From: Algoriphagus hitonicola
Lineage (GTDB): Bacteria > Bacteroidota > Bacteroidia > Cytophagales > Cyclobacteriaceae
DNA length: 64,000 nt
Reading direction: 5' to 3'
Assembly: GCF_900113375.1 (NCBI RefSeq)
Contig: NZ_FOPC01000009.1
Location: 1 to 64,000 of the forward strand
Below are positions 1 to 64,000 of the stretch, piece after piece. The translations under genes were made by a program, and so were the position numbers. The notes beneath the pieces were generated by a model. The model ran no database searches. It was not told the origin of the DNA and was given only the letters and a program-made list of their open reading frames with translations. Each line of letters starts with the position of its first letter. Position 1 is the first letter of the stretch.

Positions 1-517
1 GGGCTCCCATCTGATGAATCAGCCAGAGAAATAGAACCAGCAATCCACCACCTACAAAAATACTCAATACATATCCTTTTATTTTATCGCCAAAAAAAGT
101 CCCTACCGTAGTTTTATTAAATCCGTATTTTTCTTCGATTACAAAAGTGCCGTAGTAATCAAAGGGTAAACTCAGCAGATCCGAACCAATAAATATGACG
201 GCGAAAAACACAACCGACTGAAAAAGCGGGTTGGGCACAAATGTTCCAATCCAGCTATCGATCACTCCAAACCAACCATTCCAAATAAATAGGATCGTCA
301 AGACGAAAGAAAAAATACCCGAATACAAGCCGAAGCGATAGTTTTCAAGCTGATAGGCTTTGGATTCTTTTAATTTTTGGAGGGTAAGGTATTCTACCAG
401 CGTCTCAGGCACCTGCGGGACAGGGCGTTTTACATTGAGGTAGCTTAAGATTTTCTCTACCAAAAAGCCAAAAACTACCACTCCTATTACTAGGTGCTTT
501 AAACTTTCTGCGGACAT
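1..517 (-). CDS. M48-family membrane peptidase, N-terminal part (cut by window edge)
   Basis: The reverse strand is open from an ATG at 517 to the window edge, giving the first 172 residues. The protein is very hydrophobic, with several membrane segments. Around residues 120-135 it has the signature FDYYGTFVIEEKYGFNKTT, which is typical of the N-terminal membrane region of CAAX-protease/Ste24-like M48 metallopeptidases. In that family a zinc HExxH site follows in the C-terminal half, which would lie left of this window and cannot be checked. The start is 9 bp downstream of the PorP/SprF-like stop codon on the same strand, so the two genes are probably co-transcribed. The likely role is proteolysis of membrane or exported proteins; the substrate is unknown. 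Confidence 0.8.
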   Translation of the reverse strand, partial: MSAESLKHLVIGVVVFGFLVEKILSYLNVKRPVPQVPETLVEYLTLQKLKESKAYQLENYRFGLYSGIFSFVLTILFIWNGWFGVIDSWIGTFVPNPLFQSVVFFAVIFIGSDLLSLPFDYYGTFVIEEKYGFNKTTVGTFFGDKIKGYVLSIFVGGGLLVLFLWLIHQMGA

Positions 518-526
518 GTAAGTAGA

Positions 527-1573
527 TTAAAATTTTGGACAAGGTAGAATCGTGTCTCTTCTGAGCGGCTTGCCTTGATAGCTATTGGGAAGTGTCCAGG
601 AGAGGCTTAATTCATGGGCGCCTCCGGACTGAATCCCCAGTTGAGAGACTGTATAGTCAAAACTGTACCCCACATTCAAGCCACTTATCAAATTGACGCC
701 TACCATCATCACAACTGCATCTCGGTTGCTTTGGTTATTGACTGGCTTGTAAGGAAGTCCCCGATACCACAATCCCAGCACCAAAGGTTCCACATAAAAG
801 TATCCTCCTACATCCAATTGCTCAAAAGGCCCCTGTCGTTTATAATTGACCGTAGGCGTAAAATAACGCTGCTTACGGATGTGGGTAAAATCTCCTCGCA
901 TTGAGCCCTCACCCAGTGGAATCCGATAGCCTGCATGTACAGAATATTTGGCTGGAAGTGGACTTATGCCATCAATAAAAGACTGATTCGGCTCATTGAC
1001 ATGATGTGCCGATAGGCCGACCCAAAGATTTTCGGTAAAAAACAACCCCCCGAATGAAAGTGACAACATTCCGACAGGGTCCCCTAGACCGGGAATATCG
1101 GCCCCCGGAAGCGTAGGCCCAAAAGGATCTGTTTCATTAATCTGATTGGCAAAAATAAGATTCTCGTAGAACCCGATTTCCCTCCGAATATAACTTGCTT
1201 GAAAACCCGGTCGGAAATAGGAATTATCCCCGAGTTTTAGTTCATAAGAGAACATTCCCGAAATCGTGGTGGATCGTAATTTGGCAGCGCCTTCGGTATC
1301 CTGCATCACATGAAAACCAACACCAGCATTGTATTCAGGCAGGTAAGTATCATAAAATGCTGAGAAAGTCGTAAACTGAGCATCTATGCTTGGCCACTGA
1401 TTTCGGTAATTAAACCCCACTCGACCAGTCAACTCACCTCCAGCCATAGCGGGATTTAAGTAAAGTGGAGCAGCATAATATTGGCTATATTGCGGGTCCT
1501 GCGCTTGCAGACTTGAGAAGGGCAAAAAGCCCAAAATCAGAAAAAAAACAATTAGTAGCGAAGACCGTAACAA
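527..1573 (-). CDS. PorP/SprF family type IX secretion outer-membrane protein
   Basis: A 348-aa protein with a signal peptide (hydrophobic stretch ending SSLQAQ near residue 25). It is followed by the family hallmark QDPQYSQYYAAPLYLNPAMAG and then alternating beta strands of an outer-membrane barrel. PorP/SprF proteins sit at the cell surface with the T9SS; SprF-like members are needed to export or anchor proteins with type B C-terminal domains. Three such cargo proteins lie divergently from 1657, so this is probably their partner. The only start that keeps the whole signal peptide is TTG at 1573, because an in-frame TAA lies a few codons upstream. It ends 9 bp before the M48 peptidase gene. 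Confidence 0.88.
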   Translation of the reverse strand: MLRSSLLIVFFLILGFLPFSSLQAQDPQYSQYYAAPLYLNPAMAGGELTGRVGFNYRNQWPSIDAQFTTFSAFYDTYLPEYNAGVGFHVMQDTEGAAKLRSTTISGMFSYELKLGDNSYFRPGFQASYIRREIGFYENLIFANQINETDPFGPTLPGADIPGLGDPVGMLSLSFGGLFFTENLWVGLSAHHVNEPNQSFIDGISPLPAKYSVHAGYRIPLGEGSMRGDFTHIRKQRYFTPTVNYKRQGPFEQLDVGGYFYVEPLVLGLWYRGLPYKPVNNQSNRDAVVMMVGVNLISGLNVGYSFDYTVSQLGIQSGGAHELSLSWTLPNSYQGKPLRRDTILPCPKF

Positions 1574-1607
1574 GGATTTGTTCGTTTATTTGAATAATCA
1601 ATCAGCA

Positions 1608-1641
1608 TCTAAAACGTTTTTGCCTCCAGCATGTTTTAGAT
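1608..1641. promoter_or_regulatory. Inverted repeat in the divergent porP/adhesin intergenic region
   Basis: ATCTAAAAC (1608-1616) is repeated in perfect inverted form as GTTTTAGAT (1633-1641), with a 16-bp spacer. It lies between the two divergent starts (1573 minus and 1657 plus). It could be an operator shared by both genes or a 5' UTR hairpin of the plus-strand gene. The sequence alone does not decide. Confidence 0.35.
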
Positions 1642-1656
1642 AGCAGTTGGAAAAAT

Positions 1657-4600
1657 ATGAAAAGCAAATTGCATTCCATACTTATATGTCTTTTTTTCAC
1701 AGTTTTAAGCTCATTTTTATGGGTAGGAACTGCAATTTCTGCTTATTCCCAAGGGTTTAATGATAATGAGTGGATTTTTGGATACTGCGAATCTGGGGGA
1801 GATAACAATTACCTTTCTTTTGGAAAAGGAACCTCGGCTACCGTTCAAACTCTCCCTGACGGTATAATTCTTGACGCTCAAAGCAACACCGTCGCCATCG
1901 ATCCCATCACCGGCCAACCCCTCTTTTATTCCAATGGATCCTTGGTTTACGATTACAATGGAAATGTCATCCAAGGGCAAGTGGGAAATCTCAATGGTCC
2001 GATTGACAGCCGGCAGCAAGTTGCCACTGGGTTTTTGGAATATGAACCCGATGGAGAAAAGCTATTTTACCTTTTTTATGTCTCTCCCGGCGGACAGTTG
2101 CTTTATACTCAAATTGACATGAATGCCCCGGGACAAGCGACCGGAAACGAGCCTCCACTGGGTGAAATCACCGAACAGGATCAAGCTATCGGCAATGCAC
2201 AAGGTGCAATTCTAGTAGTAAAAACTGCCGCATCGCCTTCCTATCTAATCAGTTTTGACGGAGGGCAATTAATTTCAAGAAGACTGGAAAATACAGCTGG
2301 AAGTTTTTCACAAACGGATACTGAAAATATACCCTTTACGCCAAAAGCAATCATTTTTGATCCTGACCAAGAGAAATTGATCCTTATTCCAGAAAATCCT
2401 GATGAGGATATTTTGGTGTTGGACTTTGATACGGCATCCGGGAATTTTGGCTCAGCCGAGGCAATCAGTCAATCCGGTGGATCGGAAAATATCGAAGGAG
2501 CAAGCTTTTCTCCTGATGGTAATTTCATCTATTTTTCAAGAGGGAATCAGCTATTCCGAGTTCCGAGTAATGATTTGGCGGCCACTCCGGAGGAAATTCC
2601 CCTGGATCCACAACCTTCGTCCATTTATGATCTGAAATTTGGGCCAGATGGTCAGCTTTATTATATCTACGAAGAAACGGACGGAGGACCACAGCTAATC
2701 GGACGAGTGACCAATCCAGAGGAAGAAGATTTGACATTGATTGACGTGGAAGAGGATCCATTCACGGGAACTGATTTTTGTGGGACGGTATTTCCGACTT
2801 TTGGGCCCAACGCCGACATTTCGGCAAGCGTAGATTTCACTTGGCAACCCGAAGAACCCTGTGCCAACAATCCCATTCAGCTTACAAGTGAGATTACACC
2901 AGAAAATTACCAACCTGTTTCTTTCAATTGGGAATTCAGCCCACCACTGACCGATTCGGATGGTAATCCAGTTCCGGCGGATTATAACCAAGAGCATTTT
3001 TTGGTTCCAGCTGATGCGGCTACCGGCCAAAGCATCAATGTGACCCTTACCGTGGAATTTGCCGATGGAAGTAACAGTACCGACAGTAATTCGATTACGC
3101 TGACAGAAAATAATTTGGAGGCCAATTTTACCCCACAGGATACTACCATCTGTGAAGGTCAATGCGTGGATATCGGAGCCTTACTTGAAGCACAAAACAC
3201 TGCTGGTCAACAAGACGGGGAAGCTCCTCCCACTGGGGGCGGTGATAATTACGAATATTTTTGGTCTAATTATAAGGAAGAAGGTTGGACCAGTCGCCAA
3301 GAAAATGAAGTCTGCCTTCCCGGCACCTATTGGGCACTGGTGCGGGAGCCAGGATCTAGCTGCTATGCCTATGCTGAAATCAATGTTAAAGTCTGGGATC
3401 TCCAGGATCAAAGCAATGGCATTTGGTATTTTGGGGATGGTGCAGGACTGAATTTCAATCCGGACCCTGACGACCCCAATGCCCCAACGCCCAGACCTAT
3501 AGAAAGTCCGCACCCTCAAGATATTCCGGCAGGAACAACCACAATTACCGACTCCAGCGGGGAAGTTTTGTTTTTTACCGACGGAGAATCGGTCTGGGAT
3601 CTCAATGGGCAACTCATGGCAAATGGGGATTCCATCGGTGGGAGTAATGATGCGAGTCAATCGGTCATCGCGATCGGGGTACCCAATGAGCAAACTCTAT
3701 TTTACCTCTTTACCACCCAAACCACGGCAGATGGAAATAATGAAGTTCGATATTCCTTAGTCGATATTAAATCAGAAAATCCAACAGGAGTTGGGAATGT
3801 AGTTTCAAAAGACAATTTCCTGTTCAGTCCCTCGACAGAGCAATCAGCTGCCTTTGCTAATGGAGATACCACTTGGGTGGTTTTTCATGAATTAGGAAAC
3901 AATACCTTCCGGGCTTACCCGGTCTCTCAAGAGGGAATCGGCCAACCTATCTTGAGCTCTGTAGGAAGCAATCACGGATTTAACTCCGGCGTCGGGTCTA
4001 TGAAATTTAGCCCAGAAGGGGATCAATTAGCCGTAACTATTTCCGAAGGAGGATGTAATCGACTGGAAATTTTTGATTTTGATGCGGATACGGGAGAATT
4101 GACCGAATACGCTTTATTGGATTTAGGATGTGATGGGGAAGTTTATGGCTTGGAGTTTTCCGATAGTGGGGAAAAGATTTTTGTCTCCTACCGAAATGGA
4201 GGACCGGGAATAGAAGAATTCAATATCAAACCGGTAGAAAACGACGATCCGGATGCCACAAGTTGCCCGGCATGTTTTGATAATGCTGATACGGCAGATC
4301 AGCGGGAAAGCTGTATCCTTTCTACCCGAAATGCTATCAGTGGTACCGGTTCTCTGGATTTAGGGGCCTTGCAAATTGGGCCTGACGGAAATGTCTATGC
4401 CGCAGTGGTCGGTTCCAATCAAATCGGCCAAATTGCTGTTGGCTCGGGCTGTAATGCTACCAGCACATTTAATCAGGATTCGGTAGAACCCATGCCTGGC
4501 ACGACTAATTTGGGCTTGCCTGCCTTTGCTCAAAATAGTGGATCCTCCATTCCAGAGCCCTCTTTAGTTGCTCCCGAACGACTGTGTCTAGATCCGGAGG

Positions 4601-7185
4601 ATGGGGCTACAGCCACGATAGAAGGAGGAGGCGAACCGGATATTGACAGCTATTTCTGGACGATTACCCGTGATGACGGGACCGTAATCCTAGATAATTT
4701 TGGAGGTCCGGGAGATCAATTCCAAAATCTGGAGCAGATCTTTGACGAGCCCGGGATATACACCGTAAATCTCAATGTGACCCGATGTGCTACGGAAGAC
4801 TATTTTGATGAAGATATCGAAATTGAAGTGGTCGCTCCTCCGACTTTAACCTTGGAATCGGATGTGACCTTATGCGCTGAAGAGCCCGTTACTTTAACTG
4901 CCATCGAAGGATATGATCCAGCCGAGGAATTGTATGATTTTCAGTGGACCAATGCAGCCGGACAAATTTTAGGAGATGAAAATTCAAATAGCATCACGGT
5001 AACTGAAGAAAGTATTTATAGCGTTTCAGTTTCCTATCGGCTACCAGAAGACTTGACAGATGAAGAAGCCTTGCTTTTTGAAACTTGCCCAGCTGAGGCG
5101 GAAGTTTTTGTCGGTCCGGCTTTTGAGTTTGACATCAATCAAGATGCCCAAGAGGTATGTTATGAGGAAGTTTTGGTGACTTTCGCTCCTGATACTCCAT
5201 TGAGCGGTCAGTGGGAATACGAACTTAATCAGGATGGAAACCGGGTAAGTTTGGGTGAATTTTTCGAATTGGAGCTATGGGTAAATAATCTTCCCGGGCC
5301 GGGTGATTATGAGATTTATTTCCTAGCCGAAGATCCAATTTTAGAAGGCTGTACGATTGAAAAAAGGATGGAATTAAGAGTCAATGAATTACCTGCCTTG
5401 ACCACTACCCCATTAAATCCGGCTACCGATTGTAGTACTGCCGATGGAAGTTTTGAAATAGAAATGCAGGCAGATGCCGACGAGGTATTAATCGTAGAAA
5501 CAGGAGAAACATTCACCAGTGTGAACGCCGGTGAAATATTTTCAATCACCGGTTTACTTCCAGGAAATTACACAGTTGAGGCGAGCAACTCGGCAGGATG
5601 TACTTTTACATCGACTGGATCAGTAGAAAACCTCAATCCACCATCAGGTTTTGAATTTACTGTAACCCCTATTGATGAAACTTGCGATGCGAATGGTGTG
5701 GCATCCGGAGCCATTCAGCTTGATTTTACGGCTGGAGTTCCAGTTTCAGGAACGGTTGAGATCCTCAGTCAGGGAGATGGGCAAGTTTATACAGTAGACT
5801 TCACTGATCAAACCAGCATTCAAGTTCCAGTGCTTGATGGCAGCTACACTGTGGAGGTAATCGCAGCCGGATGTGCGATTCCAGATCCAGATACCTATCC
5901 TGTCGGCGACATTCAGCCGGTTCAGTTTTCGGTACCTTTGCAACTCGAAGCTTGTGAAAGTTTTACCTTTTCTCCCGAGTTTGAAGACAGTGACTTGATC
6001 TTTGAGTTGACTTTCGAAGATGGCAGTATAGTCGATCCTATCGATGCCGCGACTTGGGAATACACGCTTACGCAAAGTGGTTCTTATTCGATGGTAGCCA
6101 CCGATCCCGATGGAGTCGACTGTCCTAGGGAGCGGACCTTCGCGTTGGATATTACGGGGCCATTGGATTATGAAGTGTCAAATCCAATCGTAGACTGTCA
6201 GGAAGGCGTTCGGTATGAAGCTATTCTCAACAATGCCAACCCGGATGAAGTCACCTTCCTTTGGAGAGATAATTTGGGGGTAATAGTAGGTAGAAGACAA
6301 ACCTTTACTCCATCCGTCGAAGGAGATTATACCTTGGAAGTTCAGCGAAATACAGGCGGATTATGCACTAGCCCAGAGATCCCATTTTCTGCGATTACAC
6401 TCACAGAGGATGTTGATGTCAGTTTGGATTTGGTTCCTTTTTGTGGGGATTTAGTATCTACTACCATAACTGTTGATGCAGATTTGGACACCGTGGAAGG
6501 GATCGAATGGTACCGCGTAGAAGGTGGAACTCGAACTCGGATTTTTGAATGGGATGGCCTACCGATTGTTGATGTAGCCAATGAAGGCACCTATGAAGTG
6601 GTTTTGCGAAGTGAAGCAGGATGTGATATCGGCAGGGCAAATACCACCGTAATAAAGTCGTCCATCATCGCCCCTATCGTACCCGATGATTTTACCATTT
6701 GTGCGATCGAGGGAGTCACCCAAAGCATTGATCCGGGGGAATATGACAATTATTCCTGGCTACTTAATGGAGAAGAAGTTTCACAAGATGCCATTTTCAC
6801 CCCTACCGATCCGGGAGTTTATGAACTGATCGTTTCAGACAATGTAGGCTGTGAATTTGTGGAATCGTTTGAAGTATTTGAGGATTGTAACCTAAAAGTA
6901 AGCTTCCCCACCGGTGTGGTTTTAGATGATCCGGAGCGGAATTTTATTCTTTATGCCAATGAATACATCGATGAGGCAGAAGTATTTATTTTCAACCGAT
7001 GGGGCGAATTGATTTTCCATTGCGAACATGAAAACCTGGAACCCGCGCAGCCTTTCTGCCCTTGGGATGGACAGTATAACGGAAATTTTGTCCCCAACGG
7101 AACATATGCCGTCGTCGTGAAGTTTACCAGTAGAGATCAAAATAAAACCGAACAAATCACCTCTGCAATAACAATCATTCAGTAA
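1657..7185 (+). CDS. Giant secreted protein with T9SS type B C-terminal domain (adhesin 1)
   Basis: An 1842-aa secreted protein. It begins with a signal peptide (residues 1-31, ending AYSQG). Two propeller-like regions follow, at about 32-375 and 585-960, each opening with a similar motif (EWIFGYCESGG and GIWYFGDGAGL). The remainder is PKD/Ig-like beta modules. The last ~99 residues form a gliding-motility-associated C-terminal domain (FPTGVVLDDPERNF, VFIFNRWGELIF, WDGQYNG, VPNGTYAVVVKF), which is the T9SS type B sorting signal. The expected fate is export by T9SS and display on the cell surface. Residues from about 970 to the end correspond module by module to the next two adhesins. The stop codon overlaps the yaaA start by one base. 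The ligand is unknown; adhesion or gliding is inferred. Confidence 0.9.
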   Translation: MKSKLHSILICLFFTVLSSFLWVGTAISAYSQGFNDNEWIFGYCESGGDNNYLSFGKGTSATVQTLPDGIILDAQSNTVAIDPITGQPLFYSNGSLVYDYNGNVIQGQVGNLNGPIDSRQQVATGFLEYEPDGEKLFYLFYVSPGGQLLYTQIDMNAPGQATGNEPPLGEITEQDQAIGNAQGAILVVKTAASPSYLISFDGGQLISRRLENTAGSFSQTDTENIPFTPKAIIFDPDQEKLILIPENPDEDILVLDFDTASGNFGSAEAISQSGGSENIEGASFSPDGNFIYFSRGNQLFRVPSNDLAATPEEIPLDPQPSSIYDLKFGPDGQLYYIYEETDGGPQLIGRVTNPEEEDLTLIDVEEDPFTGTDFCGTVFPTFGPNADISASVDFTWQPEEPCANNPIQLTSEITPENYQPVSFNWEFSPPLTDSDGNPVPADYNQEHFLVPADAATGQSINVTLTVEFADGSNSTDSNSITLTENNLEANFTPQDTTICEGQCVDIGALLEAQNTAGQQDGEAPPTGGGDNYEYFWSNYKEEGWTSRQENEVCLPGTYWALVREPGSSCYAYAEINVKVWDLQDQSNGIWYFGDGAGLNFNPDPDDPNAPTPRPIESPHPQDIPAGTTTITDSSGEVLFFTDGESVWDLNGQLMANGDSIGGSNDASQSVIAIGVPNEQTLFYLFTTQTTADGNNEVRYSLVDIKSENPTGVGNVVSKDNFLFSPSTEQSAAFANGDTTWVVFHELGNNTFRAYPVSQEGIGQPILSSVGSNHGFNSGVGSMKFSPEGDQLAVTISEGGCNRLEIFDFDADTGELTEYALLDLGCDGEVYGLEFSDSGEKIFVSYRNGGPGIEEFNIKPVENDDPDATSCPACFDNADTADQRESCILSTRNAISGTGSLDLGALQIGPDGNVYAAVVGSNQIGQIAVGSGCNATSTFNQDSVEPMPGTTNLGLPAFAQNSGSSIPEPSLVAPERLCLDPEDGATATIEGGGEPDIDSYFWTITRDDGTVILDNFGGPGDQFQNLEQIFDEPGIYTVNLNVTRCATEDYFDEDIEIEVVAPPTLTLESDVTLCAEEPVTLTAIEGYDPAEELYDFQWTNAAGQILGDENSNSITVTEESIYSVSVSYRLPEDLTDEEALLFETCPAEAEVFVGPAFEFDINQDAQEVCYEEVLVTFAPDTPLSGQWEYELNQDGNRVSLGEFFELELWVNNLPGPGDYEIYFLAEDPILEGCTIEKRMELRVNELPALTTTPLNPATDCSTADGSFEIEMQADADEVLIVETGETFTSVNAGEIFSITGLLPGNYTVEASNSAGCTFTSTGSVENLNPPSGFEFTVTPIDETCDANGVASGAIQLDFTAGVPVSGTVEILSQGDGQVYTVDFTDQTSIQVPVLDGSYTVEVIAAGCAIPDPDTYPVGDIQPVQFSVPLQLEACESFTFSPEFEDSDLIFELTFEDGSIVDPIDAATWEYTLTQSGSYSMVATDPDGVDCPRERTFALDITGPLDYEVSNPIVDCQEGVRYEAILNNANPDEVTFLWRDNLGVIVGRRQTFTPSVEGDYTLEVQRNTGGLCTSPEIPFSAITLTEDVDVSLDLVPFCGDLVSTTITVDADLDTVEGIEWYRVEGGTRTRIFEWDGLPIVDVANEGTYEVVLRSEAGCDIGRANTTVIKSSIIAPIVPDDFTICAIEGVTQSIDPGEYDNYSWLLNGEEVSQDAIFTPTDPGVYELIVSDNVGCEFVESFEVFEDCNLKVSFPTGVVLDDPERNFILYANEYIDEAEVFIFNRWGELIFHCEHENLEPAQPFCPWDGQYNGNFVPNGTYAVVVKFTSRDQNKTEQITSAITIIQ

Positions 7186-7937
7186 TGCTTATTTTATTAT
7201 CCCCTGCCAAAACCCTAGATTACAGTACGCCCGATTTTCAAGAACACAGCCAACCTGAATTCACCTCAGATATCAAGTCCTTGGTATCGGTGATGAAGAA
7301 AAAATCAGCTCAAGACATTGCGGACTTGATGCATGTAAGCGAAAATCTGGCTCAGCTTAATGAGGAACGATACAAAACTTTTCAAAAAGAATTTACTCCA
7401 GAAAATTCAAAACAAGCCTTATTAGCTTTTAAAGGAGACGTTTATACCAAGATTGATGTAGATACTTTCACTGATGAGGATTTTGAATTTGCCCAAAACC
7501 ATCTTCGGATCTTATCGGGTTTGTACGGTTTATTGAAACCGCTTGATCTAATCCAACCCTATCGTCTTGAAATGGGAACCCGGTTAGAGACGAATAAAGG
7601 CAAAAATCTATATGAATATTGGGGTCAAAAGATTGCAAAAGCGATCAATGAAGCATCAAATAATAAGCCTGTGATAAATCTCGCTTCTCAGGAATATTTC
7701 AAAGCTGTGGACCAAAAAGCGCTCAAAGTCCCTGTCATTACCATCCATTTTAAAGAATTTAAGAACGAGAAGTACCAAGTCGTTGGTTTTTTTGCTAAAC
7801 AAGCCCGGGGAATAATGGCCAACTATGCGATTAAAAACAAAATTACAGATCCTGAAAAACTAAAAACATTCAACGAATCTGGCTATGAATTTGCAGATCA
7901 ATTGAGTACAACATCAGATTGGGTATTTGTAAGGTAA
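7185..7937 (+). CDS. yaaA: YaaA-family peroxide stress response protein
   Basis: A 250-aa protein of the YaaA/UPF0246 (DUF328) family, recognised from its N-terminus MLILLSPAKTLDY and the conserved segments LSGLYGLLKPLDLIQPYRLEMGT, VINLASQEYF and FFAKQARGIMANY. E. coli YaaA lowers intracellular free iron during H2O2 stress and binds DNA; it is cytosolic. The length is normal for the family. The ATG shares its A with the TAA of the preceding adhesin gene (TAATG), so translation is probably coupled. A housekeeping stress gene fused transcriptionally to a secreted-adhesin gene is unexpected and may be incidental. Confidence 0.93.
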   Translation: MLILLSPAKTLDYSTPDFQEHSQPEFTSDIKSLVSVMKKKSAQDIADLMHVSENLAQLNEERYKTFQKEFTPENSKQALLAFKGDVYTKIDVDTFTDEDFEFAQNHLRILSGLYGLLKPLDLIQPYRLEMGTRLETNKGKNLYEYWGQKIAKAINEASNNKPVINLASQEYFKAVDQKALKVPVITIHFKEFKNEKYQVVGFFAKQARGIMANYAIKNKITDPEKLKTFNESGYEFADQLSTTSDWVFVR

Positions 7938-8051
7938 AAAACTGCATTCCTAAGCTTAAAAATGTACTAAAATATCATTCAAAGCTTTTCATACTTTTTA
8001 GGGACTGCTTTTTATTGTAGCTTAGTAGCCTGATTTTCAAGTTTTTTTCAG

Positions 8052-11000
8052 GTGATAGAAAAAAATATACGTACGAAAAAAATAAACCTTTGGCAGGGAG
8101 GGATAGGAGTAATTTTCTTACTCTGTTGCACTTTGCTATTTTTTTCAAGTACTGCAGAAAAATTATATTCTACCTCGGTTGAACGGCCTTTTTCGAACTC
8201 CATAATAGACGGACCTGAGCGACTTTGTGCCGTATTTGGTAGTGTCATCGGTACATACACAGGTTTGGGAGAAGAAGGAGATGTTTATGAATGGGAAATC
8301 ATCGAACCCGACGGGAATATCTTGTTTTCCCGAACGGGGGGATTTGAGACAATTTCTGAAACTTTCTCTAAAATCGGAACACATCAAATCAGCTTAAGAA
8401 TTCTCCGGGGAAATGTAGAAATAGGCAATGAGACCAAATCGATTGATGTCTTACCGGGGCCGACCATTACTCTTGAGGAATCTTATATTGTATGTAATGG
8501 AACTGATTTGACGATTCCAGCTTTGGATCCGGGAACTTCAAATTTTGGGGATTATGTATTTGAGTGGAAAAATGAGTCCGGTGATGTCATAGGAACTGAT
8601 AATGAAATTAGCGTCAGTCAACCCGGAACCTACAGTGTTGAATTTTTTTTCGTGAATTCCCAGGGAGAAAACGAGTGTATCACTGAACTTTCGACTTCAG
8701 TCGTTGATCTCAATTCATTCAGTATAAGTCCGGCTCAATCAGAAGTCTGCACTACCCAATTCATCGAATTTGAATCTAATCCTAATATAGTAGGAGATTG
8801 GTACGTACAAAAAGTGGGAGAAACAAGTCGGAAATATCTGGGAACAAGTTCGAAATTTTCGCTTTTCCCCAGCAGGGACCTTTCCGTAATTGGTGATTAT
8901 ACCATGATCTTTCAGATTCCAAATGCCAACAACCCCAATTGCATTCCAGAGGTTACGGCAGATTTCACCTATAACCCAGAACCCCGAATTATATTTGAAG
9001 AGGCTTTTGGGGCAAGTGACTGCTCGGTAGATGATGGTGTACTCAGGATTAGAGCCTTGACCGATGTGGATCGGATTACAATAGATTCTTTAGGAATTAG
9101 CCTAGGCCCTTTCACTGCTGGACAAATAGTGGATTTCCCAGGCTTAAAATCCGGAGCTTATACATTGAATACTTCTTTGGGATCCTGTTCCTATTCGATT
9201 GCGTCAGTCGTCCCTCTTGCAAACCCTGTTTCAGAATTGAATTTTGAAATTTCTGAGATTTTACCTGAAACCTGTACCGATACGGGCAAATTACCGGGCA
9301 GTTTCACCGTAGTTCTTCCAAATGGACCTACCAAAGCAGGATTTAAAGTCTTAAATGAACGAGGAATTCCTGTAGTAGCACAAGACACAACGGATCTTAA
9401 TGATACTATTTTTATAGAATTATCGGGTGGTATTTATTTCTTCGAGATTTTTAATGAAAGTGGTTGTTCTCTTCCGAGAAGTGAGGAAATCGAAATCCCA
9501 GGACTAAGTCAAGTGAGTTTCTCAGTCCCTGCTACCATTAATGTATGTCAAAGCTTTGAATTATTCCCAGCAACAAATCAACCTTTAGAATTTTTACTCA
9601 CTGATCCCGATGGAGTTGAAACTATTTTTGAGGATGGAGATCCAGGTTTAATTGACAAAGCCGGGACCTACACCATCATAGGGCGAATACCAGGACAGGA
9701 CGTACTGTGTCCTTTTATGAGGAAAATCAATGTCACCCTAGTCGATCCAATCGATTTTGAGCCCAAATTAATCCAAGAAGACTGTTTTGGAAACCGGGTT
9801 TTTGAAGCCGATATTTTCGGGGTGGATCCTACCACCGCCATTTTCACTTGGTTTAATGAAAACGATGAAGTGGTTGGAAATGGTCAATTTCTTTTTCCTA
9901 CTTCCACAGGTGAATTTAAACTTGATGTCCAGCCGGCTAATGCACAAGCCTGCCCGATTCCTCCCAAAAGTTTTACTATCGAGGAGCCCGTGTTGAGTGT
10001 GGATGTGACCTTAACCCAAACCAAGCTTTGTGAATTTGGCCCGGAGGCTATAGTTACCTTAGAATCGACTTTCCCAGATGCAGTAACTGATATCGAATGG
10101 AGAAGATTTAATGAAGACGGAACGATCGAAGAATTGCCGGAATACGATGACCTGACCGAGTTTCAAACCCGGACTCCCGGCACTTATGAGGCTTCTCTTT
10201 TCCGATTTATTCCTGGAATCAGTTTAGAAGAATGTGAGCTAGGAAGGGAAACCATCCAGCTAGATTTGATTCCCGACAAGGTTTTGTTTGACATTCCAAG
10301 TGAATTAACGGTATGTGAAAGCTTTGAATTGGCTCCCGAGACCACTGAATCTCTTGACTTCACAGTAACTGATCCAGCAGGCAATACCCAATCAGGATCA
10401 ACAGGTGAGAGCTTTACCCTAGACCAAGAAGGGACTTATACCTTTCTGGCTTTTGACACAGATCCTAATTCGAATATTTGCCCCGAACAAAAAGAGATTA
10501 TCGTCACCCTTACCGAGCCAGTTGATTTCGAACCTGTTTTAGTATCTGAAGATTGTAATGGATTAAAGACCTATCAAGCTCAAGTCACAAACTATTCAAA
10601 TTCGGAGGTGGATTATTTTTGGTTTGACGCTGGAGGAAATCAAATCGGCGATGAAGAATTTCTTGATTTCATTACTTATGGTGATTTTTCACTTGAAGTG
10701 CAGCCAGGTGGTTCCACTATCTGTCCATCGACTCAGCCTATTAATTTCACGGTTGAAGAGCCTGTGTTAAACGTGGACGTTACCATGCTCACTGAGCCAC
10801 TTTGCCCGGATGAAGCTTCAACTGTACTTACGCTACAAGCAGATCAAACCGAAATCAGTGAAATACAGTGGTGGTTTACCGATTTGAATGGAAATGAGTC
10901 AGAATTGGTGACAAATAGGGGATTTACTGAGATTTTGGCTTTTGAAGAAGGAACCTATGAAGTTCGCGTTTTCAATTATTTACCTTGCCTTCTTGGCTCA

Positions 11001-11552
11001 GATCAAGCGCTCATTTTGAGAAGTCAGGACCCTGTGAGACCGGAAGTCGAAGAAAGCTATCAAGTCTGTGAGGAATACGAAATCGGCCCGACGATAAATC
11101 CAGGAAATTTTGCCAGTTATGAATGGTATTTGGGCGAAGACCTTGTCTCAACCAGTCCTACCTTCAAGCCTATTCGAGCTGGAAGTTATACGCTTACTGT
11201 ATACAGTTTGGAAGGCTGTGCTTATCAGGCTGAGTTTGTCACGGAAGAGGAATGTGAGCTTAGAGTAGCCGTTCCAACCGCTATCGTTCCCGGTGATCCG
11301 GAGCGTGAGTTTTTAGTATATACCAATTATTTAATTGATGAGCTTGAAGTTTGGGTTTTTAATCAATGGGGACAATTAATTTTTTATTGTGAAAACTCCA
11401 ACCTCATTTCTGAGGAATCTACCTGTGAATGGGATGGTTATTTTGATGGAGAGAAAATCCCAAATGGATCGTATTCTGTTCGAATCAATTTCAGAAATAT
11501 TGAGAAAAATATTAGCGGCGAATATCTCGGGTCAATTTTGGTGATCGAATAA
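8052..11552 (+). CDS. Large secreted protein with T9SS type B C-terminal domain (adhesin 2)
   Basis: An 1166-aa paralogue of the C-terminal half of the preceding giant protein; the propeller regions are missing. An N-terminal hydrophobic segment near residues 14-34 serves as signal or anchor. PKD-like modules begin with a motif of the form ERLCAVFGSVIGTY, which adhesin 3 shares. A module starting with a VPxxxxxCxSFEL motif occurs twice in tandem, at roughly residues 495-740 and 750-960, so the repeat unit has been amplified here. The end is a type B sorting domain (VWVFNQWGQLIFYC, WDGYFDGEKIPNGSY). The reading frame begins with GTG at 8052. Surface display through T9SS is inferred from the domain. 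Confidence 0.88.
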   Translation: MIEKNIRTKKINLWQGGIGVIFLLCCTLLFFSSTAEKLYSTSVERPFSNSIIDGPERLCAVFGSVIGTYTGLGEEGDVYEWEIIEPDGNILFSRTGGFETISETFSKIGTHQISLRILRGNVEIGNETKSIDVLPGPTITLEESYIVCNGTDLTIPALDPGTSNFGDYVFEWKNESGDVIGTDNEISVSQPGTYSVEFFFVNSQGENECITELSTSVVDLNSFSISPAQSEVCTTQFIEFESNPNIVGDWYVQKVGETSRKYLGTSSKFSLFPSRDLSVIGDYTMIFQIPNANNPNCIPEVTADFTYNPEPRIIFEEAFGASDCSVDDGVLRIRALTDVDRITIDSLGISLGPFTAGQIVDFPGLKSGAYTLNTSLGSCSYSIASVVPLANPVSELNFEISEILPETCTDTGKLPGSFTVVLPNGPTKAGFKVLNERGIPVVAQDTTDLNDTIFIELSGGIYFFEIFNESGCSLPRSEEIEIPGLSQVSFSVPATINVCQSFELFPATNQPLEFLLTDPDGVETIFEDGDPGLIDKAGTYTIIGRIPGQDVLCPFMRKINVTLVDPIDFEPKLIQEDCFGNRVFEADIFGVDPTTAIFTWFNENDEVVGNGQFLFPTSTGEFKLDVQPANAQACPIPPKSFTIEEPVLSVDVTLTQTKLCEFGPEAIVTLESTFPDAVTDIEWRRFNEDGTIEELPEYDDLTEFQTRTPGTYEASLFRFIPGISLEECELGRETIQLDLIPDKVLFDIPSELTVCESFELAPETTESLDFTVTDPAGNTQSGSTGESFTLDQEGTYTFLAFDTDPNSNICPEQKEIIVTLTEPVDFEPVLVSEDCNGLKTYQAQVTNYSNSEVDYFWFDAGGNQIGDEEFLDFITYGDFSLEVQPGGSTICPSTQPINFTVEEPVLNVDVTMLTEPLCPDEASTVLTLQADQTEISEIQWWFTDLNGNESELVTNRGFTEILAFEEGTYEVRVFNYLPCLLGSDQALILRSQDPVRPEVEESYQVCEEYEIGPTINPGNFASYEWYLGEDLVSTSPTFKPIRAGSYTLTVYSLEGCAYQAEFVTEEECELRVAVPTAIVPGDPEREFLVYTNYLIDELEVWVFNQWGQLIFYCENSNLISEESTCEWDGYFDGEKIPNGSYSVRINFRNIEKNISGEYLGSILVIE

Positions 11553-11647
11553 TCTGGACAAAACTCGTCCACAAATTCTGGAATGTTTTTTGCCAAAATC
11601 GTGATACCAAGAAATTCTTGGGAACCTAACCCATAAAATTCACCGAA

Positions 11648-14389
11648 TTGTCCGCCAAGACTCAATTTCCTTTTTGGAAGATTGGGATTATCCTGATTTG
11701 CAGTTTCAGTTTCCTTAGTATCGGCTTTTCAAAAGAAAAATCAGACCGCAAAGAAACTAACTTTCAGCTCCCAAAATCGATTTTGGCCGAACCCCAACTG
11801 GTTGGCCCTGATGACTTATGTATAATTTTTGGACAGGTTTTAGGAACATTCAGCGCTGGTGGCGATCCAGGAGATGTATATACCTGGTCAGTAATCGATC
11901 CAAGTGGAAATGTAATATTTGAAGATACTGCCGGTGATCAATTGGAATCAATAGATGTGGTTTTTTCCACTCCGGGAAATTACACCGTGAGACTCCAAGT
12001 GCGGAGAGGCACAAACTCAAGTTATTTTGAAGATTCGAAAGTTGTCACGGTCCTAAATGGTCCGGATTTAGAACTAAAGCCAGATTATTTGCTTTGTGCA
12101 GGCTCGTCTACGCTGTTGAGAGCCTTGGATCCTACTACTCCAAGTTTAAATCAATATACCATAGAGTGGAATGATATAGACGGAAATCTTTTGGGTACTG
12201 GCAATGAGTTTTCTACCACATCGGAAGGATTTTATTTGGTGGAAATCGCCCGAAACAGTGGTGGTGGAGAATCAGGCTGCATAATAAATGCATCCACTTT
12301 TGTAGGTCCACCGGTAGATTTTGAAATCATCCCCTCAGCAGAAACGATTTGCGAGGGCGAGTCCATCCAATTCGGATTGGACACTCCACTTTCAGGAGAT
12401 TGGCTGATCCAAAAGGGCCTTACAGGAGCTCGGAGTATAGTTTCCAGTGGATTTGATATTTCTTTAGATGCAGATAACCTATCGGGCCCAGGTCGATATT
12501 TTATCACTTTTCAAACTACTACTGAAGAATTTCCAGACTGCATATCAGAACGTACCATTGAATTTGAACTCTTGGAGGCTCCACAAGTCGATACGGTGAT
12601 TCTTGAAGAACCCGATGATTGCTTGGCATCCAATGGAGAATTTCAGTTGACGATAAACTCAGATGTGGAAGAATTTTCAATTCCCGAACTGAATTTCTCC
12701 CAAGGACCTATTGTTGCTGGACAGCAATTCAATTTCTCAAATCTGGATCCCAATATCTACTCCATCATTTTGACGCAATCCGGTTGTCAAACGGCCACTT
12801 TGGTGAGTTTGGACTCCAAAGATCCTCCTGTGACGCCCAATCCACCAGATCAAAACCGTCCATCCATTCGAGTATCTTCAGAATCCTGTGGATCAAACGG
12901 TACCATTTTGGGATCGGCTGAAATTGATTTTGGAAATAACATTCCTGATGGTATTTTTCGATTAATGTCCTCTGAAAAAGGAGAAGTGCAGTCTGGAAAT
13001 ATCCCCGCTGATGGACTTTTGGAATTGGAATTATCCAGTGGAACTTATCTGCTTTTGGTGATTGTCGAGGGTTGTTCTTATCCTGTGGAGACTTTTACGG
13101 TTGATAAGTCTCCCCAAGTAAACTTTACTGTACCGGAAAGTCTGAATATTTGTGAGTCATTCGAGCTTGAAGCCGACACTGAACAAACTCTTCAATTTAT
13201 CCTAAGCTATCCTGATGGCAGCGAAGAAACGCTCAATTCCGGTCAGCCCTTCAGTCTGACTGAGGCTGGAACCTATTCCATCATTGGGGAAGGAGTTGGC
13301 TCGGATGCAAACCTTTGTCCTAAAACACACACATTCACCGCGACATTTTCCTCTACTATTTCCTTTGAACCTGTATTGGCAATAGAGGAATGCTTTGATC
13401 CGATCAAATATGAAATTGATGCGCAAGGGGTCGACATTGAAGATGCCAGTATTCGTTGGTATAATGATCAAGGAGAAATTGTTGGTAGAGCAAAAGAATT
13501 TTTCCCTAGCTCACTCGGCTACTATTCACTCTTGGTTCAACCATTGGAAAGTGGTTTTTGTCCAGTAGATCCGGTAGAGTTTGAGGTTGTGGCACCTATC
13601 ATCCCTGTTTCGATGGAATTAATCGCTTCTAAAATTTGTCCAGATCCGGAATTTGGATTGATCACATTAGAGATCGAGGAAGATTTGGTTCAGACTACAG
13701 AATGGATTTTTTATGATTCGTTGGACAATCGTCAAGAACTTGTAGAATTTGATGGGCTTTTCGAAATCGAAGTAAATTTACCCGGCACCTATGAAGTGGT
13801 CGCCTACAATGAATTGGGTTGCGAAATAGGCAGGAATCTTATTGAAGTAGAACGAAGCACACTACTCAGCCCTCCTCAACTAGAAGATCGATATGCCATT
13901 TGCTCAAAAGAAAATACCCTACCTGGAATTGATCCAGGGGAGTTTGCAACTTACGAATGGTATTTTGACGATGTGCTTGTATCTACCTCTTCAATCTACA
14001 AACCTACTCAAGTCGGAAATTATCAACTACTTGTCACTACGGAAGACGGATGTTCATTTTCCGATACATTTACCACCTTTGACGCTTGCGATTTCAAGGT
14101 GATTTTTCCAAATGCAATGATTCTAGGGGACCCAAATCGCGATTTTCGGGTGGTAGTTTCAGAGGGAGTATCCGATGCTCAACTTTTCATCCTTAACCGT
14201 CAAGGAGCTTTGATTCATGAGGCCCAAACTACTGAGATCGCCCCAAATACCCCTATACTAAACTGGGATGGAACTCTGCAAAATGGAGAATTAATTCCCT
14301 TAGGAACCTATGCTGTTGTTTTAGTCCTGAGAAACCCCATTTATGGATTTGAGGAAAAGATAACCGGTTTATTAATCGTCATCCAATAG
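11648..14389 (+). CDS. Secreted protein with divergent T9SS type B C-terminal domain (adhesin 3)
   Basis: A 913-aa protein, the third and shortest paralogue. It has a signal-peptide-like segment at about residues 9-28, then PKD-like modules (ERLC-type opening written here as DDLCIIFGQVLGTF), one copy of the VPESLNICESFEL module, and a C-terminal type B-like domain (LFILNRQGALI, LNWDGTLQNGELIPLGTYAVVL). This domain lacks the two cysteines that flank the loop before WDG in adhesins 1 and 2. The only suitable start is TTG at 11648, because a TAA in the same frame lies seven codons upstream. It stands 95 bp after adhesin 2 on the same strand and probably shares its transcript. Confidence 0.85.
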   Translation: MSAKTQFPFWKIGIILICSFSFLSIGFSKEKSDRKETNFQLPKSILAEPQLVGPDDLCIIFGQVLGTFSAGGDPGDVYTWSVIDPSGNVIFEDTAGDQLESIDVVFSTPGNYTVRLQVRRGTNSSYFEDSKVVTVLNGPDLELKPDYLLCAGSSTLLRALDPTTPSLNQYTIEWNDIDGNLLGTGNEFSTTSEGFYLVEIARNSGGGESGCIINASTFVGPPVDFEIIPSAETICEGESIQFGLDTPLSGDWLIQKGLTGARSIVSSGFDISLDADNLSGPGRYFITFQTTTEEFPDCISERTIEFELLEAPQVDTVILEEPDDCLASNGEFQLTINSDVEEFSIPELNFSQGPIVAGQQFNFSNLDPNIYSIILTQSGCQTATLVSLDSKDPPVTPNPPDQNRPSIRVSSESCGSNGTILGSAEIDFGNNIPDGIFRLMSSEKGEVQSGNIPADGLLELELSSGTYLLLVIVEGCSYPVETFTVDKSPQVNFTVPESLNICESFELEADTEQTLQFILSYPDGSEETLNSGQPFSLTEAGTYSIIGEGVGSDANLCPKTHTFTATFSSTISFEPVLAIEECFDPIKYEIDAQGVDIEDASIRWYNDQGEIVGRAKEFFPSSLGYYSLLVQPLESGFCPVDPVEFEVVAPIIPVSMELIASKICPDPEFGLITLEIEEDLVQTTEWIFYDSLDNRQELVEFDGLFEIEVNLPGTYEVVAYNELGCEIGRNLIEVERSTLLSPPQLEDRYAICSKENTLPGIDPGEFATYEWYFDDVLVSTSSIYKPTQVGNYQLLVTTEDGCSFSDTFTTFDACDFKVIFPNAMILGDPNRDFRVVVSEGVSDAQLFILNRQGALIHEAQTTEIAPNTPILNWDGTLQNGELIPLGTYAVVLVLRNPIYGFEEKITGLLIVIQ

Positions 14390-14499
14390 CTTGATTTCAA
14401 CTTTTTTTATTATTGGAAAAGTCTGTATCCAATATTTTTCCTATTTTCAGCTGTTTCAAACACAGCTTTAAAAACTCTTAATCCAAAATAACCTATTCT

Positions 14500-15729
14500 A
14501 TGACGCAAGCTATCAATCGGACAGCGCTATTCAACGCGAGCTGTCTAGCCCTCATTACCACTGCTTTCACCTTTGCGATACGTGCAGGTATTCTTCCCCA
14601 ATTGGGCGAAGATTTCGGCCTTTCTGCCGAGCAACTCGGTTTTATTAATTCCATGTGGTTCTTAGGCTTTCCTATTTCTATGATTTTAGGAGGAATTTTC
14701 TACCACTCGGTAGGACCTAAAATCATTATGAATATCGCCTTTGTCACACACACGATCGGGATATTAATGACCGTTTTTGCCGATGGATATACCACACTGT
14801 TGATATCGACTTTATTCATTGGATTTGGTAATGGTTGTACCGAAGCGGCCTGTAATCCAATGATAGCAGACATGTACACTGGGGTAAAAATGAACAAAAT
14901 GCTCAATCGATTCCATATGTGGTTCCCCGGCGGGATCGTCTTGGGTTCATTGATCTCTAAATTTATGACAGATGCGGGATTTGGATGGGAATCACAAATC
15001 TGGATCATGATGATCCCGACAGTTGCTTATGCGGTGATTTTCTTTGGAAAAGCTTTCCCAAAACCATCCGTAGAAGGTGTTACTTCACTTTCCAGCAATT
15101 TCAAAGCAATGCTAAGCCCAGTATTCATTTTCTTATTTATTTGCATGTCTTTGACTGCAATTACCGAATTCGGCACTCAGCAATGGGCCAATGTAGTACT
15201 CGGTAACTCCGGAGCAAGTGGAATGCTGATCTTGGCTCTAACAACAGGAGTAATGGCAGTAGCCCGATTCTTTGCAGGTCCTGTAGTCGAGAAATTAGGT
15301 CAAACAGGTGTACTTCTGGGAGGCGCAGTCCTCGCCACCATCGGTGTTTATTTATTTTCTATCGTAGAAGGCCCAATGGCCTATGCTGCCGCAATCATTT
15401 TCGCATTAGGTGTTGCTTACTTCTGGCCGGTGATGGTCGGTGCTGTTGCCCAACGAGTGCCACTAAGTGGAGCTTTAGGAATGTCAATAATAGGTGGAGT
15501 AGGCATGTTCTCTACGGCGATTTGGCAACCAATCATCGGGGGATGGATTGATTCCGCCCGTGCCAGTAATCTAGCTGAGGGCTTGGAAGGAGCAGCCCTT
15601 GAATTAGCTACTGGTCAAGAAACATTACTTAAACTGACCACTTTTCCGGCAATACTAATTGTACTGTTTATTATCTTCTTTATTTGGCAAAAAAATATTA
15701 AGTCCGCCAAAATAGTAACCGCTCACTAA
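14500..15729 (+). CDS. MFS transporter, FucP-like sugar permease family
   Basis: A 409-aa integral membrane protein with about 12 hydrophobic helices over its full length. The pattern (N-terminal RAGILPQLGEDFGLS, GFGNGCTEAACNPM in helix 4, FHMWFPGGIVLG in helix 5) resembles the fucose/glucose permease-type branch of the major facilitator superfamily, which imports sugars with protons. The substrate cannot be read from the sequence. It stands alone between the adhesin cluster and a lipoprotein gene on the other strand, and a hairpin terminator follows directly. Confidence 0.82.
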   Translation: MTQAINRTALFNASCLALITTAFTFAIRAGILPQLGEDFGLSAEQLGFINSMWFLGFPISMILGGIFYHSVGPKIIMNIAFVTHTIGILMTVFADGYTTLLISTLFIGFGNGCTEAACNPMIADMYTGVKMNKMLNRFHMWFPGGIVLGSLISKFMTDAGFGWESQIWIMMIPTVAYAVIFFGKAFPKPSVEGVTSLSSNFKAMLSPVFIFLFICMSLTAITEFGTQQWANVVLGNSGASGMLILALTTGVMAVARFFAGPVVEKLGQTGVLLGGAVLATIGVYLFSIVEGPMAYAAAIIFALGVAYFWPVMVGAVAQRVPLSGALGMSIIGGVGMFSTAIWQPIIGGWIDSARASNLAEGLEGAALELATGQETLLKLTTFPAILIVLFIIFFIWQKNIKSAKIVTAH

Positions 15730-15734
15730 AACCT

Positions 15735-15769
15735 AAAAAAGCTGTCAGATAATCTGGCAGCTTTTTTTT
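15735..15769. terminator. Bidirectional rho-independent terminator
   Basis: GCTGTCAGA (15741-15749) pairs with TCTGGCAGC (15753-15761) across a 3-base loop, with A-run on one side and T-run on the other. It serves the MFS gene (plus) and the converging lipoprotein gene (minus), whose stop codon lies in the T-run. Confidence 0.88.
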
Positions 15770-16031
15770 AATTCCCTCCACAGGAGAAGCTCTCATAATC
15801 TTCCCTAAACAAAGACCACAGTTTTCCATCTTCATCTCGATAGGTGATGGCCTCGGTCCGAATAGTAACTTCAATATTATAGGGAGTCTCCACCACTGAA
15901 CCATCAGACAAAATAATGGTGCATGGACCATCGAAGCGTTGAATATCTTTCAGTCCGATATCCTGAAGCCAACTTTCACAAGAAGTCAACGAAAGTAAAA
16001 CAAGTATGGTACAGAATCGAATTTGCTTCAT
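15768..16031 (-). CDS. Small lipoprotein of unknown function
   Basis: An 87-aa protein with a lipoprotein signal sequence: a short basic start, a hydrophobic stretch and the lipobox LTSC with Cys near residue 18. The mature part (about 70 residues) resembles no family I recognise. It should be anchored in a membrane facing the periplasm or surface. It ends in the shared terminator and is the last chromosomal gene before the tRNA-Arg insertion site. Confidence 0.7.
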   Translation of the reverse strand: MKQIRFCTILVLLSLTSCESWLQDIGLKDIQRFDGPCTIILSDGSVVETPYNIEVTIRTEAITYRDEDGKLWSLFREDYESFSCGGN

Positions 16032-16068
16032 TTTGTATAATTGATGTTAGAAAAGTACGCACAAAGGA

Positions 16069-16117
16069 CACAAAAAAAAAGCCCCATTAGAACAGTTGAG
16101 CTTGGTGACCTCCTCAG
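16069..16117 (-). repeat. Remnant of a tRNA-Arg 3' end with its terminator
   Basis: Bases 16094-16117 match 16216-16239, the 3' end of the tRNA-Arg gene plus encoded CCA and the start of its terminator, at 23 of 24 positions. The A-run before it also resembles the terminator tail. Beyond 16117 the similarity stops in the T-arm. It is a broken duplicate, not a gene. Confidence 0.6.
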
Positions 16118-16192
16118 AGCCTGTCCCGCAAAGCGGGAATTCACCCCGATAGTCATCCTGGGCTGAAACTGACTTTTTCAAACCCTGAAGAA

Positions 16193-16224
16193 ATAAAAAA
16201 AGCCCAACTTGAAATAGTTGAGCT
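16193..16224 (-). terminator. Terminator of the left tRNA-Arg copy
   Basis: On the minus strand AGCTCAACT pairs with AGTTGGGCT around a 6-base loop (one G-T pair), followed by a run of T. It comes directly after the encoded CCA. Confidence 0.75.
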
Positions 16225-16301
16225 TGGTGACCTCGTCAGGATTCAAACCTGAAACCTCCTGAGCCGTAATCAGGTGCTCTATTCAGTTGAGCTACGAAGC
16301 C
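16225..16301 (-). tRNA. tRNA-Arg(ACG), left copy, with encoded CCA
   Basis: On the minus strand the sequence folds as a complete tRNA: acceptor GGCTTCG/CGAGGTC (two G-T pairs), D-arm GCTC/GAGC, anticodon stem CCTGA/TCAGG with loop TTACGGC (anticodon ACG), T-arm TCAGG-TTTGAAT-CCTGA, discriminator A at 16228 and CCA at 16227-16225. A terminator follows. Upstream (to the right) lies element DNA without a recognisable TAnnTTTG promoter, so this copy may be silent or weakly transcribed. Confidence 0.9.
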
Positions 16302-16306
16302 ATTTC
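16227..16306. repeat. Left 80-bp direct repeat (attL) of the integrated element
   Basis: These 80 bases are identical to 33813-33892. They cover the whole mature tRNA-Arg, five bases upstream of it and the first C after the discriminator. The sequences diverge at once on both sides. This is the left attachment site of the element. Confidence 0.92.
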
Positions 16307-16375
16307 GGTTTTCGAACTGTAAACCAGATAGTTAGATAAGCACCAATCCTCAAGGTTTCACTGTTGAAAGTCGAG

Positions 16376-16395
16376 GGAGACATAAAAGGGAGACA
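16376..16395 (+). other. Probable integrase arm-type sites, left pair
   Basis: GGAGACA occurs at 16376-16382 and 16389-16395, 13 bp apart start to start. The pair lies 70 bp inside the left repeat and 78 bp before the integrase gene. The same motif with the same period occurs at the right end. The rest of 16307-16473 holds no gene. Confidence 0.6.
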
Positions 16396-16473
16396 AAACC
16401 TGTCCTTTTATACTCCGAGCAGCTGCGTGAGGTCCAAGGTTGGATCCGGCGATTAACCAAAACTCTTTTCGTT

Positions 16474-17748
16474 ATGGCATCGCAAGATACACAGGTCACA
16501 CTCACACTTCAAAGCTGGAAGCCCACCAAAAGTGGAGACTTCCCCGTAGTCATCAAAGTCTACCACCAACAGAAACGACGGTACTACAGAACCGGAATTT
16601 CTGTACAGCCCAAAAACTGGGACGAACCCACCTCTCAAATAATCAAACCCGCCAGAGACAACAAGGTGGTGCAGAAACTTCTCCACAAAGCGAAAGAAAC
16701 CGTGGAGAAAATCCTCATCCTCCATGATGAGTTTGACTTCGATCTCTTCTCCAAAGAGTTTTCAGATTCTTCACCGCTCCAGTCGGGAGAGAACTTCATT
16801 TCCTTCTGGGAAACGGTCGTCAAGGAACTTCGTGCCGAAAAAAGAATGGGCACTGCAGCGTCCTATGAAAATGCGCTCAACAAATTCAAGAAGTTCATGA
16901 AAGAGCGCCCCATTCCGATCCGACACATTACACAGCACACCTTTGAGAAGTTTCGGATTTTCATGGTCAACTCAGGACAAACCACCAACGGCATCGGGAT
17001 TTATCTGCGTTCCATGTCTGCCGTCTATGGCAGAGCGATCAGCAGGAAACTGGTCAAACCCGAGTCCGATCCAAGACAGGGCTTCAAAATCAAATCCGCT
17101 CGAACTCCCAAAAAAGCGATCAAACAGGAGGAAATGAAAAAGCTAGCCCTTGTAAACCTCAGCAAAACACCCTTCATGGATGAATCCAGAGACATGTTTG
17201 TGTTTTCTTACTACTGTCAGGGGATGAACTTCAAGGACATGTGCGAGCTGCGCTGGGACAAAAATATCATAGACGATCGGATCTTTTATTCTCGCGGAAA
17301 GACACTGGACTTTTTCACCATTCGCATGATCCCACGTGCCCACGGAAGGATTCTTGCTAAACAGCGCAGAATTCTTGATGAAAAACTGGAAGCTGGTCTG
17401 ATCAAGAACGAGACTGCCAAAAAGCTCATTTTCCGAGTCTTTGATCACTTGACAGATAAACAGATGGAGAACCTGACTCTCCTCAACAAGGTGAGAAAGC
17501 AGCGAGCCAAAGTCATCAATGCACACATCCGGAAGCTGGCCGAAGCTCACTTGAAATACGATTCAGGCCAGGTGAAGTTACTGACCTTTTACTCGGCCCG
17601 GCATACCTATGCCACCGTGCTCATGAAGCATAATGCTCCGATCTCACTGATATCTGCAGCGCTTGGACATGCTGATACCAGAATCACTCAGGTATATCTC
17701 GACAGTTTTTCCAGCTCTGAAATAGACCGAGCTAATGAGGTGCTTTGA
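16474..17748 (+). CDS. Tyrosine recombinase (site-specific integrase)
   Basis: A 424-aa integrase with an N-terminal arm-binding domain (about 8-75), a SAM-like core-binding domain (about 105-200) and a C-terminal catalytic domain (about 215-424). Visible catalytic elements are the beta-hairpin Lys in SRGKT (about 275), SARHTYATVL (box II Arg), LGHADTRITQ (His) and the nucleophile Tyr in VYLDSF near the end. At the place where the first catalytic Arg is expected (YYCRGMNF in relatives) the sequence is YYCQGMNF, with Gln at residue 249. The gene reads inward from the left repeat, the usual place for the enzyme that integrates and excises its own element at the tRNA. Confidence 0.9.
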   Translation: MASQDTQVTLTLQSWKPTKSGDFPVVIKVYHQQKRRYYRTGISVQPKNWDEPTSQIIKPARDNKVVQKLLHKAKETVEKILILHDEFDFDLFSKEFSDSSPLQSGENFISFWETVVKELRAEKRMGTAASYENALNKFKKFMKERPIPIRHITQHTFEKFRIFMVNSGQTTNGIGIYLRSMSAVYGRAISRKLVKPESDPRQGFKIKSARTPKKAIKQEEMKKLALVNLSKTPFMDESRDMFVFSYYCQGMNFKDMCELRWDKNIIDDRIFYSRGKTLDFFTIRMIPRAHGRILAKQRRILDEKLEAGLIKNETAKKLIFRVFDHLTDKQMENLTLLNKVRKQRAKVINAHIRKLAEAHLKYDSGQVKLLTFYSARHTYATVLMKHNAPISLISAALGHADTRITQVYLDSFSSSEIDRANEVL

Positions 17749-17841
17749 AAAACTTCTTAGAGATCACATTTCTCACAAGCTTGGGGAAGATCTTTCCAGT
17801 GTGAGACAACTTGGGGCCTTGCTTTTTCTGGTGAAATTATC

Positions 17842-17899
17842 AAGCCGTGAATTAACGGCTTAGTACTTCTGTTTACAAGAGATTCTCCGTACCTCTTGT
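17842..17899 (+). other. Two adjacent hairpins downstream of the integrase
   Basis: AAGCCGT/ACGGCTT (17842-17861) and ACAAGAG/CTCTTGT (17875-17899) form two short stems in the gap between the integrase and the lipoprotein gene. Neither has a T-run, so they are not standard terminators. A possible promoter with TATCTTGG at about 17920-17927 follows, but the match is imperfect. Confidence 0.3.
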
Positions 17900-17946
17900 A
17901 CTTGGAATATCAGTTTACTTATCTTGGTAAAAAACACTGACTGAAT

Positions 17947-18453
17947 ATGAGAAAAATCTGGATCGCTCTGGTGCTCTTTAGCATCTCTTGTACTGACCCC
18001 GTCGAACCAAAGCCCGAGGCATTAATCTTCTATTTCGAAGTGGAGGTCGAAGGGCAAAAATTTAGACAAGAGCTGCTCCCTGATTTGCCAGATGAAAATC
18101 ACCCCTTGGTTTTTGACGGTGGTTTTCTTACAGAGATCAATGAGGGCTGTACCCCCGATGAATGCATCTCTCCTTTTTTCATCAACATGCTGTTTGCTGG
18201 AAATTCAGGTTCGCAACAATGGGAGCAGGTCGAGATGATCCAAGTACCATCAGGTAGCTATACTTCCCATTTTTGGTATGGGGAATCCGATGAAACTCCG
18301 ACACCATCGGAGGGTAGGGTGACTATCACCAAAAAAGATCTCAGCCAAAAACTAATTCAAGGAACCTTTGAAGGAGAAGTCTACAAGACCGGAACCCAAA
18401 CCCCCATCAAAATCCCTATCAAAGGAAGCTTTTCAGCAAAGTACTTGCAGTAG
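17947..18453 (+). CDS. Element-encoded lipoprotein of unknown function
   Basis: A 168-aa protein with a lipoprotein signal (MRKIWIALVLFSISC, Cys at 15). The mature part is predicted to be mostly beta and acidic, with two cysteines in GCTPDECIS around residues 60-67. I recognise no family. It is expected to be periplasmic or surface-anchored. It is transcribed alone: its own terminator follows at 18461 and hsdM begins 190 bp later. Small lipoproteins of this kind are common passenger genes on Bacteroidota islands. Confidence 0.72.
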   Translation: MRKIWIALVLFSISCTDPVEPKPEALIFYFEVEVEGQKFRQELLPDLPDENHPLVFDGGFLTEINEGCTPDECISPFFINMLFAGNSGSQQWEQVEMIQVPSGSYTSHFWYGESDETPTPSEGRVTITKKDLSQKLIQGTFEGEVYKTGTQTPIKIPIKGSFSAKYLQ

Positions 18454-18460
18454 CTAACCA

Positions 18461-18489
18461 AGCCCTCCCAAAAAGAGGGCTCTTTTTTT
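18461..18489 (+). terminator. Rho-independent terminator after the lipoprotein gene
   Basis: AGCCCTC (18461-18467) pairs with GAGGGCT (18475-18481) around a 7-base A-rich loop, followed by seven T. It separates the lipoprotein gene from the restriction operon. Confidence 0.88.
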
Positions 18490-18642
18490 CCACCAACACC
18501 CTTTCGCTTTCCACCGAAAAGCCTATTTTTAGGAATCCGAAAGACTTTTTGGAAGAGCTCCACGACAGGGTATTCTACCCGGCCTTTTTCTGTATGCCTG
18601 TGGATCAGCACCAAAAAGTGTTTTTAAAAAACCAAACCATCC

Positions 18643-20211
18643 ATGTCCGAAGAACAAAAACGACAGCTGGAAAGCCAACTCTGGGGGATCGCCAACCTAC
18701 TCCGGGGAAAAATCTCCGCTGATGATTACCGGGACTACATCCTCGGCTTTATTTTCTACAAGTACCTCAGCGAAAAGCAATACCTCTACGCCAACAGTCT
18801 CCTGGAGACCGAAGCCGTCAAAGACTATAAACTCCTCAAGGATCCCGAACTGCTGGAAGCCGTCAAGGAGGAATCACTGGACAAGCTCGGCTATTTTTTG
18901 CTACCCAACGAGCTATTTGACGCTATCGCAGCTCGGGGAAATGCAGACACGGAAAGTGAGTCCAACTACATTCTGGAAGACCTCAAAGCCATCCTGAACC
19001 ATATCGAGCAGAGCACCATGGGGACAGCTTCGGAGGAGGATTTCAATGCGCTCTTTGAGGACCTCGACCTGAATTCCACCAAGATCGGTAGAACCGTAGG
19101 TGCACGAAATTCCATCATTTCCCAGATTCTGAACTACCTCAACAAGATCGACTTCAAGCTGGAAGACATTGAGTCTGATGTGCTGGGCGATGCCTACGAG
19201 TTTTTGATCGGTAAGTTTGCCGCTGGTGCGGGGAAATCCGCAGGGGAATTCTACACCCCACAGCAGGTCTCCAAGATTCTGGCAAAGCTGGTTACCACAG
19301 GAAAAAGCCGAATCCGATCGGTTTATGATCCGACCTGTGGCTCTGGATCGCTTTTGCTCCGGGTGGCGAAGGAGGCAGAGGTCGCGGAGTTTTACGGACA
19401 GGAGCTCAACCGCACCACCTACAACTTGGCTCGGATGAACATGATCCTTCACGACGTTCACTTTCGCAACTTCAATATTCAGCAGGAGGATACGCTGGAG
19501 CATCCTCATCATGTGGAGGAGCGGTTTGAGGCGATCGTAGCAAATCCTCCCTTCTCTGCTCACTGGAAGGGAGATGCCAATCCGCTCTATGAAACCGATG
19601 AGCGATTTGCCCGCTATGGACGACTGGCACCCAAGACCAAAGCAGACTTCGCTTTCTTACAGCACATGCTCTTTCAGCTCAGTGACAACGGAATCATGGC
19701 ATCTGTTTTCCCACACGGGGTGCTCTTCCGTGGAGCGGCAGAGGGCACGATACGTGAGTACCTGATCAGGGAAATGAACGCCATCGATGCAGTGATCGGC
19801 CTTCCGGCCAATATCTTCTACGGCACGGGTATCCCGACCTGTATTCTGGTACTGAAGAAGTGCCGGGAGCAAGATGAAAACGTGGTCTTTATCGATGCAA
19901 GTGGAGACGATCACTATATCAAAGTGGGCAATCAAAACGAACTGCGAGATGCCGACGTGGAGCTGATCGTCAACACCTACCGCAATCGGGAGACCATCGA
20001 GAAATACAGCTATGTGGCGACACTTGCCGAAATCGCCGAAAACGACTACAACCTGAACATCCCCCGCTATGTGGACACCTTCGAGGAAGAGGAAGAAATC
20101 GACATCGATCAAGTGGCCGAGGATCTCAGAACGCTGGACTCAGAACTCAAGTCCAACGAAGCCTCCCTGATCGGTTTCTGCAAGCAACTCGGAATCTCAA
20201 CGCCTTTCTGA
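18643..20211 (+). CDS. hsdM: Type I restriction-modification system, DNA methyltransferase subunit HsdM
   Basis: A 522-aa N6-adenine methyltransferase subunit. It begins with the helical HsdM N-terminal domain (about 8-150, with ANLLRGKISADDYRDYILGF), followed by the SAM-dependent catalytic domain: FYTPQQVSKIL, SAM-binding motif I DPTCGSGSL (from residue 229) and catalytic motif IV NPPF (301-304). It works as M2S with HsdS to methylate the target and as part of the R2M2S complex for restriction. The length is usual. It is the first gene of the restriction operon; hsdS follows after a gap of under 90 bp. Confidence 0.96.
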   Translation: MSEEQKRQLESQLWGIANLLRGKISADDYRDYILGFIFYKYLSEKQYLYANSLLETEAVKDYKLLKDPELLEAVKEESLDKLGYFLLPNELFDAIAARGNADTESESNYILEDLKAILNHIEQSTMGTASEEDFNALFEDLDLNSTKIGRTVGARNSIISQILNYLNKIDFKLEDIESDVLGDAYEFLIGKFAAGAGKSAGEFYTPQQVSKILAKLVTTGKSRIRSVYDPTCGSGSLLLRVAKEAEVAEFYGQELNRTTYNLARMNMILHDVHFRNFNIQQEDTLEHPHHVEERFEAIVANPPFSAHWKGDANPLYETDERFARYGRLAPKTKADFAFLQHMLFQLSDNGIMASVFPHGVLFRGAAEGTIREYLIREMNAIDAVIGLPANIFYGTGIPTCILVLKKCREQDENVVFIDASGDDHYIKVGNQNELRDADVELIVNTYRNRETIEKYSYVATLAEIAENDYNLNIPRYVDTFEEEEEIDIDQVAEDLRTLDSELKSNEASLIGFCKQLGISTPF

Positions 20212-20223
20212 TGTGGCAGCAAG

Positions 20224-20270
20224 TGCAAATAAGGAAATCCATATTTGCAGAAAACGGCTTAAGTGCAAAT
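20224..20270. promoter_or_regulatory. Three TGCAAAT boxes before hsdS
   Basis: TGCAAAT occurs at 20224-20230 and 20264-20270, and its inverse ATTTGCA at 20243-20249, so the centres are about 19 and 21 bp apart. The outer two are part of a 13-bp direct repeat (AAGTGCAAATAAG). Even spacing near two helix turns suggests an operator for a dimeric regulator between hsdM and hsdS. No regulator gene can be assigned. Confidence 0.35.
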
Positions 20271-20298
20271 AAGAGTGATCACAAACAAGACATCAATC

Positions 20299-21507
20299 AT
20301 GAGCGAAAACAGAAACGTACCGAAGCTGAGGTTTCCAGAGTTTTCAGATATCTGGTCTGAGAAAAAACTTGGGGAAATTACCGCTAAGATCGGAAGTGGA
20401 AAAACACCAAGAGGCGGTGAGCAAATTTACACGTCTCTGGGAATCCCATTCATCAGAAGCCAGAATGTATTGGATTCAAGGCTAGTGCTTGACGGAGTAT
20501 GTATCCCTACAAACGTTCACGAAGAAATGGCCGGGAGCAAAATACTCCCAAGGGACATTTTGCTCAATATCACAGGTGGTTCAATAGGTCGGAGCTGTGT
20601 CACCCCTGAAGATTTCAAAGAAGGAAACGTCAACCAGCACGTATGCATAATCCGTCTAAAAAAGGATTCTCCAAGCTTTCTTCAGGCTATCCTGAGTTCA
20701 TATCGGGGTCAAAAGCTAATTTTTCAAGGACAAACTGGAAGTGGTCGTGAAGGTCTGAACTTTGAGTCGATAAAAGGTTTCAAAATCTCTTTCCCCTCCC
20801 TCCCCGAGCAGCAAAAGATCGCCGAGTTTCTGACAGCGGTGGACCGGAGAATCGAACTGCTTCAGGCCAAGAAGGAAAAGCTGGAAGCCTACAAAAAGGG
20901 CGTGATGCAAAAGATCTTTTCACAAACTCTGCGCTTCAAAGCCGAGGATGGATCTGAGTTTCCAGATTGGGAGGAGAAGAAGTTGGGGGAGGTTGCTGAT
21001 ATAATTATGGGGCAGTCACCAGATTCAAAATCTTACAATGATGTCCATGAAGGGCTTCCACTTGTTCAAGGAAATGCTGACTTGAAAAACAGAAAGGTTG
21101 AACCCAGACAATGGACATCCTCGCCAACAAAAACAAGCTTGCCAGGAGATATTGTCATGACAGTGAGAGCTCCTGTAGGCTACATTGGATTAAATCACAT
21201 TAAAGCCTGTCTAGGTAGAGGTATTTGCTCGATTACAACCAAAAAATCAAAAACGCTTCAGCCTTTTCTTTTTCAAACTTTGGTGTTCATGGAGCCAAAC
21301 TGGAAGTCCATCGAACAGGGGAGCACTTTTACCGCAGTAAGCAGTTCAGATGTTAAAACCTTTTTGGTAAATCTCCCAACACTTGAAGAGCAGAAAAAAA
21401 TCGTCCAGTTTCTAACAAGCTTGGACCGCAGTATCGAAAACCTAAATCAACAGATCACTCACACGCAGACCTGGAAGAAGGGGCTGCTTCAAAAAATGTT
21501 TGTGTGA
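20299..21507 (+). CDS. hsdS: Type I restriction-modification system, specificity subunit HsdS
   Basis: A 402-aa specificity subunit with two target-recognition domains. Each starts with a W..KKLGEI/V-type motif and ends in a conserved helical spacer (FPSLPEQQKIAEFLTAVDRRI and LPTLEEQKKIVQFLTSLDRSI), so each half reads one part of a bipartite target. The frame extends upstream to a GTG at 20263, but the ATG at 20299 begins the typical N-terminus MSENRNVPKLRFPEF and is preferred. The sequence is intact, without frameshift. The recognition sequence cannot be predicted by eye. Its last codons overlap the next gene by four bases (GTGA). Confidence 0.94.
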   Translation: MSENRNVPKLRFPEFSDIWSEKKLGEITAKIGSGKTPRGGEQIYTSLGIPFIRSQNVLDSRLVLDGVCIPTNVHEEMAGSKILPRDILLNITGGSIGRSCVTPEDFKEGNVNQHVCIIRLKKDSPSFLQAILSSYRGQKLIFQGQTGSGREGLNFESIKGFKISFPSLPEQQKIAEFLTAVDRRIELLQAKKEKLEAYKKGVMQKIFSQTLRFKAEDGSEFPDWEEKKLGEVADIIMGQSPDSKSYNDVHEGLPLVQGNADLKNRKVEPRQWTSSPTKTSLPGDIVMTVRAPVGYIGLNHIKACLGRGICSITTKKSKTLQPFLFQTLVFMEPNWKSIEQGSTFTAVSSSDVKTFLVNLPTLEEQKKIVQFLTSLDRSIENLNQQITHTQTWKKGLLQKMFV

Positions 21508-22691
21508 AAAAAGTGAAAAGACTCAGTGAAACGATATTTGAGGAAAGGCTCACTACTTCTCAGTTGCAGGCACTAGTTGCCTACATTCAACACTCTCTCT
21601 TACCTCAAAGTGAGATAGAGTTAATTTTTTTCTTAAAGGAATTTTACGAAAAATCAACTAACACCTCAAGCAACCGATGGCTTTTTCTTACACTCAGCTT
21701 AGCAGAAGTACTTTCTGAGTTTCTCCCCTATTTCCAGGTTTATAAGGATAGCTTATCAGACTCAAAAATCCGTAAACTAAAACTAGATAGCGAGGACTTT
21801 ATCAACCAGCTTTCCTCAAAGAAAAAGAAGATTGATGTGATCCACCACTTAGAGAGCCTATTGACTACCTCCGCCGAAGAAGTTAGTAACAATAAAGAAG
21901 AAAGCACTCTAACCTACCAAACGGAACCATCTTGGGCAACATCAAAAGTGTATTTTAAAAACAAAGGGCTTGACGAATCAAAACCCTTCATCACTACTAA
22001 TCAGTCCCATAACTGTGTCACCTCCATTTACGACAAAATGCACAAGTCTTGGTATAAGGGTGTACCCATCAGCTATCTATTTCAGTTCGATATAGGGTAT
22101 GTAGAGTGGGCCATCAAAAACATGGAAGACTTCTGTGTTCGAGAGTATGACTTTTTGGTAGAACTTTCCACATTCAACAAGAAAACCTTTGAGATGAAAC
22201 ACATTACTCATGAAACCGTGAGCAACTACCATACAATCTCTCAGCAATTTTCTGATGAGGAGATCCTTGTGGCATTTGGAGGGAAACAATACTTTCGAAA
22301 ACTTGATGTAAAAAGTGCTAATGAAAGCAAACTGAAAGCGCTGGGCTTGGAACCAATACGCCCAAAAATGTTTGAAAGAAGCTACCTTTCCTACAATCGA
22401 TCATCATTTCCGATGCTTAGTGGAGAGTGGGAGTTTGAAGAAGCTTTCCAATCAGCAAAGGGAAGTATGATGGTTCATCTGAAGAAAACCAGCAGTTCCT
22501 ACTCTAGCTTAAACCTTATTGAAGATAAGCTGGGAATGATTGTTAACCTAGGTCCTTTGGCAAGCTTCAAACATGGAAAGGTACTAGAACCGTATAGTTA
22601 CAACCTTTTTACTCCAGGGGAAATAGTGTCCGTTGAAACAACATCCTCTGCAGCAGATAGTTCGGGAAGATACCTGATCAGTAAGAAATAA
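21504..22691 (+). CDS. Unknown protein encoded inside the type I restriction operon
   Basis: A 395-aa soluble protein that starts at a GTG overlapping the hsdS stop (GTGA), so it is translationally coupled to hsdS. Residues 1-115 look helical; a Ser/Glu-rich linker lies near 120-140. Around residue 190-215 is a segment of the form GVPISYLFQFDIGYVEWAIKN, which resembles the short C-terminal module of ExoX-like exonucleases and related proteins; this link is from memory and weak. No catalytic motif is evident. No signal peptide or membrane segment is seen. Base composition is more AT-rich than in hsdM. The tight coupling suggests a job linked to the restriction complex or to the next two genes. 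Confidence 0.7.
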   Translation: MKKVKRLSETIFEERLTTSQLQALVAYIQHSLLPQSEIELIFFLKEFYEKSTNTSSNRWLFLTLSLAEVLSEFLPYFQVYKDSLSDSKIRKLKLDSEDFINQLSSKKKKIDVIHHLESLLTTSAEEVSNNKEESTLTYQTEPSWATSKVYFKNKGLDESKPFITTNQSHNCVTSIYDKMHKSWYKGVPISYLFQFDIGYVEWAIKNMEDFCVREYDFLVELSTFNKKTFEMKHITHETVSNYHTISQQFSDEEILVAFGGKQYFRKLDVKSANESKLKALGLEPIRPKMFERSYLSYNRSSFPMLSGEWEFEEAFQSAKGSMMVHLKKTSSSYSSLNLIEDKLGMIVNLGPLASFKHGKVLEPYSYNLFTPGEIVSVETTSSAADSSGRYLISKK

Positions 22692-22700
22692 CACAGCAAC

Positions 22701-23648
22701 ATGAACAATGAATCAAGTCCCTTAGGATTACTTGAAGCAGAAACTATACTCTACATCAAGCTCGGGCAAGGTGGTGAATTTGTAAAAAAATGCTTCACAG
22801 GAAATCCTCATACAATGAAGCTCGACTATCGGACAGTTCCACATGCTCTTTGTATGGATGGCGACTGGTCGGCTGTACATGAATTTCTTACGAAAGAAGG
22901 CCATTCTGCAAGTACATCAACTAACCACCTGAGGCAAATCCGCTCTTTCTACGAAGAAGGTGAGAGTACTGTTTGGGTGACCTTTCATGACAACAAGCTA
23001 TGGTGGTGTCAAGCTGAAACAGAGATCACCATAGATGAACAAAACATCAAATCAAGGAGGGTGAAAGGAGAATGGTCAGATGAGAATATTGCCGGTGAAA
23101 AACTTTTGTTTGGAAATCTTTCAGGTGAACTTCTGACCACAAAGGCCTACCGTGGAACGATTTGCAAGGTTCCTTCTGAGTATGTCCTCCGCAAAATCAA
23201 TAATCAGTTATCCGGGGATGCCGAAGAAATCAAGACTTTGACTGCAGCACTTCAGACCAAAATTGCGGGCTTGATCCAAAAGCTGTATTGGAACGACCTA
23301 GAGCTGTTCGTTGATTTAGTGTTCAGACAGTCTGGGTGGAGGAGAGTCAGCTACCTTGGAAAACAAGAAAAGACAATCGATCTCGACTTGGAATCCACTG
23401 TCACAGGTGAAAGAGGAGTCGTACAAGTAAAAGCACGGTCTACGCTGGAGGAATTCCGGGCTTATGAAAAAGAGCTTGAGGGGTTTCGAAAAGATTACCA
23501 GAAAGTATTCTACGTTTGCCCTCGTCCTGAAAAAGGATTGCAGAATTTGAAATCTGAAACTGGAACAGTCCTATACTTCAGCGACAAGCTTGCCGAACTT
23601 GCGATTTCAGCTGGGTTGGTGGATTGGTTGATCAAGAAGTGTGGATAG
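22701..23648 (+). CDS. Predicted PD-(D/E)XK nuclease, Mrr-like, with possible N-terminal reader domain
   Basis: A 315-aa protein beginning 9 bp after the previous gene. The C-terminal part (about 190-290) fits an Mrr-like PD-(D/E)XK fold: LELFVDLVFRQSGW, then DLDLES (Asp near 228) and VVQVKA (QxK near 243-245). The middle (about 90-155, STVWVTFHDNKLWWCQAE and the following strands) recalls small base-binding PUA/EVE-like domains that read modified DNA, but this is inference from pattern only. If correct, it would be a modification-sensing restriction enzyme (type IV-like) beside a type I methyltransferase. An alternative is a nuclease activated by its neighbours. Confidence 0.7.
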   Translation: MNNESSPLGLLEAETILYIKLGQGGEFVKKCFTGNPHTMKLDYRTVPHALCMDGDWSAVHEFLTKEGHSASTSTNHLRQIRSFYEEGESTVWVTFHDNKLWWCQAETEITIDEQNIKSRRVKGEWSDENIAGEKLLFGNLSGELLTTKAYRGTICKVPSEYVLRKINNQLSGDAEEIKTLTAALQTKIAGLIQKLYWNDLELFVDLVFRQSGWRRVSYLGKQEKTIDLDLESTVTGERGVVQVKARSTLEEFRAYEKELEGFRKDYQKVFYVCPRPEKGLQNLKSETGTVLYFSDKLAELAISAGLVDWLIKKCG

Positions 23649-23662
23649 CATCTAAAAACCCT

Positions 23663-24190
23663 ATGACAGAAGATATCAAGCAAGAGCAAAAAGAGTTTCT
23701 GAAAGAACAGCTCTGGTCATCTACCATTGGAGCTGCAACAAGCCGGGCGGGTAATATTTATAAGGTCGGAACAACAGGTGAGGACAAGAAAAGCTTCAAG
23801 AAAGCTCTTCACGAGTTTGTGACTGAAATGATCCAAAACCATTATGAGGCCACGACTCTAGATGAACCAACACACCTAAAAAACATAAAAGAGCTCAAAG
23901 AATACACAACACGTTTTGGGTTTGTAAACTTTCGCTTTGGTCATGCACAAAAAGTTTTAAACCTTTACCTCAAGTACCTTTGGTGCCTCGGATTAGTCCA
24001 GGAACCACCTCACTTTCCGGTTGACAGACTGATTCAACAAAAAATGAAGATCAAGAATCCCACAAACTGGACAAAAAACATGGAAGAAGATGATTACATC
24101 AAAGTGATCGAAGAAGCTCGAATCCTAGCGACAAGAGAAAACTTTAAATCAATCGCCGCTTTAGAACTGAGTTTCTACAACAACTTGTGA
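23663..24190 (+). CDS. Unknown small protein, third gene of the hsdS-hsdR insert
   Basis: A 175-aa basic, mainly helical protein. The frame is open upstream into the preceding gene, but the ATG at 23663, 14 bp after that gene's stop, is the natural start. A recognisable feature is the segment FRFGHAQKVLNLYLKYLWCLG followed by PPHFPVDRLI (about residues 94-130) and NWTKNMEEDDYIKVIEEAR. I have the impression of similar stand-alone unknown proteins in other bacteria but cannot name a family. There is no signal peptide. It ends the close-packed three-gene group; a 160-bp gap follows. Confidence 0.68.
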   Translation: MTEDIKQEQKEFLKEQLWSSTIGAATSRAGNIYKVGTTGEDKKSFKKALHEFVTEMIQNHYEATTLDEPTHLKNIKELKEYTTRFGFVNFRFGHAQKVLNLYLKYLWCLGLVQEPPHFPVDRLIQQKMKIKNPTNWTKNMEEDDYIKVIEEARILATRENFKSIAALELSFYNNL

Positions 24191-24225
24191 AACGCAACGA
24201 AGAGCTAATAAATCAAACTTCTCCT

Positions 24226-24248
24226 GTTTAAACACCGTTGGTTTAAAC
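24226..24248. promoter_or_regulatory. Pair of GTTTAAAC palindromes
   Basis: The 8-bp palindrome GTTTAAAC occurs at 24226-24233 and 24241-24248, 15 bp apart, about 105 bp before the antitoxin-like gene. Antitoxins often bind such palindromes in their own promoters, so an autoregulatory operator is plausible but unproven. Confidence 0.35.
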
Positions 24249-24352
24249 GCATTGAGTTTACTTTCCTTTTTGTTGACTCCTTAGCGAGAAACGCCGGAAC
24301 TTTGAAAGTACTGCGTCCTCAACTATCTTGACAGAACAAAACCTCCAAAATC

Positions 24353-24589
24353 ATGTCAGTGGTAAAACTCAAAGCCCAGCTTATCAAGTTGGTCGAGGAT
24401 ATTCAAAATGAGGAACTCCTCGAATCGCTGATTGAATTCCTCTCCAAGCAAAATCAACAATCGGCAGGAAAGCCCCTATGGGAGGATCTTAGCGAGAGGC
24501 AGAAGCAGGATGTACTGGACAGCTTCGATGAATCCGAAAAAGAGGAAAACCTCATAGAAGTAGAAAATCTCTTCCGACACCTCATGTAA
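24353..24589 (+). CDS. Antitoxin-like small protein without an intact toxin partner
   Basis: A 78-aa acidic protein. Its C-terminal pattern (LWEDLSERQKQDVLDSFDESEKEENLIEVE) resembles antitoxins of RelE/ParE-type modules in Bacteroidota, in which a coiled N-terminal part binds DNA or dimerises and the C-terminal part wraps the toxin. No intact toxin gene follows. A short frame just downstream (starting about 24593, VVTKSAFNRFHKLFGYLA then stop) could be the broken start of one. It sits between the three unknown genes and hsdR, so it may be a decayed addiction module or a solitary regulator. Confidence 0.6.
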   Translation: MSVVKLKAQLIKLVEDIQNEELLESLIEFLSKQNQQSAGKPLWEDLSERQKQDVLDSFDESEKEENLIEVENLFRHLM

Positions 24590-24853
24590 GAGGCGTAGTT
24601 ACCAAATCAGCTTTCAACCGCTTCCATAAGCTGTTTGGCTACTTGGCTTAAGAGAAGAGTGATCCAACCACCACTCAGTTTTGTAAAAGAGCCGAAGGTT
24701 TTGCTTCGTCAAGTTTCTGAAAAGCCACGGCTTTGACTTTTTCTCGATTTCCCGTCGAAACTTGTAGCTGTTCACTAAAATTAGCATCTTAGGGCCAACA
24801 AAACCTGAGTAGCATACCATAAGATCTGCTCTCGGGTCGTTTTTTTAGCTTTC
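24590..24853. other. Gene-free stretch before hsdR
   Basis: 264 bp without a convincing gene. It holds the possible toxin remnant near 24593-24650, and a stretch with self-complementary segments (GAAGGTTTTGCTTC, and AGCCG/CGGCT around 24690-24735). No clear promoter for hsdR is visible. Confidence 0.4.
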
Positions 24854-27724
24854 ATGACCATACAACCGGAACAGACCCTAGAAAACAATCTTGTAGTCCA
24901 GCTGGAAGAGCTGGGGTACAAAAAAGTCCTGATCAGAGACGAGAAAGACCTGCTCGCAAATCTCAAAAAGCAGGTGGAGGCTCACAACAAGGAACAGCTC
25001 AGTGAGAAGGAATTCACTCAGATCCTCAACTTCATCAACAAGGGCAATGTCTTTGAGCGGGCCAAGCTTCTCAGAGATCGGGTTCCCTACCTAGACGACA
25101 AGGGCGAACATCGAACCGTTGAGCTGATCAATCAGATCCACTGGTGTCAGAATCAGTTTCAGGTCACCCAGCAGATTTCCATGGAGGGCAAGTACAAAAA
25201 CCGCTACGATGTCACCCTCTTGGTCAATGGGCTGCCGCTGGTTCAAATCGAACTGAAGCGTAGAGGGCTGGAACTGAAAGAAGCTTTCAACCAAACCAAG
25301 CGCTACGGGATTCATTCATTCGGCTCAGGCCAAGGGCTTTTCCAGTTCATTCAGATCTTCGTCATCAGCAACGGGGTCAACACGAAGTACTACGCCAACT
25401 CATCCATGAATGAGCGGGATTTCAAACAGACTTTTTATTGGACGACTCCAAAAAATCAGCTGATCACCCAGCTCTCAGCTTTTGCTGATATTTTCCTGGA
25501 GCGATGCCACATCGCCAAGATGATCACCAAGTACATCGTGCTCAACGAATCCAACAAGTCACTGATGGTGCTCCGCCCCTATCAGTATTATGCGGTGGAG
25601 GCTTTGGTAGAGCGAGTCAAGACTACCAGCAAATTCGGATACATCTGGCACACGACGGGTTCAGGAAAAACATTGACTTCCTTCAAAACAGCCCAAATCC
25701 TGACCAATCTCCCCGAGGTCTACAAAGTCGTTTTTGTGGTGGACCGAAAAGATCTCGACACGCAGACGATCACAGAATTCAACAGCTTCAGCAAAGGGAG
25801 CATCGACGGAACCAACAACACCCAAACGCTGGTCAATCAACTTGCCGGAGACAACAAATTAATCGTCACTACCATCCAAAAGCTGAACACGGCTGTCTCG
25901 AAAACAAGGCACCTTGACAAAATCAAGCACCTTCAGGACAAGCGCATCGTTTTCATTTTCGACGAATGCCACCGAAGCCAGTTTGGGAAGACCCACGAGG
26001 AAATCAAAAACTTTTTCCATGGCTCTCAGATGTTTGGTTTCACCGGGACTCCGATCTTCGAAAAGAATGCAGGATCCAACAATTACGGCAAGCGGACAAC
26101 CACCATGCTCTTCGGGGACTGTCTCCACAAGTATGTGATCACGGATGCCATCCGAGACGACAATGTGCTCAAGTTCTCCGTGGAGTACATCAGCACTTTC
26201 AAAAAAAAGGAACACATCCTGGACATCAACGTGGAGGCAATTGACGAGGAGGAAGTCATGCGAGCTCCCCAACGACTCGAAAATATCGTGGAGTACATCT
26301 TGGAAAACCACCGAAGAAAAACCCACAACAAAGAGTTTACCGCCATATTCTGCGTGCCGAGTGTACCCGTCCTCATCGACTACTATCAGATCTTTCACGA
26401 GAAAAAAGTACAGGGGCTACACGACCTCAAAGTAGCCACGATCTTTTCATACGGTGCCAATGTAGACTTGATTGAAGACGGTGGATTTGAAAACGACTGG
26501 GAGGAAGGCGATTTCCCCATGGCTGCTGATCAAGAGCGAGAGCTCTACCCTACCCTTGGACAAAAGCATCCCAGAGAATACTTGGACGAGTTCATAGGCC
26601 ACTACAACTCCGAGTTTGGCACCAACTATTCCACCAAAGACAGCAAGCTCTTCTACCAGTACTACAACGACGTAGCCAAGCGGGTGAAGAAAAAGCAGGT
26701 GGATATCCTTTTAGTAGTGAACATGTTTCTCACAGGCTTTGACAGCAAAACGCTGAACACGCTGTACGTGGACAAAAACCTGAAATATCACGGTTTGATC
26801 CAAGCTTATTCCCGCACCAACCGAATCAAGGGCGACCTCAAATCCCAGGGGAATATCGTCTGCTTCAGAAATCTGAAAGATGCGACCGATGAAGCCATCA
26901 CACTTTTCTCAAATATCGAGGCAAAGGATGAAATCATCCTTGAACCCTACGAGGACTACGTGGAGAAATTCAACGAAGCTTTTATTAATCTCCTGAAAAT
27001 CACACCCACTGTAAATAGCGTCAATAAACTCCCGAGCGAAGTGGAGGAAATGGAGTTTATCAAAGCTTTTCGGGAGCTGATGCGTCTGAAAAACGTGATG
27101 ACAACCTACACCGAGTTCAGTTTTGAAGATTTGGCAATGCCAGAGCAGACCTTTGAAGACTACAAGAGCAAATACCTCGATCTCTACGACAAAGCCAAAG
27201 GTCATAATCAAAAAGAGAAGGTTTCGATTCTCTCAGACGTGGACTTCGAGCTGGAACTGATCCATCGTGATGAAATCAATGTGGCCTATATCATCAAGCT
27301 CCTCGCCAAACTGAAGGATGCACCGGAAGAGGAAAAAGAAAAACAGCAGAAAGCCATCGTTGACCTGATGGTGGGAGAGTCACAGCTGAGAAGCAAGCGC
27401 GAACTGGTGGAAAAATTCATACGCGAGCATTTACCACAGATCGAGGACTCAGCTCAAATCCCTGATGAGTTTGCCGATTTCTGGACCAAAGAACGGATTG
27501 AAGCTGTTCGAAAACTCAGCGAAGAAGAAGGACTCGAATCTGAGCAGTTGGAAGAGATCATTTCACGCTACATCTACACCGAGAAAGAACCCCTCCGAGA
27601 CGAGGTGGTATCCATCATGAAGGCTAAGCCCAGCCTCTCAAAAAGAAAAACCACAGCCGAGCGGGTGATTGGAAAAATCGTGGACTTCGTGGAGACTTTT
27701 ATCAGTGGGATAGCGGCTGCTTAA
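24854..27724 (+). CDS. hsdR: Type I restriction-modification system, restriction/translocase subunit HsdR
   Basis: A 956-aa subunit that translocates DNA and cuts it when the target is unmethylated. The N-terminal PD-(D/E)XK nuclease is visible as D119 (RYDVTLL), E133 and K135 (QIELKRRG). The SF2 motor follows: Walker A TTGSGKTLTS (G269-T273), DECH box from D370 (FIFDECHRSQF), FGFTGTP (motif III) and YSRTNRIKG (motif VI region). The C-terminal helical region (about 780-956) binds HsdM. All key residues are present and the frame is intact. In common hsd loci hsdR is next to hsdM/S; here it is separated from hsdS by more than 3.3 kb. Confidence 0.96.
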   Translation: MTIQPEQTLENNLVVQLEELGYKKVLIRDEKDLLANLKKQVEAHNKEQLSEKEFTQILNFINKGNVFERAKLLRDRVPYLDDKGEHRTVELINQIHWCQNQFQVTQQISMEGKYKNRYDVTLLVNGLPLVQIELKRRGLELKEAFNQTKRYGIHSFGSGQGLFQFIQIFVISNGVNTKYYANSSMNERDFKQTFYWTTPKNQLITQLSAFADIFLERCHIAKMITKYIVLNESNKSLMVLRPYQYYAVEALVERVKTTSKFGYIWHTTGSGKTLTSFKTAQILTNLPEVYKVVFVVDRKDLDTQTITEFNSFSKGSIDGTNNTQTLVNQLAGDNKLIVTTIQKLNTAVSKTRHLDKIKHLQDKRIVFIFDECHRSQFGKTHEEIKNFFHGSQMFGFTGTPIFEKNAGSNNYGKRTTTMLFGDCLHKYVITDAIRDDNVLKFSVEYISTFKKKEHILDINVEAIDEEEVMRAPQRLENIVEYILENHRRKTHNKEFTAIFCVPSVPVLIDYYQIFHEKKVQGLHDLKVATIFSYGANVDLIEDGGFENDWEEGDFPMAADQERELYPTLGQKHPREYLDEFIGHYNSEFGTNYSTKDSKLFYQYYNDVAKRVKKKQVDILLVVNMFLTGFDSKTLNTLYVDKNLKYHGLIQAYSRTNRIKGDLKSQGNIVCFRNLKDATDEAITLFSNIEAKDEIILEPYEDYVEKFNEAFINLLKITPTVNSVNKLPSEVEEMEFIKAFRELMRLKNVMTTYTEFSFEDLAMPEQTFEDYKSKYLDLYDKAKGHNQKEKVSILSDVDFELELIHRDEINVAYIIKLLAKLKDAPEEEKEKQQKAIVDLMVGESQLRSKRELVEKFIREHLPQIEDSAQIPDEFADFWTKERIEAVRKLSEEEGLESEQLEEIISRYIYTEKEPLRDEVVSIMKAKPSLSKRKTTAERVIGKIVDFVETFISGIAAA

Positions 27725-27834
27725 AAAAATTGGAAGAATTATCCAGCCAAGACAGAAGCTTTAGCGATTGATCTTTCTACTTTTACACGTTTTTTCAGAA
27801 CCTCTCAAGTGTAGAAATAAGCTCCAAAACCAAC

Positions 27835-29865
27835 ATGTTTGATATTAAGACCAACGATTTGATAGTCTCAGAATCAGGAAACACACTAACTATCAAAACC
27901 GTAAATCCAAAAACAGGTAAAAACACAAAGCTCTCAGAGGCCTTAAACTTTCTTCCGTCAGGAATCATCTACAAAGCTGAAACCGGAATGGGAGCAACAA
28001 CGCTGGAGCTTACCAGTTTAAGAAACTCAATCATCGTGGAACCTACAAGAAGTACAGCGTTTCAAAAAGCAAATAACCCAAACAACCCATTCCCAGCGTT
28101 GTATGTCGGATCGGATATCGAAACCAGAAAAGGGATTGAGCCGTCAATGATCAAAAGCTACCTCAGGAGTAAAAATCCCTTCAAAAAGTTTCTTGTAGTC
28201 GCCGAAAGCTTGACCAAACTTATCAAACAAATTCCAACCAAGGAGCTGGGAACATACCACTTTACCATCGATGAATCAGATTCTTTTCAGCTCGATTCAA
28301 CCTTTCGGGATGGTATGGAAAAATGCTTGGACATCTACAAACAGATCGAACCAGAAAGAAGGTCGATGGTTACTGCAACACCACTAGAGTTTACTGACCC
28401 TGAGCTTTTAAATGAACCGAAAATCACTATACGGTATGAGCACGGCAATAAGAGGGATGTTCAACTTTTTGAATGCGACAATGGGTTTGGAGTTCTAGTA
28501 GAGTCAATATTGAAAAAGTTTTCTGGTGACCCTTCGAACTTCGAAAAAGTAGTCATAGCCTTGAACAGTTTATCGTTGATAAACTCTGTGATTGAAGCTA
28601 TTACCGACGACAAGCTTAGTGGAGGGGTTGACATCGCACAGATAAATGTTTTGTGCAGCAGTTCGAGTGAGGCCAAAGTCATAAAATACCATGAGCTAAA
28701 AGGTGAGCATCTACCTGGCTTAGTGACGTTTATTACGTCTGCTTTTTTCACGGGGCTTGATCTTCAGGATAAATTTCACCTTTTCACATATGTTTCATCA
28801 AAAGAGTCTGTCCTTCGGCTTTCTGAGAAGAAAATCAAACAAGTGGCTGGAAGAGGAAGAAACGGACTCTTGTCCGAAACTATCATCTACGAAAGAAAAG
28901 ATATTCCGAAAGGCCCTTTCTTTTCTTTTCATGACTTGAAGGAAGCAGCGGAATCACAACTCCAAAGCCTGAACTGCATTGAGAAAACATACAGTAAAAG
29001 TCCTATCATGAAAGCACGAATCGAAAGTACCTTTAAAGCCATGCTGACAAATGGTGCTGTTGACTCTTCCCGGCTGGTTCGAAAGAATTTAAAAGGTGAT
29101 TATTCGGTGTCCTTTTTAAATATCGACGCCTTACTTGAGTACTCACGAGTTGCAAAAACTGTTTATCATCCCAAAAACGGGCTTGCCGAAGCGCTTCGAA
29201 CTAGTGGATGTGTAGTGAATATTTCTCAAAAACATTCGGCTTTAACCCCCAGCGAAACTGACACGCATATAGCGAAATTGGCTTCTACCGAAAAGAAAAA
29301 ACTGATAACGCTGCTCTACAATATCGCGAAAAGGAAAATGAGCTTTGAGGAAGCTTATGAGGAACAAGCCACAACAAAGGCTGTGGTATTAGGGCTGAGT
29401 ATCTTTGAAAAGTTCAGGAAATACATCGATGAAGATGTATTGATTGAAGCCATTTCAAAAACCCTTAGCAAAGAGAGATCTGGCACATCAGTTAGAAACC
29501 TGAAAAGGTTAGAAACCAAATTGGATTTCGCCATCCAAGATCCGACAACTGGTTTCCTAAAAGAGCTTTTTCAGAAAATTCCACTTTCACCCGAAAAAGG
29601 TGTTTGGTACTCCAACGATGACCTGATCCATAAGTATCAACAAGCCGCTGCAATTTCTGGAAAACTGATACCACCAGGAACGAAGGAAGACGTGGAGAAA
29701 ATGATTCTTGAGGACATCAAGGCCATATTTGAAACAAGATCAAGTAACAATAATGAGCGGGATGGTTATTATCTGAAAGGAAGAAAGATCGTGGAAGGTC
29801 TTCCGGCTGGTTTAAAAAAGTACTTTTTCCCCGGTTTTGCAGCGGAAGATTACATCCCTGATTAA
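27835..29865 (+). CDS. SF2-helicase-like protein with altered P-loop
   Basis: A 676-aa protein with an N-terminal half that follows the SF2 helicase order: a P-loop-like segment ETGMGATT (T50-T56), DESD (146-149) as the DExD box, TATP (180-183) as motif III and QVAGRGR (336-342) as motif VI. In the P-loop the invariant Lys is replaced by Ala54, so ATP hydrolysis would be impaired or done differently. The C-terminal half (about 370-676) is helical and unknown. Similar GATT-type proteins occur, as I recall, in Bacteroidota phages and mobile elements without known function. Possible roles are replication initiation of the element or DNA remodelling in defence. It lies 110 bp after hsdR on the same strand. 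Confidence 0.65.
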   Translation: MFDIKTNDLIVSESGNTLTIKTVNPKTGKNTKLSEALNFLPSGIIYKAETGMGATTLELTSLRNSIIVEPTRSTAFQKANNPNNPFPALYVGSDIETRKGIEPSMIKSYLRSKNPFKKFLVVAESLTKLIKQIPTKELGTYHFTIDESDSFQLDSTFRDGMEKCLDIYKQIEPERRSMVTATPLEFTDPELLNEPKITIRYEHGNKRDVQLFECDNGFGVLVESILKKFSGDPSNFEKVVIALNSLSLINSVIEAITDDKLSGGVDIAQINVLCSSSSEAKVIKYHELKGEHLPGLVTFITSAFFTGLDLQDKFHLFTYVSSKESVLRLSEKKIKQVAGRGRNGLLSETIIYERKDIPKGPFFSFHDLKEAAESQLQSLNCIEKTYSKSPIMKARIESTFKAMLTNGAVDSSRLVRKNLKGDYSVSFLNIDALLEYSRVAKTVYHPKNGLAEALRTSGCVVNISQKHSALTPSETDTHIAKLASTEKKKLITLLYNIAKRKMSFEEAYEEQATTKAVVLGLSIFEKFRKYIDEDVLIEAISKTLSKERSGTSVRNLKRLETKLDFAIQDPTTGFLKELFQKIPLSPEKGVWYSNDDLIHKYQQAAAISGKLIPPGTKEDVEKMILEDIKAIFETRSSNNNERDGYYLKGRKIVEGLPAGLKKYFFPGFAAEDYIPD

Positions 29866-30080
29866 GGTGAGTTCCTGACGATTATATATAGCGCCAGAAA
29901 TACATAACGGTCTTTTTGGTAGGTTGCCCTTTTCAGTTTTCTCAGGACATGTTAAAAGTTAACTCTGCGACTCCGCGTTTGAAGGTGATCACCGTTGATA
30001 CTTATTTCGTCTCTTTCCTTTCGGTGCAAATTTGAACTTGCTCAAAAAGTAAATAGCAAAACACGGTTTCTTCTGGGTAA

Positions 30081-30554
30081 AGGTTCGAGGTTGAGAACGG
30101 CAAGGAGTGGTTTGTCGCCAAAGATGTTGCCGAAGTGTTGGGGTACAAGAACACAAGAGACGCAATATCAAAGCATTGTAAAGGGGGGCGCGATTTGCGA
30201 CTACCTTCGGAAGGCGGTATTCAAAACACCAAAATCATCCCCAGACCCGACGTGTACCGCTTGATCGCCAAATCCAAACTGCCTGCCGCAGAGAGATTCG
30301 AGAACTTGATCTTTGAGGAAGTGTTGCCGAGCATTCACAAAACAGGAATGTACCTCACTCCGGAGAAACAGATCGAGCCCTTGACCGACACCAGAGCCGT
30401 GGATGAAATGTTGACCCGTTTTGTGGAAGAGTGTCCAAAATCCGACTGGAACAGAAGAACTCCAAGACGTCTCCCCCACCCGGGACAGCAAGTCAAGTTT
30501 GGGAGAAAACCTCAGATTGATCACCTTACGGATAAACACCAGTGGTCTGGGTAG
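30081..30554 (+). pseudogene. Truncated Bro-N family antirepressor
   Basis: In one frame the sequence reads FEVENGKEWFVAKDVAEVLG, then YKNTRDAISKHCKGG, RPDVYRLIAKSKLPAAERFE and VLPSIHKTGMYLTPE. This is most of a Bro-N domain as found in phage antirepressors (DNA-binding, usually N-terminal). A TAA stands directly before it and no start codon or first strand is present, so the gene has lost its 5' end. After residue ~95 the sequence no longer resembles the family and runs to a stop, with related-looking codons in another frame, so the 3' part is also damaged. It is probably a relic of a phage-like module and is not expected to be functional. Confidence 0.65.
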
Positions 30555-30754
30555 AAAAAGCTCAAAAGCCCCCGAGTTCAAGAAACCCCGTTTGTCAGAA
30601 CCGAGGTCTTATGCGCTTTCAATCCTGAAAATCATCATCAAAAACCACGTGCTCAAATCGAAAAAAAAGGCCTAAAGACACTGATTTTCTGGCCTTTAAG
30701 ATGGTTTTTAGCCGGTTTTTCCGTATCTTATATATAACAACACTCGTTTAACTC

Positions 30755-31108
30755 ATGACCAAAAACTACCACATTAGGCTCAACTCGGCAACTGTCGAAA
30801 AATCCCTCATCGTGTCCGATGAGTTCAAGTCAAAAACCGATGCTGAAACCTACCGCGATCTCCTTTTCAAGCTACTGAAAACACCAAATCCACGCTCCAT
30901 CACTGACCACGAGTTGGATGGATTGATGCTGGAGTTGCAGGTCTGCGAAGTAGAACCCTGTGGATTGATTTCACCCATCAGCTTGGAAGAGGCTATCCTC
31001 AAACTATGGGGTGATTTGGAGCGCTCACATCAGTTCATCGAAGAAGCCATCGATGAGATCTTGATTGACTCCCTGTCAGAGGAAATCGACCAACACGTTA
31101 GCGAATAA
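30755..31108 (+). CDS. Hypothetical protein of the element
   Basis: A 117-aa acidic, mostly helical protein without signal peptide, membrane segment or motif that I recognise. The first 45 residues (MTKNYHIRLNSATVEK and onward, with TDAETYRDLLFKLL) have an organisation reminiscent of small DNA-binding or plasmid-stability proteins, but that is only an impression. A strong hairpin follows the stop codon, so it is probably transcribed on its own. Its frame is intact and codon use is like that of the next three genes. Confidence 0.6.
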   Translation: MTKNYHIRLNSATVEKSLIVSDEFKSKTDAETYRDLLFKLLKTPNPRSITDHELDGLMLELQVCEVEPCGLISPISLEEAILKLWGDLERSHQFIEEAIDEILIDSLSEEIDQHVSE

Positions 31109-31120
31109 GTACCCCCCACT

Positions 31121-31174
31121 GAAGAACCCCCGGCATCGGTAGCATTTGGACCTACCCCCCGGGGGTCTTCTTTT
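31121..31174 (+). terminator. Long hairpin terminator
   Basis: GAAGAACCCCCGG (31121-31133) pairs with CCGGGGGTCTTC (31159-31170), one base bulged, around a 25-base loop, followed by TTTT. It ends the 117-aa gene. Confidence 0.72.
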
Positions 31175-31238
31175 GCTCTTTCCACCCAGATTCCTACCCC
31201 CCAACAAATCCAGTGTTAAACCTAAACTTAAAAACACC

Positions 31239-32129
31239 ATGGATTTACGTACATCGAAACGTTCCCAAGCACGCATCAGACTAGCGTTACAGGGTCCAAG
31301 TGGGGCAGGAAAAACTTATTCCTCTCTCTTGCTAGCTTACGGTCTTACAGGCAACTGGTCAAAGATTGCCGTAATAGACACCGAGAACCAGAGCGCTGAT
31401 CTCTATGCCCATCTGGGTCAGTACAATGTGGTCTCCATCAGTTCACCGCATACCCCTGAGAAATACGTGGAGGCCATCGACCTTTGCGAAGGAGCGGGCA
31501 TGGAGGTCATCATCATTGACAGCATCTCCCATGAGTGGGAAACTCTCCTCGACATCCAGTCCAGCATGCCAGGCAACAGCTTCACCAACTGGGCAAAGAT
31601 CACTCCCCGTCACAATGCCTTGATCAACAAAATCCTTTCTTCCTCTGCGCATGTCATTGCGACTGTTCGGAGCAAACAGGATTACGTGCTCACGGACAAA
31701 AACGGAAAGATGGTTCCTGAGAAAGTTGGGATGAAGGGCGTACAGCGCGATGGGCTGGAGTACGATTTTACTATCGTCTTCGACGTGAACATCAAGCATC
31801 AAGCTTCCGCCTCCAAAGATAGGACAGGTATGTTTGTGGACCAGCCGGAGTTCAAGATCTCAGAAGAAACCGGAAAGAAGATCTTGAATTGGTGCATGGA
31901 TGGAAACCAAGCTTCTCAGAAACCAAATGTCTTTTCTCTTTCTGAGGAATTTGAGAAGAGCCTGAGTTTCCTTGACTCGATCCACGCCTGTCAGAACATG
32001 GATGAGCTCATCAAGCTGTTCAATGCAAACCCGAAGCTGCAGGAGGCTTATCGTGACGAGTTCATAGCGCAGAAAAATTCCCTTCTCTCACTCTCAAAGT
32101 TTAGACAAAATGGAACTACTGCGCATTGA
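31239..32129 (+). CDS. RecA-like ATPase, Sak4-type recombination protein
   Basis: A 296-aa ATPase. The frame is open from 31146, but the upstream part crosses the hairpin terminator, and the ATG at 31239 begins a normal N-terminus. Walker A is GPSGAGKT (residues 19-26) and the Walker B-like segment is EVIIIDSIS (about 89-97). The organisation matches phage AAA/Sak4-type proteins, RecA-like ATPases that work with single-strand annealing or single-strand binding proteins in element recombination. The C-terminal part (about 225-296) is a helical extension. The next gene overlaps its end by 20 bp, so the two are translated together. Confidence 0.75.
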   Translation: MDLRTSKRSQARIRLALQGPSGAGKTYSSLLLAYGLTGNWSKIAVIDTENQSADLYAHLGQYNVVSISSPHTPEKYVEAIDLCEGAGMEVIIIDSISHEWETLLDIQSSMPGNSFTNWAKITPRHNALINKILSSSAHVIATVRSKQDYVLTDKNGKMVPEKVGMKGVQRDGLEYDFTIVFDVNIKHQASASKDRTGMFVDQPEFKISEETGKKILNWCMDGNQASQKPNVFSLSEEFEKSLSFLDSIHACQNMDELIKLFNANPKLQEAYRDEFIAQKNSLLSLSKFRQNGTTAH

Positions 32130-33096
32130 TCAACTACCAGCAATTCGGACAACCACCGAGAAGGACGAGGTACAGCTGGACTCCCGATTCATCGAAGCCA
32201 ACACAGAGATCGTCGAGTTCTCTGAGATGCGTGACCAGCATGTGATACCAGTCTTCTTGAAGGACAATGAGCCTACGATTTCTCACTGTGAGTTCGTGGA
32301 GGCAGTTTCACAGGCTGCACAGGAGAGTTTCGGGCTGCATGCTTTTCCCGAGGCTAGCATCAGAGTTTCTCATCCCGTCAAGGGCAGGGTGTATGAGGCC
32401 CGTCACAAGAAAGCCCAGGAATTACTCCCGCATGAGAAAACGATCTACTACGAGCGGATGGCATTCATGATCACCATTCCGGGTGTACGGGATGAGGTTT
32501 CTGGGAATCTTCTTGAGCTGACCGTGGGTGGGGTTAAAGCCTTTCACTTGGACAACCTGAATTCCTGCAAGGGCAGTCCCGAACATTTCAAAGTCTTCAT
32601 CGGGTTCAAGAACAGAGTCTGCACGAATCTGTGTGTTTCTACTGACGGCGTGAAGTTGGACTTGAAAGCAAGAACAGTTGAGGAGCTTTTCCATCAGGTG
32701 ATGGAGCTCATCGCTAGCTTCGATCCCGTCTCTTATGTCAGAAATCTGGCCATGCTCACCGCTTACGAGTTAGAGGAGAGTCAATTCGCACAGATCATCG
32801 GACGTTGCAGGATGTATCAGTTTCTCCCCAGAGTTCTCAGAAACGAGATCCCAGAGCTTTTGATCAACGACACCCAGGTTTCGAGAATCGTGGAGGCTTT
32901 CTACGATGACGCTGATTTCTCCAGATCGGAAAACGGTTCGATTGACCTGTGGCGATTCTTCAACCTATTCACCGGAGCCAACAAGCAGTCCTACATTGAC
33001 AAGTTTCTGGAACGTGGGGTGAACGGGCATGAATTCACTCATCAGGTCAGGAGGGCACTGGATTCCTCTCACCCAGACTTTTGGTACTTGAGTTAA
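32110..33096 (+). CDS. DUF3871-type protein of Bacteroidota mobile elements
   Basis: A 328-aa protein. The N-terminal half has the features that I associate with the DUF3871 family: FIEANTEIVEF, a VIPVFLKDNEPTISHCEF segment, IRVSHPVKGR and EKTIYYERMAFMITIP. The family is common on Bacteroidota islands and conjugative elements, next to recombination genes; its function is not known. It is predicted cytosolic and mixed alpha/beta. It overlaps the Sak4-like gene by 20 bp and is followed by a terminator-like hairpin and then the RadC-like gene. The pairing with an ATPase suggests a replication or recombination role (inference). Confidence 0.78.
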   Translation: MELLRIDQLPAIRTTTEKDEVQLDSRFIEANTEIVEFSEMRDQHVIPVFLKDNEPTISHCEFVEAVSQAAQESFGLHAFPEASIRVSHPVKGRVYEARHKKAQELLPHEKTIYYERMAFMITIPGVRDEVSGNLLELTVGGVKAFHLDNLNSCKGSPEHFKVFIGFKNRVCTNLCVSTDGVKLDLKARTVEELFHQVMELIASFDPVSYVRNLAMLTAYELEESQFAQIIGRCRMYQFLPRVLRNEIPELLINDTQVSRIVEAFYDDADFSRSENGSIDLWRFFNLFTGANKQSYIDKFLERGVNGHEFTHQVRRALDSSHPDFWYLS

Positions 33097-33101
33097 ACAG
33101 C

Positions 33102-33134
33102 AAACCCCATCGTTTCTAGCGGTGGGGTTTCTTT
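33102..33134 (+). terminator. Hairpin terminator after the DUF3871 gene
   Basis: AAACCCCATCG (33102-33112) pairs with CGGTGGGGTTT (33120-33130) with one wobble, followed by a short T-rich tail that runs into the next gene start. Confidence 0.72.
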
Positions 33135-33596
33135 ATGAGAAGCAACATGAAAAATTTTCTGTACGAACTCAAGCTCAGCTACCACAGGACTGGGGAGAAA
33201 GAGAAATACGGTTCGATCAAGTCAAGTCTGGATGCCTTCCGAGTCTTAGAGGGGGTATTTGACAGGGATCTGATCGAGGCCCGTGAGGAATTCGTCATCC
33301 TGTATCTGAACAGGACAAACACGGTAATCGGATTCTACAAAGCATTCCAAGGGGGTGTAGCTTCAGTAGTGGCTGACACCAAGCTGATACTGACCATGGG
33401 GCTGAAAACGCTGGCATCTGGGATCATCCTGGCGCACAATCATCCATCGGGAAGGCTCAATCCATCCGAGCAGGATATACGGTTGACCAGGAGAGTCCGG
33501 GAAGCCTGTCGGCATGTGGAAATCGAGCTACTGGACCATCTCATTGTAACTGCTGACAATGGTTACTTCAGCTTTGCGGATGAGGGGAAACTTTGA
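33135..33596 (+). CDS. RadC-like JAB-domain protein
   Basis: A 153-aa protein of the RadC/MPN-JAB family without the N-terminal helix-hairpin-helix part of full-length RadC. The metal-binding signature is HNHPSG (101-106) with the downstream Asp in NPSEQD; the C-terminus VEIELLDHLIVTADNGYFSFADEG is typical. JAB-type RadC proteins are metal-dependent and often encoded on genomic islands; their role in mobile-element biology is unproven. The start could also be the ATG at 33147 (MKNFLYEL). It is the last gene before the right end of the element. Confidence 0.88.
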   Translation: MRSNMKNFLYELKLSYHRTGEKEKYGSIKSSLDAFRVLEGVFDRDLIEAREEFVILYLNRTNTVIGFYKAFQGGVASVVADTKLILTMGLKTLASGIILAHNHPSGRLNPSEQDIRLTRRVREACRHVEIELLDHLIVTADNGYFSFADEGKL

Positions 33597-33690
33597 GATT
33601 CTGAACACTCAGATAGAGGGTCTGGAGAGGAGATGGTTTCCTGTAAAAATTTTCGCTGAAAGCAGACCGAACAAGCCACACTAGAAAAAG

Positions 33691-33722
33691 AAAAGGGAGA
33701 CGCCTCAGCTCTCCCCTTTTTT
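33691..33722 (+). terminator. Terminator at the right end of the element
   Basis: AAAAGGGAGA (33691-33700) pairs with TCTCCCCTTTT (33710-33720) around a loop and is followed by T residues. It ends transcription from the RadC-like gene before the attachment region. Confidence 0.78.
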
Positions 33723-33725
33723 CCA

Positions 33726-33776
33726 TGTCTCCTTTTTGTGTCTCCATCGAAAAAAGGGAGACAAGAAATGGAGACA
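33726..33776. other. Probable integrase arm-type sites, right cluster
   Basis: TGTCTCC stands at 33726-33732 and 33739-33745, and GGAGACA at 33757-33763 and 33770-33776. Within each pair the period is 13 bp, as at the left end. The cluster lies 37 bp inside the right repeat and after the last element gene. Confidence 0.62.
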
Positions 33777-33812
33777 AAAACACTAGAAAACCCGTCTGGT
33801 TTGTCGTATATT

Positions 33813-33892
33813 GTGACCTCGTCAGGATTCAAACCTGAAACCTCCTGAGCCGTAATCAGGTGCTCTATTCAGTTGAGCTACGAAGCCATTTC
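33813..33892. repeat. Right 80-bp direct repeat (attR) of the integrated element
   Basis: Identical to 16227-16306 over 80 bases, with immediate divergence outside. It contains the complete mature tRNA-Arg sequence. Confidence 0.92.
33814..33887 (-). tRNA. tRNA-Arg(ACG), right copy, without encoded CCA
   Basis: The same 74-nt tRNA sequence as the left copy, with anticodon ACG and discriminator A at 33814. The next bases read CAA and not CCA, so CCA must be added by the nucleotidyltransferase. A good promoter stands directly upstream (33899-33929), so this is probably the transcribed copy. No T-run terminator follows it in the element. Confidence 0.9.
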
Positions 33893-33898
33893 AGATTG

Positions 33899-33929
33899 CA
33901 AAGGTACCCAAAAATCATTTTTCTGCAAA
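33899..33929 (-). promoter_or_regulatory. Bacteroidota-type promoter of tRNA-Arg
   Basis: On the minus strand TTTG (33929-33926) and TACCTTTG (33906-33899) are separated by 19 bp. This is the Bacteroidota -33/-7 consensus (TTTG, TAnnTTTG). The -7 box ends 12 bp before the mature tRNA 5' end, which fits a short leader. Confidence 0.8.
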
Positions 33930-34067
33930 TTTCTTTTTCGGGGATTTTTTAGCATTCTCCTATCCTGCTGAATCTGAGCCTTAAGAATTATTAAGAGGAA
34001 AAGCAGGTTTAATCCTACGAGATTTTCTATTTTTGCCCGCAATAGAATCTAATTAAGCTTTGATTTA

Positions 34068-34814
34068 ATGAAAAAAATATTCGGTTTCCTGCTCGCTTTT
34101 AGCCTTGTCCAATTTGCATTTGCCCAGGACGAAGTCAAATCCCCAAAAGTTCCCATCGGTGGGAGACCCAATATCCCCGCCGATCTGAAAGTTGAATTTG
34201 GCTTTAACTTACTCAATAACAGACCTGCAGACATTTCTACCAATTTTTTTGGCTCCCGATCCTTCAATATTTATTACCAATACCCCATTGCCATTTTCGG
34301 AGAGTCTTCAGGATTTACCTTTGATCCGGGGTTTGGAATTAGCTCCAACAAATTCGCCTTTCAGGACGAACAAAACCTATTCAATGATCCAACTAAAGGA
34401 ACTGAATCTAGTGAATACCTGGAGTTAACAGAAGTTTTGGGAGATGATATCCAAGTGGATAAAAATAATTTTGCTGTAAACTATTTTGATATCCCACTAG
34501 ACCTAACCTACCACGCAAACAAGGACAATTATGCCAAAGGTTTTCGAGCCAGTATAGGTGCCAAAGTTGGTTTTCTTTACAATGCGCACAGCAAAATTCA
34601 ATATACCGACGGAGAGGGTCTTGAGCGAAAAGTCAAAGATGCCCAGAACTATGGCCTAGAGAAAATCCGATACGGAGTGAGTATCAAAGCAGGCACCCCG
34701 GGCTTTTATGTCTGGAGTTATATTGGATTGAATAAAATGTTCCAGGAAAATCAAGGACCTTTCAATACTGAAGCACAGCAAGTGAGTTTTGGAATTGCTG
34801 TGAACTTATTCTAA
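34068..34814 (+). CDS. Outer-membrane beta-barrel protein
   Basis: A 248-aa protein with a signal peptide (residues 1-19, cleaved after AFA) and a series of amphipathic beta strands that ends in VSFGIAVNLF, with a terminal Phe as in barrels inserted by BamA. It resembles the small porin/OMP barrel families of Bacteroidota; no exact function can be given. A likely -7 box TATTTTTG (34028-34035) lies 32 bp before the start. It is the first gene to the right of the element and ends at a strong terminator. Confidence 0.75.
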   Translation: MKKIFGFLLAFSLVQFAFAQDEVKSPKVPIGGRPNIPADLKVEFGFNLLNNRPADISTNFFGSRSFNIYYQYPIAIFGESSGFTFDPGFGISSNKFAFQDEQNLFNDPTKGTESSEYLELTEVLGDDIQVDKNNFAVNYFDIPLDLTYHANKDNYAKGFRASIGAKVGFLYNAHSKIQYTDGEGLERKVKDAQNYGLEKIRYGVSIKAGTPGFYVWSYIGLNKMFQENQGPFNTEAQQVSFGIAVNLF

Positions 34815-34835
34815 GCTTTCCTTATAAAATATTTC

Positions 34836-34868
34836 AAAAACGAATCTCAAAAGGATTCGTTTTTTTTA
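34836..34868. terminator. Rho-independent terminator
   Basis: AAAAACGAATC pairs with GATTCGTTTTT around a 7-base loop, followed by further T. It ends the barrel-protein gene and may also serve the converging minus-strand operon. Confidence 0.86.
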
Positions 34869-34918
34869 TTTCGCAAGTTCAACATGGAAGGAATCTAACA
34901 GACTCAGAACAAGCTTAA

Positions 34919-35539
34919 TCAGGACCAAAGCCAAAAATACAGGACAAAACACGAAACAAATCCATAGGCCATTCCCACATAAATTTCCAAAGGACGGTGG
35001 GCATCCAAAGCCAAACGCGCAGTTCCAATGATTCCGGCTAGCACAATGGATAAAAGCAATGGATACAAAGCAGAAAAATTGGGGAATTTCATCCCAAAAA
35101 CAACTACCAAGGCCAATACTCCACCTACTCCCGTCATATGGGCTGACATTTTCCAAAATAATGTCACGATAGTCAATACAACCACAACTCCCGCTATGAC
35201 CGCCAAAGATTGCCACATGATAGGGTCCAATTCCCCTATTTGGCTCATAAAATAAACTGTCATCAAAAAATAAAGTGACGTCACCGAAAAAGGTATCAAA
35301 CGATCCTTTAGCTCAGCCATGTGAAGGCTTTTAACTGTTCCACTCAATCGCAACCCAATGATGGTGATCATGGGTATGACCAAGGTAGAAAGTAAGATCA
35401 AATAAAAAATACGGAGCTTAAATTCAGTAGGAACACTACTTGCCTCTGGTACTCCAAACAGTATCAAACCAAATACCAAGGTCGGCATGATTAGAGGTTG
35501 GAATACGATCGTGACAATCAGTGCTAAAATTCTCCCCAC
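34919..35539 (-). CDS. PAP2-like integral membrane protein
   Basis: A 206-aa protein with about six membrane helices. Two segments resemble the later motifs of the PAP2 phosphatase superfamily: SAHMTG (132-137) and ARLALDAHRPLEIYVG (174-189). The first phosphatase motif (KxxxxxxRP) is not evident, so activity is uncertain. The start is a GTG whose G is the last base of the rpoN stop (TAGTG), so it is translationally coupled to rpoN. The substrate may be a lipid or prenyl phosphate; this is inferred from the family only. Confidence 0.72.
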   Translation of the reverse strand: MGRILALIVTIVFQPLIMPTLVFGLILFGVPEASSVPTEFKLRIFYLILLSTLVIPMITIIGLRLSGTVKSLHMAELKDRLIPFSVTSLYFLMTVYFMSQIGELDPIMWQSLAVIAGVVVVLTIVTLFWKMSAHMTGVGGVLALVVVFGMKFPNFSALYPLLLSIVLAGIIGTARLALDAHRPLEIYVGMAYGFVSCFVLYFWLWS

Positions 35540-36993
35540 TACAATTCTTTTCTTAATCTAGCCACAGGTATCTGCAATTGCTCACGATATTTGGCAACAG
35601 TTCTGCGGGCGATATTATACCCTTTTTTATTCAGCATCTTGACCAGTTTATCATCTGATAGCGGTTTTTTCTTATCCTCAGCGTCTACCATAGCCTGGAG
35701 GACAGATTTTACCTCACGGTTACTAACGTCCTCCCCACTATCCGTAGCAATTCCCTCAGAAAAGAAATATTTCAGCGGATACACGCCAAATTCGGTTTGA
35801 ATCGACTTACTGTTTGCCACCCGCGAAACAGTCGAAATATCCATTTCGATCTTTTCGGCGATATCCTTCAGAATCATCGGGCGAAGGTTAGTTTCGTCTC
35901 CATCGATAAAAAACTCCTTCTGATATTGCAGAATCGCCTCCATGGTCCTCAATAACGTATTTTGCCGCTGCTTGATGGCATCGATAAACCACTTAGCCGC
36001 ATCCAGCTTTTGCTTGACAAATGATACAGTTTCCTTGAGCTTTTTATCCTTTTTGTCGGATTTGTCGTAGGCGTCAAACATATCCGCGTAAGAACGGGAA
36101 ATCCGAAGTTCCGGAGCATTTTTTGAATTGAGGCTGATCTCCAGTTTTCCCGAATTATTGGTCAAAATAAAATCCGGAATCACGTATTGCGTCCTCACCA
36201 ATCCGTCAGAAGCCCCTCCCGGCTTAGGGTTAAGTCGCGTGATCAAATTCACCGCATCTTTAATCTCCTCCTCATTCAGGTCACATTTCCGCTGGATTTT
36301 TGAATAATGCTTTTTGGTAAACTCCTCAAAACAATCGTGAATGATCCGAAGTGCATGCTGTACAATGGGGTCTTCTGGGTGCTCTTTTCGCTCCAATTGC
36401 AAAATCAGACACTCCTGAAGATTCCGTGAAGCAATTCCTGCTGGATCAAAAGTTTGGATCTTTCGCAAAATTTCTTCTACCTCATCGATATCCGATTCGA
36501 TATTTTGACTGAAAGCCAGATCATTAATAATTGCCTCCAAATCTCGGCGGATATACCCATCATTTTCGATGCTTCCGATCAGTTGCTGACCGATGATGCG
36601 TTGCCTATCGTCAAGCTTTAAATAATTTAGTTGTTGGATCAGCAATTCATGGAGAGAAGATTGGGAGGAAATGGGAATTTCCCGGTCTTCTTCGTCCGAG
36701 TTGTAATTACCATCTCCCTGCATTTTATACCCTCCATACTCATCATCAAGGTAGTCGTCGAGGTTTAGGTCACGGTCATCTGATCCCATATCCTCCTCAT
36801 AAGTATCTTCATACTCATCTTGAGTAGCTTCTTCCTTCTCCTCTTTTCCTTCTTCCAGCGCAGGATTGATCTCCAATTCCTCTTCGATTCGGGTATCCAA
36901 TTCGGCCGTAGGAACTTGCAGCAGCTTGATAAACTGTATCTGCTGGGGAGAAAGTTTTTGTGAAAGTGACTGGCTAAGATTTAGCTTTTGCAT
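35539..36993 (-). CDS. rpoN: RNA polymerase sigma-54 factor
   Basis: A 484-aa sigma-54 (RpoN). Region I at the N-terminus is Gln/Leu-rich (LSQSLSQKLSPQQIQFIKLLQ), region II (about 50-105) is very acidic, followed by the core-binding and DNA-binding regions. The RpoN box ARRTVAKYRE lies at 462-471. It directs RNA polymerase to -24/-12 promoters and needs an enhancer-binding activator; none is encoded in this window. The length is normal. A minus-strand -7-like box (TAACTTTG at 37067-37060) may be its promoter. Confidence 0.95.
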   Translation of the reverse strand: MQKLNLSQSLSQKLSPQQIQFIKLLQVPTAELDTRIEEELEINPALEEGKEEKEEATQDEYEDTYEEDMGSDDRDLNLDDYLDDEYGGYKMQGDGNYNSDEEDREIPISSQSSLHELLIQQLNYLKLDDRQRIIGQQLIGSIENDGYIRRDLEAIINDLAFSQNIESDIDEVEEILRKIQTFDPAGIASRNLQECLILQLERKEHPEDPIVQHALRIIHDCFEEFTKKHYSKIQRKCDLNEEEIKDAVNLITRLNPKPGGASDGLVRTQYVIPDFILTNNSGKLEISLNSKNAPELRISRSYADMFDAYDKSDKKDKKLKETVSFVKQKLDAAKWFIDAIKQRQNTLLRTMEAILQYQKEFFIDGDETNLRPMILKDIAEKIEMDISTVSRVANSKSIQTEFGVYPLKYFFSEGIATDSGEDVSNREVKSVLQAMVDAEDKKKPLSDDKLVKMLNKKGYNIARRTVAKYREQLQIPVARLRKEL

Positions 36994-37167
36994 CTGAATC
37001 GATTAAAACCTGCTTTTTGGGTTCAAAAAAGGACTTTTTCAGTGAAAAAGCCCCGAAGCCAAAGTTAGGAAAAACAAGCAATTTTTTGATAAAAAGCTGA
37101 TTTAATCGTTTTTTTGCAAACCAATAAAAATTCGGCGTTCCGTCTTTTTTTAAAATCTAAAAATATC

Positions 37168-38619
37168 ATGGCGTTCAACAAACGGGTCAAAATCAAGACC
37201 ATCCTGGATCAACATCCAATCGGCAGTGAAATCACCCTCATGGGCTGGGTCCGCACTAAGCGTTCCAACAAAAATGTTTCTTTCATTGCACTCAATGATG
37301 GCTCCATTATCACTAATTATCAAGTGGTGGCTGATCCCAATTTGATCGCAGAAGATATCCTTAAAAAATGTACGACGGGTGCATGCTTGAAGGTAAGCGG
37401 TACGGTGGTCGAGTCTCAGGGAGCGGGCCAAGCATCTGAACTCAATGCCAAAAGTATAGAAGTGCTCGGAGAAGCAGATCCCGAAAAATATCCCCTTCAG
37501 CCAAAGAAGCATTCACTGGAGTTTTTGCGGGAAATCGCTCATCTCAGAATGCGCACCAACACGTTTGGAGCTGTTTTCCGCGTCCGCCATGCCTTGGCTT
37601 TCGCAGTACACCAATACTTCAATGACAAGGGCTTCTTTTACATCCATACGCCCATCATTACCGCCTCGGATGCGGAGGGAGCAGGAGAAACATTCAAAGT
37701 GACCACCTTGGATATTGCAAACCCTCCACGAACAGAAGCTGGTTCGGTAGATTTCAAGCAGGATTTCTTCGAAAGAGAAGCCAATCTCACCGTTTCCGGA
37801 CAATTGGAAGGTGAACTGGCTGCTTTAGCACTGTCGGAAATTTATACTTTTGGACCGACCTTCCGTGCCGAAAACTCCAATACGACCCGTCATTTGGCTG
37901 AATTTTGGATGATCGAGCCAGAAATGGCCTTTTATGATGCGGAAGATAATGCAGATTTGGCCGAGGACTTTCTCAAATACTTGATCAACTATGCGCTGAA
38001 AAATTGTCAAGAAGATCTTCAGTTTTTGGAAAACAGACTCTTGGATGAAGAAAAATCCAAGCCAGCCGATCAGCGCTCAGAAATGGGACTGATGGATAAG
38101 CTGAAGTTTGTCGCAGAAAATGAATTTGTCAGAATCACATATACTGAGGCCATTGAGATTTTGAAAAGATCAAAGCCCAATCAGAAGAAAAAGTTTCAGT
38201 TCCTGATTGAAGAATGGGGAGCAGATTTGCAATCCGAGCACGAAAGATTTTTGGTCGAGAAGCATTTCAAAAAACCTGTGATTTTGACTGATTATCCGAA
38301 GGAAATCAAATCCTTCTATATGAGACAGAATGAAGATGGCAAAACAGTAGCGGCGATGGATATCCTCTTCCCCGGAATCGGCGAGATTGTAGGAGGATCC
38401 CAGCGGGAGGAACGAATGGATCTTTTGGTGAACCGAATGGAAGAGCTCGGAATCCCGACTGATGAAATGTGGTGGTTTTTGGATACCCGCAGATTCGGGT
38501 CTACCCCTCACTCAGGTTTTGGCTTGGGCTTCGAAAGAATGGTGCAGTTTGTCACCGGTATGGGAAATATCCGTGATGTCATTGCATTCCCACGAACTCC
38601 GGGAAATGCAGAGTTTTAA
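37168..38619 (+). CDS. asnS: Asparagine--tRNA ligase
   Basis: A 483-aa class IIb synthetase that charges tRNA-Asn. The N-terminal OB-fold anticodon-binding domain (about 10-105) is followed by the class II catalytic core: motif 1 around [14 protein letters not shown], motif 2 [21 protein letters not shown] and motif 3 [12 protein letters not shown] near the C-terminus. The frame is open from 37114, but the ATG at 37168 gives the normal N-terminus [10 protein letters not shown]. It is divergent from rpoN and ends in a terminator. Confidence 0.95.
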
Positions 38620-38645
38620 TATTCTTAAAGATTCAAAATAGTCAC

Positions 38646-38675
38646 GATCCCCGGCAGTAATGTCGGGGATTTTTT
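38646..38675. terminator. Rho-independent terminator after asnS
   Basis: ATCCCCG (38647-38653) pairs with CGGGGAT (38664-38670), followed by TTTTT. The stop codon of the converging MFS gene lies at its edge. Confidence 0.87.
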
Positions 38676-39861
38676 AGCTAATTATTTTAACTCTCCTTGC
38701 CAAAGGAATACAAAGCACACTAAAAACAATAGCAATATATCCCACTACATTATAATTGGTCAGCTCTCCGGTGGCAGTCTCCCCGATGATAATTCCTGCA
38801 ATTAGAGAAGCTACTCCCGTAGCCAACTGCTGCACGGCGGAATTGAAACTCAAAAAACTGCCTCTATTTTCGGGCTTTGCCGTACCCGTGATAATAGCTG
38901 CTGCCGGAACATAACGGCCATTGGAAGTCACAAAAAACAGCGTTGATACCAACAGTACATAGAAAATCGGTGTAACCCCAAGATGGGTAATGATCGCAAT
39001 AGGAACCACATTCAGCGACATGAAAATGGTGAAAATTCTTAGCTTTCCGTATTTATCCGACATTTTCCCCACCCAAGGAGAGGTAAATATGGTAAATGCT
39101 CCACCAGCCATGTAGATATAAGTCAACTGCATCTCGGTAAATCCGACATTGGCGACGGTATAAGGACTGAGAAAAGGAATGATCATAAACTGTCCAAACA
39201 TCATCATCACGGAGAGGGTAATGGCACGCATTTGATTGGGATTGCTCGTCACTCTGCGAATCACCTGGAGTGGATGAGGTCGCTTAATTTCCTTGCCCAG
39301 ATGCTCCGTGATTTTTGGAATAAATCGAAAGATCATTCCTAAACTAACCACCGATAGCCCTGTCAAGATATAAAATGGCATATGCCAATCTGATAAACTC
39401 GCTAAAAACAAGCCCATTGGGACTCCAAGCACAGAAGCAACTGAAAAGGCCGCCATAACCAATCCCATCGCACGTCCCCGACGTTCATTGGGAATCACGT
39501 CACCGATAATTGCTAAAATCAAAGCTGAAGTCAATCCTCCAAAAAGACCTGATATGACGCGAGCAATTAATAAAATCGGATAACTGGGTGAAAGTGCGCA
39601 ACCTAAAGTAGCGATGGAAAATCCCACATAAACCCAAATTAAAATCTTCTTTCGATCAAATCGATCCAAAAAGAAAGCTCCAAAAAAGCTGGAAACCCCG
39701 GCACTGAAAGTATAGGAGGAAACCAACAACCCGAATTCTCTTGGAGAAATATCAAATACCCGCATCAGTTGAGGCCCTAAGGGCATCAAAATCATAAAGT
39801 CTACAATGTGGATAAAATTGATGGCCGCCAGGGTCCAAAGGAGTAATTTTTCCCGATTCAT
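38674..39861 (-). CDS. MFS transporter, drug/H+ antiporter (DHA1-like)
   Basis: A 395-aa protein with 12 predicted helices. The typical MFS loop 2-3 motif is present as GAFFLDRFDRKKIL, and RVISGLFGGLTSALILAIIGDVIPNERRGRAMG covers helices 4-5 in the manner of DHA1 efflux pumps. The substrate cannot be deduced. The gene stands alone between asnS (converging) and the NAD(P)H-hydrate repair gene on the same strand, 61 bp upstream. Confidence 0.82.
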   Translation of the reverse strand: MNREKLLLWTLAAINFIHIVDFMILMPLGPQLMRVFDISPREFGLLVSSYTFSAGVSSFFGAFFLDRFDRKKILIWVYVGFSIATLGCALSPSYPILLIARVISGLFGGLTSALILAIIGDVIPNERRGRAMGLVMAAFSVASVLGVPMGLFLASLSDWHMPFYILTGLSVVSLGMIFRFIPKITEHLGKEIKRPHPLQVIRRVTSNPNQMRAITLSVMMMFGQFMIIPFLSPYTVANVGFTEMQLTYIYMAGGAFTIFTSPWVGKMSDKYGKLRIFTIFMSLNVVPIAIITHLGVTPIFYVLLVSTLFFVTSNGRYVPAAAIITGTAKPENRGSFLSFNSAVQQLATGVASLIAGIIIGETATGELTNYNVVGYIAIVFSVLCIPLARRVKIIS

Positions 39862-39922
39862 AAAAAATGCTTTAGGCCAAAACCCCGAATGCCCAAGATT
39901 AGTTTACCCATCAGTTCTATTT

Positions 39923-41395
39923 TTAATCGATACCTAGCTGAATATAGGTTTCGGAAATATGGGCGATCAAATCACTGGCGATGGTACTTCTACGTGTTTT
40001 CGAACCTGCAATTTCTCCAGCCAAACCATGGTGAAAAACCCCACACAGTGCGGCATGCTCGGGCTGATATCCCATCCCCAAAAATGCGGTAATCATTCCA
40101 GTCAATACATCTCCTGAGCCTCCTGTGGCCATAAACTTACTGCCCGTGCTATTAAAAATCTGTCGACCATCTGGCAAAGAAACTACCGTATTCGCACCTT
40201 TCAACACCATTACTACTTTTCGTTTTTCGGAAAATTCTTTAGCTTTTTCCAAACGCTCTAAATGATTTTTCGATTTGCCAAGCAGTCGATCAAACTCTCC
40301 GGGATGCGGGGTTAGAATACTGTTTTCAGGAAGTAAATCAAGCAATTTTTTATTCTCTGCTAGAATAGTAATTGCGTCTGCATCCAGAACCAGAGCCCTT
40401 GAAACCTGCCTTAACAACTCCTCCAATATTTTTTTTCTAGGCTCGACTCCCCATCCAGGACCAATGCCAATAGCATCAAACAATCCCAGATTAGGCAAAT
40501 CTCCCCAAAGACACATCGCCTCAGGCAAAGAAGATTGAAGTATCAATCGCTCGCTTTCATCCAAATGACAAGAGACTAATCCAGCCCCCGTTCGTAAAGC
40601 ACTCTTTGCAGAAAGATGGAGCGCACCCATTTTCCCTGGACTTCCTCCGATTAAAAGCACTTTTCCGAAATCTCCTTTATGGGAAAACCGATGAAATTTG
40701 CGATGAAACTGAGGAATATCCTTTGCAGTCAAAAAATAAAAATCACTATCAAATTTGTCATAAAGCTCGGGAAGTATTCCAATGTCTTGGACGACTAAGT
40801 CTCCACTGAATTGGGCATTATCTGGCAGAAGTAGACTCAATTTTGGAAAAGCGAATGAAATGGTAAAATCAGCTTTAAAGGCATGTTCAGAAGCAAGCCC
40901 ATCTGAAGGCAAGCCGCTGGGGATATCCACTGCGATTTTGACTCCATCGCATTGATTCATAAATCCGATCACTCCCTTGGCGTTTTCTCGCAAGTCTCCA
41001 GTTAATCCTACCCCAAGAAAGGCATCCAAAATGACATCGACTTCTAATTTTTCTAAATTAGAATTGAAGAAATATGAATCAACCTCTAAAGGAAGTCGGT
41101 CCAAATTAGTTTGAGCATCTTCGCTCAGCTTGGAATCGGGAGAAAAACACTTGATTATATGAACTTCAAAACCTTTTTCCCTAAGTAATCTTCCGATGGC
41201 AAATCCATCACCACCATTATTACCTGCACCACAAAAAATTGCAATTTTATGTTTCCTGTCAGAAAAATGTTCCAGAAACCAAGTGACGAAAGAATCAGCT
41301 GCTTGTTCCATTAGATCCAAGCTATGCTGACCTGAAACCTCACAGTGAAGCTTATCCAATTGACCAACCGAATTTCCATTTAAGATTTTAATCAT
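39923..41395 (-). CDS. nnr: Bifunctional NAD(P)H-hydrate repair enzyme
   Basis: A 490-aa fusion. The N-terminal part (about 1-210) is the NAD(P)HX epimerase (YjeF_N) with GAGNNGGDGFAIGRLL; the C-terminal part (about 225-490) is the ADP-dependent (S)-NAD(P)H-hydrate dehydratase with GGSPGKMGALHLSAKSAL, LTPHPGEFDRLL and GGSGDVLTGM. Together they repair the hydrated, inactive form of NADH and NADPH. The length is usual for the fused form. It overlaps the upstream UMF1-type transporter gene by 8 bp. Confidence 0.95.
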   Translation of the reverse strand: MIKILNGNSVGQLDKLHCEVSGQHSLDLMEQAADSFVTWFLEHFSDRKHKIAIFCGAGNNGGDGFAIGRLLREKGFEVHIIKCFSPDSKLSEDAQTNLDRLPLEVDSYFFNSNLEKLEVDVILDAFLGVGLTGDLRENAKGVIGFMNQCDGVKIAVDIPSGLPSDGLASEHAFKADFTISFAFPKLSLLLPDNAQFSGDLVVQDIGILPELYDKFDSDFYFLTAKDIPQFHRKFHRFSHKGDFGKVLLIGGSPGKMGALHLSAKSALRTGAGLVSCHLDESERLILQSSLPEAMCLWGDLPNLGLFDAIGIGPGWGVEPRKKILEELLRQVSRALVLDADAITILAENKKLLDLLPENSILTPHPGEFDRLLGKSKNHLERLEKAKEFSEKRKVVMVLKGANTVVSLPDGRQIFNSTGSKFMATGGSGDVLTGMITAFLGMGYQPEHAALCGVFHHGLAGEIAGSKTRRSTIASDLIAHISETYIQLGID

Positions 41396-42713
41396 CGCTT
41401 AGCACAGGTTGAGCCGCCAATTCCCGTTTTGGGATACTTACCAAAAGTAAGAAACCTAATCCTACCAGAAAGAAAATCCCCAAGGAAAGCGCTGAATTAC
41501 GCATACTTCCCGTGACTTGTTCGATCACGCCATAGGAAAAGGTACCGATTACAATTGCCAACTTCTCAGTGACATCGTAAAAGCTAAAATAACTTGCGTG
41601 TTGTGTGGTTGACTGTGGAATCAATTTAGAAAAAGTAGACCTAGAAAGAGATTGAATTCCTCCCATGACTAATCCCACCACAAAAGCCAAGGCAAAAAAT
41701 TCATATACGGTATAAACATAATAGGCTGCACCACAAATCAATGTCCAAATCAAAACCATAATTACCAAGCTGATTTTATTGCCATATTGCTTGGAAATAA
41801 AAGCGAAGAAATAACTTCCAATGATCGCTACAAATTGAATGATCAAAATGGTAATGATCAACTGATCACCTGGCAGTCCTAATTCTTTATCCCCGAAGGT
41901 TGCCGCCAGATACATCACCGTTTGGACACCCATGGAATAGAAAAAGAAAGAAGCAAGGAAGCGGTTCATGACTTTTATTTGACGGACCTCTTTGAAAACC
42001 TTTCTGATTTCTTGATACCCGTGCAATAATAGTTCTCGCTTAATCTTTTTATTGTAAGGGTTCTTAGGTAAAAACCGAAACGGAATCTGAGAAAACCCGG
42101 CCCACCATAAACCAGTGATCAAAAAGGAAAGTCTAGCAGCAAAACCTCCTTCAGGAATTCCAAACCAATGAGGCATTTGAATCATCAGGAGGTTGAGAAT
42201 TAAAAGTATGACTGACCCGATATAACCCAAAGCAAATCCTTTGGCACTTAATAAATCGTATTCTTTTTCTTCAGAAATCTCAGGCAAATAGGCATTGTAA
42301 AAAACAATGCTTCCCGCATAACCAATACTGGCAGTGACGCTACAGATAATCCCCCATTCGATATTACTGGCATCAAAAAAGAAAAGTCCTACACATGCGG
42401 AAGATCCCAAGTATGCGAAAAACTTCATGAATTGAAGTTTCTTTCCACTCGAATCAGCTACTCCAGAAAGCAATGGAGAAATAATCGCAATAATCAAAAA
42501 CGAGAACGAAATAGAATACGAGTAAAGTACTGTATTGACAATCTCAAATCCGAAAAAAGAAACTCTATCTAGATCATTCAGTCCTTTTGTTACCGAATTG
42601 TAATACACTGGGAAAATTGTAGAAGTAATGACGAGACTGTACACCGAATTGGCCCAGTCATACATAGCCCAGGAGTTCTGGACCTTCTTTTTATTTTGAA
42701 GTGATAAAAGCAT
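41388..42713 (-). CDS. MFS transporter, UMF1/ATG22-like family
   Basis: A 441-aa membrane protein. The N-terminus NSWAMYDWANSVYSLVITSTIFPVYY is the hallmark of the UMF1 (ATG22-like) branch of MFS; GVMGGIQSLSRSTFSKLIPQ in the second half (here GLVMGGIQSLSRS) is also typical. In fungi Atg22 exports amino acids from the vacuole; bacterial members are not characterised. It is the first gene of a two-gene unit with nnr. Confidence 0.87.
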   Translation of the reverse strand: MLLSLQNKKKVQNSWAMYDWANSVYSLVITSTIFPVYYNSVTKGLNDLDRVSFFGFEIVNTVLYSYSISFSFLIIAIISPLLSGVADSSGKKLQFMKFFAYLGSSACVGLFFFDASNIEWGIICSVTASIGYAGSIVFYNAYLPEISEEKEYDLLSAKGFALGYIGSVILLILNLLMIQMPHWFGIPEGGFAARLSFLITGLWWAGFSQIPFRFLPKNPYNKKIKRELLLHGYQEIRKVFKEVRQIKVMNRFLASFFFYSMGVQTVMYLAATFGDKELGLPGDQLIITILIIQFVAIIGSYFFAFISKQYGNKISLVIMVLIWTLICGAAYYVYTVYEFFALAFVVGLVMGGIQSLSRSTFSKLIPQSTTQHASYFSFYDVTEKLAIVIGTFSYGVIEQVTGSMRNSALSLGIFFLVGLGFLLLVSIPKRELAAQPVLSDD

Positions 42714-42723
42714 GGAGTGAAAA

Positions 42724-42754
42724 TAAAAAAAGCCATCTCAAAAGAGACAGCTTT
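42724..42754 (-). terminator. Terminator of the ExbB/ExbD operon
   Basis: On the minus strand AAAGCTGTCTC pairs with GAGATGGCTTT (two wobbles) around TTTT, followed by a T-run. Confidence 0.78.
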
Positions 42755-42779
42755 ATATATTTTAAGTTTAATTTCTTAA

Positions 42780-43244
42780 TTAATTCCCTGCTACTTTTCC
42801 TACCGAAGCATAGAGTACACGACGTGCGTCTGCATCTCTAAGTTCAGTCTGAACGTCAGAAATCGGCCCCATTTTCACATCTCTATCCACTTTCATAGAA
42901 ATCGTGATCATCGGACGATCTGCCTCGGGTAAAGCATCTCGCTCTCTATTGACCCACTGAACGATATCTGCTGTATTTAACAAGGCATCGTTGGCTTGAA
43001 CGCGAGGTTCGGAACCATAAAGCGCCGTGTTTTTAGGCTTACCTATGTAAACATAGGAGATCAGTGTTTTCTTCTGAAGTTTTTGAAGCTGAGTGGCCTG
43101 AGGAATTTTCTGCTCTACCAATATCTCCTGCTCTCTCAATACGGTGGTAACCATAAAGAAGAACAAAAGCATGAAGATAATATCCGGCAACGCCGAGGTT
43201 GGGATATTTTCAGAAGTCTTTGTTTTCTTACTAAACTTTGCCAT
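42780..43244 (-). CDS. exbD: ExbD-type biopolymer transport protein (second copy)
   Basis: A 154-aa inner-membrane protein with one N-terminal membrane helix (LPDIIFMLLFFFMVTTVL, with the Asp essential for proton use in this family) and a periplasmic domain. ExbD works with ExbB to convert the proton motive force into movement of TonB for outer-membrane uptake. It is the last gene of a four-gene operon and starts one base after the other exbD ends. Two different ExbD subunits in tandem are usual in Bacteroidota. Confidence 0.92.
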   Translation of the reverse strand: MAKFSKKTKTSENIPTSALPDIIFMLLFFFMVTTVLREQEILVEQKIPQATQLQKLQKKTLISYVYIGKPKNTALYGSEPRVQANDALLNTADIVQWVNRERDALPEADRPMITISMKVDRDVKMGPISDVQTELRDADARRVLYASVGKVAGN

Positions 43245-43245
43245 A

Positions 43246-43875
43246 TCAACTTCCTATTTTATCTGGTTCCGCAATCGAGATTGCCATGGGTAGATTTTCC
43301 TTGCCTTTATCAATCAAGGCTTGCTCTGCAGCATCTTTACCACTCAAGGCTCGATATTCGTCGGTAGTCAAGTTCACTCGGGCTGCGTAAATGTCGAAAT
43401 AAGCTTTCTTTGCTAAATCAAACACTTCCAAAAACCGCTCATAACTTGTACCCCGGTTAGTCTTGATCGATACCACAGCCTCATTGGGGTGATCCGAAGA
43501 TTCAGGATCTTGCTGAGCCAGCGCTCTTAAAGAAGCAGGCAACGAATTGTACAAGGCTGAAGCTTCTTCATCCGGCTGACCGAAATTCAACACAAATAGT
43601 TTGATTTCTTCATCCAAACCTTCAGGCTCAGCATACTCACCTTCTACCAAAAGTTGATCGTTGGCGTTAACTAATATCGTAAAGATATTTCGTTCGTTTT
43701 TATCAATTTCCGGAGGAGGATTATTGGGATCCAGCTTTGGAGGAAGGACATTTAGAATCCCCTTATCCGAAGCGATCGTAGTGGTGACGAGAAAGAAGAT
43801 CAGGAGCAGGAAAGCAATATCTGCCATAGATCCTGCATTGACCTCCTGACTCATTCTATTTTTCTTTCTGGCCAT
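43246..43875 (-). CDS. exbD: ExbD-type biopolymer transport protein (first copy)
   Basis: A 209-aa ExbD. The N-terminal helix with the conserved Asp is SMADIAFLLLIFFLVTTTI (about 17-35). The periplasmic part is longer than in the second copy and has an extra insertion (about 60-130). It stands 1 bp from both neighbours (the 109-aa membrane protein and the second exbD), so the genes are surely one operon. Confidence 0.92.
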   Translation of the reverse strand: MARKKNRMSQEVNAGSMADIAFLLLIFFLVTTTIASDKGILNVLPPKLDPNNPPPEIDKNERNIFTILVNANDQLLVEGEYAEPEGLDEEIKLFVLNFGQPDEEASALYNSLPASLRALAQQDPESSDHPNEAVVSIKTNRGTSYERFLEVFDLAKKAYFDIYAARVNLTTDEYRALSGKDAAEQALIDKGKENLPMAISIAEPDKIGS

Positions 43876-43876
43876 A

Positions 43877-44206
43877 TTACTTAATAGCTTTATTTAGTTC
43901 AGTAAACACAATTCCTAATAAGGAGATGATCGCCAAAATATAGGTTGTGATCAGCATTCCCCCAACCAACTGCGAACCTTGAGGGGTCAGGTTGAAAGGA
44001 TCTGCTTCAAATTTAGGTAATACTTCATTGCTCGAAACTGAATAAGCAATAAAGAACAATACTACTATGCCCACTATACCTAGACCAGTCTTCAACAGAG
44101 ATTTTGGATTATCCAATGAATTAATCAAAGGCATAATAATCGCAACCACTGCTCCGACAGCAATCAGTAGGTAACCTGCATATAGTAAAATATCATAGGT
44201 ATCCAT
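43877..44206 (-). CDS. Small membrane protein of the ExbB/ExbD operon
   Basis: A 109-aa protein with three membrane helices (about 7-27, 45-62 and 83-103). I do not recognise a named family, though a small membrane protein between exbB and exbD is regularly seen in Bacteroidota. It is probably a structural or regulatory part of the energising complex. It lies 57 bp after exbB and 1 bp before exbD. Confidence 0.78.
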   Translation of the reverse strand: MDTYDILLYAGYLLIAVGAVVAIIMPLINSLDNPKSLLKTGLGIVGIVVLFFIAYSVSSNEVLPKFEADPFNLTPQGSQLVGGMLITTYILAIISLLGIVFTELNKAIK

Positions 44207-44263
44207 ATTGTTTGTTCTTTGAGGTTAACTAGTTAATTTAAATTGATTAGGGACTACAAGCAA

Positions 44264-45079
44264 TTACTTACCCGTCAATTTGTGTCTTACTAGAATATCC
44301 ACCAAAGAAATGGAGGAATCTTCCATGTCATTAACCAAAGAATCAATTTTTGCTACACAGTAATTGTAGAACAACTGAAGGATAATCGCTACGATCAAAC
44401 CAGCTACTGTGGTCAAAAGTGCAATTTTAATACCGCTAGCCACAAGAGATGGAGAAATATCACCGGCAGCTTCGATTGAGTCAAATGCACCAATCATACC
44501 GATTACTGTACCCATGAATCCCAACATCGGAGCTAGAGAAATGAATAGAGAGATCCAAACAAGACCTTTTTCCAATCGACCCATTTCCACAGATCCGTAG
44601 GCAATGATTGATTTTTCTACCATTTCGATACCTTCAGAGTATCTCATCAATCCTTGGGTAAAGATCGATGCAACAGGACCTTTAGTGCTTTTGGTTACAT
44701 CTTTAGCAGCTTCAATACCACCTGATGCCAAAGCCTCTTCAACTTTGTTCAACAATTTCTTGGTGTTGGTAGTAGAAAGGTTCAAAACTACGATTCTTTC
44801 TAATGCAACTGCCAATCCAAGGATCAAACAGATTAATACAGGAGTCATGTAAAGGGGATCCCCTTCAATGAACTTCTCCTTTACTACTTGGTGGAAACTC
44901 TGCTCCTCAGCGACGATATCATCATCTACCATAGCAGGAGTAGCCTCAGGCTCTTCCTCTACGACTGGGGTGGTTTCTTCTTCCTGAACGACAGAATCTG
45001 ATTCTGCTTCTTGTGCGTTAGCGAAAACAGGCGCAAATAGAATACCTGCAAGCATGAACAAAGCGATTAACTTTCTCAT
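44264..45079 (-). CDS. exbB: ExbB/TolQ/MotA-type proton channel protein
   Basis: A 271-aa inner-membrane protein. The start is the ATG at 45079; a longer frame exists but this ATG begins a signal-peptide-like segment ending FANAQ. An acidic, Pro/Glu-rich stretch (about 24-60) follows. The three helices of the MotA_TolQ_ExbB family come next (first near 78-97; the long conserved pair near 157-240 with LAPMLGFMGTVIGMIGAFD). It forms the proton channel together with ExbD and drives TonB. A possible promoter is TTG-N21-TAACTTTA (45173-45142, minus). Confidence 0.92.
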   Translation of the reverse strand: MRKLIALFMLAGILFAPVFANAQEAESDSVVQEEETTPVVEEEPEATPAMVDDDIVAEEQSFHQVVKEKFIEGDPLYMTPVLICLILGLAVALERIVVLNLSTTNTKKLLNKVEEALASGGIEAAKDVTKSTKGPVASIFTQGLMRYSEGIEMVEKSIIAYGSVEMGRLEKGLVWISLFISLAPMLGFMGTVIGMIGAFDSIEAAGDISPSLVASGIKIALLTTVAGLIVAIILQLFYNYCVAKIDSLVNDMEDSSISLVDILVRHKLTGK

Positions 45080-45775
45080 AATGTGAATTTTAAATAGACT
45101 TTTGATAAAGGTTAAATGGTTTCTTAAGTAAAATCGAGTTTTAAAGTTATCATTTTTTATATTCAAAAAACAATGTACCTCCTTAGATTTTTTTCGAAAA
45201 GTCCGCATTTAATGCATGAATTAGGCATTTTTTACACAAGCGGACAATTTTTATTTTCCTCTTTGAAAGTTTGACTTCCTCTAAAACCGCTCGAAAGGTT
45301 CTCATTTTTTATCAGAATCAAAAATAAAAATGTGATTATAAACAAGAATTTTGGTGATCGGTCAACTTATTTTCTCCACTCAGAAGTATCTTGCGTATTC
45401 AGCAAATAATTGAAATATAATTCTGAAAAATAAGCGCCATTCATCCCACTGAAAAAATACCAACGGCTCATTCTCGGCAATAAAAAGCAAAGCAATCCAT
45501 ATTTAAGGCAAAATTATCTTTTTGTTTAACCCTATTACTATATTTTGATTTTGTGGATATACGGAATTCTGCCTGTACCTAAGTTTTTTCTATATCCACC
45601 TCGACTTGGTTCGACTTCGCTCACCAACAGTCGCTCGGTGTCCTTTTGTTTCATTTTTATGGGAGGGAGGAAGAGATTGCTCATACGGGAAGCCATGCCG
45701 TACGGCCCGGTCGATTTCAAACCCGAGGGTTTTCATCCCTTCTTGGTCGACAACCTAGAATTTTACAAAAAATAA
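45080..45775. other. Gene-free stretch between exbB and tRNA-Ser
   Basis: About 700 bp with no gene that I can support. The part near exbB is very AT-rich and holds the possible exbB promoter. The part from 45545 to 45775 is more GC-rich; short frames exist on both strands but do not resemble proteins, and a TCGACTTCGCTCACC-like segment (about 45610-45626) recalls dispersed intergenic repeats of Bacteroidota. No RNA family could be assigned. Confidence 0.45.
45142..45173 (-). promoter_or_regulatory. Possible exbB promoter
   Basis: On the minus strand TTG (45173-45171) and TAACTTTA (45149-45142) are separated by 21 bp. The -7 box differs from TAnnTTTG in the last base. It lies about 63 bp before the start codon. 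Confidence 0.42.
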
Positions 45776-45805
45776 AAAAGTCAACCTTATTGCTAAAGTT
45801 GACTT
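45776..45805 (-). terminator. Terminator of tRNA-Ser
   Basis: On the minus strand AAGTCAAC pairs with GTTGACTT around a 12-base loop, followed by TTTT. It comes directly after the tRNA. Confidence 0.82.
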
Positions 45806-45806
45806 G

Positions 45807-45894
45807 CAGAGAGGAAGGGATTCGAACCCTCGATACCCTTTAGGGGTATACACGCTTTCCAGGCGTGCTCCTTCAACCACTCGGACACCTCTCT
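45807..45894 (-). tRNA. tRNA-Ser(GGA)
   Basis: An 88-nt class II tRNA: acceptor AGAGAGG/CCTCTCT, D-arm, anticodon loop CTGGAAA (anticodon GGA), long variable arm with ATACCCC/GGGTAT pairing and T-loop GTTCGAATC. The discriminator is G and CCA is not encoded. Confidence 0.95.
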
Positions 45895-45989
45895 AGTTGA
45901 ATTTTCCGACCCTTTTCTGAATCGGAGTGCAAAGAAATTAATTATTCTCCCCCTTTCCAAATTTACATCCCAAAAGGAATGACCTTTTT

Positions 45990-47057
45990 CTAGGTCGTCA
46001 TTTCTCCAGCCAAGGGTAAAGTCAGTTTAGATCGAATTTCGCTGACCGCTTTTTCCTGACCAAGTAAAAACATCAATTTAGTCACTGCGGCCTCAGTAGT
46101 CATATCTGCTCCACTGACTACGCCCACCTGAAGGAGTTCTTTTGAAGTCTCGTATCGACCCTGAATCACCCGACCTCCATTGCATTGGGACACATTTAAA
46201 ATAATCACCCCTTTTTTGATCGCCCGCTCCAGAGATTTCATAAACCACGCCTCACTTGGACTATTGCCGGAGCCATAAGTTTCTAGAACTACTCCGCGTA
46301 AGCCTTCGATCGCAAAACAGGCATCCATGACTTTTTCTGTTATTCCTGGGAATAACTTTAGAATCATCACCCGATTGTCCAATTGATTTTTGTTCACCAA
46401 TTTTCGATGCGGTTCATGAGGGCGAATAGCAGCCGTATTGTAATCGATTACAATTCCCGATTCCGCCAATGAGGGATAATTTTCGGATTCAAAAGCGTCA
46501 AAATGAACTGACTGTACTTTTTTGGCCCGGTTCCCTCTGAGTAGCATATGATTGAAAAAGATACACACCTCAGGCACAATGGGAATATCGTCAATCTTGG
46601 CAGTGGCGATTTCCAAACTAGTCATCAGGTTTTCACGGGCATCTGAGCGCATGGCAGAAATCGGCAACTGAGCGCCGGTAAAAATCACCGGTTTATTCAA
46701 CCCCTGAAGCATGTAGCTGAGCATTGATGCAGAATAGGCCATCGTGTCTGTACCATGCAATACTACAAATCCATCGTAACTGTCATAATTCTCCGTAATA
46801 ATATAGGCCATATCCACCCAATGACTCATTGAAACATTGGAGGAATCAATGGGCTCTGGAAAAGAAATTACTGTAATGGCAATATCCATATTGGATAGAA
46901 TGGGGATTTTCTCCAGAATCTGCCCAAAATTAAAGGGAACCAACGCACCGCTATCATCATAGGCCATGCCTAAAGTACCCCCGGTGTAAATAATCAAAAC
47001 AGAGGAAGTTCGACTCGTTTTGATCCGGGTATTCAGTCGTACGATTTTATAATTCAT
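45990..47057 (-). CDS. ansA: Type I L-asparaginase
   Basis: A 355-aa cytosolic asparaginase that hydrolyses asparagine to aspartate and ammonia. The two catalytic Thr motifs are visible: TGGTLGM (25-31) and HGTDTMAYSAS (from 101). The substrate-binding region FTGAQLPISAMRSDARENL follows. No signal peptide is present, in agreement with the type I form. The open frame extends further upstream, but the ATG at 47057 gives the normal N-terminus and overlaps the tatD stop by 11 bp. It is the last gene of the seven-gene operon. Confidence 0.93.
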   Translation of the reverse strand: MNYKIVRLNTRIKTSRTSSVLIIYTGGTLGMAYDDSGALVPFNFGQILEKIPILSNMDIAITVISFPEPIDSSNVSMSHWVDMAYIITENYDSYDGFVVLHGTDTMAYSASMLSYMLQGLNKPVIFTGAQLPISAMRSDARENLMTSLEIATAKIDDIPIVPEVCIFFNHMLLRGNRAKKVQSVHFDAFESENYPSLAESGIVIDYNTAAIRPHEPHRKLVNKNQLDNRVMILKLFPGITEKVMDACFAIEGLRGVVLETYGSGNSPSEAWFMKSLERAIKKGVIILNVSQCNGGRVIQGRYETSKELLQVGVVSGADMTTEAAVTKLMFLLGQEKAVSEIRSKLTLPLAGEMTT

Positions 47058-47829
47058 GTGTAAATTCCTTAAAAAGTCCCAATGCGTTTTTCTTGGTCCG
47101 AAGAGCCACTTCTGCAGCGCTGACCTGTAGCAAATCCCCGACCCGCTCCGCAATAAAAGGTAAATATTGGGGAGAATTCCGCTTTCCCCGGTGAGGAACC
47201 GGAGCCAAATAGGGTGCATCCGTCTCCAATACAAGATTTTCCAAAGACAAATGTGGAATGACCCGATCAAGTCCTCCGTTTTTATAGGTACTTACTCCTC
47301 CGATTCCCAGCAAAAATCCCATTTCTATAATCTGCATGGCCTGAGTTAAATCTCCGGTAAAACAGTGAAAAACACCTTTCAACTTTCCATCATGGGATTC
47401 ACGAACGATTTCAATCGTTTCGTCCATAGATTCCCTGCAATGAAGTACAATCGGCAAATCATATGCTTTAGCCCATTCGATTTGTTCCTTCAGAGCCAAT
47501 TTTTGCTGCTCAAAAAAACTTTTATCCCAGTACAGGTCCAGCCCAATCTCTCCCACAGCGGCGAAGGAACGTTTATCAAGCCAGGATTTCATAACTTTCA
47601 GTTGCTCCTGATAATCTTCTTTCACATCACAGGGATGTAAACCCATCATAGGAATGCAAAAATTCGGATAGCGTCTTTCACAATCCAACATCCGATCGAT
47701 GGTCTCCACATCCACATTGGGCATATAAATCCGCTCTACGCCAGCCATTTTGATGGCGTCGATGACCTCATCTCTATCGGAGTCAAATTTAGAAGAATAA
47801 ATATGGGCGTGTGTATCAATCAAATTCAT
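47047..47829 (-). CDS. tatD: TatD-family metal-dependent deoxyribonuclease
   Basis: A 260-aa protein of the amidohydrolase-fold TatD family. The first metal ligands are H7 and H9 (IDTHAHIYS), followed by GLHPCDV, GEIGLDLYWDKSF, VLHCRESMDE, GVFHCFTGD and LETDAPYLAP. The family acts as 3'-5' exonuclease or hydrolase in DNA repair and stress. The ATG at 47829 overlaps the stop of the glycosyltransferase by four bases (ATGA), which fixes the start. Confidence 0.93.
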   Translation of the reverse strand: MNLIDTHAHIYSSKFDSDRDEVIDAIKMAGVERIYMPNVDVETIDRMLDCERRYPNFCIPMMGLHPCDVKEDYQEQLKVMKSWLDKRSFAAVGEIGLDLYWDKSFFEQQKLALKEQIEWAKAYDLPIVLHCRESMDETIEIVRESHDGKLKGVFHCFTGDLTQAMQIIEMGFLLGIGGVSTYKNGGLDRVIPHLSLENLVLETDAPYLAPVPHRGKRNSPQYLPFIAERVGDLLQVSAAEVALRTKKNALGLFKEFTHEL

Positions 47830-48944
47830 GAATACCTTCGGGATTTCCATTCAGTTGCAGAAGGCCAAAAGTAATAAAGAATTGTCAGCACAGATAATGG
47901 GAGAAAGTAAAAATCAAAAAGTAAGGTGAAGACTGTTGATAGGCTTTGGCCGGCTTTAAGACCAGTTCGTTTCAAAAACTGACTTTGCAAAACCATCTTC
48001 GTTGCAGCTAAAACAATTCCAAGAATAGGCACTGTTATTAAAATATAGATTAAAGCAGGAAAATACAGGATTTGAAGAAATAAAGCCGCCTTCCAAAACC
48101 AAGGCAAAGTCATCGCTCCGGACATCCAGCGCTTTCTTTGGGAAAGTAGGCTGGACAAATCGGCTTCAGCTTTGGTGTCCACCAAAGTCCCCGGGCTGAG
48201 TTGGAAACGGATTTGATATCGTTCCTGCTGAATAGCACGGCTAATTTCCAGATCTTCTGTCAAGCTATCAGAAACTGCAGAAAATCCTCCACAAGCTTCA
48301 TAAGCATCTTTCCTAATCGCCATATTGTTTCCCAAACCCGTCGTCGGCAATCCAAAATCTGAGGCAATTTTCACCAAACCCAAGGTAAACCACCAATCCA
48401 TTCTTTGAAAGTAAGCAAGCCAATCCACGCCGATTACTTGAGTAATGCCCAAAACAATTCCTGTTTGATCTTCAAAACTCAACCACATTTCTTCGATCCA
48501 AGACTTCGGAACCTGGCAATCCGCATCGGTAAAAAACAAATATTCACCAATCGCATACTCGTCCAAAAAAGCAAGTGCATTGGCCTTCGGACTTGGGCTT
48601 TTCCTAAATAGATCTTTAGCATCAAGCTTTACCCACTTTGCATTCTCACGTGTCACACACCAATTCTCCAAAATCAAAGCAGTCGCGTCCTGACTATTAT
48701 CATCTACAAACAAAAACTGGATTTTATCCTGAGGATACTCCAACTCAGCAAAGGAGTCGAGCAGTCTGGGAAGATCGCTCTGTTCATTTCTTGCTGCCAC
48801 AAGAATGGATACCATGGGTAATTCATGGACTTCTTTTCTAAAATTTTTAGAAAAAAAACGAATGTAAATCCACAGAAATGCAAACTGTAAAAGCAGAATT
48901 GAAACAATTAGCACGGAAAAAATCATAAGCTTTCCGTTTTCCAA
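47826..48944 (-). CDS. Membrane-bound family 2 glycosyltransferase
   Basis: A 372-aa protein with an N-terminal membrane helix, a GT-A catalytic domain (about 44-270) and two or three C-terminal helices. The motifs are VSILVAARNEQ, FVDDNSQD, FTDADCQ (the DxD-like site) and QRKRWMSGA, the QxxRW motif of processive GT2 enzymes. It transfers sugars from nucleotide donors at the inner membrane; the product is unknown. A polysaccharide deacetylase overlaps its start by 22 bp, so an extracellular polysaccharide or glycolipid is likely. Confidence 0.86.
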   Translation of the reverse strand: MENGKLMIFSVLIVSILLLQFAFLWIYIRFFSKNFRKEVHELPMVSILVAARNEQSDLPRLLDSFAELEYPQDKIQFLFVDDNSQDATALILENWCVTRENAKWVKLDAKDLFRKSPSPKANALAFLDEYAIGEYLFFTDADCQVPKSWIEEMWLSFEDQTGIVLGITQVIGVDWLAYFQRMDWWFTLGLVKIASDFGLPTTGLGNNMAIRKDAYEACGGFSAVSDSLTEDLEISRAIQQERYQIRFQLSPGTLVDTKAEADLSSLLSQRKRWMSGAMTLPWFWKAALFLQILYFPALIYILITVPILGIVLAATKMVLQSQFLKRTGLKAGQSLSTVFTLLFDFYFLPLSVLTILYYFWPSATEWKSRRYS

Positions 48945-49555
48945 CCTTGATCACCTAAAAAGTCCAAATATTCAGGCAGCACCCTTCGAATGATCTCTTT
49001 GGTTTTTTCCTGATCATGAAAAACCACCACAGTACCCGGCCTCGTTCCACTCTTTGATTTTTTTAAAATTATCTCTTTTGACAAATTCAAATCAAAATCA
49101 CCTGACAATAAGCTCCACATTACGATCTGAAATTTTTTCTGAAGATCTTTCGCTTGGGAAGATTTAAGTAATCCGTATGGAGGGCGAAAATAACCGGGAC
49201 TAAAATTCAGTTGGTCCTCAAGAATTTTTTGACAGCGGTCCACATTCTCCAAGTAGCGATCGGTGTTGGTCTTCCACCCATTAAAATGGTTGAAAGTATG
49301 ATTGCCAATTGTGTGATTTGCTTTTAAGATATCCTCAGCCAAAGTGAGATTCTTGCGGACATTATCCCCTACCACAAAAAATGTGGCTTTCTGTCCTCGC
49401 TTTTCCAATTCATTTAATACAAAATCAGTCACCCCAGGAACCGGTCCATCATCAAAGGTCAAAAAAATACGACGATCTGTCGATGGCATAGACCAAATTC
49501 GCTTCGGAAAAAGTACCGAAAGCAAAGTTGGGGTCCGATGAAAATACAGATTCAT
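48923..49555 (-). CDS. Polysaccharide deacetylase, NodB domain
   Basis: A 210-aa protein of carbohydrate esterase family 4. Motif 1 is FLTFDDGPVPG (catalytic Asp and metal Asp), motif 2 is HTIGNHTFNHFN (metal His residues), motif 3 is RPPYGLLK, and VVFHDQEK is near the end. It removes N- or O-acetyl groups from polysaccharides such as chitooligomers or peptidoglycan. No clear signal peptide is visible, which is unusual for a secreted esterase. It overlaps its neighbours on both sides by a few bases. Confidence 0.9.
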   Translation of the reverse strand: MNLYFHRTPTLLSVLFPKRIWSMPSTDRRIFLTFDDGPVPGVTDFVLNELEKRGQKATFFVVGDNVRKNLTLAEDILKANHTIGNHTFNHFNGWKTNTDRYLENVDRCQKILEDQLNFSPGYFRPPYGLLKSSQAKDLQKKFQIVMWSLLSGDFDLNLSKEIILKKSKSGTRPGTVVVFHDQEKTKEIIRRVLPEYLDFLGDQGWKTESL

Positions 49556-50769
49556 TTAACCCGAATACTAAACAAAGTCAAGTCATCATGTAATGGCACT
49601 TTGCCCGAAAACTGAGACAAAACATCCAAAAATTCCCGGTGAAAGTCTTCGGGATTCATACAAAGATGACCACTTACAAAATTCTGAAGTCGCTGATCTC
49701 CAAACTCCTGCTCCGACTCATCCAACGTCTCCGTCAAGCCGTCGGTATAAAGATGAATGGTGAAATTGGCAGGTAAGTCACGGTGGCCCACTTCCAAAAA
49801 GGGCAACCGCTCAAAAGCTCCCAGAATCGTCGTCCCTGCTTCAAGCAACTCACTGCTTTGTTTGGCCTCATAGCAAAGTATCGGAGGATTATGCCCCGCA
49901 TTGACATAGTGAAGCTGCCGGGTTTTCAGATTAAATCTTCCAAGAAAAAAAGTAATAAAACGCTCTCCATTGGTGTTTTCGAACAGTGTGAAATTCAACT
50001 GATGTACGATGGTTTCCAGATCGGTGTTTGTTCGGAGCAAAGTCCGTAGTGCCGCCTGAAAATTGGACATCAAAAGCGCTGCGGAAATTCCTTTTCCCGA
50101 AACATCCGCCACACAAAAATAAATTACATCCTCGGATTGCTGGATAAAATCATAATAATCCCCACCCACCATGCTATGTGGGATATAAGTTACCTTTGCT
50201 TTTAGATTTTCTTGATTGGGCAAAACCGAAGGAAAAAGCATCTGCTGCACCTGAGAGGCGATAGCTACTTCTCGGTTGAGTACTTCCTGCTGCACTTGTT
50301 TTCGTGCAAAGCGCTTATTTTCTAAAGCCACCACCAGAATATTGGCAATCGCTTGGGTAAAGTTTAGATTCAATTCAAGCTCAGGATCTTTGCTTCGCAA
50401 AAACAAAATCGCCAGCATTTTTTCCTTATGGTAGACGGGAAGTGCTGTTTCAAATTCCGAAAAATTACTCCGCTCCTCAAAATCCAGTCGAAACTGACTT
50501 TTCGCGCCACTATCTGTGACTTCATTTTCTGGAATAAACTCGGGGACCGAGCCTTTGATTCCGTGGGCAATCTTTTTCTCAAAACCTCCTTCTTTCAACA
50601 CATACAGCACCAAGGAATTGATATTCAGATGGACCAGACAGGTGAATTTAAAAATATTGACAAGGACGGATTCCGACTGGTTTTCATTGATCGCTTGGGT
50701 AATTTCAAGCAAGGCCTTTAATTCCAGTTCTTTTCGTTGGTATTTGTGGTTTTCGGATATCAATTTCAA
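49552..50769 (-). CDS. RsbU-like PP2C serine phosphatase with GAF-like sensor domain
   Basis: A 405-aa protein: a short coiled segment (about 8-30), a GAF-like sensor domain (about 30-165), a helical linker and a PPM-type (SpoIIE/RsbU) phosphatase domain (about 190-405). The metal ligands and motifs are GGDYYDF, VADVSGKGISAALLM, YVNAGHNPP and LYTDGLTE. Such proteins dephosphorylate anti-anti-sigma factors and so control sigma factors. No STAS or anti-sigma gene is seen nearby, so its partner is unknown. It overlaps both neighbours by four bases. Confidence 0.9.
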   Translation of the reverse strand: MKLISENHKYQRKELELKALLEITQAINENQSESVLVNIFKFTCLVHLNINSLVLYVLKEGGFEKKIAHGIKGSVPEFIPENEVTDSGAKSQFRLDFEERSNFSEFETALPVYHKEKMLAILFLRSKDPELELNLNFTQAIANILVVALENKRFARKQVQQEVLNREVAIASQVQQMLFPSVLPNQENLKAKVTYIPHSMVGGDYYDFIQQSEDVIYFCVADVSGKGISAALLMSNFQAALRTLLRTNTDLETIVHQLNFTLFENTNGERFITFFLGRFNLKTRQLHYVNAGHNPPILCYEAKQSSELLEAGTTILGAFERLPFLEVGHRDLPANFTIHLYTDGLTETLDESEQEFGDQRLQNFVSGHLCMNPEDFHREFLDVLSQFSGKVPLHDDLTLFSIRVK

Positions 50770-51017
50770 AGGGCATTATGGGCCATGAGGCCTTTTTTGG
50801 TGGCCAGGTAATAGAGGTTTTTTCCTTCATTCTTTAAATCAACCTGATCAAATCGCTCTGAATCAGGCGCTGAAAGGCACTTAATAAAAGATTTTTGGTA
50901 TAAATGGGCTAGCGTTTCCAACAACCGTTGATCTTCCCATCCCAAACTTTCTTTCAAATAAGAATAGGGCTGAACAAAATACAATTCATCCAGCAAGTCA
51001 AATTCCTCGTCACTCAT
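50766..51017 (-). CDS. Conserved-looking small protein of unknown function
   Basis: An 83-aa acidic, helical protein starting at an ATG at 51017. It has no motif that I recognise. The shape (helices, then a short basic tail) could be a winged helix-like or adaptor protein. It overlaps the phosphatase gene by four bases (ATGA-type overlap), which supports that it is translated and perhaps works with the phosphatase. Confidence 0.7.
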   Translation of the reverse strand: MSDEEFDLLDELYFVQPYSYLKESLGWEDQRLLETLAHLYQKSFIKCLSAPDSERFDQVDLKNEGKNLYYLATKKGLMAHNAL

Positions 51018-51050
51018 ATTTTATTTTTCTTAACGCTAAATTAAGCAAAA

Positions 51051-52154
51051 TCAATCGCTTCTCCCCTTCCAAACAAATTTCCCGAAAAAGATACCAGAAA
51101 CTGTCAATAGCACATATAATGGATGAAAAAATCCGGTTTTGATATAGTACTCAATTGGGATACTTATTCCAAAACTTCTTAGCACTTTACCCAAAACCCG
51201 GCTCTCCATCCCAATTTTGACTCCCCAAATCCCCAAAAAAATCAAAGTAAAAAACCCTCCAAAAAATGGAAGACAAAAACTCGAGATCCATACCATTTGA
51301 AATGCCGCAAAAACTACCGAAGTCATCAGATGTGAAAATGAGGAATGCTTTTTCCATTTTCCTGCCCACCGCATGCGCTGATTGAGCAAGGCAAAAAAAT
51401 CTTCTTGCGGACGTGTCCAAACCAAGGTCTCCTGATTTCTAAGGTATCGGCAAGAAGCAGGACCGTATTTTTTCATTATTTTCTTTAATAAAAACTCATC
51501 ATCTCCAGACGCGATGTTGGCATTCCCAGAAAATCCCCCTACCGCTATAAAAGTAGCTTTTCGATACGCCAAATTGGCAGCGCTGCACATGAGCGGTTTT
51601 TGGATATGAAAAAAATAATGGGTTAGCAATAAAATACTAGCCCATTCGATTTGCTGAAACCGGTCTAGAAACCCATCCCTTTCCATCTGAGAAAGCACCG
51701 GACCGGCAACCAGTTGAACGGTGGGATCGGAAAATTGAGCAAGTAGTTTTTTCACCCAAGTTTCAGAAAATGTACAATCCGCATCTGAAACCAAAATAAT
51801 GGAGCCTTTAGCTTGCTTGACGGCAAATTCAACTGCGGCTTTTTTGCCAATTCCCGGACTATCCAAAATTTTGATGTGATTACTATCCCCAGCACCTCTT
51901 TCAAAAATAATTCGTGAATCGTCTTCACTATGATCATTGACTAACAAGATCTCCCCTACATTAGCCTCCATCTTTGCTAGCTGCCGCAAAAGTTCTTCTG
52001 CATTCTCAGACTCATTTCTAAAGGGAATAATCAGCGATACCTGAGATTTATCGGTTTCTGGCAAATCCATTTTTTTTTGAACTGACCATTTTCTGGCCAT
52101 AATCCAAAGAGAAAGGAAATAGATTATGATCCAAAACAGGTAAAAATTGATCAT
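51051..52154 (-). CDS. Membrane-bound family 2 glycosyltransferase
   Basis: A 367-aa protein with an N-terminal helix, a GT-A domain (VSLIIPFRNESEN, LVNDHSEDDS, LVSDADCTFS as DxD, QRMRWAGKW as QxxRW) and C-terminal membrane helices. It is related to the glycosyltransferase at 47826 in overall design. The frame is open to 52310, but the ATG at 52154 leaves room for the divergent ruvC and gives a typical N-terminus. It is the first gene of the operon, 33 bp before the 83-aa gene. The acceptor is unknown. Confidence 0.85.
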   Translation of the reverse strand: MINFYLFWIIIYFLSLWIMARKWSVQKKMDLPETDKSQVSLIIPFRNESENAEELLRQLAKMEANVGEILLVNDHSEDDSRIIFERGAGDSNHIKILDSPGIGKKAAVEFAVKQAKGSIILVSDADCTFSETWVKKLLAQFSDPTVQLVAGPVLSQMERDGFLDRFQQIEWASILLLTHYFFHIQKPLMCSAANLAYRKATFIAVGGFSGNANIASGDDEFLLKKIMKKYGPASCRYLRNQETLVWTRPQEDFFALLNQRMRWAGKWKKHSSFSHLMTSVVFAAFQMVWISSFCLPFFGGFFTLIFLGIWGVKIGMESRVLGKVLRSFGISIPIEYYIKTGFFHPLYVLLTVSGIFFGKFVWKGRSD

Positions 52155-52175
52155 CTTTTCGACTAACTTGCGAGG

Positions 52176-52751
52176 GTGAGTAAAGAAGCAAAAAAAGAGA
52201 CAAAGGAAAAAATCATCTTGGGTATAGATCCCGGCACTACGGTCATGGGGTATGGATTGATTCTCACAGAAGGCAAAAAATACAAACTCCTCCAATACGG
52301 TGTCATACATCTAAAAAAATACGAAACCCACGAACTGAAGCTCAAAAAGATTTTTGAGCGAATCACGGGAATAATCGACGAATTTTTACCGGACACTGTC
52401 GCTTTGGAGGCACCTTTTCACGGAGTCAATATCCAATCCATGCTCAAGCTGGGACGGGCCCAAGGCGTAGCGATGGCGGCTGCATTGGCCCGGGAAATCC
52501 CAATTACCGAGTATTCTCCCAAAAAAGTAAAGCAATCTGTCACCGGAAACGGCAATGCCTCAAAAGAGCAAGTCGCCGCAATGCTTCAGACGCTATTTGA
52601 TCTGACCGAAATCCCAAAACTCCTCGATGCTACCGATGCACTTGCGGTGGCGCTTTGTCATCATTTTCACGAAGGAAGGGTCCAAACCCGCGGAAGAAAT
52701 GCAGGCTGGAAATCCTTCATTGACGAGAATCCCGATCGCATCAAAAAATAA
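52176..52751 (+). CDS. ruvC: Holliday junction endodeoxyribonuclease RuvC
   Basis: A 191-aa resolvase. The first catalytic Asp is in ILGIDPGTTVMGYG, followed by LEAPFHGVNIQSMLKLGRAQGVA (catalytic Glu) and the C-terminal ATDALAVALCHHF (catalytic Asp pair). It cuts Holliday junctions after RuvAB branch migration. The frame starts with GTG at 52176, 21 bp from the divergent glycosyltransferase start. A hairpin terminator follows. Confidence 0.95.
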   Translation: MSKEAKKETKEKIILGIDPGTTVMGYGLILTEGKKYKLLQYGVIHLKKYETHELKLKKIFERITGIIDEFLPDTVALEAPFHGVNIQSMLKLGRAQGVAMAAALAREIPITEYSPKKVKQSVTGNGNASKEQVAAMLQTLFDLTEIPKLLDATDALAVALCHHFHEGRVQTRGRNAGWKSFIDENPDRIKK

Positions 52752-52782
52752 AGGCCTGAATTACCAAGCCTTTACTTTTAAT
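52750..52782 (+). terminator. Terminator after ruvC
   Basis: AAAGGC pairs with GCCTTT around a 12-base loop, then a T-rich tail. The stem is short. The following 160 bp to 52946 hold no gene that I can support. Confidence 0.6.
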
Positions 52783-52946
52783 ATGAACTATGCATAAGAA
52801 TCCGTTGCGAGAGTTCAAAATGTAAGAAAATTTGTCACTTTGGAGGTCGATGCGTCACCGCTACGGTAAGATCGAAAAGTGAAGCAAGGCGGCTGATTTT
52901 TCAGCATTTTGAGTTAGGAGTAGATTATCTAATGCGTATTTCAGAT

Positions 52947-53501
52947 TTAATTAAAATCGTATGCAATCGACAGCTTCAACACTTGATTATTGGCATCCTG
53001 CCCAAAATAATTGACACTGGTCAAGCCCAAGTCATAACTGACCTGAAGATTGATTCCCGCAGGAAAAAGCGCCTGCAGGCCAACTACTCCGCTGATATCA
53101 TAGCCACGAACGGGCTCGGTTGAGGTCTGATTATTCCCTTCTTCTGTTCGCTGTCTGGAAATCAAGGCACCGAACTGAGGTCCGGCAAAAACATTGACTG
53201 CTGGCAGAAAGTTTAATCTCAACAACAGAGGGACGTCTAAATAATTCAAGCGCTCATCTACATCATTGGCTGTCGGAGGATCAACTGTCTCAAATCCCTT
53301 TTGGGAAAATTGGATACCGGGCTCCACACTGATGAATTCCGAAGCTAAAATGGTATAATATCCCCCGAAATGGAAGCCGGGATTTGCATTGAAATTGGTA
53401 TTTGAAAAATTGGACGAGGAGAATCCAGCCCGAATTCCAAACTGTGCTTCAGCAGTAAAATAGAAGCCTAGGACGAAGAATAAGATTAAAATCTTTCTCA
53501 T
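52947..53501 (-). CDS. Porin-family outer-membrane beta-barrel protein
   Basis: A 184-aa protein with a signal peptide (1-19, cleaved after AEA) and eight or so beta strands in the pattern of the small PorT-like/OMP barrel family (FGIRAGFSSSNFS at the start, YLDVPLLLRL in the middle, LKLSIAYDFN with a near-terminal aromatic at the end). No specific function is known for the family. It is divergent from the Crp/Fnr gene, 86 bp away. Confidence 0.83.
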   Translation of the reverse strand: MRKILILFFVLGFYFTAEAQFGIRAGFSSSNFSNTNFNANPGFHFGGYYTILASEFISVEPGIQFSQKGFETVDPPTANDVDERLNYLDVPLLLRLNFLPAVNVFAGPQFGALISRQRTEEGNNQTSTEPVRGYDISGVVGLQALFPAGINLQVSYDLGLTSVNYFGQDANNQVLKLSIAYDFN

Positions 53502-53587
53502 ATGTTCTTAATGTTTTAAATTTCCGTTAAAACTAGCAGATCTACTTGAATCCGCTTTAACACTCTTTCTTTTTTTACTCAAAAAAC

Positions 53588-54151
53588 ATGAAACAATCAT
53601 CGGGCCTTTTTGAAAATATTACCACCGTTAGTGAGGCGGCGAGGTTGGCTTTTATCGCGAAACTGGAAGAAATTAAAGCCGAAAAAGGCTTTAAAATGGA
53701 GCGTGAAGGTCAAGTAAGTAATCATTTGTACTACATCTCAGAGGGCTCGGCACGGAGTTTTTACATTCGTGAAAATCGTGATATCACCGTCTCGTTTTCG
53801 CTTGAAGGCGAATTTGTGACTGCCATGCATTCCTTTATCACGCGAAAACCCAGCTATGAAACCATCGAAACTCTTGAAAAATCTATCCTTTACCGGATTT
53901 CGCACAAAGATTTACAAGACAGCTTCGAGGAATTTCCAGAAATGGAACGGGCCTATCGCATGATTTTGGAGAAATACTACATCGCACTCGAGGAGCGACA
54001 GATTTTCACCAAATTCAAATCGGCCAGAGATCGATACCTTGAGCTAATGGACAACAAACCCAAGATCATCCAAAAAGCATCCGTGGGACAGATTGCTTCA
54101 TTTTTGGACATGACCATTGAAACTCTAAGTCGCATTCGAGCAAAAATTTAG
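53588..54151 (+). CDS. Crp/Fnr family transcriptional regulator
   Basis: A 187-aa protein with an N-terminal cyclic-nucleotide-binding-like barrel (about 25-120; HLYYISEGSARSFYI, SFSLEGEFVTAMHSF) and a short C-terminal helix-turn-helix (ASVGQIASFLDMTIETLSRIRA). This compact form is common in Bacteroidota; the residues that bind cAMP in E. coli Crp are not conserved and the ligand is unknown. It stands upstream of the beta-helix and cytochrome genes on the same strand (80 bp gap) and may regulate them or the divergent barrel gene. Confidence 0.87.
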   Translation: MKQSSGLFENITTVSEAARLAFIAKLEEIKAEKGFKMEREGQVSNHLYYISEGSARSFYIRENRDITVSFSLEGEFVTAMHSFITRKPSYETIETLEKSILYRISHKDLQDSFEEFPEMERAYRMILEKYYIALEERQIFTKFKSARDRYLELMDNKPKIIQKASVGQIASFLDMTIETLSRIRAKI

Positions 54152-54230
54152 ATTTTTGACTTTCATCAATGCATTTCTTTTGGCAAAAAGGTAAATTTAT
54201 TCAAATATCCTTTGGCCAAACCCCGCATTT

Positions 54231-55523
54231 ATGAAACGCCAATATCTTTTCAGTCTATTCCTCATTTTTCTATTTGCTGCCTGCGGCAAAACCAACCACG
54301 AACAAATTTTTGATTCCGCCAAGCTACCCAGAGTAAGTTCAGCACAAGTCGAACAATTGATTGAGGATTTTATTCTCGCAGAGGACGGAGCTATCATCGA
54401 AATTCCAGCTGGATTTTATGAATTAGAAACGCAGCTGATCTTAGACAATAAAAAAAATGTGACCATCAAAGGGGCTGGTATGGAGCAAACGGTGCTTTCT
54501 TTCCGTGAATTGAAAAGCGGAGGCGAGGGAATTAAAATAGTCGGCGAAAATATCATTCTACAGGATTTCAGTGTAGAAGATGCGCCTGGAGATGGGATCA
54601 AAGCCCAACATACTGACGGGTTGACTTTCCGACGGATCAATGTCACTTGGACTCACGGAGACAAGTCCAAAAACGGCACTTACGCCATCTATCCTGTCCA
54701 ATGCAAAAATATCATGATCGATGAATGCATCGCTTCACATTCTCGGGATGCCGGAATCTATGTTGGCCAGTCAGAAAATATCATCGTCAAAAACTCTTTA
54801 GCTTTTGGCAATGTGGCGGGAATCGAAATCGAAAACTGTGACAATGCTGAGGTCTTTGATAATGTCGCTAGGGATAATGCAGGAGGCATTTTGGTTTTCA
54901 ACCTACCCGGATTGCCCAAATCCGATGGGCGAGGCACCAAAATTTACCGAAACAAAATCATCGAAAATAACCATAAAAACTTTGCCACTCCTATGGGCGA
55001 AGGCCCCAATGGAAACACGGTCACAATGATCCCTCCGGGATCTGGCATTGTACTGCTAGCAGCTAAGGAGGTGGAAATATTTGAAAACGAACTCATCCGA
55101 AACAAAACCTTTGGGATCGGCATCGCGAGTTATCAGATTACCGGATTTCCTTCGGAAGCTCCGAATTGGTCACCCTATTCCAAAAATATTTCCATCCATG
55201 GTAATACTTACGATCGAAAAAGAGCTGGGATTCCTGATCTGAGCAGAGAACTTGGCCAGTTAGTAAGTATCTACAATGCCCATGGCAAAGGCAAAACCCA
55301 AGATATCATCTATGATGGGTTTTGGGAAAATACCCAAGGAAAATCAATCGAAGATAATCCGATGAATCTCTGCATCCGCGAAGACAATCTTTCCGAACTT
55401 AGATTTTCAAGATTTTATTTAATGGAAGGTGAGGATAAAATTGATTCGTTTGATGATCCAAGCCCTTTTACCAACTGCCGAGTTGAAATCAACACTGATG
55501 TCAGCATGATCGCTGCACGTTAA
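54231..55523 (+). CDS. Parallel beta-helix repeat lipoprotein
   Basis: A 430-aa protein with a lipoprotein signal (LFAAC, Cys near 18) and a right-handed parallel beta-helix of about ten turns (about 60-330; repeated units such as IIVKNSLAFGNVAGIEIEN and AEVFDNVARDNAGGILVF). It appears to belong to a family (TIGR03805-like) that is regularly encoded beside a diheme cytochrome of the type found next. The fold is shared with polysaccharide lyases, but no catalytic residues can be named. It is predicted to be anchored in a membrane and face the periplasm or surface. Confidence 0.8.
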   Translation: MKRQYLFSLFLIFLFAACGKTNHEQIFDSAKLPRVSSAQVEQLIEDFILAEDGAIIEIPAGFYELETQLILDNKKNVTIKGAGMEQTVLSFRELKSGGEGIKIVGENIILQDFSVEDAPGDGIKAQHTDGLTFRRINVTWTHGDKSKNGTYAIYPVQCKNIMIDECIASHSRDAGIYVGQSENIIVKNSLAFGNVAGIEIENCDNAEVFDNVARDNAGGILVFNLPGLPKSDGRGTKIYRNKIIENNHKNFATPMGEGPNGNTVTMIPPGSGIVLLAAKEVEIFENELIRNKTFGIGIASYQITGFPSEAPNWSPYSKNISIHGNTYDRKRAGIPDLSRELGQLVSIYNAHGKGKTQDIIYDGFWENTQGKSIEDNPMNLCIREDNLSELRFSRFYLMEGEDKIDSFDDPSPFTNCRVEINTDVSMIAAR

Positions 55524-55541
55524 AATATACCCTCAAGCTAC

Positions 55542-56642
55542 ATGTACTTTTACAAGGGAAAAATAGAAACTAGCCTAGTCCTTTTGGGATTTATTGCTAT
55601 GGTTAATTTTTCCTGCCAAAACCCTAAAACTGAAATCCCAAAGGCAGAAGAAATCCTCAAAGAGGAACTTGTTGATGGCAATTTTCCTTATCAGCGGCTT
55701 TCGACCTATGGTTTTTTTCAGGGAGATTTAAAAAACCTTAGCCCGAGTTCTGAAGTCATTTTTTATCAGCCAGCATCTTCACTATTCACGGATTATGCTC
55801 AGAAAAGCCGGTTTGTATGGATTCCTGAAGAAAAAAAAGTAAAAATCGAATCGGATGAATTGAACCTGCCTCTTGGTAGTATGTTGATCAAAAACTTCTT
55901 TTATCCGGAAGATTTCAGAAAACCCAATTCAACTCGAAAAATCATCGAAACCCGAATCATGATTCATCAGGAAAACGGATGGGAAGCCTTTCCTTATGTC
56001 TGGAATGACACCCAAACCGATGCAGTTTTAAAAATTGCAGGAGGAAAAACCACTGTAGCATTCACTGATCAAAACGGGGAGGATCAAATCATCAACTACC
56101 TAATCCCAAACAAAAACCAGTGTAAAAGCTGCCATAACAAAAATGAAAAGCTAACTCCAATCGGTATCTCCGTTGCATACTTAAATACATCGCTTGATGA
56201 AGCTGGTCAAAAAGCCAATCAACTGGAAAAATGGACTGAATTGGAGAAATTAGAAGGATTTATGGGAGAGGAAAATCATCCTCAAATGGTCAATTATGAG
56301 GACAAGAACCAATCCCTCGAACTTCGAGCTCGGGCATATCTAGACATCAACTGTGCGCATTGCCATCGAGCGGAGGGACCTGCCAGCACATCTGGACTTT
56401 TTTTAACGTATGATGAATCCAACCTTATGAAGTTGGGAATAAGGAAAACCCCAGTGGCGGCGGGAGCAGGTGCAGGAAATTTCACCTTCGACATTCTACC
56501 TGGAAAAGCTGAGGAATCCATCCTTTTGCATCGAATGAATAGTACCGAAGTGGGAATCGCTATGCCCGAAATAGGAAGAACTACTGTCGACAAGGAGGGA
56601 ATAGAACTAATCAGCAACTGGATCAATTCGATCCAAGACTAA
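55542..56642 (+). CDS. Diheme c-type cytochrome, SO2930-like family
   Basis: A 366-aa exported protein; the N-terminal hydrophobic segment ends in a possible lipobox (VNFSC, Cys near 25). Two heme-binding motifs are present: CKSCH (about 198-202) and CAHCH (about 275-279). The overall pattern (YGFFQGDL, YQPASSLFTDYAQKSRFVWIP) matches the SO2930 family that pairs with beta-helix proteins. An electron-transfer role linked to the beta-helix protein is likely; the substrate is unknown. It starts 18 bp after the preceding gene. Confidence 0.82.
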   Translation: MYFYKGKIETSLVLLGFIAMVNFSCQNPKTEIPKAEEILKEELVDGNFPYQRLSTYGFFQGDLKNLSPSSEVIFYQPASSLFTDYAQKSRFVWIPEEKKVKIESDELNLPLGSMLIKNFFYPEDFRKPNSTRKIIETRIMIHQENGWEAFPYVWNDTQTDAVLKIAGGKTTVAFTDQNGEDQIINYLIPNKNQCKSCHNKNEKLTPIGISVAYLNTSLDEAGQKANQLEKWTELEKLEGFMGEENHPQMVNYEDKNQSLELRARAYLDINCAHCHRAEGPASTSGLFLTYDESNLMKLGIRKTPVAAGAGAGNFTFDILPGKAEESILLHRMNSTEVGIAMPEIGRTTVDKEGIELISNWINSIQD

Positions 56643-56669
56643 AAAATCAATCCAGGAATTAGTAGAAGT

Positions 56670-57743
56670 TTAATCGATCAATTTTTTATCTACGTAATTT
56701 GAATTGAGAACACTCAAGGCTCCCATATATTTGAGCTGAAAAGACATAAGGTCTCCAACCTTGTAGCCATTTGGATTTTTTCCCAAATTAATAATCAACA
56801 TATCTGAGCTGGCCCCAAGAATCTCGATATGTTGATCAGAAGGAATCAAATACTTAGGATCCACATCCAATAATCCGATATCGACGATGGCACGATAGGA
56901 AGTCTGTCCGTATAGCGTTTCGTCAATTTCAAGCACTTCACCTTGTGGATTGGCAGCGAGAGTCCCTACCGGCAAAAGCGGCTTTTCCTGCATTTCGATT
57001 ATTTCTGCATGCAACTCAAAGACATCTCCATGCATTCCCTCGATTAGTTTTTCTTCGAAAAGATCCACTCCAAAAAACAAGGTTTCCCCTACCCTAAAGT
57101 GATTAATTCCTTTTGGAAGCTGCTGAGTGAGCATTAAAGGGATCGTCACTGAAGTCCCGGCAGAAACCCAGGGAATTTCTTTGTTGAATTTTAATTCGAT
57201 GATCTGTTTGTAAAGGGAAAGCTGAATCAGTTTGTCAGTGGAAGGCATGACCCCATTGAGACAGTTCAGGTTGGTGCCCAAACCGATGATCTCGATATTG
57301 GGTAGGTTAAAAACTTCCGAATAGAAATCCAACAGCTGCTCTCCCATAACACCCTCACGAAGGTCCCCTGTCTCGACCATAATGATAATCTTGTGCTTTT
57401 TGTCCTGCCTCACTGCTTCTTCGCTAATCCAGTGGATTGTCTCCAATTCACTATTCAAACTGACATCGGCAAACTCGACCATTTTGCCCACATTACGCTT
57501 AGAAACAGGTTTGATATAAACGGTTTGAACCTCCGGGTTCAGTTTTTTGATCATTGCAAGATTACTGATCCTACTGTCGTGAATTTCATCCACACCAAGG
57601 TTAATCAGTTCTTGCAAAAACAGTCGATTCCCACATAGCAACTTAGACACTACGCCCCAGGCTACTTGACTTTTATCGAATTTTTCTTTCAGAAAATTAA
57701 AATTATCTCTGAGCTTAGTCCGGTTTAATGTTAAATAAGCCAT
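56670..57743 (-). CDS. PLP-dependent amino acid racemase, alanine/ornithine racemase-like
   Basis: A 357-aa protein of the fold-type III PLP family. The catalytic Lys is in VVSKLLCGN (about residue 34). Other family features are ISNLAMIKKLN, GTNLNCLNG and FRVGETLFFGVDLFEE. The pattern is closer to the ornithine racemase group than to biosynthetic Alr, so it probably interconverts L- and D-forms of ornithine or another amino acid. It is the last gene of an operon with an acetyltransferase and a sodium symporter, which suggests uptake and use or detoxification of an amino acid. Confidence 0.82.
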   Translation of the reverse strand: MAYLTLNRTKLRDNFNFLKEKFDKSQVAWGVVSKLLCGNRLFLQELINLGVDEIHDSRISNLAMIKKLNPEVQTVYIKPVSKRNVGKMVEFADVSLNSELETIHWISEEAVRQDKKHKIIIMVETGDLREGVMGEQLLDFYSEVFNLPNIEIIGLGTNLNCLNGVMPSTDKLIQLSLYKQIIELKFNKEIPWVSAGTSVTIPLMLTQQLPKGINHFRVGETLFFGVDLFEEKLIEGMHGDVFELHAEIIEMQEKPLLPVGTLAANPQGEVLEIDETLYGQTSYRAIVDIGLLDVDPKYLIPSDQHIEILGASSDMLIINLGKNPNGYKVGDLMSFQLKYMGALSVLNSNYVDKKLID

Positions 57744-57744
57744 C

Positions 57745-58185
57745 CTATTTAATTAATCTCATCTCGAGATATTTGTTTGTAAATCCAAGTTTTTCGTACA
57801 GCTTTTTCGCGGGATTATCGGGTTCTACATGAAGCGCTATGGCTCCATTGGCCATTTTGATGGCCATATCCATAATTTTTTTCCCGATTCCTTTGCCTCG
57901 CTGAGCTGCATCCACAGCGATATATACCAGGATGTTTTCAGGGATGTAACCTGACATTCCAGTTTTGTTCATCACTAGGGCACCCACGATTTTTCCTTTT
58001 TCTCTGGCCAGCACCACAAAACCTCCCGCACGGATACCTCTATCGAGCGCATAATCGAGACATTTCATGATATCATCTTTCGGATCACCATATTCTCCAA
58101 GGTGCTCAAATAAGAAATCCGCTATTTCGTTCTTTTGAAGAAATGTCGCGGTATCTATTGCCGAGAGTGTTTCTAATTTTATCAT
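57745..58185 (-). CDS. GNAT-family N-acetyltransferase
   Basis: A 146-aa protein with the GNAT fold: the acetyl-CoA-binding motif A is YIAVDAAQRGKGIGKKIMDMAI (about 88-108), followed by ALHVEPDNPAKKLYEKLGF. It transfers acetyl groups to an amine, possibly the amino acid handled by the neighbouring racemase and symporter. It overlaps the symporter gene by four bases and ends one base before the racemase gene. Confidence 0.87.
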   Translation of the reverse strand: MIKLETLSAIDTATFLQKNEIADFLFEHLGEYGDPKDDIMKCLDYALDRGIRAGGFVVLAREKGKIVGALVMNKTGMSGYIPENILVYIAVDAAQRGKGIGKKIMDMAIKMANGAIALHVEPDNPAKKLYEKLGFTNKYLEMRLIK

Positions 58186-59615
58186 ATAGTATCTTTTTTC
58201 CGAGTCATTAAATCCATTTTATAAACGATCAGAAAAGTCAGCAAAGAAGCTGTCAATCCGAACAAATTTGCATCCAAACCCAAGGGCAAGGAAAGTTCTA
58301 GAAAGGTTAATCCAGCAGTAATTGATCCTCCGATCACCATGGCCGAAATCGCAGCGCGAGCATTGCTAACCTTGAAAAACAAGCCCGCGACCACAGGGAC
58401 CAATAAACCCGAAACCATAAAGGCATAGGAATAGAGCATCAAACTCAGCACCTCAGTCATTTGCCAAGCGATAAGTATGGCTACAATTCCTATTCCTAAA
58501 GTTAAAAGTTGTGAAACTCTGATCTCGGTCTGATGGGATTTATTTTTGAGAAATTTCCCCAACAAATCTGTCGTCAAATTACCAGAAGCAGCCATCAGGC
58601 AGGAATCGGCCGTAGAAAGAACCGCAGAAAAATAAGCAGACATCATCAAACCCAAGATCCCAGCAGGCAAAATCTGACTGAGTAAAACTGGCAATCCCAT
58701 CTCGGGATCCATCGCCGCGGAGACCCCCTCCAATGCTCCCTGCTCGACTGCTACTCGAGAGAGCAAGCCTAGCGAAACACCCATAAAAGCCATGATGGGC
58801 CATTCGAATAAACCGGCGATAATCCATGCCTTTCGGGCACTTTTCTCATCTTTGGCAGCAAAAATCCGCTGGTAAAGTGTCATCCCCACAAACCAAATCG
58901 GAATAATCGTGATCCCCCAATTAAATAAATCCTGCCACTGTAAATTCCCTAAGGAGAAAAATTCCGGGGGAAGAGTAGAATGAATCCCTTCCCATCCTCC
59001 TACAAAATTGTACGCTACAGGGATCCCTATAAACATCAAACCCAGCATTAAAATTATCCACTGAATCGTGTCGGTATAAATCACGGCTTTGAGGCCTCCC
59101 ATAACCGTATAAATCACCGCAATCGCCCCCATGATCAACAAAGCCGTCTGCAAATCCAACACTTCAAAAGTGCCAGAGGCGAGTTTGGCTCCAGCCAGTA
59201 ACTGAGATGAGGTAAATCCAACATAGCCCAAAAAACAAATGACCGCGGCTACTTTGGCAGTAGTGGAATTATATAAATGGCCAATAATCTGAGGAAATGT
59301 AAAAAACCGCGCAAAGGCTGGATCGGATTTTACACGTGGGATCAAAATTACTGCGGCCATCCAGGCTCCAAGTAATCCGGTAAAAAGCATCCAGGAACCC
59401 GAAATCCCCATAACGAAACCCAATCCACCCAATCCAATGGAGAAACCTCCACCCACATCCGTCGCAACTACCGAAAGCCCAATATGGATACTACCAATTG
59501 ACCTGCCTCCTACATAATAATCTTCCTGACTGTTGTTTTTTCGCATGAAAAAAAAGCCCACGCCCAGCATCACTATCATGTATATAAAAAAGATCAGTAG
59601 ATCGATCAATTGCAT
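58182..59615 (-). CDS. Sodium:solute symporter (SSS family)
   Basis: A 477-aa membrane protein with about 13 helices. SSS signatures are the N-terminal FFMRKNNSQEDYYVGGRSIG and ATDVGGGFSIGLGGLGF and, further on, MSAYFSAVLSTADSCLMAASGNLTTDL with the sodium-site Ser/Thr residues. It imports a solute together with Na+. The partner genes (GNAT, racemase) suggest an amino acid or derivative as substrate. It is the first gene of this operon. Confidence 0.9.
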   Translation of the reverse strand: MQLIDLLIFFIYMIVMLGVGFFFMRKNNSQEDYYVGGRSIGSIHIGLSVVATDVGGGFSIGLGGLGFVMGISGSWMLFTGLLGAWMAAVILIPRVKSDPAFARFFTFPQIIGHLYNSTTAKVAAVICFLGYVGFTSSQLLAGAKLASGTFEVLDLQTALLIMGAIAVIYTVMGGLKAVIYTDTIQWIILMLGLMFIGIPVAYNFVGGWEGIHSTLPPEFFSLGNLQWQDLFNWGITIIPIWFVGMTLYQRIFAAKDEKSARKAWIIAGLFEWPIMAFMGVSLGLLSRVAVEQGALEGVSAAMDPEMGLPVLLSQILPAGILGLMMSAYFSAVLSTADSCLMAASGNLTTDLLGKFLKNKSHQTEIRVSQLLTLGIGIVAILIAWQMTEVLSLMLYSYAFMVSGLLVPVVAGLFFKVSNARAAISAMVIGGSITAGLTFLELSLPLGLDANLFGLTASLLTFLIVYKMDLMTRKKDTI

Positions 59616-59749
59616 TATGTTTTGGGATTTGTATCAAACTTCTAGAGAATATAATTTTTCAAAGTTAACAAATAAGGCCCTAAACTGAAATATTATTGGG
59701 TTTTATTCCTGATTTTGATATTTTAATCCAATTTACCCATGGAAAAGCA

Positions 59750-59773
59750 CAAAAAAAGCCGGACTAGCCGGCC
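59750..59773 (-). terminator. Terminator of the sdh operon
   Basis: On the minus strand GCCGG and CCGGC pair around a 5-base loop, followed by seven T. Confidence 0.82.
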
Positions 59774-59792
59774 TCTTATTGGTTTGATTGTA

Positions 59793-60542
59793 TTAGACGT
59801 TTTCGCTACTGACGACCGCCGAGAAATACTCTCGGTTCATTCTAGCGATATTGGTCAGCGAAATTCCCTTTGGACATTCTGCGGAGCAAGCCCCTGTATT
59901 GGTACAGGCACCAAAACCCTCTGAATCCATCTGAGCGATCATCTTCTCTGCTCGTTCTTTTCGCTCTACTTGACCTTGAGGCAGCATAGCGAGTTGGGAA
60001 ATTTTAGCCGATACAAAAAGCATTGCAGAGGCATTTTTACATGCCGCTACACAGGCACCGCATCCAATGCAGGTCGCCGCATCAAAAGCTTCATCTGCTA
60101 TTCGCTTTGGAATAGGAATTTCGTTTGCATCAGGAACACCACCAGTATTCACCGATACATATCCTCCAGCTTGGATGATTCGGTCAAAAGAAGATCGATC
60201 TACAACCAAGTCTTTGACCACTGGAAATGCCTTCGCTCTCCAAGGTTCTATCGTGATGGTATCTCCATCATTGAAGGACCGCATGTGCAGCTGACAGGTA
60301 GTGGTTTGCTGTGGACCATGGGGTTTTCCATTGATAAACAAGGAACACATCCCACAAATCCCCTCTCGGCAATCGTGATCAAAATGAACTGGATCTTCAC
60401 CTTTGTCAGATAACTCTTCATTCAGAACATCCAACATTTCCAAAAAGGACATGTCCTTGGATATTCCATCTATTGGATAGGAAACAAAGCCACCCTTATC
60501 GGTATTGTTTTTTTGTCTCCATACTTTTAATGTCAATTTCAT
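59793..60542 (-). CDS. sdhB: Succinate dehydrogenase/fumarate reductase iron-sulfur subunit
   Basis: A 249-aa electron-transfer subunit. The 2Fe-2S cluster ligands are in [18 protein letters not shown]; the two further cluster regions are [15 protein letters not shown] and [15 protein letters not shown], which supply the 4Fe-4S and 3Fe-4S ligands. It passes electrons from SdhA to quinone at SdhC. It lies 24 bp after sdhA and ends the operon at a terminator. Confidence 0.95.
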
Positions 60543-60566
60543 AGAACTATGAATTTTAAATCTTAA

Positions 60567-62501
60567 TTATTTGTATGAACGCTGGGTCAACTTCACGTTT
60601 TCAAACTCCAAAGGCTCTTTGTGAAGCTCTTCTTCCTGATTGTCTCCAGTGTATTTCCAAGCAGCCACATAAGCGAAGTTTTCGTCATCTCTCAATGCCT
60701 CCCCTTCAGGTGTCTGGTACTCTTCTCGGAAGTGACCTCCACAGGACTCATCTCTGTTGAGCGCATCATCAATCATCAATTCACCCAATTCCAAGAAATC
60801 TGCCACTCTATGAGCTTTCTCTAACGATTGATTGAGTTCTTCATTCTCGCCCAATACTTTGACATCCTTCCAGAATTCAGCTCTCAGTGCTTTGATTTCA
60901 GCCTTAGCCTTTGACAAGCCTTCAGCAGTTCTTGCCATTCCGCATTCGTCCCACATGATTTTTCCAAGCTTCTTATGGAAATAATCTACGGTTTTGGAAC
61001 CCTTGATGCTTAGCAACTTATTGATTCGATCTTTGACCTCGTTTGCTGCTTTTTGAAATTCCGGATGGTTTACATCTACTGGCTTTGGTCCTATTTGCGC
61101 CAAATAATCTCCCACAGTATAAGGAATCACGAAATAGCCGTCTGCCAATCCCTGCATCAGAGCAGAAGCTCCAAGTCTATTTGCTCCATGATCAGAGAAA
61201 TTAGCTTCACCCAAAGCGTACAAGCCCGGAACTGTGGTCATTAGATTATAATCAACCCAAAGCCCTCCCATGGTATAGTGAACCGCAGGATAAATCATCA
61301 TCGGTACTTGGTAAGGATTTTCACCGGTGATTTGCTGATACATATCAAATAGGTTACCGTATTTGGCGCGAATGGTATCTTCTCCATCCCGCTTGATCGC
61401 ATCACGGAAATCCAAAAATACTGCCTCGCCAGTTTCATTGACGCCGCGACCCTCATCACAGACATATTTGGCATTTCTAGAAGCCACATCACGGGGAACT
61501 AAGTTTCCGAAACTTGGATACTTTCGCTCCAAGTAGTAATCCCGATCCTTGTCTGCAATATCGTTGGCTTTAATTTCTCCTTTTCGAAGCTTGTCTGCTG
61601 TTTCCTTAGTAGCAGGAACCCAGACTCTACCATCGTTCCGAAGTGATTCGGACATCAAAGTCAATTTAGATTGATGATCGCCAGATACAGGTATACAAGT
61701 CGGGTGAATTTGAGTATAGCAAGGGTTCGCAAAGTAAGCACCACGCTTGTGAGCTCTCCAAGCCGCTGTTACATTGGAACCCATTGCATTAGTTGATAAG
61801 AAGAATACGTTTCCGTAGCCTCCCGTACAGAGCAATACCGCATGTGCCGCATGATTTTCGATCGCACCGGTAATCAGATTTCTTGTCACGATACCTCGCG
61901 CATGGCCGTCAACAACGACCACGTCCATCATTTCGGTTCGTGGATAAAGTTTCACCTTTCCATTGGCGACCTGTCGGCTCAGTGCTGAATAAGCACCCAA
62001 TAACAATTGCTGTCCTGTCTGACCGCGGGCATAGAATGTCCGTGAAACCTGCGCACCTCCAAAAGAACGGTTAGCCAGAAGGCCACCATATTCTCTCGCA
62101 AAAGGGACACCTTGAGCCACGCACTGATCAATGATATTTACGGACACTTCCGCTAGTCGGTAGACATTTGCTTCGCGAGCACGGTAATCACCTCCTTTGA
62201 TCGTGTCGTAAAACAATCTAAACACAGAGTCACCGTCGTTTTGGTAGTTTTTAGCAGCGTTGATTCCACCTTGTGCAGCGATAGAGTGTGCCCGGCGTGG
62301 GCTATCCTGAAAACAAAAGGCTTTGACATTGTACCCCAACTCCGCAAGAGAGGCTGCCGCAGATGCGCCCGCCAAACCTGTACCCACTACGATGACCTCG
62401 TATTTTCTTTTATTTGCCGGGTTGACCAGCTTGCTGTTAAACTTATGCTTAGTCCATTTTTCTGACAAAGGACCAGCAGGTATTTTGGAATCTAGTATCA
62501 T
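60567..62501 (-). CDS. sdhA: Succinate dehydrogenase/fumarate reductase flavoprotein subunit
   Basis: A 644-aa catalytic subunit. The FAD-binding motif is [22 protein letters not shown] (about 35-58). [14 protein letters not shown] carries the His that binds FAD covalently. The substrate-site region ([28 protein letters not shown]-like here [15 protein letters not shown]) is complete. It oxidises succinate to fumarate in the TCA cycle. It is located between sdhC and sdhB, with short gaps of 13 and 24 bp. Confidence 0.96.
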
Positions 62502-62514
62502 ACGGGACTTTTAA

Positions 62515-63195
62515 TTAGCTAGTGAAATAGATATAAAGTGGCATACTGGCAAATAATGCCGGAACCACTACGCAATAAATCTTCCCTACTGTTTCGATAG
62601 CAGGAGAGTATTTTTTATGATTCAAACCCAAGGTCTGAAATGCACTCGCAAATCCATGAGAAAGATGAAAAGCCAAAAATCCCATGGCAATCACGTAACC
62701 CAAGACGAGCAGTTCATTTTGAAATGAAAAGGAAACTACAGCAAATAGATCTTTATACGTTTCCCCATCATAAGTTACAGTAGGAATATCTCCCCAGTGC
62801 ATCTGGTACCAGAAATTCTGCATATGAACCATTAAGAAAACCAATATGATAGTTCCTAAAATCCCCATATTTCTGGATGAAAAGGAGGAATTGGTCGAAG
62901 CTTTCGTTTCGGCGTAAGCAATGGGACGAGCAGACTTGTTTTTACGGGTAAGAATGATAGAATAAATTACATGCCCGATTACTGAAATATAGGTCAAATA
63001 GGACAGTAATTTAACGGCAGGGTTCGTCGTCATGAACTCTGCGTAGATATTAAAGGACTTTCCTTCGTCTCCCTTGAGCAAAAGTAAATTGCCGGAGACG
63101 TGACCTACTAAAAACAGGATTAAGAAGAGTCCTGTCAATGCCATGATCAGCTTTCTTCCCAGTGTGCTACTTAAGGTTTTTGTAACCCAACTCAT
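62515..63195 (-). CDS. sdhC: Succinate dehydrogenase cytochrome b subunit
   Basis: A 226-aa membrane subunit with five helices and His residues in the helices that bind heme b (GHVSGNLLL, ISVIGHVIYSI, LMVHMQNFWYQ, FLAFHLSHGFASAF). This single large anchor is the type B form found in Bacteroidota and Wolinella-like complexes. The ATG at 63195 gives the normal start MSWVTKTLSSTLGRK; the longer frame upstream would run over the promoter. It is the first gene of sdhC-A-B. Confidence 0.94.
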   Translation of the reverse strand: MSWVTKTLSSTLGRKLIMALTGLFLILFLVGHVSGNLLLLKGDEGKSFNIYAEFMTTNPAVKLLSYLTYISVIGHVIYSIILTRKNKSARPIAYAETKASTNSSFSSRNMGILGTIILVFLMVHMQNFWYQMHWGDIPTVTYDGETYKDLFAVVSFSFQNELLVLGYVIAMGFLAFHLSHGFASAFQTLGLNHKKYSPAIETVGKIYCVVVPALFASMPLYIYFTS

Positions 63196-63243
63196 ATGAT
63201 TTTTTAGGATTGGTGTAAAACGAATGTTTTCTATAACTGAGGC

Positions 63244-63274
63244 CAAATTTACATTTGGAACAGCTAGCAAACAA
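63244..63274 (-). promoter_or_regulatory. Promoter of the sdh operon
   Basis: On the minus strand TAAATTTG (63251-63244) is a perfect TAnnTTTG box. A TTG (63274-63272) lies 20 bp upstream of it. The box is 49 bp before the sdhC start. The rest of 63275-63504 holds no gene that I can support. Confidence 0.65.
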
Positions 63275-63504
63275 TCCATTCACATACTCCACTCTTATTT
63301 TAAAAGGTTCTAAATAGATTAATTCGAAAAGCCCTTTCAGCCTGTTCAAATTGGATTTTTAACAGACTGTTTAATTTTATTGTTTGATTTTAGCTAGATT
63401 TTCTACTTTCTTCCGTTTATTTCGTATAGATTAAAAATCAAAACATAAATCTCAGCAAAATAACTTTTGGACTCGGGAAGTGTTTTGGGATAAATTAGGG
63501 ATCA

Positions 63505-64000
63505 ATGGTGCGCAATATGAGACTCAAACTTTCCATAGGACTTTTTATCATTTTCTTATTTCTCGGACTCTCTTCTTCTTGGGCGACCCACATTCGTGCA
63601 GGAGAGATTATCGCCGAGCGGATTTCAGTACAGACACTTACCTACAGGATCACGGTGGTCGGCTATACCGATACTCGGTCCAATGTGGTCTTCGGACCGG
63701 GAACCATCAATTTTGGCGATGGGCGTGAGGAGCAATTGAATACCGAAAGTAGTTTTTCACTTGTGGAAAGCTTAGGAAATCAAATCGAAAAAAACACCTT
63801 TGTTATAGAGCATACTTTCCAGGGTCCCGGTACATATACAATTAGATTTCAAGAATTTAACCGGAATGACTTGACACTGAATATGGATAACTCGGTGGAC
63901 ACTCCGTTTTATGTAGAAACTCAGATTACGATTGACCCATTTATCGGAGTCAACAACTCACCAATATTAACCATTCCTCCCGTAGATAATGGCGCCGTCA
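63505..64000 (+). CDS. Secreted gliding-motility-associated adhesin-like protein, N-terminal part (cut by window edge)
   Basis: The frame is open from an ATG at 63505 (or 63517) to the window edge, giving 165 residues. A signal peptide is followed by ATHIRAGEIIAERIS, a characteristic N-terminus of large Bacteroidota surface proteins that end in a gliding-motility/T9SS type B domain. The following part is Ig/PKD-like (GYTDTRSNVVFGPG, VNFGDG-like INFGDG). The C-terminal domain lies outside the window, so the secretion route is inferred from the family. Confidence 0.78.
   Translation, partial: MVRNMRLKLSIGLFIIFLFLGLSSSWATHIRAGEIIAERISVQTLTYRITVVGYTDTRSNVVFGPGTINFGDGREEQLNTESSFSLVESLGNQIEKNTFVIEHTFQGPGTYTIRFQEFNRNDLTLNMDNSVDTPFYVETQITIDPFIGVNNSPILTIPPVDNGAV

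Follow-up and report, generated by a model that had tools for sequence, protein, structure and literature searches.

Variable cargo between hsdS and hsdR of a type I restriction operon on a tRNA-Arg island of Algoriphagus hitonicola includes a predicted Mrr-type endonuclease

Genomic island and type I operon

The stretch analyzed here (the window) comprises the first 64,000 nucleotides of contig NZ_FOPC01000009.1 of Algoriphagus hitonicola (assembly GCF_900113375.1) and contains a type I restriction operon on a tRNA-Arg genomic island. The genes for the methyltransferase (hsdM, 18643 to 20211), the specificity subunit (hsdS, 20263 to 21507), and the restriction subunit (hsdR, 24854 to 27724) lie together on the forward strand, as expected for a type I restriction-modification system, and were assigned by family matches in Pfam (N6_Mtase, 2e-104; Methylase_S, 2e-45; EcoR124_C, 5e-71; HSDR_N, 5e-40) and by the type I models of PADLOC. 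The surrounding island of ~17.6 kb ends in duplicated tRNA-Arg(ACG) genes, both on the reverse strand: a direct repeat at 16227 to 16306 includes the left copy (tRNA, 16225 to 16301), and its second occurrence at 33813 to 33892 includes the right copy (tRNA, 33813 to 33887). Inside the island, a forward-strand gene at 16474 to 17748 is tyrosine-recombinase/integrase-like, judging by its place beside the tRNA gene and a reading of its protein, and relatives of it (58 to 81% identical) lie 5′ of hsdM in loci L016, L017, L025, and L064.

Three genes occupy most of the space between hsdS and hsdR, all on the forward strand: gene A (395 aa, 21504 to 22691, GTG start), gene B (315 aa, 22701 to 23648, ATG start), and gene C (175 aa, 23663 to 24190, ATG start). 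A overlaps hsdS by 4 bases (21504 to 21507), and the spacing is 9 bp between A and B and 14 bp between B and C. These positions confirm a sequence-only reading of the region, which had described three same-strand genes packed between hsdS and hsdR with this overlap and these gaps. A fourth small open reading frame (ORF), absent from that reading, encodes an antitoxin-like protein of 78 aa (24353 to 24589, forward strand); its relatives in L019, L060, and L062 precede a parE-like toxin gene that is intact in L060 and broken in L019 and L062. The three-frame translation of 24586 to 24850 on the same strand reads as a parE-like toxin remnant, probably broken by in-frame stops; tblastn returned no match for it at these positions.

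The GC contents of A (39.3%), B (43.8%), and C (40.2%) bear out the impression that the cassette is more AT-rich than hsdM (51.7%) and hsdR (47.4%), but B is close to the window mean of 43.0%, and it is hsdM and hsdR that lie above it. Comparison of three pairs for each gene gave pN/pS values of 0.19 to 0.23 for B and 0.33 to 0.45 for C, versus 0.13 to 0.15 for hsdM, with synonymous sites near saturation; B and C look to be under purifying selection. A sigma-70 promoter scan, which is ill-suited to Bacteroidota, gave no excess of promoters (14 versus 18.9 expected).

A slot with variable cargo between hsdS and hsdR

A search of 194 relatives recovered at least 22 loci in 21 genomes with an HsdR of the same family (≥55% identity); up to four candidates were scored per genome, and further copies are possible. 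The count leaves out 14 HsdR matches at ~38 to 44% identity, among them L075 to L078, where the hsdM-hsdS-gap-hsdR arrangement of the family was not seen 5′ of hsdR. The hsdR gene is split in G109, whose second half (72%) was merged with the first and counted once, and contains one in-frame stop in G025. Slot boundaries were set by hand from ORF tables, and cargo was defined as ORFs of ≥60 aa from a simple ORF caller, whose choice of starts produced overlaps of ~50 bases with hsd genes in L025 and L074. L062 and L074 have small slot ORFs that are probably remnants.

The genes hsdM and hsdR, which flank the slot, are conserved, whereas the content of the gap differs from genome to genome. ORFs fill it in 21 of the 22 loci, the exception being G159 (L070), with a gap of 64 bp, and these extra ORFs vary among related loci. 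Recognized cargo, i.e., a TIR, Abi_2, GmrSD, PIN, DUF3800, FRG, PD-(D/E)XK, or ParE gene, is present in 15 of the 21 loci other than that of the window, some of these families being named through a BLAST cluster rather than an individual scan. GmrSD genes are part of the cargo in L017, L025, and L061, and known or candidate antiphage types in the slot of relatives include AbiD, SpbK-like TIR, PDC-S15, and PDC-M04A. DNA similarity to relatives stops at the 3′ end of hsdS and restarts just 5′ of hsdR, shared cargo genes excepted. Against L017, for example, similarity ends at 21531, spans B and C at 22918 to 24232, and restarts at 24834, and G025 (L064) has the upstream chromosomal flank, integrase, and hsd genes in common with the window but different cargo. 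The first cargo ORF also overlaps hsdS by 4 bases in L017, L018, and L072 (where the ORF may be spurious), each time with a different first ORF, and the overlap is therefore mostly a property of the slot. Action of the cargo with the type I enzyme, or backed up by it, which the sequence-only reading drew from the coupling with hsdS, stays a suggestion.

The gap between hsdS and hsdR is almost certainly a recombination slot, filled at present by A, B, and C. The 15 loci with recognized cargo lend good support to an accessory, probably defensive role, as had been proposed from the sequence. The loci form a natural series in which one HsdR family and one slot are combined with a dozen or more kinds of cargo. 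Because a single slot holds so many kinds, and because A, B, and C match nothing in the defense library used, the slot is a promising place for finding defense genes.

The cassette might instead be passenger or addiction cargo that stabilizes the island, or a set of neutral insertions, without any part in phage defense. The island is mobile-element-like, the neighboring toxin-antitoxin module looks broken in the window, L019, and L062, and C has a weak match, probably by chance, to the immunity protein TriTu (E 0.039; 14.3 bits versus a cutoff of 27). The purifying selection on B and C and the antiphage types found in the slot of relatives point the other way and make such a passive role improbable.

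Gene B encodes a predicted nuclease

B consists of a conserved N-terminal domain and a predicted Mrr-type PD-(D/E)XK nuclease domain. Its match to Pfam Mrr_cat is below the cutoff (17.5 versus 21 bits), while its homologue L020 exceeds it (24.0 versus 21); in the B alignment, each of the 10 rows has an Mrr_cat match at an E value up to 1 (best, 3.5e-5). These rows represent nine distinct proteins, as those of L019 and L026 are the same protein, and D227, Q242, and K244 (Q242-x-K244) are invariant in all of them and in two viral homologues. The nuclease half was modeled with a pLDDT of ~90, and a fold comparison of residues 187 to 311 gave matches to PD-(D/E)XK proteins at Z 8.7 to 9.7. The closest folds were those of AF1548 (Z 9.7, rmsd 2.8, 107 aligned) and EndoMS (Z 9.2, rmsd 3.0, 96 aligned), with AspBHI (Z 9.1, rmsd 3.6, 126 aligned) and MspJI (Z 8.7, rmsd 3.8, 131 aligned) also near; rows at Z 7 to 9 include unrelated proteins such as RPB5 (Z 7 to 8.6), and the arrangement is thus a common one. 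Foldseek found no PDB match at E values up to 0.001 and three matches in a viral library (TM 0.24 to 0.30 to the query), and the alignment gave two weak single-row matches in NCBIfam and nothing else.

One gene of the cassette had been read as a predicted nuclease, and B fits that description as a predicted Mrr-type PD-(D/E)XK endonuclease with a conserved active site and a fold match; it is very likely a nuclease and quite likely defensive. The N-terminal domain returned no profile match in sequence searches of the alignment, the fold comparison having covered residues 187 to 311. Those searches gave no match to a modified-base reader (PUA/SRA/EVE-like) in the N terminus, and for a PUA/EVE-like reader, an idea that came from the predicted strand order, neither a profile nor a fold match emerged. 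Similarity of the nuclease fold and precedent make modification dependence a close call, falling slightly on the doubtful side.

Homologues of B matched 116 of 72,556 plasmid records, and all 30 of the matches listed carry the annotation hypothetical protein. Three of four plasmid neighborhoods have no annotated hsd gene within 6 kb, the plasmid gene table being incomplete, and in the fourth (L090) hsdM and hsdS adjoin the B-like gene. B is also found in two IMG/VR viral contigs, one of which (L098) has phage-like neighbors, and a phage collection gave no match. Among chromosomes, it occurs in five of the 194 relatives, including A. hitonicola itself, and in five of 395 genomes of a phylum sample, once as a fragment with stops. 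Plasmids and viral contigs carry B away from hsd genes; it therefore probably acts alone, and independence of HsdR is moderately probable. As a widespread single gene with a testable endonuclease prediction, B is the most useful of the three.

The same distribution bears on the idea of a PrrC-like guard, in which the cassette would be a latent toxin silenced by HsdRMS and freed once a phage inhibitor puts the type I enzyme out of action. PrrC is described as lying within the EcoprrI type I operon, which keeps it silent (PMC3874165; PMC2610378), and in the window the first cassette gene overlaps hsdS. Against such a guard, A, B, and C have no match in Pfam, PADLOC, or NCBIfam to the ABC-ATPase and anticodon-nuclease region that marks PrrC and RloC, and B, occurring without an annotated hsd gene within 6 kb, probably needs no local type I silencer. 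A guard function of this kind is improbable.

Genes A and C

A combines an orphan N-terminal part with a C-terminal domain (residues ~168 to 395) akin to ExoX-like proteins that stand alone in this slot in three relatives. This domain is putatively a degenerate ExoX-like one; identity to the slot proteins is 18 to 22%, and the N-terminal half of A is extra. As a whole-protein query, A matched two of the 194 relatives, including its own genome, and nothing in plasmids or viral contigs. The ExoX-like profile matched 3 of 296 phylum genomes, namely, that of the window, G064, and a third weakly. Viral-contig scans with queries A1, A2, and A5 gave no match, A6 gave one 43-residue match in two contigs that was set aside, and the L099 protein returned its own contig alone.

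C is an uncharacterized protein that is probably helical: its model is all-helical, with a mean pLDDT of 64.6 and a pTM of 0.56, and its fold matches were not used as evidence. A sub-cutoff Pfam match to STAG (E 0.03) was, like that to TriTu, taken as chance. C was absent from plasmids and phages and present in 5 of the 395 phylum-sample genomes, two of them weakly.

An HhH-GPD glycosylase was considered for C from a P-x-D motif after a conserved helix and from weak Ogg fold rows (Z ~3, on a model of pLDDT 65), and is kept only as a lead. Pfam showed no HhH-GPD match in C or five homologues, a PDB-profile test was empty, and hhalign against the genome's own two HhH-GPD proteins, run without a positive control, gave <1% probability. 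The OGG family (PF21790) search returned nothing, including in its 14 control genomes, and Ogg-HhH (PF22175) matched none of 58 relatives and 3 of 14 controls. The lysine of the motif is arginine in L096.

Association of the three genes

The cassette might also be a single dedicated system in which B, C, and an ExoX-like protein work as a complex; the genes beside them in relatives would then be separate insertions. The order ExoX-like gene, B, C is kept in 3 of the 22 loci (window, L016, and L017), no gene separates B from C in any of these, which make up three of the four loci with B, and the overlap of B and C among loci has a P value of 0.01, for loci that are not phylogenetically independent. 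One Algoriphagus type strain with both B and C in its slot is A. boritolerans. The kept order speaks more for a joint system than for independent cargo. Each of the three is also found where the other two are missing: B in L019, C in L018, and the ExoX-like gene in L025. Moreover, C occurs without a B match in G047, G053, G114, G150, and G544 and was not found in scans of the plasmids and viral contigs, where B occurs. In L016 and L017 another gene separates the ExoX-like gene from B, and A differs from its slot counterparts in sequence and in its extra half. Joint occurrence in other hsd loci, suggested as a check by the sequence-only reading, is found in part. The claim of one undescribed system is not supported in that form: the genes move about one at a time, B has locations without hsd genes nearby, and the placing of extra genes within type I operons has been published before.

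A single dedicated complex is therefore rather unlikely. Still less likely is its fuller form, an uncharacterized restriction system in which the N-terminal domain of B would be a new reader of DNA modifications and C a helical partner acting on the flagged site by processing or marking it, the type I operon serving as an exchange platform that carries the system between islands with other effectors.

Proposed function and comparison with known systems

The likely interpretation overall is a slot filling in which B is a stand-alone restriction endonuclease and A and C are further cargo. The cargo would be transcribed with the hsd operon, its first gene being translationally coupled to hsdS. 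The N-terminal domain of B would recognize foreign DNA by some feature, probably a modified base, and the C-terminal Mrr-type domain would cut. B, working alone, would then stop phages that evade HsdR through modified DNA, resembling the division of labor published for TgvAB. C, adjacent to B in three of four B loci, may assist it.

Modification-dependent endonucleases of the Mrr, MspJI, and AspBHI types have the PD-(D/E)XK fold and the D...QxK active site in common with B; a QxK active site is present in MspJI. These enzymes carry SRA-like or winged-helix domains, to which the N-terminal domain of B had no match in the sequence searches. The phage defense candidate PDC-S02 of PADLOC is matched by 3 of the 10 B rows (best E, 6.4e-7), whereas the B protein of the window matches no PADLOC model up to an E value of 1.

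The literature already describes defense genes within type I operons (rlo genes, PrrC, DarTG2, and TgvAB); the families of A, B, and C are uncharacterized. TgvAB is described as a pair of genes inside the type I operon of VPI-2 in V. cholerae; alone, they gave 10- to 100-fold less protection against several phages than the whole cluster, a difference for which the authors cite stoichiometry (PMC11411939). Their products are GmrSD/DUF262 proteins, whereas B is of the Mrr type, and neither A nor C has a match to a GmrSD family: DUF262 (GmrSD_N) had no match in A, B, or C at E values up to 1 in a library that detects it in a 594-aa neighbor in L017. DarTG2 of the EPEC RptR island, as described, is likewise cargo between hsdS and hsdR (PMC12255303), but it is a toxin-antitoxin pair, in contrast to A, B, and C, none of which matches PADLOC. 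The rlo genes, described in 2005 as lying within type I operons (cited in PMC5183652 and PMC2610378), belong to other gene families in another phylum, whereas the genes of A. hitonicola lie in the order M-S-cargo-R inside a tRNA-Arg island.

Locus organization and genomic island

The type I genes hsdM (18643-20211), hsdS (20263-21507) and hsdR (24854-27724), all on the + strand, are identified clearly by Pfam and PADLOC. Between hsdS and hsdR, on the same strand, lie A (21504-22691), which has a GTG start and the last four bases of hsdS in common, B (22701-23648), C (23663-24190) and an intact 78-aa antitoxin-like ORF (24353-24589); these positions bear out the cassette coordinates and spacing of the sequence-only reading. 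That reading also describes the cassette as more AT-rich than hsdM and hsdR. The comparison holds, A, B and C having respective GC contents of 39.3, 43.8 and 40.2%, versus 51.7% in hsdM, 47.4% in hsdR and 43.0% in the window as a whole, but it is a weak sign of foreign origin. Within 24353-24850, the antitoxin-like ORF is followed by a parE-like toxin gene that contains stops and looks broken; its counterparts in L019 and L062 are broken too, whereas the one in L060 is intact (L-numbers denote fetched loci or contigs, G-numbers genomes). Downstream of hsdR, a 676-aa ORF (27835-29865) matches DEAD helicase weakly (E 0.005), and a relative (47%) also lies 3' of hsdR in L025.

Two copies of tRNA-Arg(ACG), both on the - strand (16225-16301 and 33813-33887), form a direct repeat with 96% identity over 90 nt, the first 80 being identical, and with starts at 16227 and 33813, 17,586 bases apart. 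An integrase-like gene comes next after the left copy. Related integrase-like genes lie upstream of hsdM in L016, L017, L025 and L064, and more tRNA repeat copies are seen in these four loci and L018. The repeat and integrase-like gene, with their counterparts in relatives, indicate that the window hsd locus is part of an integrated island.

Variable cargo between hsdS and hsdR

HsdR was used as a query against 194 relatives, of which 33 matched at an E of ≤1e-150, and the hsdS-hsdR gap (the slot) was surveyed in all 22 reported loci with an HsdR identity of ≥55% (21 genomes, the window's own contributing two loci). ORFs fill the slot in 21 of 22 loci, the exception being G159, with a gap of 64 bp, and this cargo varies between loci. 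TIR proteins are encoded in six loci (identified by scan in four and via BLAST cluster in two); the other cargo includes Abi_2 in five loci (each scanned), GmrSD (one scanned), DUF3800 (one scanned) and PIN (two scanned) in three loci each, and single cases of PDDEXK_4, PDDEXK_3, FRG and ParE. At least one TIR, Abi_2, GmrSD, DUF3800, PIN, PDDEXK, FRG or ParE gene occupies the slot in 15 of the 21 non-window loci (all except L059, L062, L068, L069, L070 and L073), and PADLOC matches slot representatives to AbiD (1.5e-74), SpbK (3.2e-45), PDC-S15 (8.9e-55) and PDC-M04A (6.9e-82).

DNA similarity between the window and L017 extends up to 21531, covers B and C (22918-24232) and resumes at 24834. 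G025 (L064) and the window have in common the integrase and the chromosomal sequence that flanks the island on its upstream side (69.8% over 1647 nt), but the cargo of L064 comprises TIR, PDDEXK_4, a 273-aa protein, an HTH-type protein and PIN. Together with the varying cargo, these comparisons look like cargo exchange at one slot.

The second hsd locus of this family in the window's genome (L059, G000:C32) carries a 380-aa slot gene (4905-6047) whose product combines an Abi_C-like part, matched weakly and below the cutoff, with a C-terminal part resembling the HsdR C-terminal domain (EcoR124_C, 29.7 bits), through which, as a guess, it could dock on the type I complex. The gaps of L066 (scanned) and L073 (via BLAST cluster) contain inverted hsdS-like pieces and a tyrosine integrase, an arrangement that probably represents specificity switching through DNA inversion.

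Association of A, B and C

B is found in four of the 22 loci (window, L016, L017 and L019), as are C (window, L016, L017 and L018) and an ExoX-like domain, which forms the C-terminal part of A and stands alone in L016, L017 and L025. All three occur in the same order in the window, L016 and L017, where B adjoins C (hypergeometric p of 0.01 for an overlap at least as large as observed, related loci not being independent). A PLD-like protein (sub-cutoff) separates the ExoX-like gene from B in L016, and a GmrSD protein does so in L017. The full set is seen in three of 22 loci, but each component also occurs without the others.

Outside the slot, B-like genes are present in 116 of 72,556 plasmid records (all at <60% identity; 101 from Klebsiella), in two IMG/VR contigs and at other sites in G064 and G019, of the window's genus. 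Among four plasmid neighbourhoods, one from Pseudoalteromonas has hsdM and hsdS alongside, and the other three have no annotated hsd gene within 6 kb. By ORF reading, one of the two IMG/VR contigs, the phage-like L098, has a B-like gene (3042-3983) amid apparent tail/tape-measure genes, probably as a carried gene. C-like genes occur in seven of the 194 relatives, window included. Of eight whose surroundings were read, five are associated with a type I locus. Four of these occupy the slot, and that of G544 lies downstream of another type I hsdR, with one gene between. The distribution of B, C and the ExoX-like domain inside and outside the slot indicates that A-B-C is a loosely associated, not an obligatory, set. 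In L023 and L024, from two genomes of the window's genus, the C-like gene has a common neighbourhood (proteins of ~177, 109, 300, 178 and 583-673 aa, matched by size and sequence start), which may be a separate multigene system.

Predicted functions of the cargo

None of the window's three cassette proteins has a PADLOC or NCBIfam match. The Pfam matches of A (ExoX-like_C, E 0.16) and C (STAG, E 0.03; TriTu, E 0.039) are weak and sub-cutoff; the model of C is helical with low confidence, and the N-terminal half of A has no relative in the relatives' genomes, viral contigs or plasmids searched.

The match of B to Mrr_cat lies below the cutoff (E 0.0046). Every one of the ten rows of its alignment (nine distinct proteins, 36 to 73% identical to window B) matches this family, homologue L020 being above the cutoff. 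D227, E237, Q242 and K244 are kept in all ten rows, and the viral homologue L099 keeps all but E237. An AlphaFold2 model built from six sequences has a mean pLDDT of 78.3 (~90 in the nuclease half, ~40 to 85 in the N-terminal half). In VIA-align comparisons of residues 180 to 315, the top match is AF1548 (Z 9.7, rmsd 2.8, 107 aligned), with EndoMS (Z 9.2, rmsd 3.0, 96 aligned), AspBHI (Z 9.1, rmsd 3.6, 126 aligned) and MspJI (Z 8.7, rmsd 3.8, 131 aligned) also matched and the non-nuclease RPB5 barely below (Z up to 8.6). B is read as a PD-(D/E)XK nuclease, and kinship to modification-dependent enzymes is suggested. The N-terminal domain is strongly conserved too and has no match in sequence searches. 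Part of the wider B family may already be a listed candidate, because three of the ten rows match PDC-S02 in PADLOC (best, 6.4e-7).

Relation to known systems

Embedded defences are reportedly treated in a preprint by Payne et al. 2024. The variable hsdS-hsdR slot is well documented here, and no title on such a slot in Bacteroidota stood among those listed by literature searches that covered few subscription papers and no preprints. Embedding in type I operons as such is already published, as excerpts of two articles place rlo genes between hsdR and hsdS (PMC5183652, PMC2610378). We propose that B would be a self-sufficient restriction endonuclease targeting DNA that escapes cleavage by the type I enzyme, most likely because of its modification, and that C and A would be optional partners of B or independent cargo. 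The cassette could alternatively be a PrrC-like guard, a reading with an older precedent (excerpts of PMC3874165 and PMC2610378) but no support from the window sequences. For B as a self-sufficient endonuclease, the nearest tested precedent is a GmrSD-type gene pair, TgvAB, which lies within a type I operon of V. cholerae (PMC11411939).
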